This document shows, in pieces, positions 1 to 46,137 of a DNA stretch of 46,137 nt. Origin of the DNA: Prochloron sp. SulCav_FS08_3_32_3330 (GTDB lineage: Bacteria; Cyanobacteriota; Cyanobacteriia; Cyanobacteriales; DYNF01). The notes below the pieces were generated by a model. That model saw nothing but the letters and a program-made list of their open reading frames with translations, did not search any database and had not been told where the DNA came from. Position numbers and translations under genes: made by a program. The stretch lies in NCBI GenBank assembly GCA_020721205.1, contig DYNF01000020.1, forward strand, positions 8,521-54,657, given 5' to 3'. Within the stretch, counting starts at the first letter, position 1. Each line of letters opens with the position of its first letter.

Positions 1-52
1 GAGTTATTGCTTCTTTCCATGTTTCATCATAATTAGCGGTTATTTCTGTCAT
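1..52 (-). CDS. Start of an unidentified protein, cut by the window edge
   Basis: An ATG on the minus strand at 52 opens a frame that runs off the left edge. Only 17 residues are visible: MTEITANYDETWKEAIT. The 'YDxxWKEAI' opening resembles cyanobacterial Rpn/DUF4351-type PD-(D/E)XK nuclease-like proteins, but 17 residues are too few to decide. It is divergent from nothing and lies downstream, on the same strand, of the oligopeptidase gene, with an AT-rich gap of about 100 bases between them. Confidence 0.45.
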   Translation of the reverse strand, partial: MTEITANYDETWKEAIT

Positions 53-160
53 TTTAATTTTATTTTAACATTTATATGGCGATAAGTGTGCCAATTAAAA
101 ATAACTTCAAATATACATCAATTTTACTTTATTTTTCTATATTGGCACAATAAATTAAGC

Positions 161-2236
161 TTATTTTAATAAACCACTATGTCTTAAGAGAGGCTCAGTT
201 TTTGGCTCACGCCCTCTGAAAGTTTTAAACACTGTCATTGGCTCAACTGAGCCTCCTAAAGCTAAAACTGTTTCACGAAAACGCTTTCCCGTTTCTTGAA
301 TCGCTTTTTCATTCTCTAAGCCTACTTCCTCAAACGCTGAAAACGCATCCGCACTCAATACTTCAGCCCATTTATAACTGTAATATCCCGCCCCATAACC
401 TCCGGCAAAAATATGGCTGAATGCACATAAAAATTGATCTTCGGGTAAAGGTTTCATCACCGTAGTGGTTTCAGCAAGGCGATCGCGCACCTGTTGAGGA
501 GTTTCTTTCCCTTCAGGATCATAACGGTGGTGTAACTCTAAATCCATCAAACTAAAATGTAACTGTCGTAACATTCCTGAAGCACTCAGATAATTTTTCG
601 CGTCTACTAATTTTTGGTAGTATTCCTCTGGCAAAGATTCCCCTGTTTCATAGTGTTTTGCCATTCCGAATAAAGTAGGACGATCATAACACCAATTTTC
701 CATAAATTGACTCGGTAATTCCACCGCATCCCATTCAATATTATTAATGCCTGAAGCCCCTACATCATCAACTTTTGTCAATAAATGTTGTAAACCGTGA
801 CCAAATTCATGAAAGAGCGTTGTCACCTCTATAAAATTCATTAAACTCGGTTTTCCATCTACGGGGGGCGTTTGGTTACAAATTAAATAAGCAACGGGTA
901 AACGAGTGCTAGTCTTGCCTTCTACCGTTATTTTAGCCCGTCCAATACAATCACTCATCCATGCACCGCCACGCTTTTCACTGGGGCGACTGTAGGGATC
1001 AAGATAAAAATTAGCAATAATTTCCTCATTTTCATCGGTAATTTGAAAATATTTTACATCTTCATGCCAGATCGGGACTTGTCCATCGGCAGAAGTAATA
1101 TTAATCCCAAATAACCGTTTTGCCAGATTAAATAAACCTTCTAACACTTGAGGTAAGGGGAAATAAGGACGTAATTCTTCCTCATTAAAATTAAATCTTT
1201 TTTCTCTCAGTTTTTCAGACCAATAGGTAATATCCCAGTGTTTTAATTCTGTTTGTCCTGCAAAAGTTTTTATTTCTTCTAATTCTTTTACCGCTATATC
1301 ATAGCTTACTATTCTTAATTCTTGTAGTAATTTTTCTATCATTTCTACATTATCCGCCATTTTACGCGCTAAACTCAATTCAGCAAAAGTTTTAAATCCT
1401 AATAGTTGAGCTTTTTCTTTTTTTAATTTTAAACTAAGCTCAATTAATGGCTGATTATTAAAGTCACCACTAGAAGCACGAGCGATAAAAGCTCTGTAGA
1501 TTTTCTCTCTTAACTCTGAATTGGTGGCATATTTCATAAACGGCAGATAACTCGGATAATCTAAAGTGAAAATCCAAGGTCCATTTTCTGGTGTAGCTTC
1601 TTCTATGTCTTCATTACGGGCGGTTTGTGCCGATAGACTTAAAACACTGGGAGGTAAACCTTCTATTTCGGATTTTTCGGTTAATTTCAGTTTAAAAGCC
1701 TTGGTAGAGTCTAAAATATTATTGGAAAATTTGGTAGATAATTCAGCTAATTCTAATTGAATTTGATTAAAACGCTCTTTTTTTTCACCTTCTAAACCTA
1801 CTCCAGAAAGTTCTGCATCTCGAATCGAAGCCTCAATAATTCGTTTTTGAGCAGGTTCAAGCTGATTAAAATTTTCTTTTGCTTTAATTTGTTTAAACCC
1901 CTCATAAATAGGTTTACTTTGACCTAATTTATTATAAAATTTAATTACTTCTGGTTGAATTTTCTCATAAGCTTCTCTCAATTTGGGACTATTTTTTACT
2001 CCCATTAAATGAGAAATTATGCTCCAAGTCCAGTTAATTTTTTCTTCAAGATTAGTTAAAGGTTTAACTAATCCTTCCCAAGTAGGAATAAAGTTAGTTT
2101 CTAACTCGTTTAACTCAGTTTCTGCTGTGGCTAAAATTTGAGTCATTGCTGGAATAACTTGATCTGCTTTTATTTCCGTAAAAGGTGGAATACCGTGACC
2201 GATCAGTAAGGGATTTTGTCCGTTTGTAGTTGTCAT
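161..2236 (-). CDS. prlC: M3 family zinc oligopeptidase (oligopeptidase A-like)
   Basis: A cytoplasmic thimet-type metallopeptidase that would degrade short peptides. The zinc motif HEFGH is at residues 476-480 of a 691-residue product, followed by the usual GLQHLL context. The C-terminal 'FSHIFAGGYGAGYYSYKWAEV' region (residues about 600-620) is the substrate-binding stretch of the M3 family. Length matches family members of 680-700 residues. The frame stays open 34 codons further upstream to 2338, but those residues are not family-like; the protein 'MTTTNGQNPLLIGHGIPPF' starting at 2236 matches the usual N terminus, so I chose that start. No signal peptide. It is a single gene, with a divergent small gene at 2455. 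Confidence 0.9.
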   Translation of the reverse strand: MTTTNGQNPLLIGHGIPPFTEIKADQVIPAMTQILATAETELNELETNFIPTWEGLVKPLTNLEEKINWTWSIISHLMGVKNSPKLREAYEKIQPEVIKFYNKLGQSKPIYEGFKQIKAKENFNQLEPAQKRIIEASIRDAELSGVGLEGEKKERFNQIQLELAELSTKFSNNILDSTKAFKLKLTEKSEIEGLPPSVLSLSAQTARNEDIEEATPENGPWIFTLDYPSYLPFMKYATNSELREKIYRAFIARASSGDFNNQPLIELSLKLKKEKAQLLGFKTFAELSLARKMADNVEMIEKLLQELRIVSYDIAVKELEEIKTFAGQTELKHWDITYWSEKLREKRFNFNEEELRPYFPLPQVLEGLFNLAKRLFGINITSADGQVPIWHEDVKYFQITDENEEIIANFYLDPYSRPSEKRGGAWMSDCIGRAKITVEGKTSTRLPVAYLICNQTPPVDGKPSLMNFIEVTTLFHEFGHGLQHLLTKVDDVGASGINNIEWDAVELPSQFMENWCYDRPTLFGMAKHYETGESLPEEYYQKLVDAKNYLSASGMLRQLHFSLMDLELHHRYDPEGKETPQQVRDRLAETTTVMKPLPEDQFLCAFSHIFAGGYGAGYYSYKWAEVLSADAFSAFEEVGLENEKAIQETGKRFRETVLALGGSVEPMTVFKTFRGREPKTEPLLRHSGLLK

Positions 2237-2454
2237 TTTTGAAGTAAAATAATTAGGTTTAAAAGAATTGTAGGATGGGCAATAGAACAAAAAGCTCAAA
2301 TTAGGATTACCTATCTTACCTTTAATTATGATTATCATAAATTGTAACAGATATTTTCCCTTAAGGAAAATTCAAGTTTTAAATTTTTGAATAGCAATAA
2401 TTTTTGTGTTATAATCGGTAATTAATATTTGTGAATAATCCTAAAATTTAATGT

Positions 2455-2730
2455 ATGAATACAATTAATTTAGTGACAGAAAAAATGCAAAATTTACCTA
2501 CTGATCAACAAAATCAGGTTTTAGATTTTGTTGAATTTTTAATGCTAAAATATCAAAGTCAAGTCAATAACAATTTAACTAAAAAATCGGCTGAAGCCAA
2601 AGCGATTGAAAGGTTAAAAGATGTTGATGATCCTGAGGATCCCACAAAATGGACAACAGTGATTGATATTGATGATTCTATTGATGAAAAAGTGTTAGAG
2701 GAGTGGTTAGAAAAAGGAAATAATAATTAA
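2455..2730 (+). CDS. DUF2281/VapB-like small antitoxin-type protein
   Basis: A 91-residue acidic protein. The N-terminal half (about residues 10-35, 'MQNLPTDQQNQVLDFVEFLMLKY') has the pattern LP-x-x-x-x-x-VLDFVEFL seen in DUF2281 proteins, which are usually antitoxin components paired with a PIN or RelE-type toxin. No toxin follows: the next gene, 60 bp downstream, is an unrelated DUF6391-like protein. It may be a solitary antitoxin or have another role. The C-terminal half is rich in D and E and has no motif I recognise. Confidence 0.65.
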   Translation: MNTINLVTEKMQNLPTDQQNQVLDFVEFLMLKYQSQVNNNLTKKSAEAKAIERLKDVDDPEDPTKWTTVIDIDDSIDEKVLEEWLEKGNNN

Positions 2731-2790
2731 ATTAAAATTTCTCTAAAAAATTGTTAAAGTAGAAATAAATTTATTTATGAAAATAAAACA

Positions 2791-3399
2791 ATGACTAATA
2801 CTACTTCAACTCAAAATTTTTGGGATGTAAATTTTTTCAGTCCTTCCCCTACTCAAGATAGTGATTTATTGAAACAGATTGGTTTTATTCCGGGTTTTAA
2901 AGAATTATTGATGATTCGTCAAGTTCATGCTTTAGAACACGCTACTGTGTGGGTATTAGGGGAAAAATTTGGACATTCTCAAATGGATGCGATCGCAGGT
3001 ATGTCTACGGAGAATGGTTTTTATTTATACGGGGATTTAGATTTTAATGAGTTACGTCAAGGGGTATATAAGGCTTTAGAACGCTTAAAACAGGGTGAAT
3101 GGAGTTTAGCCGTACATCCTCGCTGTGGTACTAATTTTTCGGTGACAGTGTTATTAGCGATGGGGATGATGGCGGGAACGTCTTTAGTTGCACCGAAAAA
3201 CCTTTTAAGTCAGCTTTTTGGAGTCAGTTTAGCCGGGGTAACGGCTTTAGAGATTGCCCCGGAAGTGGGAAAGCTAGTACAAAAATATGTAACAACGGGG
3301 ATTCCTTTTAATTTAGAAGTTGTTAACATTGGTCAAAGTGCTGATATATGGGGAAAGACAGCCCATTTTGTCCAGTTACGTTGGCAAGATTTGCAATAA
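2791..3399 (+). CDS. DUF6391-like cyanobacterial protein
   Basis: A 202-residue protein with a conserved-looking core: 'RQVHALEHATVWVLGEKFG' (about residues 44-62), 'HPRCGTNFSVTVLL' (about 109-122) and a hydrophobic stretch at about 117-155 that may be one or two membrane segments. The HALEHA and HPRCGTN motifs fit the cyanobacterial family DUF6391, whose function is unknown. The histidines and cysteine could bind a metal, but this is inference. It sits between a small antitoxin-like gene and psaE on the same strand. Confidence 0.6.
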   Translation: MTNTTSTQNFWDVNFFSPSPTQDSDLLKQIGFIPGFKELLMIRQVHALEHATVWVLGEKFGHSQMDAIAGMSTENGFYLYGDLDFNELRQGVYKALERLKQGEWSLAVHPRCGTNFSVTVLLAMGMMAGTSLVAPKNLLSQLFGVSLAGVTALEIAPEVGKLVQKYVTTGIPFNLEVVNIGQSADIWGKTAHFVQLRWQDLQ

Positions 3400-3492
3400 A
3401 TCTTAAAGTTTTTTGTTAACTAAAAATCCTATTTCAATAGTACCCTGTTATTTAAGTAAACTTTTTTATCTAAAAACAAAGGAAAAACACTA

Positions 3493-3705
3493 ATGGCAAT
3501 CAAAAGAGGATCAAAAGTTAAAATTCTCCGTAAAGAGTCCTACTGGTATGGCGATGTAGGTACTGTGGCGAGTGTAGATCAAAGCGGTATCCTTTATCCT
3601 GTGATCGTTCGTTTCGACAGAGTTAACTATAGTGGCTTCAGTGGCAGTGCTAGTGGAGTTAATACCAATAACTTTGCTGAAGGTGAATTAAAAGTAGTAA
3701 GCTAG
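3493..3705 (+). CDS. psaE: Photosystem I reaction centre subunit IV (PsaE)
   Basis: PsaE is a small SH3-like stromal subunit of photosystem I that helps dock ferredoxin and supports cyclic electron flow. The 70-residue product reads like the family from end to end: '[25 protein letters not shown]' at the start, then '[14 protein letters not shown]' and '[11 protein letters not shown]' at the end. A GGA-rich ribosome site ('aaaggaaaaacacta') precedes the ATG. A strong hairpin with a T tract follows at 3732-3778. The next gene is mutM, a psaE-fpg order also reported in other cyanobacteria. Confidence 0.97.
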
Positions 3706-3731
3706 GTTTTTTAACTTAACCCTGATTACTC

Positions 3732-3778
3732 TCCCCCCCTTTCTGCTAAACTCTTTTGGCTAGATTGGGGGGTTTTTT
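3732..3778 (+). terminator. Rho-independent terminator of psaE
   Basis: A run of C (3733-3739) pairs with GGGGGG before TTTTTT at 3767-3778, with a smaller inner pairing. It lies 27 bp after the psaE stop. Confidence 0.75.
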
Positions 3779-3813
3779 ACAGTGAACAGTGAACAGTGAA
3801 CAGTGAACAGTGA
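3779..3813. repeat. Heptamer tandem repeat (CAGTGAA)
   Basis: About five tandem copies of the 7-mer CAGTGAA lie between the psaE terminator and mutM. It belongs to the short tandemly repeated repetitive (STRR) heptamer class typical of cyanobacteria; related 7-mer arrays occur elsewhere in this window. Confidence 0.8.
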
Positions 3814-3876
3814 TATAGTTAATAATTGATTCTGTTTTCTTAAACTTTTGAAAATCCTTAATAACTATTAATTAAT

Positions 3877-4713
3877 ATGCCAGAATTACCAGAAGTTGAG
3901 ACAGTTTGTCGTGGTTTAAATAATTTAACTTTAAATCAAGAAATACAAGGTAGTGAAGTGTTACTTGCCAGAAGTTTAGCTTATCCTCAATCAATTTTCG
4001 AGTTTTCTCAAGCGTTAAAAGGGGATAGTATTTCAGTTTGGACAAGACGAGGTAAATATTTATTGGCTAACTTAAATTCGGGGGCTAAGTTGGGAGTACA
4101 TTTACGCATGACTGGTCAATTATTATGGGTTAAAACTGATAGTATTTTACAAAAACATACTCGTTTAAGATTATTTTTTCCCCATGAAAATGAATTAAGA
4201 TTTGTTGATCTTCGTACTTTTGGCAAAGTGTGGTATATTCCGCCTAAGATTGAAATAGAAACTATTATTACAGGATTAAAAAAATTAGCGGTTGAGCCTT
4301 TATCCGATGATTTTACTAAAGATTATTTAAAACAAAAATTAGTTAAACGAAAAGTACCGATTAAAACGGTATTATTAAATCAAGAAGTTATTGCTGGTTT
4401 AGGTAATATTTATGCTGATGAAGTATTATTTAAAAGTGGGATTTTTCCTGAAACTTTAGCAGAAGAATTGACCCATAAACAAATATCAAAATTATATGAA
4501 GCAATTAAAGAAATATTAACAGAAGCGATTAATAAAGGTGGGACAACTTTTAGTGATTTTCTCAATTTATTAGGGGTTAATGGTAATTATGGTAATGTCG
4601 CTTATGTTTATCGTCGTACTGGTGAACCTTGTCGAATTTGTGGTACAAAGATTGAAAGGATGAAGTTAGGTGGCAGATCTACTCATTTTTGTCCTCAATG
4701 TCAAATGAAATGA
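3877..4713 (+). CDS. mutM: Formamidopyrimidine-DNA glycosylase (MutM/Fpg)
   Basis: A bifunctional glycosylase/AP lyase that removes 8-oxoguanine and ring-opened purines. All key parts are visible: the N-terminal catalytic 'MPELPEVETV' (P2 and E3 after Met removal), the lysine in 'TRRGKYLL', the H2TH region 'NQEVIAGLGNIYADEVLF' (about residues 168-185), and a C-terminal zinc finger with CxxC (CRIC) and CxxC (CPQC) and the DNA-contacting arginine in 'GGRSTHFC'. The length of 278 is normal. It follows psaE, which fits a link between photosynthetic oxidative stress and repair. Confidence 0.96.
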   Translation: MPELPEVETVCRGLNNLTLNQEIQGSEVLLARSLAYPQSIFEFSQALKGDSISVWTRRGKYLLANLNSGAKLGVHLRMTGQLLWVKTDSILQKHTRLRLFFPHENELRFVDLRTFGKVWYIPPKIEIETIITGLKKLAVEPLSDDFTKDYLKQKLVKRKVPIKTVLLNQEVIAGLGNIYADEVLFKSGIFPETLAEELTHKQISKLYEAIKEILTEAINKGGTTFSDFLNLLGVNGNYGNVAYVYRRTGEPCRICGTKIERMKLGGRSTHFCPQCQMK

Positions 4714-4740
4714 TCAGTTAATAATTAATGAAGAAAAATA

Positions 4741-5037
4741 GGCTCGTTGTTGCGCTTTAGCGCCACAATTCTATAGTGCTAAAGCACAACAACAAACCAA
4801 TAATAAATAACTTATGGCTCGTTGTTGCACTTTAGCGCCACAATTCTATAGTGTTAAAGCACAACAATTCTATAGTGCTAAAGCACAACAACAAACCAAT
4901 AATAAATAACTTATGGCTCGTTGTTGCGCTTTAGCGCCACAATTCTATAGTGCTAAAGCACAACAATTCTATAGTGTTAAAGCACAACAATTCTATAGTG
5001 CTAAAGCACAACAACAAACCAATAATAAATAACTTAT
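4741..5037. repeat. Three tandem units growing by 24 bp each, in front of wecB
   Basis: The units are 4741-4815 (75 bp), 4816-4914 (99 bp) and 4915-5037 (123 bp). Each begins GGCTCGTTGTTGC and ends in AATAAATAACTTAT. They differ by carrying one, two and three copies of a 24-bp submotif (CAATTCTATAGTGCTAAAGC plus ACAA). The unit includes the sequence immediately upstream of wecB, and units 2 and 3 carry an ATG at the place matching the wecB start. The GCTTTAGCGC / GCTAAAGC parts form hairpins and belong to a palindromic family seen elsewhere in the window. Confidence 0.9.
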
Positions 5038-6139
5038 GATTCACTCTATTTGTATTATATTAGGGACTCGTCCCGAAGCGATTAAACTTGCCCCTGTTAT
5101 TCAAAAATTTCAACAAGATCCCTCTTTTGAAACTCATGTTATTTTAACAGGTCAACATCAAGAAATGGTAACTCAAGTAATGGATTTATTTGAGTTAAAA
5201 GAAGAAGTTAATCTTAATATTATGAAACCTCAACAAACTTTAACTAATATTACTTGTGAAAGTTTAACAGGTTTAGAAACAATTTTTCAACAAATTAAAC
5301 CTCAATTAATATTAGTACAAGGTGACACAACTACCGCTTTTGCTAGTGCTTTAGCCTCTTTTTATCAACAGATTCCGATCGGTCATGTGGAGGCGGGTCT
5401 ACGCACTGATAACTTATTTAATCCTTACCCGGAAGAAGCTAATCGTCGTTTAATTTCTCAACTAGCACAATTACATTTTGCCCCCACATCTTTAGCGGTA
5501 GAAAATCTTAAAAAATCCGCAGTTACCGGGGAAATTTATTTAACAGGAAATACGGTTATAGATGCTTTATTAACTGTTGCTAAAAAACAACCAAAATGCG
5601 ATATTAAAGGTTTAGATTGGCAAAAATATAAGGTATTATTAACAACTATTCATCGAAGGGAAAATTGGGGTCAACCTTTAGCGGATATTTTAACAGGTTT
5701 AGAGTTAATTTTAGAGCAGTTTAATGATACGGCTTTATTATTACCTTTACATCGAAATCCGACGGTTAGAGAACCAATTTTAGCTAAATTTAAAGAACAT
5801 CCAAGGGTATTTTTAACCGAACCTTTAGATTATGAAATGTTAGTAGGAGCAATTAAAAATTGCTATTTATTATTAACAGATTCTGGCGGTTTACAAGAGG
5901 AAGCACCCAGTTTAGGAAAACCTGTTTTAGTCTTAAGAGAAACTACAGAAAGACCGGAAGCTGTAGAAGGTGGTACAGCAATTTTAATCGGTACAAATCC
6001 TCAAACTATCTTAACAGTAACTCAAGATTTATTAACTAATAAGAATAGTTATGAAAAAATGGCAAATGCAATTAATCCTTTTGGGGATGGTTTTGCTTCA
6101 GAAAAAATCTTAAATATTGTTAAAAATTATTTAAAATAA
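5036..6139 (+). CDS. wecB: UDP-N-acetylglucosamine 2-epimerase (non-hydrolysing)
   Basis: Converts UDP-GlcNAc to UDP-ManNAc, a precursor for surface polysaccharides. The 367-residue protein shows the family motifs in order: 'GTRPEAIKLAPV' near the N terminus, 'VQGDTTTAFAS' (about residues 95-105), 'HVEAGLRT' (about 118-125), and the C-terminal UDP-binding stretch 'DSGGLQEEAPSLGKPVLVLR' followed by 'ERPEAVEGGT'. The length is typical. The start codon lies directly at the end of an expanding repeat array, so the array probably forms much of the 5' leader. It stands alone and is convergent with the toxin-antitoxin pair. Confidence 0.95.
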   Translation: MIHSICIILGTRPEAIKLAPVIQKFQQDPSFETHVILTGQHQEMVTQVMDLFELKEEVNLNIMKPQQTLTNITCESLTGLETIFQQIKPQLILVQGDTTTAFASALASFYQQIPIGHVEAGLRTDNLFNPYPEEANRRLISQLAQLHFAPTSLAVENLKKSAVTGEIYLTGNTVIDALLTVAKKQPKCDIKGLDWQKYKVLLTTIHRRENWGQPLADILTGLELILEQFNDTALLLPLHRNPTVREPILAKFKEHPRVFLTEPLDYEMLVGAIKNCYLLLTDSGGLQEEAPSLGKPVLVLRETTERPEAVEGGTAILIGTNPQTILTVTQDLLTNKNSYEKMANAINPFGDGFASEKILNIVKNYLK

Positions 6140-6177
6140 AGTTTGTTGTTGGGCTTTAACCCTAACACAATTGTGGT

Positions 6178-6201
6178 GGACAATCCAACAAAAGATTGTC
6201 C
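6178..6201. terminator. Hairpin between convergent wecB and hepT-like genes
   Basis: The arms GGACAATC and GATTGTCC enclose an 8-nt loop 40 bp past the wecB stop. There is no clear T tract, so terminator function is tentative. Confidence 0.4.
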
Positions 6202-6240
6202 CCCCTATATTAAACTAATGAGGCACTCTTTAATAAATTA

Positions 6241-6576
6241 TCAATTATCTTCTGGTAATAAAGGTAAAATATAATCGAATAAAACAGGTAAATTAAACTT
6301 AATTACTTTCCAAATTTCTTGTAAATCAATCTCATCATAATTATGAGTAATAACATCCCTCATTCCCGCAATTTGTTTCCAAGGAATAGTACAATGTTGT
6401 TCTCTAAATTCGGTAGATAATCTTTTCGTAGCTTCCCCAATAATCATAATTCGCCTTAAAATTGCATCTTGTTTTTCTTGATTATTTTCTAAATCTTCAT
6501 AACTAATATTTTCGCTATATTTAAAAATTAAAATAATAGCTTGATAAATATCTAATAAAACCGATAGATCAGACAC
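6241..6576 (-). CDS. HepT-like ribonuclease toxin (DUF86)
   Basis: A HEPN-superfamily protein of 111 residues. The active-site motif R-x4-H-x-Y is present at residues 73-80 (RDVITHNY). In characterised HepT/MntA pairs the toxin is an RNase that is blocked when its partner attaches AMP to the motif tyrosine. 'IGEATKRLS' (about 46-54) is another family hallmark. It overlaps the upstream nucleotidyltransferase by 8 bp, which argues for coupled translation. The partner order (nucleotidyltransferase first) is the usual one. Confidence 0.85.
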   Translation of the reverse strand: MSDLSVLLDIYQAIILIFKYSENISYEDLENNQEKQDAILRRIMIIGEATKRLSTEFREQHCTIPWKQIAGMRDVITHNYDEIDLQEIWKVIKFNLPVLFDYILPLLPEDN

Positions 6577-6910
6577 GATAAATTACCTCCGCCGAATCAA
6601 GAATTGATTGACGTTTAAGCCAATTACTACTTTTTGCCATACTGGTTTTACTAATTAAATCTACCCGACGCTTAAATAAATATTCAAACTTTTCTTTAAG
6701 GATAATTTTTTCAATTAAACCTCTAGGCGCAGAAGGTAAATAACTAATTAATAAATCAATATCACTATTAGTTGAAAAATCCTCTCTTAAAATTGAACCA
6801 AAAACCGCTAATTCAGCAATTAAATTTTCTTGACAAAAATTACTTAATTCTTCTGAATTAACCTGTAACCGTTGATAGATTTTTGTTTGATGAAAAGACT
6901 TAGTTAACAT
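6569..6910 (-). CDS. MntA-like minimal nucleotidyltransferase antitoxin
   Basis: A 113-residue polymerase-beta-like nucleotidyltransferase. The motif GS-x10-D-x-D is complete (G38, S39, D50, D52 in 'FGSILREDFSTNSDIDLLI'). In the known system this enzyme transfers AMP to its HEPN toxin and neutralises it. It precedes and overlaps the hepT-like gene by 8 bp. A palindromic element at 6960-7090 lies just upstream and may have displaced or shaped its promoter. Confidence 0.85.
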   Translation of the reverse strand: MLTKSFHQTKIYQRLQVNSEELSNFCQENLIAELAVFGSILREDFSTNSDIDLLISYLPSAPRGLIEKIILKEKFEYLFKRRVDLISKTSMAKSSNWLKRQSILDSAEVIYRV

Positions 6911-6959
6911 AAATTACCTAATCAAAAGTTAACACTCTTTGAAAATTATCAATTATTAA

Positions 6960-7090
6960 TTAAGTAGGTAGGTGTAATTAAACGTAAGGTGGGCATTTCC
7001 TCACAATAGCTTAAAAGGATTACCATAAAATCATTTTGGGAAATGCCCACCCTACAATTGTTTTATATTTAATTATATTTACCTACTTAG
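6960..7090. repeat. Nested palindromic element (MITE-like), 131 bp
   Basis: The outer inverted ends are 6960-6982 and 7068-7090 (AAGTAGGT...TAATTAAA type, 19 of 23 matching). Inside is a second inverted pair, CGTAAGGTGGGCATTTCC at 6983-7000 against GGAAATGCCCACCCTAC at 7039-7055. The outer ends match a solo copy at 21745-21768 and resemble those at 32917-33052; the inner pair matches the tandem palindromes at 18221-18374. There is no ORF. Confidence 0.7.
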
Positions 7091-7107
7091 CAAATAAGCT
7101 TAACTAA

Positions 7108-7506
7108 TTAATAATAAACATCTGATCGGGTAAGAATGGTATTAGTAACAATTTCATTGCGAGGATTAATAATAATTACTCTCACAAAATTAGGCTCCCT
7201 AGGTCGCCATGCTACCTGATATTGATATTCTCCATTATACCAGATAAAAATTTTACGTTCTGTGCTACTATCTAACGCTAATCTAGCACCGGATAATTGA
7301 ATATAATTACGGTTAGATTCACTATAAGAAAAGTATTGATAGGTGTTATTTTCGTACCATAAAGACACGGATAAATTATCCCCATTAAATACGCCGATCG
7401 GAGCGTTTTCTTCTTGGGCATTTACAGTATAATTGTTAGTAAAATTAACAAGTATAGGAGTAGTTAAACCTAAGAGTGTTGCTAATACGAAAGATTTAAT
7501 ATTCAT
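7108..7506 (-). CDS. Unrecognised secreted protein
   Basis: A 132-residue protein with a clear signal peptide: basic N terminus (MNIK), hydrophobic core 'FVLATLLGLTTPILV' and a likely cleavage site after VNA (about residue 30). The mature part of about 100 residues is rich in Y, N, R and aromatic residues ('FSYSESNRNYIQL', 'FIWYNGEYQYQVAWRP') and looks beta-rich. I recognise no family. It probably acts in the periplasm or outside the cell. No operon partner is evident. Confidence 0.65.
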   Translation of the reverse strand: MNIKSFVLATLLGLTTPILVNFTNNYTVNAQEENAPIGVFNGDNLSVSLWYENNTYQYFSYSESNRNYIQLSGARLALDSSTERKIFIWYNGEYQYQVAWRPREPNFVRVIIINPRNEIVTNTILTRSDVYY

Positions 7507-7886
7507 CTTTACTTACCTCATGTTTGAATGACAAGAGATTAGCCAGAAATTAAGATAAATATTGATAATATTTTCTAATAAATATATTTAGTTTTAGATC
7601 CACCCTTTTGATTGAAAAAAGTTTTAAAAATTTCTGGTCAATCTTCTTATTTACTTTTTTCTCAATTCATGAAAAAACTTTTTTTGATTAACTTTTTTTT
7701 AGTAAATCTATTTATTTTTTTCCTGATGATAGAATAATCATATCAGAATTTTTTTTAAAATGATTAACTTTATCAAAACTTCAATTTTTCTTAATTTTTC
7801 TTAACCTAAAAAAAAAGTCGGGGATTTTCTTTAAGTTATCTTCACAGAAGAAACTGATTGAAAATCCCCGACTTTGGATCGTTAGA
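7507..7886. other. 380-bp intergenic gap, very AT-rich
   Basis: No coding frame was found. The stretch holds poly-T and poly-A runs, presumably the promoter of the secreted protein gene (reading left), and at its right end the hairpin at 7814-7875. Nothing else was recognised. Confidence 0.5.
7814..7875 (-). terminator. Long-stem hairpin after the 77-aa membrane protein gene
   Basis: AAAGTCGGGGATTTTC (from 7814) pairs with GAAAATCCCCGACTTT (7860-7875), followed on the minus strand by a T run. It starts 11 bp past the gene's stop. The same stem sequence is found after cupA at 29308-29371. Confidence 0.75.
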
Positions 7887-8120
7887 TTAGATAGAAGTAA
7901 AAATTAATGTGCCGATCATGCCACTAATAGCAACGGCGATTAAAAGATTATTTAAAAACCAGCCATATTCAGGATTATTTCCTAATTCATTTTCTTCTTG
8001 ACCTGCACTGAAAAAGAGTGACCAAGCTTGATTAATGTTAATAGGAGTCTCTTGAAAATCATCTCTGAAAATGATCGCAGTGTATAAATCTTGACCTTCG
8101 TAATTGAATTTAGTAATCAT
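7887..8120 (-). CDS. Small tail-anchored membrane protein, unknown
   Basis: A 77-residue protein. Residues 1-50 are soluble and acidic ('FRDDFQETPININQAW', 'GQEENELGNNPEYGW'); residues about 54-76 ('NLLIAVAISGMIGTLIFTS') form a single membrane segment at the extreme C terminus. The size and topology recall cyanobacterial light-harvesting-like or photosystem-assembly small proteins, but the ExxNxR chlorophyll-binding signature of HLIPs is absent and I do not assign a family. A strong terminator follows, so it is probably a monocistronic, well-expressed gene. Confidence 0.6.
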   Translation of the reverse strand: MITKFNYEGQDLYTAIIFRDDFQETPININQAWSLFFSAGQEENELGNNPEYGWFLNNLLIAVAISGMIGTLIFTSI

Positions 8121-8272
8121 GATGTTGTTCCTAATATATGATAGTTTGAAAAAAATTTATGAAAAAATTGCTATTTTTAAGCGAGATGTAGAGTTAATCA
8201 ATAACTTTATTTCTTGCTTATGTAAATTAATATAACATATTGTAAAGAATTGTTGCAGTGACTTGACAAAAA

Positions 8273-8300
8273 AAAGATCGTGATGTTAATCACAATCTTT
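8273..8300. terminator. Hairpin downstream of pyrB
   Basis: AAAGATcGTGAT and ATCACaATCTTT pair around a short loop. It lies about 95 bp beyond the pyrB stop (minus strand), and an A-run on the plus strand gives a T-run on the minus-strand transcript. Confidence 0.5.
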
Positions 8301-8345
8301 CAAAATTCAAAATATTCGGCAGTAAATAAATGATGATATTCGGGG

Positions 8346-8390
8346 AAAAACTGTTCACTGATTACTGTTCACTGATTACTGTTTACTGAA
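8346..8390. repeat. Heptamer-type tandem repeat (14-bp period)
   Basis: Three near copies of CTGTTCACTGATTA/CTGTTTACTGA occur directly after the pyrB stop codon. It is of the same class as the other 7-mer arrays in this window. Confidence 0.65.
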
Positions 8391-8394
8391 AAGC

Positions 8395-9375
8395 CTATCT
8401 CCCGATTAAATAAAGTAAAGCCATACGCACGGCAACGCCACTGGTGACTTGATCGGGGATTAAACTTAAGCGAGGATCATCCATTAAATCTGAACTTATT
8501 TCTACTCCCCTATTAACAGGACCCGGATGTAAAATCTTCACAGATTCTTTACATAATTTAATTTTTTCCCTTGTGATGCCGTAATATTGATGATATTCCC
8601 GTAAACTAGGGAGTAAATGATCACTCATTCTTTCATGTTGAAGTCTTAAAGTCATGACAAAATCAGCGTCTTTTAAGGCTTCTTCTAACTTCCATGTTAC
8701 AAATAATTTTCCGTAGGGATAACTAGGTAAAAAATCCTCAAATAATTTTGGCACAAGGGTGGGAGTGCCACATAAATACACATTTGCCCCCGCCGTAGTT
8801 AAACTCCAAATATTGGAACGGGCGACCCTTGAGTGTAAAATATCTCCTACAATGGCGACTTTTTTCCCCTTTAACGCAGAAATACTGGGGTTTTCGGGGT
8901 CGAGTACACAACTGATAGTAAATAAGTCTAATAAAGCTTGTGTGGGGTGGGCGTGTTGACCATCTCCGGCGTTTAAAATTTTTACACCTGAGTTTAAACG
9001 ATCCATTTCGGCGGCGATCGCTGATGGAACTCCGGCTTGTTTATGACGGATCACCATAATATCCGCGCCCATAGCCAGATAGGTTTTTGCCGTGTCTAAG
9101 ATGGTTTCGCCCTTAGTTAGTGAAGATGTACTAGGAGAAAAATTAAGGGTATCGGCGGATAAGCGTTTAGCGGCTAACTCAAAACTGCTACGAGTGCGAG
9201 TGGAAGGCTCAAAAAATAGATTTGCTACCACTTGAGCCTGTAAAGCGGGGACTTTTTTCATGCGACGGGAGAGAACTTCCCGAAAACTAGAAGCAGTCTG
9301 TAATACAGTATTATAATCTTCAGGGGTAAACTGGTCTAAAGAGAGTATATGATGATGATTCCAAGGAACTGTCAT
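8395..9375 (-). CDS. pyrB: Aspartate carbamoyltransferase catalytic subunit
   Basis: Catalyses carbamoyl phosphate plus aspartate to carbamoyl aspartate, the first committed step of pyrimidine synthesis. Motifs seen: the carbamoyl-phosphate loop '[19 protein letters not shown]' (about residues 54-72), '[12 protein letters not shown]' (about 142-153), 'LRLQHER' and '[11 protein letters not shown]' (about 282-292). The length of 326 is normal for a cyanobacterial PyrB. Start '[16 protein letters not shown]' is typical. It is a single gene; no pyrI is adjacent. Confidence 0.96.
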
Positions 9376-9532
9376 TAAAACAATGAAGGATGAACGATGA
9401 ACGATGAAATAAATTAATTATTATTTTAATCGAAAAGAGACTTAAAAATTTAAAATAAGTTTATGATGGGGCTTAAGTGCGATGGATTTGTAGTGCTAAA
9501 TAGCACCACAACGAACCTTTAAATAAAAATTT

Positions 9533-10024
9533 ATGAAAAATATTATTAAAAATTTAAGCTTAATTTTAGTTGTTATTTATCTTAATAGTTGTAGCAAAAT
9601 TTCTCAAGATGTTACCACAGATTTGTCTAAACAAAATAAGAATAATCCTCAAACAATTGAACCGGAAAAAAAGATTAAAGTTACCATTTATAAATCAGAT
9701 AATTTATGTGAAAAATATATTACTGAAACCTTAGAAATTCCAGAAAAAGATAGTTTAGATCAAACCATTGGCATAATTTTAGATCAAAATAGTAGCAGGG
9801 ATTTTAATATTGTTGGTTATCGGATTAAAATAGATGAAAAAACGAGTATTGCCACTATAGATTTTAGAATAGATCCTCAATCTCAACGTCAATTAATTTC
9901 CTTATCACCCTGTGAACAATTTGCTTTATTTGGTAGTTTAAGACAAACTTTAATTAATAATCCTCAATGGAAGATCAAAGATTTACAATTTTTACAACAA
10001 GGAAAAAATATTTATGACAATTGA
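9533..10024 (+). CDS. GerMN-domain lipoprotein
   Basis: A 163-residue protein with a lipoprotein signal: hydrophobic 'LSLILVVIYLNSC' ends in a lipobox cysteine at about residue 20. After a polar linker comes a domain from about residue 48 to the end ('KVTIYKSDNLCEKYITETLEI ... ATIDFRIDPQSQRQL ... LFGSLRQTLINNP') with the beta-alpha pattern of the GerMN (sporulation/spore germination) fold widespread in cyanobacterial lipoproteins. It is likely anchored in the cell envelope; the function in cyanobacteria is unclear. A degenerate copy of the CGTTGTTGC palindromic family lies just upstream (9468-9526). Confidence 0.7.
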   Translation: MKNIIKNLSLILVVIYLNSCSKISQDVTTDLSKQNKNNPQTIEPEKKIKVTIYKSDNLCEKYITETLEIPEKDSLDQTIGIILDQNSSRDFNIVGYRIKIDEKTSIATIDFRIDPQSQRQLISLSPCEQFALFGSLRQTLINNPQWKIKDLQFLQQGKNIYDN

Positions 10025-10222
10025 CAATTATTTTAAGATAATTAACTTAAAAAGAGACTAAGATTTAAAAAAAATCTTTGTGTTTTTGGGTCTTTGCGTG
10101 ATAATATTATCATTATATTGTGCAACAAAGAAATTTTAACTATTAACTTAATCTAGCATAGATTAAAGTTAATATATTATGATATATTTTAATTAATTAA
10201 TCGCTTAACTTTTAGAGATTTC

Positions 10223-10906
10223 ATGGATACCAAGGCTTTCAGTGACCTTTTTCCCCTCTTTAGCACTTCCAGTCCAGAAACGATAGACTGGCTGTTATCT
10301 ATTGCTGTGGAACACGAATACCCCAAAGATCGAGCCGTTTTAATGGAAGACTCTTGGGGAAATGCTGTGTATTTTATTGTCTCAGGCTGGGTCAAAGTTC
10401 GCCGTTTAAGCGGTGATAGTGCCGTTACCCTTGCTGTATTGGGGCGGGGCGATTTTTTTGGGGAAATGGCAATTTTAGACGAGTCTCCTCGCTCCACTGA
10501 TGTGGTGGCACTTTCTGGGGTAAAATTATTAAGTGTTTCGGCACAAAGATTTATTCAAACATTATTTAAAGATCCCCAACTTCACCATCGAATGTTACAG
10601 TTAATGGTGAAAAGATTACGCTTAACTAATGTGCGTTTTCAACTACGCAATCAACCTCCAGCGATTAAGTTAGTTAGAACTTTAGTAACCTTAGCGGAAA
10701 ACTATGGACAGCGTACGGAACAGGGTGTAGAAATATTAAGAATACCTGATGAAGATCTGTCTTATATTTCTGATATTAAACCAGAAGAAAGTAAAAAAAT
10801 TCTGGAAAAATTAGAAAGTAAAAAATGGATTGAAAGTCATGATGATAACCAAAGTTTATTATTAATTAATATTAAACAATTAGCTTATTTAGCTGAAAAA
10901 GGATAA
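10223..10906 (+). CDS. Crp/Fnr family transcription regulator
   Basis: A 227-residue cyclic-nucleotide-type regulator. Residues about 15-130 form the effector domain; the phosphate-binding cassette reads 'FFGEMAILDESPRSTDVVAL', with the E and R-S/T residues that contact cAMP in true CRP proteins retained, so cAMP binding is plausible. Residues about 150-225 form the winged-helix DNA-binding domain ('EDLSYISDIKPEESKKILEKLESKKWI'). It may be related to cyanobacterial SYCRP1, but I cannot separate it from other Crp paralogues by eye. It is followed 88 bp later by an unrelated peptidase. Confidence 0.85.
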   Translation: MDTKAFSDLFPLFSTSSPETIDWLLSIAVEHEYPKDRAVLMEDSWGNAVYFIVSGWVKVRRLSGDSAVTLAVLGRGDFFGEMAILDESPRSTDVVALSGVKLLSVSAQRFIQTLFKDPQLHHRMLQLMVKRLRLTNVRFQLRNQPPAIKLVRTLVTLAENYGQRTEQGVEILRIPDEDLSYISDIKPEESKKILEKLESKKWIESHDDNQSLLLINIKQLAYLAEKG

Positions 10907-10911
10907 TTTTA

Positions 10912-10942
10912 AATTCAAAATTCAAAATTCAAAATTCAAAAA
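10912..10942. repeat. Heptamer repeat (ATTCAAA)
   Basis: About four tandem ATTCAAA units between the Crp-type gene and the M61 peptidase. A shorter array of the same 7-mer is at 29897-29919 upstream of yidD. Confidence 0.7.
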
Positions 10943-10994
10943 ATCTTAAAGCATTCAGCCTTGAGAATAAATACCCAATCCCTATTATTTATTA

Positions 10995-12734
10995 ATGACT
11001 AAAACTACACCAATTATTCAATATACAGTAAGTTTAAAAAACCCTCAATCTCATCTATTTGAAATTACTTTAGAAGTTAAAAATTGGCAGGAATCTATCT
11101 TAGATTTAAAATTTCCTGTGTGGACTCCCGGCTCTTATTTAATTCGAGAATATGCCAAAAATTTACAAGATTTTCGGGTACAAAATGAAGCTTATGTCTT
11201 TTTAAAGCATAGTAAAATTAGTAAAAATCATTGGCAAATTAAAACTTTAAATAGTGAAATTATTTATATTAAATATCGCATTTTTGCTAATGAATTAACT
11301 GTTAGAACTAATCATTTAGATCGCACTCATGGTTATTTTAATGGGGCGGGGATGTTTTTCTTTATTCCGGGTTGGGAAAAACAAAAAATTCAAGTAATAA
11401 TTGAATCCCCTGAAAATTGGCAAGTTTCTACTACTTTACCTCGTCTTTTAACAGATAAAAATATTTTTTTAGCTCAAGATTTTGATACTTTAGTAGATAG
11501 TCCTTTTGAAATAGGAACTCATCAAATTTTTGACTTTGAAATATTAGGAAAAAAACATCAATTTGCGATTTGGGGTAAAGGGAATTTTAAACCTGAAAAA
11601 ATAATTGAAGATACAACGAAAATTATTGAAACTCAAGCTAAAATTTTTCACGGTTTACCCTATAAAAATTATCTCTTTTTCCTTCATACTTCTAATAATA
11701 GTTATGGAGGCTTAGAACATAAAAATTGTTGTTCTTTAATTTATCCTCGTTTTCACTTTCAAGAAAGGGAAAAATATAACCGTTTTATGCAGTTAGTTGC
11801 CCATGAATTTTTCCATTTATGGAATGTGAAAAGAATCAGACCAAAAGCTTTAGAAACTTTTGATTATGAACAGGAAAATTATACCACTTCTTTATGGTTT
11901 TCTGAAGGGACAACTAGCTATTATGATAATTTAATTCCCTTGCGATCGGGTATTTATGACGGTAACATTTTTCTGAATAATTTAAGTCAGGAAATTACCC
12001 GTTTTTTAAACACTCCGGGCAGAAATATTCAGCCCGTAAGTGAAGCCAGTTTTGATACATGGATTAAACTTTATCGTCGGGATAGTAATAGCGATAATTG
12101 TCAAATTTCCTATTATTTAAAAGGAGAATTAGTCTCATTATTACTAGATTTAATTATTAGGAAAAAATACAATAATAAGCGTTCTTTAGATCAAGTTTTA
12201 CAAGAATTATGGTTAAATTTTGGGAAAGATGAAATCGGTTTTACTCCAGTTCAATTAAAAGAAATTATTGAAAAAGTAGCCGAACAAGACTTAACCGAAT
12301 TTTTTAATTTATATATTGATGGCACAGAAGAATTACCCTTTAATTATTATTTTGAACCCTTTGGTTTAGAATTAAAACCGATAGAAGAAGACCTATCTTA
12401 TCCCTATTTAGGTATTAGAGTTAATTCAGAAAATGGCAAAGAAATGATTAAATTTGTAGATCATAATTCCCCCGCAGGGAAAATAGGAATTGATCCAGAA
12501 AATGAACTATTAGCAATAGATAATATTCGAGTAACAGCAGATCAATTAAATAATCGTCTCAAAGATTACCACTCAGGTGATACAATTGCGATCACAGTGT
12601 TTAATCAAGATGAATTGAGAACTTACTCTGTTGTTTTAGCTGATCCTCAGCCTAATCGCTATCAAGTAGTTGTGATGAAAAATCGTTCCCATTTTCAGAA
12701 AAAATTACTTTCTGATTGGCTACATAATCAGTAA
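10995..12734 (+). CDS. M61 family metallopeptidase with PDZ domain
   Basis: A glycyl aminopeptidase-like M61 enzyme of 579 residues. The zinc site HEFFH begins at H270 (ligands H270, H274) and the third ligand is probably E304 in 'WFSEGTTSYYDNL'. The N-terminal 'WTPGSYLIREYAKNLQ' and 'NEAY' region (about 50-75) is typical of the family. A C-terminal PDZ domain (about 460-550) carries 'YLGIRV ... GKIGIDPENELLAIDNIRV'. There is no signal peptide, so it is likely cytoplasmic. Its role is probably peptide turnover; the true substrate is unknown. Confidence 0.9.
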   Translation: MTKTTPIIQYTVSLKNPQSHLFEITLEVKNWQESILDLKFPVWTPGSYLIREYAKNLQDFRVQNEAYVFLKHSKISKNHWQIKTLNSEIIYIKYRIFANELTVRTNHLDRTHGYFNGAGMFFFIPGWEKQKIQVIIESPENWQVSTTLPRLLTDKNIFLAQDFDTLVDSPFEIGTHQIFDFEILGKKHQFAIWGKGNFKPEKIIEDTTKIIETQAKIFHGLPYKNYLFFLHTSNNSYGGLEHKNCCSLIYPRFHFQEREKYNRFMQLVAHEFFHLWNVKRIRPKALETFDYEQENYTTSLWFSEGTTSYYDNLIPLRSGIYDGNIFLNNLSQEITRFLNTPGRNIQPVSEASFDTWIKLYRRDSNSDNCQISYYLKGELVSLLLDLIIRKKYNNKRSLDQVLQELWLNFGKDEIGFTPVQLKEIIEKVAEQDLTEFFNLYIDGTEELPFNYYFEPFGLELKPIEEDLSYPYLGIRVNSENGKEMIKFVDHNSPAGKIGIDPENELLAIDNIRVTADQLNNRLKDYHSGDTIAITVFNQDELRTYSVVLADPQPNRYQVVVMKNRSHFQKKLLSDWLHNQ

Positions 12735-12760
12735 ACAGTTACCATTTATTATTATGAAAA

Positions 12761-13046
12761 AGGTTTGTTGTTGCGCTTTAGCGCTATTTATGCAGGGTGT
12801 TTTCATTCTTTTTTTTCAACAGGTTAAAACCTGTTGCTACCCAAACAAAACCACGGGAGTCCTAGGTTTCGAGATTAAATATTAACTAATATTAAAAAAT
12901 TCAACCTGCGTAGGCAGGTTTTGCTTATGTAGCAAGGGGTTTCAACCCCTTGCCTCCCGAGAATGAAAACACCCTGCTATTTATGTGGTGCTAAAGCACA
13001 ACAACGAACTTTTGAAATAGCGCTAAAGCGCAACAACGAACTTTTT
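12761..13046. repeat. Palindromic repeat cluster interrupted by a MITE
   Basis: Left arm GTTTGTTGTTGCGCTTTAGC at 12763-12782 pairs with GTGCTAAAGCACAACAACGAAC (about 12988-13009), and a second right arm (GCGCTAAAGCGCAACAACGA) is at about 13017-13037. The MITE at 12793-12976 has split the palindrome between the arms. It is the same palindromic family as at 4741-5037 and 26142-26337. Confidence 0.8.
12784..12985. mobile_element. 184-bp MITE with 18-bp TIRs and 9-bp target duplication
   Basis: The element spans 12793-12976. Its ends are CAGGGTGTTTTCATTCTT and, inverted, CAGGGTGTTTTCATTCTC (17 of 18 matching). The direct repeat CTATTTATG flanks both sides (12784-12792 and 12977-12985), as expected for a 9-bp target duplication; a 7-bp TATTTAT reading is also possible. 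It has no ORF, so it is non-autonomous. The core holds four hairpins: CAACAGGTT/AACCTGTTG, AAACC/GGTTT, AACCTGC/GCAGGTT and CAAGGGGTT/AACCCCTTG. The same core forms the six-unit array at 36611-37491. Confidence 0.85.
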
Positions 13047-13065
13047 AATTATCAATTATAAATTT

Positions 13066-13980
13066 ATGAATACTTTTCTCCCGATCGCTTATTTCCAAAA
13101 TCAATTTGTCCCCTTTGAACAAGCAAATATTTCCATTGCTACTCATGCTTTACATTACGGCACAGGGGCATTTGGTGGCATGAGAGGCATCCCTGATCCT
13201 CAAAATCCGAATCAAATATTATTATTTCGTTTAGATCGTCATTGTCAAAGATTAAGTAATAGTGCAAAATTTTTAAAATATGATTTATCCGCCGAAAAAA
13301 TAGAGGAAGTTATTATTAATTTTGTCAAAAAAAATAAGCCATCTGAATCATTTTATATTCGTCCTTTTGTTTATACTTCTGATTTAGGAATTGCCCCAAG
13401 ATTACATAAAATTGAAAAAGATTTCTTTGTTTATGGTTTACCTTTAGGAGATTATTTATCCCCCGATGGGATTAGTTGTCGGATCAGTTCATGGTATCGT
13501 CAAGAAGACAGAAGTTTGCCCTTAAGAGGTAAAATTAGTGGTGCTTATATTACTTCTTCTTTAGCGAAAACAGAGGCAGTAGAATCAGGTTTTGATGAAG
13601 CAATTTTAATGAACTCTCAAGGTAAAGTTTCCGAAGCTTCTGGGATGAATATATTTGTGATTCGTGGGGGTAAAATTTATACTCCCGGCTTTGATCAAGA
13701 TGTGTTAGAAGGTATTACGAGAGATAGTATAATTACTGTTGCTAGAAAGTTAGGTTTTGAAGTTATAGAAAGACCCATTGATAAGACAGAATTATTAATA
13801 GCTGATGAAGTATTTTTAAGTGGGACAGCCGCTAAAATTACCCCCGTTAAACGGATTGAATGTTACAATTTACCAGAAGAAAAACCCATTACAGAAAAAT
13901 TAAAAGAAAAATTAACAGCTATTACAGAAAATCGTGATTCTGAATATAAAGATTGGATTACGGTGATTAATTTAGCTTAA
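13066..13980 (+). CDS. ilvE: Branched-chain amino acid aminotransferase (IlvE-type)
   Basis: A fold-type IV PLP aminotransferase of 304 residues, which would transfer the amino group in valine, leucine and isoleucine synthesis. The N terminus 'YFQNQFVPFEQANISIATHALHYGTGAFGGMRG' and the PLP-lysine region 'RGKISGAYITSSLAKTEAVESGFDEAILMNSQGKVSEASGMNIF' (about 160-200) are characteristic. 'GTAAKITPVKRI' near residue 260 binds the cofactor phosphate. D-amino acid transaminase or ADC lyase are less likely because of the N-terminal motif and length. It is monocistronic; upstream repeats probably lie in its leader. Confidence 0.92.
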   Translation: MNTFLPIAYFQNQFVPFEQANISIATHALHYGTGAFGGMRGIPDPQNPNQILLFRLDRHCQRLSNSAKFLKYDLSAEKIEEVIINFVKKNKPSESFYIRPFVYTSDLGIAPRLHKIEKDFFVYGLPLGDYLSPDGISCRISSWYRQEDRSLPLRGKISGAYITSSLAKTEAVESGFDEAILMNSQGKVSEASGMNIFVIRGGKIYTPGFDQDVLEGITRDSIITVARKLGFEVIERPIDKTELLIADEVFLSGTAAKITPVKRIECYNLPEEKPITEKLKEKLTAITENRDSEYKDWITVINLA

Positions 13981-14050
13981 AATTAAAGTTAAGCTGTTAA
14001 ACCAGAAATTAAACAACTTGCTTCTAATTTTGATCAGAATTAATGATTAT

Positions 14051-14109
14051 AAGGGCATGACATTTAATAATTATAAAATAAATAAAAAGTTTAATAATCT
14101 CATGCCCTT
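14051..14109. terminator. Hairpin between convergent ilvE and the 1032-aa gene
   Basis: AAGGGCATGA (from 14051) pairs with TCATGCCCTT (ending 14109) around a 39-nt AT-rich loop. Its position between two convergent genes suggests a bidirectional terminator. Confidence 0.55.
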
Positions 14110-14137
14110 ACACAAATTAATCAAAGCAAAAACTATA

Positions 14138-17100
14138 TTATTCTTTTGCTAATTCTTGATCAACTTTTTTTCTAATCTCTTGTTTAAATGGTTTATAAGT
14201 TTCCCCTTCTGCTAAAGGTGACATATCACCATCAGGCTTCCCAAAATCTAAAACATCTTTTTGATAATCATAAATTGCATTAATCCATTGTTTTTTTTGT
14301 TTATCATTTAAGGGTTGTTGATAATTTGTTAATGTTGGATCATTTAAAACATTTTTAATTTGTTCTTGAATTAATTGATTAAGTAAAGGTGTATATAACT
14401 CTTGATTATTATCATATTTTTGTTTAAGTAAAGGTGTTCTTTCCTTAATCATTTCCTGAGAAATTTCTCTTTCAATCTGCTTCAAAGAAACTAAGGTATT
14501 TTTGTCAAAATTTGGTAAAGCCTTTTGAATTGCTTCTTGCTTTTTAATTGTTTCTTGATCTGGAGTATTAGGTGTTATAGGTGTTATTATAGGTGTTGTA
14601 GGTGTTATTATAGGTGTTATTATAGGTGTTGGGTTAAGTCTAAATTGAAGATCTTTTTCTAATTGTGTTAAAGTTTCTGAATCAAGAATACCATATTCTA
14701 ATGTTAATTTTGAATCTTCCATTGTTAACCCTAATTGATAAGAATTAAGAGCTTCTAACCATTTTATTTGTTGTTGTTGTTTTAAAGTTTCCTCTTTAGT
14801 CCATTTCCCCTCTATTATTCCAGTATAATTTACACTACTATTAAGACTAAGCACTGCTTTTAAGTCCTGAATAACATCATTTCTTTCAGACGAGTTATCG
14901 CTTGTTTTTGTATTAATTAACTCTTGAATTTGTTGAGCAAAATTGTCAAATTTGTCTAAAGCATTTTTTTGTTCCTGCGGAAACATTTTAGGTTTAATAA
15001 CTTGTCTTAAATTGAATAAAGTATCTTTTTCTAATTGATCTTGACTATTTTCGCCCAGTATTCCATCACCTTTTAAATTTTGTACTACTTGATATTTATA
15101 AATTTGTTTCGCCCATATTTCTTTGTTAGGTTCTGTTATTTTAGTTAGAGTTTCAGCAGTTAAAAAGTTATCATTTAAACAACTAACTGTAGATTGAACT
15201 ACAGATTTATTTTTATTTTCATTGACAAATTGATGTCTATTTTCATCTACAGATTGATTTTTAGATTGATCTTCAGTTTCAGGTATATCTACACAAAGAG
15301 CCATAATTAATGCTTTATTAATATGTTGATCTTTAATCTGATTACTGACTTGACTTTCCCCAGTTAAATTAACTTCTTGTTTAATATTGTTCTTAATATC
15401 TGTTAAAGTTTCTCTTGTTTGTTTAATACTGTCAACTTTAGTCGCTTTTTCTAATAAATTTTCTGAAATAATAGGAGATTGTGGTGTTTTAAGACGTAGA
15501 AATAATAGAGTAAGAAAAAATACAATAATACTCATTATTAATCCCACTAAAAGCCCTTGCCAATTATTTTTCAGAAAATTGCCAACAGCTTTACTTCCTA
15601 TTTCAGTAGCAGGAATATCTCGTTTAATTATTATGCCAAGATAGGGTATTTCATTATTAAAACCAAAGGCATTTATAAAAGTTTCATTAGGGACTTTTCT
15701 TTGACTAACTTGATAAAAATAAGCTGATATTCTGTATTCATTTTGAGACTGAGCCAATTGAGCAAATAACTCACCAAAAGCTAAATAATCAGGAATAATT
15801 TTGCTTTGAGGATTGAGAAAAGTCAAAACTTTAATAATTGGTTTCCAAAGCTCAACATCACAGCAAAAATAATCAGATAGTGATTTTGGAGGTTGATTTT
15901 GTGAAGAATTATCTCTATATTGAGAATTATTAATTTTTGAAGTTTGGCTAGTGCTTATTAATTTTTGAAGTTCAAAACTTTTATTAGAAATAACTTGTAA
16001 ATCATCTTCAAAATTTTTCACCAAACTTTGTCGGCAATGTCTCCAAAAACTGTTGTTATTTTCTAATAAATCTTTAACGGTTTCTGTGGTTATAGTAGTA
16101 GTAGTTTTTTCTAATAATTTTGGTAATAATACCGCAATTCCTTGAGCTAATTTATCGTGTAAAATATTAATTTTATGAGGAGTAATATTTTTAAATACTG
16201 GATAAAATTCAGATTGAAAATCTAAAGAAGCCTGTTTAAAACCTTGATTAACTTCCATTTCTAACCACCGTAATAAATCAGGTAAAGTCTTAGGTAAAAT
16301 CATCGCTCTCAGAGTTAATAAACGTGCCATTAATTCACTAGAAATAGGCTGACTAATTGCTTTATTCGCTCCTTGTCCATCAAACCAATTTTCCCAATTT
16401 TTTGTCGTAATAGCGGTATTATCAATCACATCTGCTAAATCTTTAATAGCCTCATCTTTAATCCGAGACATTAAAGTTTTAATCGCTGATTTTATTTTTT
16501 GTTCATCAAAACCAACGGGAGTTAATCTTTGAACGGGGGTACTATATAATCGTCTTTTAACTCTTTCTAAACCTTCTTGATTCGCTGTATGAATAATTAT
16601 AAATCCCCAAGGATTTTCTACATTTTCGGCATTATAAATCCAAGCGACAGGTTGATTCATTAAATTCGCTTTATATAATGATCTAATGTGAATTGTGGGT
16701 AGATCAAATTGGGAATTGAGAATAGGTGTAGTTTGGGTTTCTAACCATTCTTGAATCGGTTGATTTAAACTATTTTGTCTTAAAATAGAATAAGCTGGAG
16801 ATTGATGTAATTTTCCCGTTTCTTGAGGCTTAAAAATTGGGTAAAAACCTTGATTTTTTTGTTTATAATCTTCAATAAAATCCACAATTTTAGTTAAATT
16901 AGCTTCACCCTCACAAAAGAAATAACGATAGACTGAAAGAGGTCTTCCCCCATCATCCCTTCCTAGACTGGCGATCGCTACCACAGACCAAGTTTTATCA
17001 TCAGAGGGTATAACCCTACCAATAATCGCAGGTTTATTGATATCTGATCCTTCCGTTGCTTCTAGTAATTGATTAGCGATCGCTCTTTCAATAGCGTAGG

Positions 17101-17236
17101 GAACACCCTCTGGATGAGTTAGATTCATATATCTGCCTGTGAATCCTCTGGAAACCCAACCACCCGGTGCCGAGGGATTAAGCTCAAAATTAATCCCCGT
17201 ACTAAATTCATAAATAAGAACAGACTGATTAACCAT
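14138..17236 (-). CDS. Large membrane protein of the GTPase cluster, GAP1-like N terminus
   Basis: A 1032-residue protein I cannot assign firmly. The N-terminal part (about 1-135), with 'FELNPSAPGGWVSRGFTGRYMNLTHPEG' and 'GRDDGGRPLSVYRYFFCEG', recalls the GTPase-associated protein 1 N-terminal domains known from predicted NTPase conflict systems; this is pattern memory, not a search. A helical region follows to about 540. One membrane segment is at about 559-582 ('WQGLLVGLIMSIIVFFLTLLFL'). Beyond it come three degenerate repeats of a 'W-x-x-x-I-x-x-YQ ... DG-x-L' type at about 703-745, 824-868 and 980-1028, like peptidoglycan-binding-1 domains, and a TPIITP-type linker at about 867-889. It is last in a four-gene run with three GTPase-like genes. 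Confidence 0.8.
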   Translation of the reverse strand: MVNQSVLIYEFSTGINFELNPSAPGGWVSRGFTGRYMNLTHPEGVPYAIERAIANQLLEATEGSDINKPAIIGRVIPSDDKTWSVVAIASLGRDDGGRPLSVYRYFFCEGEANLTKIVDFIEDYKQKNQGFYPIFKPQETGKLHQSPAYSILRQNSLNQPIQEWLETQTTPILNSQFDLPTIHIRSLYKANLMNQPVAWIYNAENVENPWGFIIIHTANQEGLERVKRRLYSTPVQRLTPVGFDEQKIKSAIKTLMSRIKDEAIKDLADVIDNTAITTKNWENWFDGQGANKAISQPISSELMARLLTLRAMILPKTLPDLLRWLEMEVNQGFKQASLDFQSEFYPVFKNITPHKINILHDKLAQGIAVLLPKLLEKTTTTITTETVKDLLENNNSFWRHCRQSLVKNFEDDLQVISNKSFELQKLISTSQTSKINNSQYRDNSSQNQPPKSLSDYFCCDVELWKPIIKVLTFLNPQSKIIPDYLAFGELFAQLAQSQNEYRISAYFYQVSQRKVPNETFINAFGFNNEIPYLGIIIKRDIPATEIGSKAVGNFLKNNWQGLLVGLIMSIIVFFLTLLFLRLKTPQSPIISENLLEKATKVDSIKQTRETLTDIKNNIKQEVNLTGESQVSNQIKDQHINKALIMALCVDIPETEDQSKNQSVDENRHQFVNENKNKSVVQSTVSCLNDNFLTAETLTKITEPNKEIWAKQIYKYQVVQNLKGDGILGENSQDQLEKDTLFNLRQVIKPKMFPQEQKNALDKFDNFAQQIQELINTKTSDNSSERNDVIQDLKAVLSLNSSVNYTGIIEGKWTKEETLKQQQQIKWLEALNSYQLGLTMEDSKLTLEYGILDSETLTQLEKDLQFRLNPTPIITPIITPTTPIITPITPNTPDQETIKKQEAIQKALPNFDKNTLVSLKQIEREISQEMIKERTPLLKQKYDNNQELYTPLLNQLIQEQIKNVLNDPTLTNYQQPLNDKQKKQWINAIYDYQKDVLDFGKPDGDMSPLAEGETYKPFKQEIRKKVDQELAKE

Positions 17237-17289
17237 AGTTTTAAATCCTAAAAAAAATTAATTAATTACAAAAAAAAAGAGGAGAATAA

Positions 17290-18198
17290 TTATTCTTGAT
17301 CTAATTGTTTATGTCTTTGACCCGTACATAACCAATAAATAGGAGCAACTAAACCAAAAGGCTTCCATTGTTTTGGTTTTTTAATCACAGACTCTTGAAG
17401 ACCGTCTCGATCTCGTCTGATTTTCGTCATATTAGGCTCAGGACGGGCATTACCTAACATTCCAAAAGCAGAAGTCATAAAACAATCCATATTGCCCGAA
17501 CCCATTTGCTCCCAAGCTTTTAACTTATTAATCATCTGAGGAAATCTTTGTTGTGCAGTAATTTGTGGTTGATCTAAATTAATCCATAACTCTGATTGCT
17601 CACATTTTGTCATCACAAAAGCAATGCGACGTTTAGTCGTGCCGATTTGTGAGCGATCCAATTGAGTTAAAAATTTATCTAAGCCCATGGCATAATTTTG
17701 ATCGTTAGTATAACTTAAACCATCCACTAACAAAAGTAAACCACTAGCTTGAAGACAATCCTCTAAATAATCCTCCAGAATTTGATCATTTTGTTTATAA
17801 ATTAGGTCTCCAAAAAACTCTCCTGCATAGTCTTTACAGTTAACATTAATGGTGACTAAAGAGGAATTATTCCGCCGATTAAACTGATTTTTGAGGACAA
17901 TACTTATACCATAATCCTTAATTTCCGTAACATTAGCATTAAGTTTAGTAGGTTGTAATTGTTCTCCTTGCTCTAAAACATTCTGAGCTTTTTCGATTAA
18001 TTGATCCCCATCTTCATTAATCGAAGTGACTTGTTGTACAGAACTAACGGAGGGATCCGCATTGGGCCACCGAGCTAAAGCCGCCATATAAGTAGTTTTT
18101 CCTGATTTGCGATCACCAAGGACCCGGATCGCCGCACTCAGTTGTTGAGGAGAACTAGCTTGTTTATTTTTGAAAATTTTATCAAATAAATTAGGCAT
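17290..18198 (-). CDS. P-loop GTPase-like protein A of the cluster
   Basis: A 302-residue GTPase-like protein. Walker A is GDRKSGKT at residues 28-35, the switch II/G3 equivalent is DYAGE at 123-127, and the G4 position reads TKCE at 197-200 instead of NKxD. The C terminus carries 'KPKQWKPFGLVAPIYWLCTG', almost the same as in protein B, so the two are paralogues. The open frame extends upstream to 18237, but that part lies inside a palindromic repeat, so I start at 18198 (MPNLFDKIF). It lies 53 bp upstream of the 1032-aa gene, which indicates co-transcription. Family candidates are the 'double-GTPase' groups linked to GAP1. Confidence 0.82.
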   Translation of the reverse strand: MPNLFDKIFKNKQASSPQQLSAAIRVLGDRKSGKTTYMAALARWPNADPSVSSVQQVTSINEDGDQLIEKAQNVLEQGEQLQPTKLNANVTEIKDYGISIVLKNQFNRRNNSSLVTINVNCKDYAGEFFGDLIYKQNDQILEDYLEDCLQASGLLLLVDGLSYTNDQNYAMGLDKFLTQLDRSQIGTTKRRIAFVMTKCEQSELWINLDQPQITAQQRFPQMINKLKAWEQMGSGNMDCFMTSAFGMLGNARPEPNMTKIRRDRDGLQESVIKKPKQWKPFGLVAPIYWLCTGQRHKQLDQE

Positions 18199-18220
18199 AA
18201 ATTTTAATTTGTTATTTGTA

Positions 18221-18374
18221 GAATGTAGGGTGGGCAATGCTCAGAATAACTTGATGGAAAGTCTTTTACGAATCTAAGCATTGCCCACCTTACGGTAGTA
18301 GAATGTAGGGTGGGCAATGCCCAGAATAACTTGATGGAAAGTCTTTTACGAATCTAAGCATTGCCCACCTTACG
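18221..18374. repeat. Two near-identical tandem palindromes, 80-bp period
   Basis: The copies start at 18221 and 18301 and differ by one base over 74 bp (CTCAGAAT against CCCAGAAT). Each has arms GTAGGGTGGGCAATGC and GCATTGCCCACCTTACG around a 30-nt loop. The repeat sits between GTPase genes A and B inside the putative operon. The same arm type occurs at 6983-7055. Confidence 0.85.
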
Positions 18375-18424
18375 TTTGATTTGTAGTTAATGTAATAGTT
18401 AATAAGAATAATTTAGCAAATAAA

Positions 18425-19255
18425 TTAAACATTTGCGCCTAATTTTTTCCCTGTACTGAGCCAATAAAGAGGAGCAATCAGATTATAAGGTTTCCATTTT
18501 TGAGGTTCTCTTAAAACAGACCATTTACCTTTTTTTCCGGGTTCATCTCTCCTGTTAGGACGGGGATCATTTCTTGCCAATACTCCAAAAGTAGAAATAG
18601 CAAAAAATTCTAAATTTTTTTGATTGAAATTAGATTTTTCTAAAACTAATCGAGTTTGACTTAAATGAGCACCAAAAATATCAAGATAAGGGTCAATTCT
18701 ACCTGTCCAAAGTTCTCCTCGTTCACATTTACTCATCGCTAAGGCAATTTTTAAATCATGATTGCGATCATATTGATCAAGAAAACTGAGAAAATTTTTA
18801 ATACTAGCACTATAATCTTCATCATCTTCTTTTTGCCAATCTCCTAATAAAATTAAACAGCCAACCACATCTTTTCTAAGAAAATCTTGATAGATTTCTT
18901 CATGATCTGGATTAATATTTCCTGAGGCTAAATTATCAAATAATTCCCCCGCCGAATCTCTCACAACTAAGTTAATAAGTTCTGTTTTATTACTAAACTT
19001 TTTCTTAACTTTAATTTGAAATTGATATTGAGCCATTTCACTAAAAGTTAAGACTTTTGTGCCTTGTAAAGACTCTTGAGGCATAATTACATTTTTTGCT
19101 TGTTTCTGTAAATTTTCTGAATCTTCCCCAATGGGATCCACATCAAAAATACTTTGATGATGAAGGGCGGCTTGACGTTGGGGCCAATAAGCTAAGGCAC
19201 ATAAATAAGTGGTTTTTCCTGAACTTCTCGGTCCAATAATCACAAGATTTCCCAT
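18425..19255 (-). CDS. P-loop GTPase-like protein B of the cluster
   Basis: A 276-residue paralogue of protein A. Walker A is GPRSSGKT at residues 8-15, G3 is DSAGE at 100-104 and the G4 position is SKCE at 175-178, again not NKxD. The shared C-terminal signature is 'PQKWKPYNLIAPLYWLSTG' (about 250-268). 'FAISTFGVL' near 225 matches 'FMTSAFGML' in A. It begins right at the P-loop, with no N-terminal extension. The gene lies 107 bp after GTPase C and 226 bp before A, with two palindromes in the second gap. Confidence 0.82.
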   Translation of the reverse strand: MGNLVIIGPRSSGKTTYLCALAYWPQRQAALHHQSIFDVDPIGEDSENLQKQAKNVIMPQESLQGTKVLTFSEMAQYQFQIKVKKKFSNKTELINLVVRDSAGELFDNLASGNINPDHEEIYQDFLRKDVVGCLILLGDWQKEDDEDYSASIKNFLSFLDQYDRNHDLKIALAMSKCERGELWTGRIDPYLDIFGAHLSQTRLVLEKSNFNQKNLEFFAISTFGVLARNDPRPNRRDEPGKKGKWSVLREPQKWKPYNLIAPLYWLSTGKKLGANV

Positions 19256-19362
19256 AATAATTATTCCTGATTAATAATTTTACTTAATATTACAATGATG
19301 AAAGAAAAAAAATTTTTTTAGTTTAATTTTAATAATTATTAATAATAATTATTAACTAATTA

Positions 19363-20106
19363 CTACAATTGACTAGCTAAATATAACCAAGGTAACTCTA
19401 ATAAAGAACGATTGTGAATAGTCGTAATAAAACAACGTACAGGCGCACCTTCTGTTGCACTACTAATTTGGTCTAATTGAGTTTGAACAACTTTAAAATA
19501 GCGTTGTTTAACGTAGGAATGACGCTCAAACCAACCTTTGCGATTATGTCTAGGATGATAACCTAATTCAGATTCTTCCTTTTCAATATTACAAAATAAA
19601 TCAGCTTTATTCAGACAAATAGTGATTTGTTGAGCTTTGGGACATTCAAATTGAAAGAAATTTACCCAACGCTGAAAACGCTGACACCACTGCTCTTTCG
19701 TCGGAAATAAACTACTATCTACTGAGGAGTTAAGACTAGGCATTTCTCTATAAGGGGGTAATACAAGAATAATACCCTCACTTTCTTGAATATTATTTAA
19801 TAATTTTTGCCAATTATCAGGATTATCTTTGCGCCAAGATTTGCGCCAAACTTCTCCGGGTGTATCTACCCAGTTAACCGATAAGTTTTTCGCTCCGGCG
19901 GGTAATTGGACCTCTACTTGTAAAGAATTTTCATACAGAGAATTTAATGCGGCTGTGGGCTGGATTTCCCCATCACGAAACAGTTTATCTTTTAAGTCTT
20001 GATATTGACAATTAGTAATCCGAACATAATTATACTTCGGATTGGTTAACTCAAGAGCTAATGAGGTTTTACCCGTAGCCCGATCGCCGATGTAAATTAT
20101 TCCCAA
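19363..20106 (-). CDS. P-loop GTPase-like protein C of the cluster (TTG start)
   Basis: A 247-residue protein with a more canonical GTPase set: GDRATGKTS at residues 7-15 (Walker A), DTPGE at 81-85 (G3) and NKAD at 166-169 (G4). The frame is open to an ATG at 20169, but an ideal AGGAGG ribosome site lies 8 nt before a TTG at 20106, and the product then opens at the P-loop as in protein B, so I chose the TTG. It ends in 'LPWLYLASQL', a shortened form of the APxYWL tail of A and B. It is the first gene of the leftward run and is divergent from the DUF697-type GTPase. Confidence 0.82.
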   Translation of the reverse strand: MGIIYIGDRATGKTSLALELTNPKYNYVRITNCQYQDLKDKLFRDGEIQPTAALNSLYENSLQVEVQLPAGAKNLSVNWVDTPGEVWRKSWRKDNPDNWQKLLNNIQESEGIILVLPPYREMPSLNSSVDSSLFPTKEQWCQRFQRWVNFFQFECPKAQQITICLNKADLFCNIEKEESELGYHPRHNRKGWFERHSYVKQRYFKVVQTQLDQISSATEGAPVRCFITTIHNRSLLELPWLYLASQL

Positions 20107-20163
20107 AGTAATTACCTCCTCACAATTTATTTTACTATAATAGTATAAAATATTTAACAATTC

Positions 20164-20197
20164 AATCATTAAGTTTTATTAATAAAACTTAATGATT
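20164..20197. promoter_or_regulatory. Perfect 34-bp palindrome between divergent GTPase genes
   Basis: AATCATTAAGTTTTATT (20164-20180) is followed without any loop by its exact reverse complement (20181-20197). It lies in the 208-bp gap between the leftward GTPase C gene and the rightward DUF697-type gene. It could be an operator shared by both promoters or a cruciform-forming site. Confidence 0.6.
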
Positions 20198-20314
20198 AGG
20201 GTTAAAATTTTTTGTAAAGGTATCTAAGAATTGATCAAAGAATGAACAGGTATTTTTTCCCCATTAATATTACAATAGAAAATATTGAGATTATTGCAAA
20301 AGGATGGGGAAATT

Positions 20315-21691
20315 ATGAAATCTTCAAAACCAATTTTAATCGGAGGAATTACTCTTTCTGTAGGGCTATGGGCGTTAAATAATTTACATCTTTCACCCTT
20401 CCCTCTCGAAGATTTAGGAGTTTTAAGTGCGATCGCCTTGGGTGGAGGTTTATGGTTACTTCAGAAAAGGGATAAAGTTACTCCGGTTTCTTCTATTCTA
20501 ACTTTTTTAACTCAAGAAGATGTAAATAAGGCTATTACATCAGCAGAAACGGCTTTTCAAATGTTAGAAAAAGAAGCAAAAAATTATGATCTGGCTAGTT
20601 TTAAATCAGAATTAAATCAGTTAGCAAAATTGACAGATCAAGAAAGTGTTAAAATTAATATTATTGGGGGTAAATATACAGGAAAAACCAGTTTAAGAGA
20701 ATTATTAAATCAAGAATTAAACCAAACTTTAATTATTAGTGAAAATTTAGATCAAGATTTAACTAAAATTGAAAATCAAGACAATTATGATCTGATTTTA
20801 TTCTTAATTAATGGAGATTTAACGGATAATCAATGGCAAAATCTTCAACAGTTAAAATCTTTAAATTATCGAGTTATTTTATTATTAAATAAACAGGATC
20901 GCTATTTACCTGAAGAAAAATTTTTAATCTTACAACAAATTAAAACAAGAGTTAATAAAATTATTCCAGAAAGTGATATTTTAGCGATCGCTACAAAACC
21001 AACAGATATTAAAGTGAGACAACATCAAAAAGATGGAACTATTAAGGAATATTTAGAGAAACAATTACCCCAATTTGATAATTTTGTTAAACATTTAACC
21101 CATATTTTAACAGTAGAAAAACCCCAATTAAACTTACAAAAAACTTGGCGAAATGCTTTTTTCTTTAAACAAAAAGTTAAAGCTAAATTAAATCAAATTA
21201 GAAAAGAAACCAGTTTACCTATTATTGAAAAATATCAATGGCTCTCAGCCGGAGCGATTTTTGCGAATCCAATTTCTAGTTTAGATTTATTAGCCACAGC
21301 CGCTATTAATGGACAATTATTAGTAGATTTAAGCGAAATTTATCAACAAAAATTTACTTTAGATCAAGCTCAAAATATTGCTAGTATAATGGGTAAATTA
21401 ATGGTACAATTAGGATTAGTTGAACTTTCTACCCAAACTATTAGCAGTTTATTAAAAAGTAACGCTTTTACTTATGTAGCAGGAGGCACAATTCAAGGTA
21501 TAAGTGCGGCTTATTTAACCAGAATTGCGGGGTTAAGTTTAATTGAATATTATCAAGATCAAGATATTACAAATAATCAAGAAAATTCTTTAAATTTAGA
21601 GAAATTAGGAGACAAAATTAAACAAATTTTCCAACAAAATCAACGTACAGATTTTTATCAAAATTTTGTGAAACAAGCTTTAAAAATTTAG
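20315..21691 (+). CDS. Membrane-associated GTPase with DUF697-like C terminus
   Basis: A 458-residue protein. Two hydrophobic segments occur near the N terminus (about 6-24 'ILIGGITLSVGLWALNNL' and 34-50 'LGVLSAIALGGGLWLL'). Walker A is GGKYTGKTS at about 118-126 and the G4 motif is NKQD at about 191. The C-terminal region (about 300-415: 'ANPISSLDLLATAAINGQLLVDLSEIYQQ', 'IQGISAAYLTRIAGLSLIEYY') is the helical DUF697/YcjF-like domain found in several cyanobacterial GTPases. I start at the ATG at 20315, 10 codons after an upstream TTG, because AAGGATGGGG precedes it. It is divergent from GTPases A-C and probably acts at a membrane with them; the link is inference from position. Confidence 0.85.
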   Translation: MKSSKPILIGGITLSVGLWALNNLHLSPFPLEDLGVLSAIALGGGLWLLQKRDKVTPVSSILTFLTQEDVNKAITSAETAFQMLEKEAKNYDLASFKSELNQLAKLTDQESVKINIIGGKYTGKTSLRELLNQELNQTLIISENLDQDLTKIENQDNYDLILFLINGDLTDNQWQNLQQLKSLNYRVILLLNKQDRYLPEEKFLILQQIKTRVNKIIPESDILAIATKPTDIKVRQHQKDGTIKEYLEKQLPQFDNFVKHLTHILTVEKPQLNLQKTWRNAFFFKQKVKAKLNQIRKETSLPIIEKYQWLSAGAIFANPISSLDLLATAAINGQLLVDLSEIYQQKFTLDQAQNIASIMGKLMVQLGLVELSTQTISSLLKSNAFTYVAGGTIQGISAAYLTRIAGLSLIEYYQDQDITNNQENSLNLEKLGDKIKQIFQQNQRTDFYQNFVKQALKI

Positions 21692-21744
21692 GATATATCT
21701 TTGTTTTAAAGTTTTAAATTTTTAAAAACAAGGGCATACCTAGA

Positions 21745-21768
21745 TTTAATTATATCCACCTACTTAAT
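21745..21768. repeat. Solo end of the AAGTAGGT element
   Basis: Reverse complement of ATTAAGTAGGTGGATATAAT plus TAAA. It matches the outer ends of the element at 6960-7090 and, in part, those at 32917-33052. No partner end is visible nearby, so it is either a remnant or a half element. Confidence 0.6.
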
Positions 21769-21801
21769 TATAATAATTTTAGCTAATTAAAAAGATAAAT
21801 T

Positions 21802-22068
21802 ATGATTCAACAAATTCAAGTTAAAATTGACATTTTCAAAGAAGAAAATTTATTTGTTGCTTTATGTCCAGAATTAGATGTTTCTAGTTTTGGTGAAACA
21901 ATAGAAGAAGCAAAACAATCTATTAAAGAGGCTTTAATGGCTTTTTTAGAAGAATGTGAAGCCATGAATACCCTAGAAATTGTTTTAGAAGAAGCTGGTT
22001 TTATTCAACAAAATAATAGTTGGCAACCTCGTCAACCCGTTATATCTGAATTAGTTGCAATTAGTTAA
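21802..22068 (+). CDS. hicB: HicB family antitoxin
   Basis: An 88-residue protein with the partial RNase-H-like HicB fold: 'IDIFKEENLFVALCPELDVSSFGETIEEAKQSIKEALMAFLEEC'. The pattern of a beta strand, then 'V(A)xCPELD-x-x-(S)xGxTxEEA', is diagnostic of the family. HicB neutralises the mRNA interferase HicA. The gene appears whole, but the partner directly downstream (22077-22244) is truncated, so the antitoxin may be a relic or may serve in trans. Confidence 0.82.
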   Translation: MIQQIQVKIDIFKEENLFVALCPELDVSSFGETIEEAKQSIKEALMAFLEECEAMNTLEIVLEEAGFIQQNNSWQPRQPVISELVAIS

Positions 22069-22076
22069 TTATCAAA

Positions 22077-22244
22077 ATGGGAAAACCACAAAAAATAATT
22101 CCTATTCATTACCAAAAATTAGTTAAAATTTTTGAGTTAGAATGCTTTATTGTCAAAAGACAAAAAAGTGATCATTTAATCATGACAAAAACTTTACTTA
22201 AATCTAAAATTAATTCAGGAAATTTAGGTAAAGAAATAGTTTGA
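22077..22244 (+). pseudogene. hicA: Truncated hicA toxin remnant
   Basis: The frame starts 8 bp after hicB and gives 55 residues. Residues about 10-37 ('IHYQKLVKIFELECFIVKRQ' then KSDHLIMTK) follow the HicA plan: N-terminal helix, then 'F-x-V-x-RQKGSH'. The catalytic histidine position is kept (DH in place of SH). After about residue 38 the frame runs into the tail of the antisense Uma2 gene, and the usual second strand and helix of HicA are lost. Family members are normally 60-80 residues, so it is probably inactive. Confidence 0.6.
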
Positions 22245-22753
22245 TGAGGTAAATAAATTTGTTGTTGACTATAGGCAAATTTGCCGTTATGTTTTTGATA
22301 AGGATTACTATAAGATTCTAATTGAAAATCTAATAAATTAAAAATCCAATAATAATTAAGATTAGCTTCGGCGTAAAGTTCTAATTTTACTTTTTGATCA
22401 TATTCTATAGAAGAATCAGCAATTTCTATCACTAAAATTATATCTTCTACGGTAGGATGATGAGATAAATAATCATCATCTTTAAAATTAACAATAGCAA
22501 AATCTGGTTCAGGTTCGCTACCCGATGGTAGTAAAATTGGATCTTGACAACGTACAATTGCCACATTTTCTAATAATAGACTAAGATTTTTATTGAGTCT
22601 ACTACAACAAACCGTATGAAATGTACCTTTAGCCGCCATATAGTTAATTTTTCCTTTGATTAATTCAATATGATCATCTTCAGAGAAAAAACCTATTTCT
22701 GTTAAATGATGGTATTCTGCTGAAGAAAATCTTTTTTCTATTGCTACAGTCAT
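22172..22753 (-). CDS. Uma2 family endonuclease (DUF820)
   Basis: A 193-residue PD-(D/E)XK-fold protein of the family expanded in cyanobacteria. The core is visible: 'RFSSAEYHHLTEIGFFSEDDHIELIKGKI' (about 8-36), 'SGSEPEPDFAIV' (about 78-88), 'ILVIEIADSSIEYDQKVKLELYAEANLNYYWI' (about 105-137). The E and the E-x-K-type positions for metal binding look intact. Biological role unknown; often mobile or near mobile DNA. Its 3' end overlaps the hicA remnant on the other strand, suggesting its arrival or a deletion trimmed hicA. Confidence 0.88.
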   Translation of the reverse strand: MTVAIEKRFSSAEYHHLTEIGFFSEDDHIELIKGKINYMAAKGTFHTVCCSRLNKNLSLLLENVAIVRCQDPILLPSGSEPEPDFAIVNFKDDDYLSHHPTVEDIILVIEIADSSIEYDQKVKLELYAEANLNYYWIFNLLDFQLESYSNPYQKHNGKFAYSQQQIYLPHQTISLPKFPELILDLSKVFVMIK

Positions 22754-22942
22754 AGTAATTAAGGTTTTTTAAGAAAGTAAAAGTAACAAGTTTTTTCTTT
22801 ATTATAGATCAGATTATAAATAACTATGTCAAAATAATTTTTTAATCTGATAATTTAGGATTATTTCTAATCATAATCAAGAAAATTAATTAACAATAAA
22901 AATTTCTATATAAATCAAAAACTATAAGTTTTTTAAAATACA

Positions 22943-22972
22943 TTGACAAAAACCAATATATCTGTTTAAAAT
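22943..22972 (+). promoter_or_regulatory. Candidate sigma70 promoter of the LysR gene
   Basis: TTGACA at 22943-22948 and TAAAAT at 22967-22972, spaced by 18 bp, lie about 48 bp before the start codon. Confidence 0.5.
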
Positions 22973-23019
22973 AATAAAAATAAAGCAAAAAAAATTTAGT
23001 AATTAAGGAGGATTTAATT

Positions 23020-23928
23020 TTGAAAAAAGCAACATTACATCAATTAAAAGTATTTGAAGTATGTGCTAGACAGGGCAGTTTTACGAGGGCGGCAGAGGAA
23101 TTAATGATTACTCAGCCCACCGTTTCAACTCAGATCAAACAGTTAACAAATGGGATCGGTTTACCTTTATTTGAACAGATTGGCAAACGTCTTTATTTAA
23201 CCGATGGTGGGAAGGCTTTATTAGAAACTTGTCAAGAAATATTTACCAGTCTTGATAATTTTGATATGCAAGTTGCCGCCCTTCAAGGAATGCAAACAGG
23301 AAGACTACGTTTAAGCGTTATTACTACTGCTAAATATTTTATTCCTCGATTATTAGGTTTGTTTTGTCAAAAATATCCAGATATTGATATTTCTTTGCAA
23401 TTTCTTAACCATGAAAATTTACAAAAAAGGATGTTAAAAAATAAAGATGATCTTTATATTTTAAGTAATATTCCTCAAGATATTGATCTTTGTAGTGAGG
23501 CTTTTTTAGATAATCCTTTAGTGGTAGTTACGAGAAAAGATCATCCTTTAGTTAATCAAAAAAATATACCTATTACTACTCTTAATAATGAGTCTTTTAT
23601 TATGCGGGAAGCGGGTTCTGGTACAAAAAAAGCAATTCAAAATTTATTTAATAAACATAATATTAATGTTAAAGTTAGATTAGAATTAGGTAGTAATGAA
23701 GCAATTAAACAAGCGATCGCTGGTGGTTTAGGAATTTCTGTTTTATCTCGTCATACTTTAATTGGGGAAGGAAATGGAGAATTAAAAATTATTGATGTGC
23801 AGAATTTTCCCATTAATAAACATTGGTATGTAACTTATTTAACGGGTAAACAATTATCTATTGTCGCTCAAACTTTTTTAGATTTTTTGTTACTTGAAAG
23901 TAAAAATATTCCTCTTTATGAATCATAA
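23020..23928 (+). CDS. ndhR: LysR-type regulator, NdhR/CcmR-like
   Basis: A 302-residue LysR regulator. The N-terminal winged helix 'LHQLKVFEVCARQGSFTRAAEELMITQPTVSTQIKQLTNGIGLPLFEQ' (about 5-53) is complete, followed by the effector-binding domain. Translation starts at TTG, with AAGGAGG 8 nt upstream. In cyanobacteria NdhR/CcmR represses the inducible CO2-uptake operon in response to carbon metabolites; here it sits directly upstream of, and in line with, ndhF3-ndhD3-cupA-cupS, as in Synechococcus PCC 7002. CmpR or RbcR are alternatives by sequence alone, but the context favours NdhR. Confidence 0.85.
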   Translation: MKKATLHQLKVFEVCARQGSFTRAAEELMITQPTVSTQIKQLTNGIGLPLFEQIGKRLYLTDGGKALLETCQEIFTSLDNFDMQVAALQGMQTGRLRLSVITTAKYFIPRLLGLFCQKYPDIDISLQFLNHENLQKRMLKNKDDLYILSNIPQDIDLCSEAFLDNPLVVVTRKDHPLVNQKNIPITTLNNESFIMREAGSGTKKAIQNLFNKHNINVKVRLELGSNEAIKQAIAGGLGISVLSRHTLIGEGNGELKIIDVQNFPINKHWYVTYLTGKQLSIVAQTFLDFLLLESKNIPLYES

Positions 23929-23940
23929 TTTAATCAGAAA

Positions 23941-24004
23941 GTAGAGGATTTTCTCCACAAATAAAATTAACTTTGAAATCAAGAAAAATCCTCGGCTTTT
24001 TGTT
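23941..24004 (+). terminator. Terminator after the LysR gene
   Basis: GAGGATTTTC and GAAAAATCCTC pair, and TTTTTG follows at about 23996-24002. It separates ndhR from the ndhF3 promoter. Confidence 0.65.
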
Positions 24005-24087
24005 TAATTCATATAGTACAAATGAATCATGATATTTTAGATAAGTAAATCTTATATAATTTAACATCTATTAAAATAAAAATAAGT

Positions 24088-24118
24088 ATTGACTTTTCTC
24101 AATGTTTATTGATAAGAT
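24088..24118 (+). promoter_or_regulatory. Candidate ndhF3 promoter overlapped by inverted repeats
   Basis: TTGACT (24089-24094) and TAAGAT (24113-24118) with an 18-bp spacer form a sigma70-like promoter. Three half-sites lie across it: ATTGA (24088-24092), TCAAT (24099-24103), ATTGA (24108-24112), giving two overlapping inverted repeats. A repressor bound here would block RNA polymerase; NdhR is the obvious candidate. Confidence 0.55.
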
Positions 24119-24288
24119 GAGAATATCAAGAAAAAAAATATTCACTCATGATGAAACAGCCAAATTTTTTAAAATTAGGTAAGTTTCAGCAATATTTAAT
24201 TAATAACCAATACAAAAGGTAAATTTTATCTATTTGTACAGGATTTTTATGTCTATTTTTTGATTTTTTCCGATTAAATAAAATCATC

Positions 24289-26136
24289 ATGAATCATCTT
24301 TTTAGTAACAATATTTGGTTAATTCCGATCTATACCTTAAGTGGAATTTTACTTTCTATTTTATGGTTTCCCGGAATTATCAAAAAAACCGGACCTCGTC
24401 CTTCGGGATATCTCAATATTTTATTTACCGTTATAGCATGGGTTCATAGTTTATTAGCATTAAAAGAAATTTGGAATCAACCTCCTGAATTTCTGTCTTT
24501 TAGTTGGTTAAAACTTAATACTTTATCCCTCAGTTTTGATATAGAAATATCAACTTTAACTGTCGGGGCTTTAGTATTAATTACAACCTTAAATTTAGCA
24601 TCACAAATTTATGCGATCGGTTACTTAGAAATGGATTGGGGCTGGGCGAGATTTTTCGCTTTAATGGGTTTATTTGAAGCAGGAATGTGTAGCTTAGTCT
24701 TATGTGATAACCTCTTTTTTAGCTATGTTATCTTAGAAATTTTAACACTAGGAACTTATCTTTTAATTGGTTATTGGTTTAATCAATCCCTTGTAGTAAC
24801 GGGAGCGAGGGACGCATTTCTAACAAAAAGGGTAGGGGATTTATTCTTATTAATGGGGGTAGTTGCACTATTACCATTAACAGGAACTTGGAATTTTCAC
24901 GAGTTAGAAATTTGGACAAAAACTGCGGAAATTTCTCCTACTGTTGCCAATTTATTATGTTTAACTTTAATGGCTGGACCTTTAGGAAAATGTGCGCAAT
25001 TTCCTCTGCATCTTTGGCTAGATGAAGCGATGGAAAGTCCCGTTCCCGCTACCATTTTAAGAAATAGTTTAGTTGTGGCGGCGGGGGGCTGGGTTTTAAT
25101 AAAATTACAGCCAATATTTGCTCTTTCTTCGCTAATTTCTACAGCGATTATTACCGTTGGAGCTATCACTGCGGTGGGGGCTTCTTTAATTGCGATCGCA
25201 CAAATTGATATAAAAAGATCCCTCTCTTATACAGTTAGTGCTTACATGGGTTTATTATTTATCGCTGTAGGAACACAACAGACTCAAACTATTCTTTTCG
25301 TATTACTAACTTATGCCATCTCAATGGCACTTTTAGTAATGAGTATTGGCTCAGTTGTCCTAACAAATATTACCCAAGATTTAACTCAATACGGAGGCTT
25401 ATTTTCTCGTAGACCGATAACAGCAATCTGTTATTTAATCGGGGCGGCTTCCTTAGTAGCATTTCCTCCTTTAGGTGGTTTTTGGTCTTTATCACAAATT
25501 AACAGTAATTTATGGGAAAATTACCCCTTTTTAGTAATAATAATTACCCTTGTTAATGGCTTAACAACTTTCAGTGTAATAAGGGAATTTTGCTTAATTT
25601 TTGGTGGTAAACCTAAAGAAATGACCGTGCGATCGCCTGAAGGTTTATGGGCTTTAATTTTACCAATGACTATTATTATGGGTTTAGCAATTCATACACC
25701 TATTATCTTAGCTAAATTACATCTTTTACCAAGTTTAAATGAATTAAATATTGGGGTAGTAATAGCTTTAATTACTTCCACATTTGTAGGAGGTGGAATT
25801 AGTGCTTATCTCTACTTAAATGATAAAATTAGTAAACCTATACAACTTAAGCCAAAAGCATTACAAGACTTTTTTGCTTATGATATGTACACCCCTGAAT
25901 TATATCGTATAACTATCATTTCATTAGTTGCTTTCATCTCTAAAATAATTGATTGGTTTGACCGATATTTTGTAGATGGATTCGTTAATTTAGTGGGTTT
26001 TGCTACAATTTTTAGTGGAGAAAGTTTGAAGTATAATACCACAGGAAAAGCTCAATTTTATGCTCTTTCAATTATACTTGGACTTGCTTTATTTATTCTT
26101 TTAATTTGCTTTCCCATTTTACCTAATTTACTTTGA
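24289..26136 (+). CDS. ndhF3: NDH-1 subunit F3 (inducible CO2-uptake complex NDH-1MS)
   Basis: A 615-residue antiporter-like membrane subunit with many hydrophobic helices. 'LCDNLFFSYVILEILTLGTYLLIGYWFN', 'GDLFLLMGVVALL', 'FPLHLWLDEAMESPVPATILRNS' and 'AIAQIDIKRSLSYTVSAYMG' (about 300-320) match NdhF/NuoL. The protein lacks the long tail of respiratory NdhF1, and the next genes are ndhD3 and cupA, so it belongs to the CO2-hydrating NDH-1MS complex on thylakoids, not to the respiratory complex. NdhF4 is excluded by the presence of CupS and order. It has a long leader (about 165 nt from the candidate promoter) with a 24-codon small ORF at 24148-24222. Confidence 0.93.
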   Translation: MNHLFSNNIWLIPIYTLSGILLSILWFPGIIKKTGPRPSGYLNILFTVIAWVHSLLALKEIWNQPPEFLSFSWLKLNTLSLSFDIEISTLTVGALVLITTLNLASQIYAIGYLEMDWGWARFFALMGLFEAGMCSLVLCDNLFFSYVILEILTLGTYLLIGYWFNQSLVVTGARDAFLTKRVGDLFLLMGVVALLPLTGTWNFHELEIWTKTAEISPTVANLLCLTLMAGPLGKCAQFPLHLWLDEAMESPVPATILRNSLVVAAGGWVLIKLQPIFALSSLISTAIITVGAITAVGASLIAIAQIDIKRSLSYTVSAYMGLLFIAVGTQQTQTILFVLLTYAISMALLVMSIGSVVLTNITQDLTQYGGLFSRRPITAICYLIGAASLVAFPPLGGFWSLSQINSNLWENYPFLVIIITLVNGLTTFSVIREFCLIFGGKPKEMTVRSPEGLWALILPMTIIMGLAIHTPIILAKLHLLPSLNELNIGVVIALITSTFVGGGISAYLYLNDKISKPIQLKPKALQDFFAYDMYTPELYRITIISLVAFISKIIDWFDRYFVDGFVNLVGFATIFSGESLKYNTTGKAQFYALSIILGLALFILLICFPILPNLL

Positions 26137-26141
26137 AAAAA

Positions 26142-26337
26142 GGTTCGTTGTGGTGCATTTAGCACCACTTAACTGACAAAAAAAAGGTTCGTTGTTGTGC
26201 ATTTAGCACCACTTAACTGACAAAAAAAAGGTTCGTTGTTGTGCATTTAGCACCACTTAAAAAATAATTAATAATTATTTTAAAATAATATCTATTTACA
26301 TCACAAGTTTAAAGCGCTGAAGCGCAACAACAAACCT
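26142..26337. repeat. Three 44-bp hairpin repeats plus a related arm, ndhF3-ndhD3 gap
   Basis: Copies start at 26142, 26186 and 26230: GGTTCGTTGTTGTGCATTTA then GCACCACTTAACTGAC and an A run. Each forms a GTGGTGC/GCACCAC hairpin. A related arm (AGCGCTGAAGCGCAACAACA) ends the gap at about 26312-26337. The tract lies inside the ndhF3 operon and could affect mRNA stability between the two genes. Confidence 0.85.
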
Positions 26338-26371
26338 TTTTGATTTATTCATTATTTATTAAGAGAAAAAA

Positions 26372-27862
26372 ATGACATTAAGTTTAATTCTTTGGCTACC
26401 TTTAATTGGTGTTTTAATAATTGGTTTTTTCCCCAATCCCGTTAAAACTAATACCTTAAGAAATATCACCACTTTATTTATTTTTATTACCCTTTGTTTA
26501 AGCATTTATTTATTAACTCAATTTAATTTGGGTATATCTAAAATACAATTTACCGAATATTTGACTTGGATACCTCAAATCGGATTAAACTATAGTTTAG
26601 GAGTTGATGGTTTATCCTTACCTTTGATTTTTCTCAATGGATTATTAACCTTAATTGCTATCTATAGCATTGGCGAAAAAGTAGAACGTCCTCGCCTTTA
26701 TTATGCCCTAATGTTATTAATAAATTCGGGAATTTCAGGAGCATTAATGGCAGATAATTTATTGTTTTTCTTGATTTTTTATGAATTAGAATTAATCCCC
26801 TTTTATCTAATGATTGCGATCTGGGGAGGAGAGAAAAAAGGTTATGCTTCCATAAAATTTTTACTCTATACTGCCGTTTCTGGATTATTAGTATTAGCCG
26901 CATTTTTAGGCATAACTTGGTTTAGTGGATCAGCCAGTTTTGATTATGCAGATATTAACACAATGGCTTTATCTGCTAATACAAAATTTATTCTTTTAAC
27001 CCTATTATTAATCGGATTTGGGATTAAAATTCCCCTTGTACCTTTACATACTTGGCTACCAGATTCTTATGTTGAAGCATCACCAGCAACCACAATTTTA
27101 TTAGGAGGAATTTTAGCAAAATTAGGCACTTATGGCTTAATTAGATTTGGTTTACAATTATTTCCTGATACTTGGAAATTAGTCGCTCCGGGACTTGCTT
27201 TAATTGGCACAATAACCGTTTTATATGGAGCTTTAGTCGCTATTGCCCAAAGAGATATTAAGCGAATGATAGCCTATAGTTCTATCGGTCACATGGGCTA
27301 TATTTTAGTAGCTTGTGCGGCGGCTACAGAATTAAGTTTATTAGGTGCAGTCGCACAAATGGTAAGTCATGGATTAATCTTAGCCTTACTATTTCATCTA
27401 GTAGGAATTATCGAAAGAAAAACAGGGACAAGAGATTTAGATCAACTCAATGGTTTAATGAATCCCATTAGAGGATTACCATTAACAAGTGCTTTATTAA
27501 TTGGGGCAGGAATGGCAAGTGCAGGTATTCCCGGATTAGTGGGTTTTATCTCAGAATTTATCATTTTTCAAGGTAGTTTTATAATCTTTCCCATAGCAAC
27601 ATTAATATGTATTATTGCTTCGGGTTTAACTGCGGTTTATTTCGTCATTCTTTTAAACCGTACCTGTTTCGGAAAACTTAATAATAAACTTGCTTATTAT
27701 CCTCAAGTTTTATTATTAGAAAAAATCCCCGCTTTTGTTCTAGCCACCCTAATTTTATTTTTAGGGATTCAACCCCAATATTTAACTCGTTGGATCGAAC
27801 CCACAACGGATCATTTAATTGCAACTTTAACACCAATTAATGTGGAAATTGCCCAAAAATAG
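26372..27862 (+). CDS. ndhD3: NDH-1 subunit D3 (inducible CO2-uptake complex)
   Basis: A 496-residue antiporter-like NuoM/NdhD subunit. Motifs: 'GLNYSLGVDGLSLPLIFLNGLLT' (about 73-95), 'LLFFLIFYELELIPFYLMIAIWGG' with the membrane glutamate (about 131-152), 'KIPLVPLHTWLPDSYVEASPATTILL' (about 217-242) and 'AIAQRDIKRMIAYSSIGHMGYI' (about 290-311). Placement between ndhF3 and cupA assigns it to the D3 form, which pumps or channels protons coupled to CO2 hydration. It has at least 12 hydrophobic segments. Confidence 0.93.
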   Translation: MTLSLILWLPLIGVLIIGFFPNPVKTNTLRNITTLFIFITLCLSIYLLTQFNLGISKIQFTEYLTWIPQIGLNYSLGVDGLSLPLIFLNGLLTLIAIYSIGEKVERPRLYYALMLLINSGISGALMADNLLFFLIFYELELIPFYLMIAIWGGEKKGYASIKFLLYTAVSGLLVLAAFLGITWFSGSASFDYADINTMALSANTKFILLTLLLIGFGIKIPLVPLHTWLPDSYVEASPATTILLGGILAKLGTYGLIRFGLQLFPDTWKLVAPGLALIGTITVLYGALVAIAQRDIKRMIAYSSIGHMGYILVACAAATELSLLGAVAQMVSHGLILALLFHLVGIIERKTGTRDLDQLNGLMNPIRGLPLTSALLIGAGMASAGIPGLVGFISEFIIFQGSFIIFPIATLICIIASGLTAVYFVILLNRTCFGKLNNKLAYYPQVLLLEKIPAFVLATLILFLGIQPQYLTRWIEPTTDHLIATLTPINVEIAQK

Positions 27863-27983
27863 GTTCGTAGTTGGGCTTCAGCCCGACATAGGGCTAAAGC
27901 CCTACTAAAAACAACTTATAACAAAAATAGGTTCGTAGTTGGGCTTCAGCCCGACATAGGGCTAAAGCCCAACTACGAACAAA
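27861..27983. repeat. Two 68-bp hairpin repeats, ndhD3-cupA gap
   Basis: Copies begin at 27861 and 27929: AGGTTCGTAGTTGGGCTTCA then GCCCGACATAGGGCTAAAGCCC. The arms GTTCGTAGTTGGGCTT and AAGCCCAACTACGAAC pair in the second copy. The sequence is a variant of the palindrome at 32957-33013. Confidence 0.85.
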
Positions 27984-28014
27984 ACTAACATTTATATTAA
28001 CAGGAGAACTAAAA

Positions 28015-29304
28015 ATGACCCAAACTTTAACCAAAATTTCCCCATCAAATCACGAATTTGCTGATATTATTCATCGTTTAGAAGCAGGGGGATCAATGTT
28101 ACCAGATACCCCAGAAAATCTAATGCAAATTATCGGCATTTATAAAGCTTATGCTGTTCCAATGGACTTCTATTGGCGGGATTTATTATATATAGCTGAA
28201 AAAGTATTTTTAAACCCTTTACCATTTTTTAAATATTTCCTACCTCAAGAATATTTAGACTTAAAAAATCACTATGCTGGAGATACAGCAGATCTACGAG
28301 TTTGGCGAGGTTGTGCTGAAGCTCATCCCGAATTAATTAACTTTATTGAAAAAGGCGAAACTATCAAAGGATCAAAACTTTTTCATCATCTCTGGCATGA
28401 CCGAATTAATATGGAATTTGCTGAAGCTTGTATGAGGGCAATGTATTGGCATGGTCGTGATATGGGCATGGGTAAATTTGATTCTTACTTAGACAGCGAC
28501 GAATATAAACATAACGCAGATGTAGCAATAAAGGCATATTTTAAAGGAAATCCTGCAATGTTAGGGTTATATAAATTATTTCCTGAAATGTTCTTAGAAC
28601 AAGTAAGACAACTTTCTTATTATTCTAACTTAGGTTTATTTTGGGAAGTAATGTGTCCTGTGTTTTACGAAATGTCAGATATTTATGATGAAGGTGGTTT
28701 TAAAGACGTTTCAGATGCTATGAATTTCTTAGTTAATGGTATTTTTGCCATCGCAGGAAGACCTATTTATCATCATGTTTATATTGATGGTAAATGTTAT
28801 GAAATTATCTCAAAATCTAAAGGTTTTACATGGTTATATGAGGCGGCTTTACCTTATGTAGAAGCGGTATTTTATCGCACTTCTCCCTTCCGAGGAACTA
28901 AGTCTTATAATGCCCAAGCAAAACAAGTTCCAGAGCATCAAAAAGACTTTCATTATGGTATTTTATATGCTGATGTTTTCCCCGTTGGATCGGCAGGAAT
29001 ACCCCCAACTTTATTAATGGATGATATGCTTCATTTTTTACCTGATTATTTAAAGGAATATTACCAGAAAAATTGTCGAGGAGAAGATGATCAATTAATT
29101 CAATTAGGGATTACTTTTCAGCGTTCAATGTATAATGTAACTTCCGCAGTTATTCAAGCTTTACGCACCGCTTTATTATATCCTTTAGATGATGAAAACC
29201 CAAAACATTTAATGAAAAATCGTCAATTTTTTGAGGCTCAAATGGATAGATTTAAACGCCCAGAAGCTCGTTTAAAAGATATTCAAAATCCAGATTATCG
29301 GTAA
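28015..29304 (+). CDS. cupA: CO2 hydration protein CupA (ChpY)
   Basis: A 429-residue peripheral subunit unique to the CO2-uptake forms of NDH-1, thought to act as a vectorial carbonic anhydrase converting CO2 to bicarbonate on the thylakoid surface. The sequence fits the ChpX/ChpY family ('MDFYWRDLLYIAEKVFLNPLPFFKYFLP', 'LWHDRINMEFAEACMRAMYWHGRDMGMGKFDSYLD'). Context (ndhF3-ndhD3 upstream, cupS downstream) favours the inducible CupA over constitutive CupB. An AGGAGAACTAAAA ribosome site precedes the ATG. Confidence 0.93.
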   Translation: MTQTLTKISPSNHEFADIIHRLEAGGSMLPDTPENLMQIIGIYKAYAVPMDFYWRDLLYIAEKVFLNPLPFFKYFLPQEYLDLKNHYAGDTADLRVWRGCAEAHPELINFIEKGETIKGSKLFHHLWHDRINMEFAEACMRAMYWHGRDMGMGKFDSYLDSDEYKHNADVAIKAYFKGNPAMLGLYKLFPEMFLEQVRQLSYYSNLGLFWEVMCPVFYEMSDIYDEGGFKDVSDAMNFLVNGIFAIAGRPIYHHVYIDGKCYEIISKSKGFTWLYEAALPYVEAVFYRTSPFRGTKSYNAQAKQVPEHQKDFHYGILYADVFPVGSAGIPPTLLMDDMLHFLPDYLKEYYQKNCRGEDDQLIQLGITFQRSMYNVTSAVIQALRTALLYPLDDENPKHLMKNRQFFEAQMDRFKRPEARLKDIQNPDYR

Positions 29305-29307
29305 CAT

Positions 29308-29371
29308 AAAGTCGGGGATTTTCTTGAAATTTTAGGATTATTTTATAACTTATTAAAAATCCCCGACTTTT
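29308..29371 (+). terminator. Hairpin between cupA and cupS
   Basis: AAAGTCGGGGATTTT (from 29308) pairs with AAAATCCCCGACTTT (to 29370), with a short T run next. It starts 3 bp after the cupA stop and so may reduce or end transcription before cupS. Confidence 0.65.
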
Positions 29372-29487
29372 AAGCTAGAACACAGAAATTATGTTAAAAT
29401 ACAAAAATAATATTTTATCTTAACAATAATTATAAAAAAATAAGTTCCCTATATCCCTATCAATTAAATTAAAAAGGAGTTTAAAAA

Positions 29488-29889
29488 ATGCCTACTATTG
29501 TAGATATTGCTGTTAATAATGATAACTTTAAAACTTTAGTAACCGCCGTTACAGTCGCTAACTTAGTTGAAGTTTTAAAAAGTCCGGGACCCTTTACGGT
29601 GTTTGCCCCAACGGATCAAGCTTTTGCTAAATTGCCCCCCGGAACTATTACCACTTTAGTGCAAAATATTCCCCAATTATCACGAATTTTAACCTATCAT
29701 GTTGTCCCCGGAAAATTAATGAAAAGTGATTTAGAAAAAGTTAATTCTGTGATTTCTGTGGAAGGATCACCTATTTCGATTGATTGTTCTGATAATTTTG
29801 AAGTTAAAAATGCGACTGTTATCATGGCAGATATTGAAGCAGATAATGGGGTAATTCATGTTATTGATAATGTAATTTTAATGGGCTAA
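29488..29889 (+). CDS. cupS: Fasciclin-domain protein, CupS
   Basis: A 133-residue single FAS1 domain: '[50 protein letters not shown]', then 'LTYHVVPGK' and a closing '[13 protein letters not shown]'. CupS is the small fasciclin-fold subunit that binds CupA in the NDH-1MS complex. There is no signal peptide, which fits the cytoplasmic CupS rather than the secreted fasciclins. An AAAGGAG ribosome site lies upstream. It closes the CO2-uptake block, although a hairpin separates it from cupA. Confidence 0.88.
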
Positions 29890-29955
29890 TTTAATAATTC
29901 AAAATTCAAAATTCAAAAAAACTTAGATTATGTTATAATTTTACAACAAATAACA

Positions 29956-30195
29956 ATGATCAAAAAAATTTTAATTCTATTAATTAAAGGATATAGAGCT
30001 TTTATTTCTCCCTTATTTCCTCCTAGTTGTCGTTTTAATCCTACTTGTTCTCAATATACAATGACTGCAATTGAACGCTTTGGGGCAATAAAAGGTAGTT
30101 ATTTAGGGATTAAACGCATTTTACGTTGTCATCCTTTTCAGGCAGGAGGTTATGATCCTGTTCCTCCTTTATCTGACCCACATAATCATCATTAA
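29956..30195 (+). CDS. yidD: Membrane protein insertion efficiency factor YidD
   Basis: A 79-residue protein with the full YidD signature: '[35 protein letters not shown]' then '[20 protein letters not shown]'. The three cysteines are conserved. It aids YidC-dependent membrane protein insertion. Here it is not next to rnpA/rpmH but follows cupS by 66 bp, with an ATTCAAA repeat in between. Both genes may be read together, but nothing shows this directly. Confidence 0.95.
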
Positions 30196-30384
30196 ACTCC
30201 TTAAATTTTGTTTCTGAAAAAAATAGGTTTTTGAGTCTAAAATTATTTATGATTAAAAAATAAGGTATTGCTGAATCGAGGTATGATTTAAAAATATTTC
30301 TTTGCGTTCTTTGCGCCTTTGCGAGATTTTATCATCCCTTAATTATGCAACGCCAAAAATTAAATTAACTATCAAAAATTAAAT

Positions 30385-31860
30385 ATGAAATTCCTCAAAA
30401 AATTATTCTTAATTGCTCTTTTAAGTTTATCAGTAGCACATCCGGCTTATGCTGAAATTATTAATCTTAATTTGTTACAAATTAATGATATTTATGAAAT
30501 AACTCCTGTTTCCGGTGGTAAAACTGGCGGATTAGCTAGACTGGCGACTTTAAGACAACAATTATTGTCAGAAAATCCTCACACTTATACGATTTTAGCC
30601 GGAGATGTCTTAAGTCCCTCGGCTTTGGGAACGGCAAAAATTAATGGGGAAGCCCTTGCCGGAGAGCAGATTGTAGATGTTATGAATGCGGTAGGCTTAG
30701 ATTATGCTACTTTTGGTAATCATGAATTTGATTTAAAAAAAGAACAGTTATTTAAGCGTTTAGCGGAGTCAAATTTTACTTGGTTTTCAAGTAATGTTTT
30801 AGATGAAAATGATCAATTTTTACAAAATGTTTCTCAATCTTTGATTTTTGAAGTAACAGGAAAAGAAGGTAATACTATTAAAATAGGCTTGATTGGTGTG
30901 ACTATTCCTAGTAATCCTGTGGATTATATTAATTATTTAGACCCTATTGAAACGATGCGATCAGAAGTGGATAAAATTAAGGATCAAACTGATATTATTA
31001 TTGCTGTTACTCATTTAGCTTTGGCACAAGATCAATATTTGGCTGAACATATACCCGAAATTGATTTGATTTTAGGAGGTCACGAACATGAGAATATTCA
31101 ACAGTGGCGAGGCTCGGATTTTACTCCTATTTTTAAAGCTGATGCTAATGCTAGAACTGCTTATATTCATCAATTAAGCTATGATACAGACACAGAAAAG
31201 TTAGATATTAATTCTCATTTACAGCCGATTACAGATCAAATACCCGAGGATACTCAAGTAGCTACTTTAGTCAATGAATGGCTAGAAAAAGGCTTTAACG
31301 CTTTTCGGAGTAATGGATTTGAGCCAGAGGAAGTGGTGACAACAATTTCTGAGTCTTTAGACGGTTTAGAAGTGAGTGTGAGAAATCATAACACCAGTTT
31401 AACCGATGCGATCGCGCAAGGAATGTTAGAGGCGACAGAAGGGGCAGAAATCGCAATTTTTAACAGTGGTTCGGTCAGAATAGATGATGTGTTACCTCCG
31501 GGTATTATTACCCAATATGATGTAATTCGGATAATGCCCTTTGGCGGTCAAGTTTTATTAGTAGAAATGAAAGGAAGTTTATTAGAGAAAATTTTAAATC
31601 AAAGTTTAGCAAATAAAGGCACAGGTGGCTTTTTACAAACTTCAAATATTAGTTTAAATTTACAAACTAATCAATGGTTAATTAAGAATCAACCCTTAAA
31701 TCTTGAAGAAAATTATCAAGTTGCCATTAATGACTTTTTATTGACAGGAAAAGAAATCGGTTTAGATTATTTAACTTTAGAACACCCTGAAGTACAGTTA
31801 ATTAGTCAAGGAGAGGATATTCGGTTTACTTTTATTAATTACTTACAAGATCAAATTTAA
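30385..31860 (+). CDS. Secreted 5'-nucleotidase/metallophosphatase (UshA-type)
   Basis: A 491-residue exported enzyme. Residues 1-24 form a signal peptide (KK core, cleavage at AYA). The N-terminal metallophosphoesterase domain has 'LLQINDIYEI', 'ILAGDVLSPS', 'FGNHEFD' (about 110-116) and 'GGHEHENI' (about 231-238), the metal ligands. The C-terminal nucleotidase domain (about 310-480) has 'NTSLTDAIAQGMLEATEGAEIAIFNSGSVR' and 'GFLQTSNI'. It would release phosphate and nucleosides from nucleotides in the periplasm. Exact substrate unknown. Confidence 0.88.
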   Translation: MKFLKKLFLIALLSLSVAHPAYAEIINLNLLQINDIYEITPVSGGKTGGLARLATLRQQLLSENPHTYTILAGDVLSPSALGTAKINGEALAGEQIVDVMNAVGLDYATFGNHEFDLKKEQLFKRLAESNFTWFSSNVLDENDQFLQNVSQSLIFEVTGKEGNTIKIGLIGVTIPSNPVDYINYLDPIETMRSEVDKIKDQTDIIIAVTHLALAQDQYLAEHIPEIDLILGGHEHENIQQWRGSDFTPIFKADANARTAYIHQLSYDTDTEKLDINSHLQPITDQIPEDTQVATLVNEWLEKGFNAFRSNGFEPEEVVTTISESLDGLEVSVRNHNTSLTDAIAQGMLEATEGAEIAIFNSGSVRIDDVLPPGIITQYDVIRIMPFGGQVLLVEMKGSLLEKILNQSLANKGTGGFLQTSNISLNLQTNQWLIKNQPLNLEENYQVAINDFLLTGKEIGLDYLTLEHPEVQLISQGEDIRFTFINYLQDQI

Positions 31861-32047
31861 TCAATTTTGAGAAAAATATACACATATCTTAACGAAATGA
31901 TCTGTATTCAAGAAAAAGTGTTAAGATGAAATCGTCAGAAAAAAGAATGGTGATCAACTTTGTTATTTTGTTTTCAAGTATTGACAGGCTGTTCTCCCCA
32001 ATCTTCTCTCTCGACACAATTTCGGTTTTTGATTAAGGAGACAATTC

Positions 32048-32371
32048 ATGTCAATCTACGTTGGTAATCTCTCTTATGAGATTAATGAAGAAGACCTCAA
32101 AGAGGTTTTCGCTGAATATGGGACTGTTGGTCGGGTTTCCATTCCTACAGATCGTGATACAGGACGCAAAAGAGGTTTTGCTTTTGTGGAAATGTCATCC
32201 CCTGCGGAAGAAAAAGCTGCCATTGAAAAGCTAGACGGTGCAGAATGGATGGGTCGTGAACTGAAAGTTAACGAAGCAAGAGATCGCAAACCCCGTGGTA
32301 ACGGCGGTGGCGGCGGTGGTGGCGGTTATGGAGGCGGCGGCGGCGGTGGCGGCGGTCGTCGTAGATACTAA
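32048..32371 (+). CDS. RRM RNA-binding protein with Gly-rich tail
   Basis: A 107-residue cyanobacterial Rbp. The RRM fills residues 1-80, with RNP2 'IYVGNL' at 3-8 and RNP1 'KRGFAFVEM' (about 42-50). The tail from about 88 is nearly all glycine, ending GGRRRY. Such proteins bind RNA, are often induced by cold, and some help place photosynthetic mRNAs at thylakoids. A strong AAGGAG ribosome site precedes the ATG. It is followed by a structured region and a small basic ORF (32649-32819) that may share its regulation. Confidence 0.93.
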   Translation: MSIYVGNLSYEINEEDLKEVFAEYGTVGRVSIPTDRDTGRKRGFAFVEMSSPAEEKAAIEKLDGAEWMGRELKVNEARDRKPRGNGGGGGGGGYGGGGGGGGGRRRY

Positions 32372-32462
32372 AACCCCATCTCCTAATTTATTTGAATAAA
32401 TTGAGAACTTCTTAACTCTTGGTGAATATTCCACATTTTTGTTTAATATGATCAGTAATGAG

Positions 32463-32580
32463 ATCCCACATCAGTTTTTATTTAAAAAAATTTTTTTAAA
32501 TAAAAATTTTTATTAAAATAATTGATGTGGATTTGAGCTAAATCTTTAATTTCAAAATTTATTTTAAAGATTTAGCTTTT
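32463..32580 (+). terminator. Hairpin region after the RRM gene with terminator
   Basis: Three inverted repeats occur: ATCC(C)ACATCA / TGATGTGGAT (32463-32473 with 32523-32532), a perfect 32-bp A/T palindrome inside it (32475-32506), and GCTAAATCTTTAA / TTAAAGATTTAGC (32537-32549 with 32564-32576) followed by TTTT. The last has the look of a rho-independent terminator. Confidence 0.65.
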
Positions 32581-32648
32581 AAAGAAAGTCTCAAATACTT
32601 TTCTTTCTCACCAAGTGTTTTTTTATTGTATTTATTGAGGACAACAAA

Positions 32649-32819
32649 GTGGCTAAACGTCGCAATTTAAAAAAAGAAAAAGCCTTAAGAAATCAGGCTT
32701 ATGCTCGACATTTCCGTAAACAACCCACTGTTTCGTCCAGAGGTGGTGGTGGTAGACGTTATTCTAATAATAATGATCGCAAGGATGATGCGGAAAATCA
32801 AGATACAACGAATAGTTAA
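32649..32819 (+). CDS. Small basic protein with GTG start, unknown
   Basis: A 56-residue protein starting at GTG, with GAGG 8 nt upstream. It reads 'MAKRRNLKKEKALRNQAYAR' then HFRKQ, a Gly4 stretch followed by RRY (residues about 34-40), and an acidic, N-rich tail. The basic helix at the N terminus and the GGGGRRY motif, echoing the GGGGRRRY end of the RRM protein 280 bp upstream, suggest an RNA- or ribosome-linked role. I recognise no named family. It is easily missed because of its GTG start. Confidence 0.65.
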   Translation: MAKRRNLKKEKALRNQAYARHFRKQPTVSSRGGGGRRYSNNNDRKDDAENQDTTNS

Positions 32820-32872
32820 CCAAAAATTTGGCTTTTGGGATTTTTTTCTTTCTTCCACATCGCTAAAAATCT

Positions 32873-32904
32873 TTGTAGAGAAGTAACATTTTACGTCTCT
32901 ACAA
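32873..32904. repeat. Palindrome TTGTAGAGA...TCTCTACAA
   Basis: Nine-base arms (32873-32881 and 32896-32904) enclose AGTAACATTTTACG. It resembles a common cyanobacterial GTAGAGACGT-type intergenic palindrome and may end the transcript of the small basic ORF. Confidence 0.65.
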
Positions 32905-32916
32905 GGATTTGGGTTT

Positions 32917-33052
32917 GTAAGGAGATGGTCATAAATAAAGTAACAAAGAGAAGATGGTTCGTAGTTGGGCTTCAGTTTCCCTATTGCGATAGGGCTAAAG
33001 CCCAACTACGAACTTTTTTAGATCTGACAATATTTATGACCACCTACTTAAC
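32917..33052. repeat. Nested palindromic element, 136 bp
   Basis: Outer inverted ends: GTAAGGAGATGGTCATAAAT (from 32917) against TATTTATGACCACCTACTTA (33031 to about 33050), with a few mismatches. An inner perfect pair, GTTCGTAGTTGGGCTT (32957-32972) with AAGCCCAACTACGAAC (32998-33013), belongs to the ndhD3-cupA repeat family. The element ends 6 bp before the stop of the 622-aa gene on the other strand. Confidence 0.75.
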
Positions 33053-33057
33053 AGGTT

Positions 33058-34926
33058 TTACTGTAACGGGATTGAATCCGGCATCATGGTGGGAGTTTTA
33101 AGTAAATTTTCCCAGCCTTGGATTTGTGCCTGTGCGGAGGGATAAGCGGCGGTATAAGAAGGGATCAATTTTGCGATACTGATAGCATCTTGAATCGAAA
33201 TTATGGCTTGATCCTGTGCCAAGGCTAAAATTTGATAACTCCAACGGTTACTGATTTGAGTTCCTTGGCTACTCACTCTTGTATTAGCTGGAATATTACG
33301 CACTAAACGGATGCCCTCTCCTAAGTCTTGAGCGCGACCGGTCGCCGCAGTTTGATAAGCTTTTTGTAAGGTTTCACTTGCCTGTATTTCCTGTCGCCAA
33401 GCTTGGATTTTCCCTTGAGCTTCGGAATATAAAGCCCGATCTGAGCCGATCGTTTGTGCTACTTGGATCGCTTGATAAAAATCTTGGGCATTCCCAAGAG
33501 AGATCGCCTGATCTAAGATCGGGCGATCTTGTTGTCTTTGGATTTCCCCTTGCCATTCACTAATTAACTCTTTAGCCTCAGAATGTAAAGGACGATTAAC
33601 TCCGATTAAACGAGCTTGTTCGATCGCCCTTTGTAAAGAATCAATATTATCGCCCCTTGCCCATTGTTTAGCCAGATCTAACAGAGGTTGATCCTCCATA
33701 ATCGAAATTTGACGATTCCATAAGCGAATTTCCTCCTGTGCTTCCTCATAACGGGGATTAATAGAAGGGATTAAACTCGCTGAAGCAATAGCGGCTTGAT
33801 AATTAGTTTTATCTTCTCCTTGGGCATATTGTCGTGCTTGGTTTAAATGAGTCACCGCTTCCATTTCACTTTGCCATCTCACAATTAAATCTTGTGCCTC
33901 CTCATAAAGAGGATTCCCGATCGCAATTTTCTGAGCCTCAGTAATCGCTTCTTCTAAACTTGCCACCGAGCCAATTTCGGATTTAATTCCGGCATTTGCC
34001 AGATAATTCCAATCTAAAACTTGATCTTGTAACTCAAGACTAGGAGGAATTTGATCAGCAATACGGCTCAAAGTATTCCATTGACGATTATCTACAAAAT
34101 ACTGCATTTTTTTGAGTAATTTATTTCGAGCATTTTCAATCAATTCCTGAGCTTCTTTGTAGGCATAACTCTCTTTTGAGAATTGACTAGCGATCTCGAT
34201 CGCTTTTAATAAACTATCTCCATCGCCATTACGCAGGGAAGTATAAGCCTGATCTAATTTTGAACTTTCCTCTTTTGCTAATTGAATTTTATTAACTAAT
34301 TCCTCATATTTAGTAATAGCCCAATAGCGATTTTTCAGATTTGTCAAATTAACTGCATTACTAAAAGCCTTATTCCACTCAGATTCGCGCAGATAAAATT
34401 CCCCTTCTTTAAATAAAGAATCGCCTTTTGACCAAATTTCTCGCCAAGTTTTCAGTCTTTCTTCCACTAATGTATAAGCTTGAGAATTGAAAGGAATTTT
34501 TTGAGCGATCGCGATCGCCTGATCTAACTTACCATCTTGAAATTCTTTTTCACCCAAAGCCAAGATTTGATCTGCCCATTCTTCCCGATATTTTTGGATT
34601 GTCTTTTGTAGAGGGTGATCACTCGGTATTTGATCCATGATCGTGATAGCATTGAGTAAATTATCTACGCCACCTTTTTCCGCATTTAACTGAGCGCAAT
34701 AGAGACGAGTAGAAGCAGAAGCCATCGGTAAATAAATTTTGGCACAGTTAGGAATAGGCGACAATTTTAATAAAGCCGCCGTCGCAAAATAGCCAATACT
34801 TCCTGAAATTAAGACTAAAATCACACCCCAAAACTGCCAACTAATAATCCCTTTCTTTTTTTCTTTTGGCGGTGTATTTGTGTCAGCAGTAGGCATAGTT
34901 TGAGTAGGTTTAGGAGTGGTATTCAT
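33058..34926 (-). CDS. Membrane-anchored helical-repeat protein, unknown
   Basis: A 622-residue protein. A proline- and threonine-rich N terminus is followed by one membrane segment (about 28-52, 'FWGVILVLISGSIGYFATAALL'). The rest holds about eleven degenerate repeats of 45-55 residues with the pattern 'A-I-x-x-A-Q-x-I-P ... Y-x-E-A-Q-x-x-I-x-x-W', which resembles TPR/SEL1-type helical hairpins; several carry D/E-linked spacers. Homologues are often annotated vaguely as chromosome segregation ATPase-like, but no P-loop is present. The frame extends 3 codons upstream to 34935 into heptamer repeats; I start at 34926. Confidence 0.75.
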   Translation of the reverse strand: MNTTPKPTQTMPTADTNTPPKEKKKGIISWQFWGVILVLISGSIGYFATAALLKLSPIPNCAKIYLPMASASTRLYCAQLNAEKGGVDNLLNAITIMDQIPSDHPLQKTIQKYREEWADQILALGEKEFQDGKLDQAIAIAQKIPFNSQAYTLVEERLKTWREIWSKGDSLFKEGEFYLRESEWNKAFSNAVNLTNLKNRYWAITKYEELVNKIQLAKEESSKLDQAYTSLRNGDGDSLLKAIEIASQFSKESYAYKEAQELIENARNKLLKKMQYFVDNRQWNTLSRIADQIPPSLELQDQVLDWNYLANAGIKSEIGSVASLEEAITEAQKIAIGNPLYEEAQDLIVRWQSEMEAVTHLNQARQYAQGEDKTNYQAAIASASLIPSINPRYEEAQEEIRLWNRQISIMEDQPLLDLAKQWARGDNIDSLQRAIEQARLIGVNRPLHSEAKELISEWQGEIQRQQDRPILDQAISLGNAQDFYQAIQVAQTIGSDRALYSEAQGKIQAWRQEIQASETLQKAYQTAATGRAQDLGEGIRLVRNIPANTRVSSQGTQISNRWSYQILALAQDQAIISIQDAISIAKLIPSYTAAYPSAQAQIQGWENLLKTPTMMPDSIPLQ

Positions 34927-34929
34927 TTT

Positions 34930-35117
34930 TGTCATTTGTTATTGGTCATTGGTCATTTGTCACTGGTCATTGGTCACTGGTCATTGGTCATTGGTCATTG
35001 GTCATTTGTTATTGGTTATTTGTCATTTGTTATTGGTTATTTGTCATTGGTTATTTGTTATTGGTTATTTGTCATTTGTTATTGGTTATTTGTCATTTGT
35101 TATTTGTTATTGGTTAT
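34930..35117. repeat. Long heptamer array (TTGGTCA / TTTGTCA / TTGGTTA variants)
   Basis: About 27 tandem 7-bp units, the left part TTGGTCA/CTGGTCA-rich, the right part TTGGTTA/TTTGTTA-rich, immediately upstream of the 622-aa gene's start. A second heptamer type (ACTGTCA, about 35147-35176) follows just before the argJ stop. Open frames inside, rich in VIGYLSF, are products of the repeat. Confidence 0.9.
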
Positions 35118-35177
35118 AAAAAAACGATGAATGATGAAATATTAACTGTCAACTGTCCACTGTCAACTGTCAACTGT

Positions 35178-36419
35178 TTAAGTTGTGTATTCTGCATTAA
35201 TTTTGACATAATCATAACTCAAATCACAACCCCATGCCTTTGCACAGCCAGAGCCGTCCCCCACAGAAACAGAAATTAAAACCGTATCCTCTTTTAAATA
35301 AGCACCTTGGGAAGCGGTTTTTAGATAATTACTAGCTTCTTGGCGATCGAAAGGTAACGGTTGACCATTTTCCATCATCAAAAAATCCCCTAATTTAATC
35401 CTTAAATTATTTTGATCAAATACTACTCCCGCACGTCCTGCCGCTCCTGCTATTCTACCCCAATTTGGATCCCGTCCAAAAATCGCTGATTTAACCAAAG
35501 AAGATCCCACAATCGTTTTAGCGATTTTCGCCGCAGATACTTCATCCATCGCACCAGAAACCTGCACTTCCACTAAACAAGTAGCCCCTTCACCATCCCG
35601 GGCGATCGCTTTAGCCAAATGTTGACAAACGGCGGTTAACATCGCCTCCAATTTTTCAGCATTTACACCCATTTCCGTGATCGTCGTCGTGCGAGATTGA
35701 CCATTAGCAAGGGCTATAACCGTATCATTCGTGCTAGTATCTCCATCTACAGTAATTTGATTAAAACTCTTATTCACTGCCCTCGTTAACATTTCTTGCC
35801 ATAAATGAGGGGTGACAGCCGCATCACAGGTAATAAAACCCAACATCGTCGCCATATTCGGGTGAATCATCCCCGATCCCTTACACATACCCCCTATTCT
35901 CACCGGGCGACCTTCAATCATCGTTTCTAGGGCAATGGATTTTGTCACTAAATCCGTAGTAATAATCGCCTTCGATGCCTGATCTCCGCCCTCAACCGAA
36001 AGAGCAGACACCACTTGAGGAATACCCGTTAACATTTGATCCATTTTAATGCGATGACCGATCACCCCAGTGGAAGCCAATAAAACCGAATCAGGGTCAA
36101 TATTTAAAGCCTCACCCAACTTTTTCGCACTGGTAAGGGCATCTTCCCAGCCCTGCGCCCCTGTTGCCGCATTTGCTTGACCCGCATTGACTAAAATCGC
36201 TTGAGCGTAGGATTTTGCCGTTAATCTTTGACGACAATAATCCACACAAGCCGCCCTTACCTGACTTTGGGTAAATACTCCGGCGGCGATCGCCTCAGTT
36301 TCCGAGAAAATTAAAGCTAGATCCGGTTGTCCTGAAGGTTTTAACCCTGCGGTAATCCCTGCGGCTTTGTAGCCTCTTGGGGCAGTAACGCTCCCTTGTA
36401 TTTCAGTCCAGTCTCCCAT
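35178..36419 (-). CDS. argJ: Bifunctional ornithine acetyltransferase/N-acetylglutamate synthase
   Basis: Recycles the acetyl group from acetylornithine to glutamate in arginine synthesis and can also use acetyl-CoA. The 413-residue proenzyme cleaves itself at the conserved 'MATML' site; the nucleophile is T191 ('HPNMATMLGF'). Other family stretches: 'PRGYKAAGITAGLK' (14-27), 'VNAGQANAATG' (77-87), 'GDTSTNDT' (about 231-238) and 'GRDPNWGRIAGAAGRAG' (about 313-330). The length is normal. Start 'MGDWTEIQGSVTAPRG' fits the family. Confidence 0.95.
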   Translation of the reverse strand: MGDWTEIQGSVTAPRGYKAAGITAGLKPSGQPDLALIFSETEAIAAGVFTQSQVRAACVDYCRQRLTAKSYAQAILVNAGQANAATGAQGWEDALTSAKKLGEALNIDPDSVLLASTGVIGHRIKMDQMLTGIPQVVSALSVEGGDQASKAIITTDLVTKSIALETMIEGRPVRIGGMCKGSGMIHPNMATMLGFITCDAAVTPHLWQEMLTRAVNKSFNQITVDGDTSTNDTVIALANGQSRTTTITEMGVNAEKLEAMLTAVCQHLAKAIARDGEGATCLVEVQVSGAMDEVSAAKIAKTIVGSSLVKSAIFGRDPNWGRIAGAAGRAGVVFDQNNLRIKLGDFLMMENGQPLPFDRQEASNYLKTASQGAYLKEDTVLISVSVGDGSGCAKAWGCDLSYDYVKINAEYTT

Positions 36420-36586
36420 TAGTTTTTACCTCAAACGCCATTTTGATCGGTTATTATAATCTATATTCTGTAATTTTGATTAACAAAAGTAAAAAATAAT
36501 TAATAATTAATAATTAATTATTATAAAAAACTAATGATCAATGACTTTTTCTAAATAATTTTTAAATTCTTTCACCGCCGTTAAAG

Positions 36587-37491
36587 CAGGGCGTTTTCAT
36601 TCTTTTTTTTCAACGGGTTAAAACCCGTTGCTACCCAAACAAAACCCGTCTTCACGGGTTTTAGGATTAAATATTAACTAATATTAAAAAATTAAACCTG
36701 CGTAGGTAGGTTTTGTTTATGTAGCAAGGGGTTTCAACCCCTTGTCTCCCTTTTTTTTCAACGGGTTAAAACCCGTTGCTACCTAGACAAAACCCGTCTT
36801 TACGGGTTTTCTAATTAAATATTAACTAATATTAAAAAAATTAAACCTGCGTAGGTAGGTTTTGTTTATGTAGCAAGGGGTTTCAACCCCTTGTCTCCCT
36901 TTTTTTCAACGGGTTAAAACCCGTTGCTACCTAGACAAAACCCGTCTTCACGGGTTTTCTAATTAAATATTAACTAATATTAAAAAAATTAAACCTGCGT
37001 AGGTAGGTTTTGTTTATGTAGCAAGGGGTTTCAACCCCTTGTCTCCCTTTTTTTTCAACGGGTTAAAACCCGTTGCTACCTAGACAAAACCCGTCTTTAC
37101 GGGTTTTAGGATTAAATATTAACTAATATTAAAAAATTAAACCTGCGTATGCCTGTTTTGTTTATGTAGCAAGGGGTTTCAACCCCTTGTCTCCCTTTTT
37201 TTCAACGGGTTAAAACCCGTTGCTACCTAGACAAAACTCGTCTTTACGGGTTTTAGGATTAAATATTAACTAATATTAAAAAAATTAAACCTGCGTATGC
37301 CTGTTTTGTTTATGTAGCAAGGGGTTTCAACCCCTTGTCTCCCTTTTTTTCAACGGGTTAAAACCCGTTGCTACCTAGACAAAACCCGTCTTCACGGGTT
37401 TTCTAATTAAATATTAACTAATATTAAAAAAATTAAACCTGCGTAGGTAGGTTTTGTTTATGTAGCAAGGGGTTTCAACCCCTTGCCTCCC
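36587..37491. repeat. Six tandem ~148-bp units with four hairpins each, MITE-derived
   Basis: Units start at 36611, 36759, 36907, 37056, 37203 and 37351. Each holds CAACGGGTTAAAACCCGTTG, then AAACCCGTCTTTACGGGTTT, an AT-rich spacer with ATTAAATATTAACTAATATT, AACCTGCGTAGGTAGGTT (or the variant GCGTATGCCTGTT) and CAAGGGGTTTCAACCCCTTG. The left border CAGGGCGTTTTCATTCTT (36587-36604) matches the left TIR of the MITE at 12793 in 17 of 18 bases; the right border is degenerate. There is no ORF. It occupies most of the 1.1-kb gap between argJ and the signalling genes. Confidence 0.92.
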
Positions 37492-37522
37492 AAAGATAAA
37501 ATGCTACTTTAATTATTACTTA

Positions 37523-38626
37523 TTACTTCGCCAAAGGTAACTTAATAATAATCGTTGTAATCTCATTCGGAATACTTTTAATTTGTAAATTTCCTTGATA
37601 AATTTCGATAATCTTTTTGGCGATCGCTAAACCCAAACCTGATCCCTGTTGTTCATATTTTTGACGTTCAAACTGAATATAAGCGCCAATATTTTTTAAC
37701 TGATCAGGCAAAAAACCCCTTCCTTTATTCGTAATATTTAATTCATAATAATTATCTTGATTAAACCCCTTAATAATTATGGGAGTTTCCAAAGAAGAAA
37801 ATTTTAAACTATTATCAATTATTTCCATTAATAAAGAAACGAAAAAATCTTCTTGAATAGCAAGAGTACCTTCTTCTATCTCAAATTGTAAATCCTCAAT
37901 TCTTTGATAATTTTGAGCTTGTTTTTTTGCTACAGATTTAATAATATTAACAACAGAATTTAATTTTGAACTAACAATTAAATCCTGATTATTTTTCTGT
38001 TCTAAAATTTTTGATTCTAAACTAGAATAAAATAAAAATTTTTGGCTTAAAGTCAATAATCTTTGAGAAGATTCCCTAAAAATTTCAACAATTTCCTTAA
38101 TATCAAGAGGATCAATCGGTTGAGAATTAGCAACTATTTCTAAATAATCCGTTGCTAAAACAATATTTTGTAAAGGAGTACGAAACTCGTGGGGAAATGC
38201 GGTAGTTAAATTATGACGCAGAATATTTAAAGGCACTTGAGAATGACTTTCTACTACCTTTTTTTTCTCTAAACGGATATTAATTGCATTAAATAAATCA
38301 TCCTTACTAAAAGGTTTTGTTAAATAATCATCCGCCCCTAAATTCATCCCTTGTCTTAAATTTTGAAGGGAATTTATTCCCGTTAAAAAAATAAAGGGAA
38401 TCGCTTCTGTTACGGGATTTTTCCTGATTTCTTTAATTACTTCATAACCATTTATATCAGGCATCAAAATATCACAAAGAATTAAATCAGGTAGATACTT
38501 ACTTGCTAATTCTAAACCGATTTTACCCTGATCTGCTGTTAAAACTTTAAACCCTTGAATTGTTAAAAATTTATCTATAAACAGTAAAAGTGATTCATCA
38601 TCTTCAATAATTAAAATTGTACACAT
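37523..38626 (-). CDS. Hybrid response regulator/histidine kinase
   Basis: A 367-residue protein with a receiver domain (residues 1-120, phosphoacceptor D52 in 'LPDLILCDILMPDINGYE', K104 in 'LTKPF'), a DHp domain with H146 in 'PHEFRTPLQN', and a HATPase domain ('NSLKFS' near 274, 'GSGLGLAIAKKIIEIYQG' near 335-352). A receiver at the N terminus followed by a kinase is typical of cyanobacterial response-regulator kinases. The ATG at 38632 is an alternative start two codons upstream. It is third in a signalling run; no DNA-binding output. Confidence 0.88.
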   Translation of the reverse strand: MCTILIIEDDESLLLFIDKFLTIQGFKVLTADQGKIGLELASKYLPDLILCDILMPDINGYEVIKEIRKNPVTEAIPFIFLTGINSLQNLRQGMNLGADDYLTKPFSKDDLFNAINIRLEKKKVVESHSQVPLNILRHNLTTAFPHEFRTPLQNIVLATDYLEIVANSQPIDPLDIKEIVEIFRESSQRLLTLSQKFLFYSSLESKILEQKNNQDLIVSSKLNSVVNIIKSVAKKQAQNYQRIEDLQFEIEEGTLAIQEDFFVSLLMEIIDNSLKFSSLETPIIIKGFNQDNYYELNITNKGRGFLPDQLKNIGAYIQFERQKYEQQGSGLGLAIAKKIIEIYQGNLQIKSIPNEITTIIIKLPLAK

Positions 38627-38707
38627 AATCATTCAATTTAAAATTCAAAAATAAGAAGGTGGTAGGAAGGGTTAGATTGTTAAAATCTAATCGCTAATCA
38701 TTTTTAT

Positions 38708-39808
38708 TTAATAATTTTTAGGAAGATCAATGATAAAAATTGTTCCCTGATTAATCTGGCTTTTAAATTGAATTTGTCCATTATGTAATTCCACAGCTTT
38801 TTTAACAATAGATAATCCTAATCCATTACCTTTTATTGTACCCACATTACTCGCTCTTTGAAACAATTGAAACATTTTTTCTTGATATTCAATCGGAATA
38901 CCTATCCCCTGATCTTCAATCATAAATTGAACCTGATTTTCTGTCCAAGTCAATGTTACCTCAATTTTACCCCCTTTGGGAGAATATTTAATCGCATTTG
39001 AAAGTAAATTATTAATAACTGTACGCATTAAACTGCGATCAATCTCAATCATACATTCTTGATCTTGAGGCTTAAAATCTAGTTGATGATGGGTTTCTAA
39101 ACTAGGATAAAATCCATCTATTATATGTTGAAAAAAGTCAACAATATTAACAGGTTCTCGATAAATTTTTAATTTTCCTTCCTCCGCCCGACTAATTAAT
39201 AATAATTCTTCAAGGGATTCATTCATATTAAAAACCGCTTCTTTGATCTTATCAAAATAGAGTTGTTTCTTTTCTTCGGTAAATTGATCTCCATAGTCTT
39301 TTAATAATTCTGAAAAACCTAATATATTAGTTAAAGGAGACCTTAAATCATGGGAAGCTACCGCTAAAGCATGAGTTTTCATCGCATTTAATTCTTCTGC
39401 TTTTTTTATTAGGTCTTGATATTTTATTTCATCTTGATATTTTTGCATGGCAATTTCAATTACCGCACTTAAATCTTTTAATTTATAAGGTTTAACTAAA
39501 TAACCATAAGGGGAGGTTTTTTTTGCTTGATTTAATGTATCTGGATCCGCATAAGCGGTTAAATAAATAACCGGAATATTGTATTGACTTCTAATTTCTT
39601 GTGCCAATAAAATTCCATTATCTTTACCTTTTAATCTTATATCCATTAAGATTAAATCTGGTAATTGTTCTGCTAATTTTTTGAGCGCTTTTTGATGAGT
39701 ATTCGCAATTCCTGTTACTTGATAGCTTAATTTTTGTAAATCAATTTTTAAACTATCGGCGGCGATTAATTCATCTTCCACAATTAAAATTTTAGTAAGT
39801 TCAGTCAT
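38708..39808 (-). CDS. Response regulator with histidine kinase output
   Basis: A 366-residue protein: receiver domain (1-125; D56 in 'LPDLILMDIRL', K107 in 'LVKPY'), a coiled linker (about 125-145), DHp with H153 in 'SHDLRSPLTN', and HATPase ('NNLLSNAIKYSPKGG' near 268-280, 'GNGLGLSIVKKAVELHNG' near 330-348). The order is the same as in the next downstream gene, and the pair looks like related copies. It lies 89 bp after the large cyanobacteriochrome-type kinase, so the three likely share a pathway. Confidence 0.9.
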   Translation of the reverse strand: MTELTKILIVEDELIAADSLKIDLQKLSYQVTGIANTHQKALKKLAEQLPDLILMDIRLKGKDNGILLAQEIRSQYNIPVIYLTAYADPDTLNQAKKTSPYGYLVKPYKLKDLSAVIEIAMQKYQDEIKYQDLIKKAEELNAMKTHALAVASHDLRSPLTNILGFSELLKDYGDQFTEEKKQLYFDKIKEAVFNMNESLEELLLISRAEEGKLKIYREPVNIVDFFQHIIDGFYPSLETHHQLDFKPQDQECMIEIDRSLMRTVINNLLSNAIKYSPKGGKIEVTLTWTENQVQFMIEDQGIGIPIEYQEKMFQLFQRASNVGTIKGNGLGLSIVKKAVELHNGQIQFKSQINQGTIFIIDLPKNY

Positions 39809-39839
39809 AATAATAATTAATAAGTAATAAGTATCTTAA

Positions 39840-39896
39840 TAACAAATAACAAATAACCAATAACAAATAACAAATAACCAATAACAAATAACCAAA
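39840..39896. repeat. Heptamer array (AATAACA/AATAACC)
   Basis: About eight tandem 7-bp units (AACAAAT / AACCAAT variants) fill the gap between the large kinase's stop and the next response regulator. Confidence 0.8.
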
Positions 39897-42800
39897 TTAA
39901 GATAAAATTTCAAGATGAAAAGAAGTACCTTTAGATGAAGTTTGAAAAGTTAATTCACCATCTAATTGTTCCGTTAAAATCCTCACCAATCTTAACCCTA
40001 AAGAATCCGCTTCTTCTAAATTAATATTTTCAGGCATACCTTTCCCATTATCCTCCACAATTAAATGAATTTTTTGAGTTTCATCTTGATGTAAACTAAT
40101 CTTTAATTTCCCTGAATTTTTAGTAGCAAAAGCGTGTTTAAAAGCATTAGTTACTAACTCATTAATTAACAATCCACAAGGAATCGCAATTTCCAGATCA
40201 AGATGTAAAGATTCTACATCTATTATCGCCTTAATTCGATCAGGATCGGGATTATAAGAAGATAATAAATTATTAACTAAACGATGTAAATATTCCTTAA
40301 AATCAATTTGTGCTAGATCATCCGATTGATAAAGTTGTTCATGAATCATTGCCATAGTTTGAATCCGGTTTTTACTATCTTGAAAAAACTCGATCACGGC
40401 AGGATCTTCCACATAAGTAGATTGAATATTTAACAAACTAGAAATCACATAAAGATTGTTTTTTACTCGATGATGAATCTCTTTTAATAATACCTCTTTT
40501 TCGCTTAAACTTGCTCTTAATTTTTCTTCTGCCTGTTTTCTTTGAGTAATATCGCGCATCACGCCGATCACCTGAGTCGGCTCTCCTTGGTATTTTCCGT
40601 GCATTACCCCTCGATCATAAATCCAACGATAACTCCCATCTTGATGACGATAGCGGTATTCTAAATCATAAATTTTATTTTCTCCAAATGCTCTCTTAAA
40701 CTCAGCTATTACTGAGGGTAAATCATCGGGATAAACCCTCTCTAACCAACTAGCTTCATCCGTACCTATTTCAGCCTTTGAATAGCCTAAAACTTTTTCA
40801 TAATGACCTTCCCAGTGCATTTTTTTCTGAGGAATCAGCCGATCATAAACTATTTCCCCTAAAGCCTCCACAATGGAATTATTTCGACGCATTAATTCCC
40901 CTTGTAATCTTTCTGCTTCCTTGCGATCGCTGATATTTTCTACTACATAAATAAAATATTTTGGTTGACGAGTATGATCCCGCATTAAAGAAACTAAAAC
41001 ATTAACCCAACAAACAGTTCCATCTTTACAAACATAACATTTTTCCATACTATAATTATCTCTTTCCCCCGCTAATAATTGAGAAATATATTTTTGATTT
41101 TCGTCCCGATATTTTACCGCCGTAATATCATAAAAAGTCCGTTGTAACAATTCAAAATGACTATAACCGACAATTTCACAGAATTTTTGATTAACTCGAA
41201 AAAAGCCCCCATCTAAATTACAAATACTCATTCCCACCGCCGCCTGTTCAAAAATTGCTCTAAATCTTTCCTCACTATCCCATAAAGCTTCCTCCGCAAT
41301 AAATCGATCATTAATATCTTGAATAATTCCAATAAAATACTTAGGAAATTTAGTTGATTCCCACACCAAAGACATAGTTAAATTGACCCAACGAATAGTA
41401 TTATCTTCACAAATAACACGAGTTTCAATGGAAATATTTGAATGAATTTTTGTTAATAAATGACTTAAATAAGTCAAAGCTTCTGACACATCATCAGGAT
41501 GAATAATATCCTGAAAATTACGTTTTGTTAATTTATCTTTTTTCGTTTGAATTATTTGTAAAAATTTATCATTAACTACGATAAATTGACCAGAAATTGA
41601 AATCTGAATAATACCCACCGCCGCCTGATCAAAAATACCTCTAAATCTTTCTTCACTTTCTTTTAAAGCCTTTTCTGTCACCGTAATTTCATGACCACAA
41701 ATAATCACTCCCACAGCGTTATTATTGCCATTTTGTAAAGCATTAAGATTCCATAACATTAATTTTTGACTACCATCTTTCGCTAAAAAATTACTTTCAT
41801 AATGTTTAATTTCTTCTCCATGATTAATCAATTCATCAATCAATTCCACCGTTACTTTTCGATCTTGAGGTGATAGAAATAAGAGTAAATAATTTTCCCC
41901 TAATACCTCTTGACGATCATAACCGGAAATTCTTTCGGCTGACTCATTCCACTCTAAAATCCGATAATCAGAGGATAACACAATAATTACCGTCCCCGCC
42001 GTTTGAATAAAAGTCCGAAATTTCGTTTCACTTTCTCTGAGGGCAATTTCTACTTTTTTCGTAGGAGTAATATCCCGATACATCCATAAATTCCCCGCAT
42101 ACTGATTATTGACAAAAATAGGAACATAACTTTGTTCAATTGTTTTACCATTATTAAGAGTATATTCCTCGTCCATTACCACTTGACGATTAGTAATAAT
42201 CTCTTGATATCTTTCTTGAAAAGGATAATTATTGGCAAAAATAGACTCATAATTTGAAGGAAAAAAGTAAACTAATTTAGATTTTTCAAAATATTGAGAA
42301 TCTTCATTAGTACCATTAAATATATTTTCTAATGCTTGATTAGCTAAAATTACCTCTCCTTTTTCATCTTTAACTAAGACTCCCATTTGTAAATTTTCCA
42401 TTAAAGCCATTAAACGAGAAGTAGTATATTGTAAATCCTCAGTGCGTTCTTTGACTCGTTTTTCCAATTCCTCATTCAGAGTTTTTAGCTCCTCCTCCGC
42501 TATTTTTCTTTGGGTAATATCCTCAGCAATCCCCACAATCCGATAAGGTTCTCCTAAAGGATTATTTACCGTAAAAGTGCGACACCAAAGCCACCGAATT
42601 TCTCCATCAGGACGCATAATCCGGTATTCTTTATTAGAGGATGTCTGAGCTAACGGATTTTCAAATTGATCTTTAACAACCTCTCTATCCTCTGGATGAA
42701 TCCGCTCAAACCAAAGAGAAGGATTAAGATATAAAGTTTCACAGGGTATTCCCCACACATCTTCAAAAGCAGGACTCACATAAGTTAGTTTTTGAGACTG

Positions 42801-44351
42801 ACTATCCTGAATAAAAAACACTTCCCTAATATTTTCCGCAATTTGACGGAAATTTTCCTCACTTGTGTATAATTTTTTCTTAGTTTCTTTCGTTTTAGTC
42901 ACATCCCTACCAACACAATAAATCAGAGTTTCTTCGTAGGGATAAGCCATCCAAGAAATCCAAGCATAAGTACCATCAGCTTTACGGTAACGATTTTCAA
43001 AATTAATACTAGGAATACCCTGACTAAGTTTATTAACTTCTGCGATAGTTGCCTCTATATCATCAGGATGTAACAAAGTAAAAAAGGAGTTATTTAAAAT
43101 AAAATCCTCTGAATATTTTAATATTTTACAAAAAGTTAAATTAACCCGTTTAAAATAACCATCAACTCCAGCAATACCAAATAGATCTAAAGATAAATTA
43201 AAAAAGCGATCTAATTCTTCTTTTGCTTGACAACGCTGAACTTCTGTCGCAATAATATTAGCAACAGACTGACAAAAATTAACATCATCGCAAGTAAAAT
43301 CATGCTGTTTTATGGTATAGATAACTAATAATCCAAAAGGGTTATTTTGACCCGCAATAATGGTACTAATCCCGCTAATAATTCCCTCATTATGTAAAAA
43401 AGGTGTCCCACTAAAACGAGTTTCTAGGCGTAAATCTTTAACAATAACAGATTGTTTGATTAAAAGAGTATAACCTGCTTGAAATTGAGGATCTGCCCTC
43501 ATAATTGTGTTACCAATCCAATTTTTATTCCAGCCAATTCCATCTCTTAAAATAAACGACGCACCATTAGGAGATAATTCTAAAATACCACAATAAGGAA
43601 CTTTAAAAAAATCTGAAATAACTTTAATTGCTTGTTTAATTAAGGTATTCAAATCATTATGATAAAGAGCATATTGACCTAATTCAGCTAATAAAGTTTG
43701 AGCCTTTTCTTTTTGTTTTAATTCCTGTTCAATCTGTTTTTGTTTAATCAGTTGATAATTTAATTTTTCATAAAGTTTTGCCTGTTTAATCGCAATAGAA
43801 AGATGAATAGCTAAATTTTTTAATAAGTCTAATTCCGAATTTTTCCAATAACGAATAGAAGAACATTGTTGAGCCACTAATAAACCCCAAAGAGCTTTTT
43901 TTTCAGGATTATTTATTGTTGTTTGATGCTCAATTTCCACAATAGGAATAATTAAAGTTGCCCTCACTTGCATTTTTGCCAAAATTTCCAGATAACAAGG
44001 AGATAAATTAGCTTTATCAATATCATTAATTACCTGTATTCTCCCATTTTGATAACATTCTATCCATTCTTCCACAAAACAATGATCATTAATTTTATGC
44101 CCTAATAAATGTTTCCATTTTCCCGTAACAGACTCCGCCACAATCACCCCATGACCATCAGATTCTAATTTATAAATAATTACCCTTTCCGTTTTGAGAA
44201 ATTGCTGAATTTCTGTCACCGTAGTTTGTAAAATATCATCAAGATTAAGAGTTTGACTCAGTTTCAATGCCAGATCAAAGAGTAATTTTTCTCGTTGAAT
44301 TTGTCGTAAAGAGTTAACATCTAAGGGTAATTGAGGTGGAGAGTATTTCAT
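39897..44351 (-). CDS. Large sensor kinase: DXCF cyanobacteriochrome GAF, GAF, multiple PAS, HisKA_2
   Basis: A 1484-residue soluble sensor kinase. The first GAF (about 18-190) looks like a bilin-binding cyanobacteriochrome: DHCF at 89-92 (first Cys C91) and the canonical Cys C119 in '[22 protein letters not shown]', spaced by 28 residues as in TePixJ. This suggests a blue/green-type photosensor. A second GAF follows (about 220-375), then about seven PAS/PAC modules (about 380-1240), and a HisKA_2 DHp domain with the HHRVKNN motif at 1293-1299 and a HATPase domain ('[12 protein letters not shown]', 'DNGKGMPE'). There is no membrane segment or HAMP. The two response-regulator kinases downstream are likely partners. 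Chromophore binding is inferred. Confidence 0.88.
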
Positions 44352-44456
44352 GATTATTTATCCGTCATTGATTATTTGACTTTTTTTCACTCTTACCCTT
44401 ATAATAATAAATTTCGGGCAAATTTTAAATTATAGAAATAGGAGAATTATTAATAT

Positions 44457-45065
44457 ATGTCTCGATATAGAGGTCCACGCCTTAGAATTGTACGTCGTTT
44501 AGGGGAATTACCCGGTTTATCTCGTAAAAAACCCCGTCGTGCTTATCCCCCCGGACAACATGGACAAGCGCGCAAAAAACGTTCTGAATATGCAATCCGT
44601 TTAGAAGAAAAACAAAAACTCCGTTTCAATTATGGAGTAACCGAAAAACAGTTAGTTCGCTATGTGAAAAAAGCTCGTCGTGCTACGGGTTCTACTGGTA
44701 CAAGCTTATTACAACTCTTAGAAATGCGCCTAGATAATACGGTTTTCCGTTTAGGCATGGCTGGAACAATTCCCGCCGCCCGTCAATTAGTCAATCATGG
44801 TCATGTGATCGTAAATGGCAGAGTCGTGGATATTGCTAGTTATAGCTGTCGTCCCGGCGATGTAATCACCGTCCGCGATCGGGAGGCTTCTCGTCGTCAA
44901 GTTCAAACGAATATGGAATATCCGGGTTTATCTAACTTACCCAGCCATCTTGAATTTGATAAAAATACGATGATCGGCAAAGTTAATGGAATCATTGAAA
45001 GAGAATGGATCGCTTTACAAATTAATGAACTGTTAGTTGTTGAGTATTATTCTCGTAAGGTCTAG
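44457..45065 (+). CDS. rpsD: 30S ribosomal protein S4
   Basis: A 202-residue primary 16S-rRNA-binding protein. '[21 protein letters not shown]' at the N terminus and the S4 domain '[36 protein letters not shown]' (about 91-126) are unmistakable. It is the short cyanobacterial/chloroplast type without the zinc-binding cysteines. AGGAG precedes the start. It is monocistronic, with a strong terminator at 45302-45344. Confidence 0.98.
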
Positions 45066-45413
45066 GCTGTGGTTTGAGCTAATTTCTTTAGCCTTAACAA
45101 GCATCACAAAAGAAAACAAATCAATTCAATCCTTTTTGTTTAGTAGCAAAAGGTAGGTAAGATAGTACCGAAATACAGAGTATTACTAGAGTTTTCTAGT
45201 ATTTACTTAGTTAAAATCTATCTGTTATATAAATTTATTACAAAAATGCTTTTATTTTAAGGGAATCCGTCAGAACTTAACCTTATTTTTAAAATTTCAA
45301 TAAAAGAGTAGGGGCTTAACATTGTTAAGCCCCTACTCTTTTTTATCCTTGAGGATTTTCTGTTAAACTAAACTTGGAATCTAAAATTAATCATTAAATC
45401 AGGAGGTTAAAAT
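45066..45413. other. 348-bp gap between rpsD and bolA
   Basis: No coding frame was seen. It holds the rpsD 3' region, the terminator at 45302-45344 and presumably the bolA promoter. Nothing else was recognised. Confidence 0.5.
45302..45344. terminator. Strong bidirectional-type terminator
   Basis: AAAAGAGTAGGGGCTTAAC pairs perfectly with GTTAAGCCCCTACTCTTTT around a 4-nt loop, followed by T. It has 19-bp arms. Confidence 0.9.
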
Positions 45414-45665
45414 TTGGTCAGTTTAAAAGAAGTGGAAAACCGGATTAAAAGTCAGATACCCGATGCGCAAGTTGTGGTAAATGACTTAACAGGAGGTGGA
45501 GATCACCTTGAAGCCGTAGTAGTTTCCTCCGAATTTGTCGGCAAAACCAAAGTTAAACAACATCAGTTAGTTTATCGTGCATTACAAGCAGAAATGGCTT
45601 CAGAAGCGATTCATGCTTTAGCACTAAAAACCTATACTCCTTCAGATTGGCAAGAAGTGAGATAA
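45414..45665 (+). CDS. bolA: BolA family protein
   Basis: An 83-residue BolA/IbaG-like protein: '[51 protein letters not shown]' with the conserved histidine in 'KQHQLVY'. BolA proteins pair with CGFS monothiol glutaredoxins around a [2Fe-2S] cluster; the next gene, 71 bp downstream, encodes just such a glutaredoxin. The start is a TTG at 45414 with a perfect AGGAGG at 45401-45406, 7 nt away. Confidence 0.93.
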
Positions 45666-45736
45666 CCTGTTTAATTTTTATTACAATTAAACTTGACCTT
45701 GTTTAAACCATTATTATTATTCAATTCTCAAAAATT

Positions 45737-46060
45737 ATGAATCCAGAAGTAAAAACTCGTCTTGATCAACTTGTGAATGACAATAAAATTGTTGTTTTCA
45801 TGAAAGGAACAAAATTAATGCCTCAATGTGGTTTTTCTAACAATGTGGTGCAGATTCTTAACGTATTAGGTGTACCTTTTGAAACCGTTAATGTTTTAGA
45901 AGATTCAGATATTCGTCAGGGTATAAAAGAATATTCAAGTTGGCCCACGATTCCTCAAGTTTATATTAATGGGGAATTTGTTGGTGGTTCTGATATTCTG
46001 ATTGAATTATATCAAAGTGGTGAACTTCAACAAATGGCTGAAGTAGCCCTTGCTTCTTAA
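45737..46060 (+). CDS. grxD: Monothiol glutaredoxin (Grx4/CGFS type)
   Basis: A 107-residue glutaredoxin with the CGFS active site in '[16 protein letters not shown]', '[20 protein letters not shown]' (cis-Pro and GG glutathione-binding motif) and 'HFTP'-less cyanobacterial layout. It stores or transfers [2Fe-2S] clusters and may sense iron status with BolA. Gene order bolA-grxD supports joint function. The start at 45737 gives '[13 protein letters not shown]', typical of the family. Confidence 0.95.
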
Positions 46061-46087
46061 GATTACCCAACTTTTTGAAAAAGTTTG

Positions 46088-46137
46088 TAGGGTGGGGTGC
46101 GACCCGTTCTAGCAAAAATCTAAGGATAAAACCTGAA
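46088..46137. repeat. Possible left arm of a GTAGGGTGGG-type palindrome, cut by the window
   Basis: TGTAGGGTGGGGTGCGACCC resembles the arm of the palindromes at 18221-18374, but the partner arm lies beyond the edge. Confidence 0.35.

What the first reader, a model, noticed from the sequence alone, without database searches (positions are those of the whole stretch)
14138..21691. Five-gene multi-GTPase cluster with a giant membrane protein: candidate undescribed system
Three small P-loop GTPase-like genes (A, B, C) run leftward with a 1032-aa one-pass membrane protein, and a DUF697-type membrane GTPase runs rightward from the same 208-bp gap. The large protein's N terminus recalls GAP1-type domains that accompany paired GTPases in computationally predicted NTPase conflict systems. 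Here, however, it is joined to a membrane segment and three peptidoglycan-binding-like repeats, a layout I do not know as described. Seen: P-loops, strand order, membrane segments. Known: GAP1/double-GTPase families exist. Inferred: one functional system, possibly sensing or acting at the envelope.
Basis: partly seen in the sequence, partly recalled or inferred. Interest (0 to 1): 0.85.

Follow-up and report, generated by a model that had tools for sequence, protein, structure and literature searches.

The report
Cyanobacterial envelope GTPase signalling system core
Three small GTPase genes and a wall-anchored membrane protein form the conserved core of a larger, apparently undescribed cyanobacterial signalling system that probably links the state of the cell envelope to phosphorylation switches inside the cell; the fifth gene of the proposed cluster is an unrelated neighbour.

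Summary
A, B, C (P-loop GTPases with DxxGE Walker B) and the 1032-aa protein L (one membrane segment, three C-terminal repeats) are real, and A-B-C-L is a strongly conserved operon in more than 60 cyanobacterial loci. The rightward DUF697 gene (slr1306 family) occurs in 149/149 genomes of the order and in no other L locus: a bystander. In relatives the operon continues with a 4-TM protein with an FHA-like tail, an exported vWA protein, lipoproteins, a cytoplasmic vWA protein, a zinc-ribbon FHA protein and a pseudokinase-PP2C protein; in this genome those lie on two other contigs. C passes Pfam DO-GTPase cut-offs. L shows no GAP1 match by sequence, but its confident AlphaFold model resembles TagF, the type VI secretion regulator, and longin/DENN-type GTPase regulators; its repeat corresponds to a peptidoglycan-binding domain in relatives. 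Best reading: an envelope-spanning GTPase/phospho-signalling system, a cyanobacterial variant of the predicted DO-GTPase-GAP1 systems. The kinase/PP2C/vWA theme and TM-fused GAP1 are already described (eLife 2020, other phyla). The TagF/longin/DENN link, wall-binding tail and full operon appear new. Trigger and output are unknown.

The parts
14138..17236 (-). L, 1032 aa: N-terminal TagF/longin/DENN-like domain, alpha-solenoid, one TM, three wall-binding-like repeats
16529..17236 (-). L residues 1-236, TagF/longin/DENN-like domain (AlphaFold2 pLDDT 92.7)
   Evidence: TagF 9t0n E 5.7e-4, Z 6.8, 184 aligned; then longin/DENN GTPase regulators at Z 4-5
16943..16957 (-). DxxGR motif, L residues 94-98 (DDGGR); D in 60/62, R in 61/62 relatives; the same motif is in TagF and in a GAP1-N2 protein
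15557..16528 (-). L residues 237-560, alpha-solenoid (HEAT/importin-like matches, Z 4-5)
15497..15553 (-). L transmembrane segment, about residues 562-580
15008..15487 (-). L C-terminal repeat 1 (residues 584-743, 21 bits)
14627..14989 (-). L C-terminal repeat 2 (residues 750-870, 44 bits)
14150..14581 (-). L C-terminal repeat 3 (residues 886-1029, 60 bits)
   Evidence: corresponds to PG_binding_1 (PF01471) in relatives
17290..18237 (-). GTPase C, 315 aa, GDRKSGKT / DYAGE / TKCE; DO-GTPase2 and DO-GTPase1 over Pfam cut-off
18425..19255 (-). GTPase B, 276 aa, GPRSSGKT / DSAGE / SKCE; paralogue of C (35% identity); DO-GTPase1/2 just under cut-off
19363..20169 (-). GTPase A, 268 aa (likely TTG start at 20106), GDRATGKT / DTPGE / NKAD; distinct first GTPase of the operon
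20285..21691 (+). D, slr1306 family (NF049994, DUF697): NOT part of the system

Best explanation
A-B-C-L is the GTPase/regulator core of an envelope-spanning signalling system found in cyanobacteria. L sits in the inner membrane. Its periplasmic tail binds or reads peptidoglycan (inferred from PG_binding_1 matches), and its cytoplasmic face is a TagF/longin/DENN-like domain followed by an alpha-solenoid. That domain binds the co-encoded DO-GTPases A, B and C, as longin/DENN modules do with eukaryotic small GTPases, and sets or reads their nucleotide state (inferred). Exported partners (PPC-like lipoproteins with variable C-terminal domains, an exported vWA protein) gather envelope signals. Cytoplasmic FHA, vWA and pseudokinase-PP2C proteins couple the GTPase switch to Ser/Thr phosphorylation, in the manner of the threonine-phosphorylation pathway that controls type VI secretion. 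In this genome the parts lie on three contigs: the window, C181 and C101. Shown: gene content, order, co-occurrence, motifs, membrane segment, repeats, predicted fold. Inferred: GTPase binding by L, wall sensing, phospho-coupling. Unknown: trigger and output.
For: Operon A-B-C-L-M1-M2-LP(n)-vWAm-X130-VWA-FHA-KP across 93 loci, median gaps 2-41 bp in the first part and M1-M2 overlapping. L in 24 and M1 in 23 of 149 genomes with 19 shared, hypergeometric p = 7e-16. The missing parts exist in the own genome: C181:11116-25663 (M1, M2, lipoproteins, vWAm) and C101:16584-20891 (VWA, FHA, PP2C). DO-GTPase Pfam matches and DxxGE. L 1-236 model resembles TagF, then GATOR1, DENND1A/B-Rab35, Lst4, Roadblock-Longin and SEDL. 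PG_binding_1 in relatives' tails. Domain identities of the partners.
Against: The TagF match (Z 6.8-7.3) is below the level at which a common arrangement can be excluded, and sequence profiles do not support it. The window's own repeats do not reach the Pfam PG_binding_1 threshold. GTPase-L contact was not modelled. Some genomes have L without M1 or M1 without L (5 and 4 of 149; several of these are fragmentary matches, incomplete genomes or a divergent subtype). No effector was recognised.
Confidence: 0.62

Rival explanations
1. It is a bona fide DO-GTPase-GAP1-N2 conflict (immunity) system: L is a highly diverged GAP1, the variable lipoproteins detect invaders, and an effector kills or arrests the cell.
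For: DO-GTPases in paralogous copies upstream of L, C-terminal TM, kinase/PP2C/vWA partners as in the third GAP1-N2 theme (PMC7159879); patchy distribution (24/149); a DxxGR hairpin motif shared by L and a Rhodococcus GAP1-N2 protein.
Against: No GAP1-N2/M Pfam match in any L; 0/386 cyanobacterial genomes over the GAP1-N2 cut-off; no FNIII or recognised effector domain in the loci scanned; no PADLOC match beyond E 0.004.
Confidence: 0.22
2. It is a regulatory module for a secretion or contractile injection machine, like TagF/PppA/Fha in type VI secretion.
For: TagF-like fold, PP2C and FHA partners; TagF genes lie next to PP2C genes in T6SS clusters; TagF acts through Fha (PMC5995506).
Against: The T6SS sheath family VipB occurs in 0/149 genomes of the order; TagF systems have no co-encoded small GTPases in the clusters seen here.
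Confidence: 0.08
3. The first reader's five-gene cluster with the DUF697 GTPase D as a divergently transcribed member.
For: Shared 208-bp intergenic gap.
Against: D is ubiquitous (149/149) and absent from every other L locus.
Confidence: 0.03
4. A housekeeping envelope-biogenesis complex (wall synthesis or division) rather than a sensor.
For: Wall-binding-like repeats, lipoproteins with an ARC6-like IMS domain (27/56) and beta-lactamase-type domains (8/56).
Against: Patchy distribution (24/149); variable lipoprotein numbers and tandem L paralogues.
Confidence: 0.05

Closest known systems
DO-GTPase-GAP1-N2 systems (Kaur et al. 2020, eLife, PMC7159879), kinase/PP2C/vWA theme
   Same: DO-GTPase family genes in paralogous copies with the Walker B glutamate; a downstream multi-domain partner with a C-terminal membrane segment; kinase, PP2C and vWA genes; extracellular domains.
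   Different: Three GTPases without fused zinc ribbons; no detectable GAP1-N2/M domain; no FNIII protein seen; FHA and lipoprotein partners; found in cyanobacteria, while the paper calls the kinase theme restricted to actinobacteria.
TagF (ImpM) and the threonine-phosphorylation pathway of type VI secretion
   Same: Closest solved fold to L 1-231; DxxGR motif (TagF S79-D81-R85 is needed for Fha binding, PMC5995506); PP2C and FHA partners.
   Different: No T6SS sheath in the order; L is membrane-anchored with a wall-binding tail; three co-encoded GTPases; no sequence-level match.
Eukaryotic/archaeal longin, roadblock-longin and DENN GTPase regulators (GATOR1, FLCN-FNIP, DENND1, SEDL)
   Same: Fold-level matches to L 1-236, and encoded beside small GTPases.
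   Different: Z only 3-5; no sequence similarity; GEF/GAP activity untested.
slr1306 family (NF049994, DUF697)
   Same: Gene D is a clear member (575.7 bits, cut-off 490).
   Different: Not part of the system.

Membership tests
DO-GTPase (PF19975/PF19993) | Match over curated cut-off | tested here: met
   C 32.9 and 32.4 bits against 27; B 24.2 and A 17.3 fall below; a B/C paralogue in L168 scores 31.1/30.8
DO-GTPase (PF19975/PF19993) | P-loop plus conserved Glu in the Walker B motif (DxxGE) | tested here: met
   A DTPGE, B DSAGE, C DYAGE; conserved across 73 A and 158 B/C proteins
DO-GTPase (PF19975/PF19993) | Paralogous copies in one operon | tested here: met
   A, B, C in most loci
DO-GTPase-GAP1-N2 system | GAP1-N2 domain (PF20013) | tested here: not met
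   No match in window L, 19 relatives or divergent L'; 0/386 cyanobacterial genomes over cut-off, control rings
DO-GTPase-GAP1-N2 system | GAP1-M domain (PF20014) | tested here: not met
   No match; the positive control L156 scores 35.4 bits
DO-GTPase-GAP1-N2 system | FNIII-repeat partner | tested here: not met
   None among the partners scanned in L038/L040 and the own genome; not every locus was scanned
DO-GTPase-GAP1-N2 system | Fold of GAP1-N/M shared with L | not testable with these tools
   No solved GAP1 structure found by sequence; non-locus proteins may not be folded here
TagF | Fold | tested here: inconclusive
   Best match: Foldseek E 5.7e-4, prob 0.94; VIA Z 6.8-7.3 over 182-184 residues
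TagF | Sequence profile | tested here: not met
   hhalign probability 0.2%, though the best local alignment falls on the DxxGR hairpin
TagF | Type VI secretion context | tested here: not met
   VipB 0/149 genomes
Peptidoglycan-binding domain PF01471 | Match over cut-off in the L tail | tested here: inconclusive
   Not in window L itself; 6 of 19 L relatives match (best E 2.4e-5); L' 55.3 and 41.9 bits against 23; window repeats match the relatives' tail profile
slr1306 family NF049994 | Match over cut-off (gene D) | tested here: met
   575.7 bits against 490

The most novel reading that the evidence does not exclude
L's N-terminal domain, TagF and the GAP1-N2/M pair are one bacterial family of longin/DENN-like GTPase regulators marked by a DxxGR hairpin, and this cyanobacterial system uses it to couple cell-wall state to a three-GTPase switch and a kinase/phosphatase/FHA relay: a bacterial counterpart of the eukaryotic longin/DENN control of Rab and Rag GTPases.
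Probability: 0.35. Interest if true: 0.85.

Novelty: new variant of a known kind. Interest (0 to 1): 0.6.

Why it matters
It gives a testable role to a recurrent cyanobacterial operon whose large protein has no Pfam or NCBIfam match in its cytoplasmic half. If the longin/DENN/TagF reading is right, it explains how DO-GTPases are controlled, suggests how TagF (a T6SS repressor of unknown ancestry) arose, and places longin/DENN-type GTPase regulation in bacterial envelope signalling. It also widens the DO-GTPase systems to cyanobacteria.

Tried and rejected
GAP1-N2 by Pfam, by HMM with background and by hhalign (single sequence and profile): no significant match. GAP1 sequences were obtained only from two near-identical Rhodococcus plasmid records, reached with a probe sequence that I wrote from memory and then verified by Pfam, so no GAP1 profile could be built. 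Two other actinobacterial plasmids had none. PADLOC gave only a weak mad8 match to B, E 0.004. Viral collections gave no relatives of L or GAP1 and no fold match. PDB sequence searches gave nothing for L or C. Gene D as a member was rejected. Literature searches found no paper on this operon, in an open-access library only.

Full report
Observation. The five ORFs exist as described. Reading A from TTG 20106 and D from ATG 20315 gives the stated 208-bp gap. A, B and C carry GxxxxGKT P-loops and DxxGE Walker B motifs. L has one membrane segment near residue 562. A profile of relatives' tails finds three copies in the window protein, while most relatives have one.

What belongs and what does not. 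L-family proteins were found in 24 of 149 genomes of the order and at 72 loci in a wider scan, all cyanobacterial as far as can be told. Gene calling and profile searches over 93 loci show a constant order A-B-C-L, then M1 (4 TM plus an FHA-like tail), M2 (signal peptide, vWA, C-terminal TM), lipoproteins, a membrane vWA protein, a ~130-aa protein, a cytoplasmic vWA protein, a zinc-ribbon FHA protein and a PP2C protein with a kinase-like N-terminal region. None of the 24 KP proteins has an HRD-K kinase motif, so that region is probably a pseudokinase; 20 of 24 keep the PP2C DGMGG motif. D is in every genome tested (149/149) and in no other L locus, so it is a bystander.

The rest of the system in this genome. 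M1, M2, lipoproteins and vWAm lie at C181:11116-25663; VWA, FHA and PP2C lie at C101:16584-20891, followed by a two-kinase TPR protein. L and M1 occur in the same genomes far beyond chance (19 shared of 24 and 23; p = 7e-16), and pairwise distances of L, A, M1, M2 and VWA correlate (Spearman 0.59-0.75; this partly reflects species relatedness). A divergent subtype (L165-L168) has the same A-B-B'-L'-M1'-M2'-X130' order, with an AAA+ gene after it.

Identity of the GTPases. C is over the Pfam cut-offs for both DO-GTPase models and B just below. All have the Walker B glutamate that PMC7159879 names as a hallmark. B and C have a SKCE/TKCE G4 motif, A a canonical NKAD.

Identity of L. No Pfam or NCBIfam model matches the cytoplasmic half. 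AlphaFold2 with 58-59 sequences gives confident models (L 1-560 pLDDT 90.6; L 1-236 pLDDT 92.7). The nearest solved structures of L 1-236 are TagF (9t0n, E 5.7e-4, prob 0.94, Z 6.8 over 184 residues; 6iz8 and 2qnu also listed), then GATOR1, DENND1A/B with Rab35, Lst4 longin, Roadblock-Longin, SEDL and FLCN-FNIP at Z 3-5. The tool warns that Z below 8 can be a common arrangement, so this is a lead with moderate support. Residues 237-560 resemble alpha-solenoids. L has a nearly invariant D94xxGR98 on the hairpin between the last two strands (D 60/62, R 61/62). TagF has SxDxxGR at a similar place, where S79/D81/R85 are required to bind Fha (PMC5995506), and the Rhodococcus GAP1-N2 protein has DGSGR. 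Profile comparisons are not significant, although the best local L-TagF alignment and the L-GAP1 alignments fall on this hairpin.

The envelope side. PG_binding_1 matches the tail in 6 of 19 L proteins and reaches 55 and 42 bits in L' proteins. The lipoproteins share an N-terminal domain (which I read as PPC-like, by eye) and vary C-terminally: ARC6-like IMS in 27 of 56, beta-lactamase type in 8 of 56.

Mechanism. I favour an envelope-sensing complex in which L links wall state to the GTPases through its longin/DENN-like domain, coupled to FHA/PP2C/vWA phospho-signalling. The anatomy is shown; the contacts, direction of signalling, trigger and output are inferred or unknown.

Comparison. The kinase/PP2C/vWA theme and TM-fused GAP1 are described for DO-GTPase-GAP1-N2 systems, the former as restricted to actinobacteria. 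Membership is not claimed because GAP1-N2 and GAP1-M were tested and not met. T6SS regulation is unlikely because VipB is absent from 149 genomes. I found no paper describing this operon, within an open-access library.

Noticed in passing
G000 contig C181:11116-25663 (L162/L163) and C101:16584-20891 (L164): The remaining parts of the system lie unlinked from the window in this genome, on two other contigs.
   Followed up: yes
L162:17685-18848: A lipoprotein-like beta-lactamase-type protein (PF13354) with intact STVK and SDN motifs lies inside the lipoprotein array; similar proteins are in 8 of 56 lipoproteins of other loci. Possibly a muropeptide or beta-lactam sensor.
   Followed up: partly
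L162:9662-11044: A lipoprotein of the same family is fused to WD40 repeats and faces away from M1.
   Followed up: no
L163:5689-8697: An Eco57I-type restriction-modification methylase gene directly follows the membrane vWA gene.
   Followed up: no
L165, L166, L167, L168: A second, divergent subtype of the system has an AAA+ gene at its end; in L167 and L168 a radical-SAM activase-like gene (by eye) lies directly upstream of A.
   Followed up: partly
L039, L047, L061, L071, L110: Tandem L paralogues (2-5 L-family ORFs in a row, some short or without the N-terminal domain) suggest local amplification.
   Followed up: no
L171, L172, L175, L177, L178: In type VI secretion clusters tagF is followed by a PP2C gene, echoing the PP2C partner of L.
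   Followed up: no
window 21802-22753: A lone HicB-like 88-aa ORF and a Uma2-family gene follow D.
   Followed up: no
window 24289-29304: Two long multi-TM proteins (probably NdhF/NdhD type, by eye) and a ChpXY CO2-hydration protein (PF10216) form an apparent CO2-uptake cluster, preceded by a LysR-like regulator at 23020-23928.
   Followed up: no
window 39897-44351: A 1484-aa multi-PAS/GAF histidine kinase, with a response regulator/histidine kinase protein at 37523-38632.
   Followed up: no
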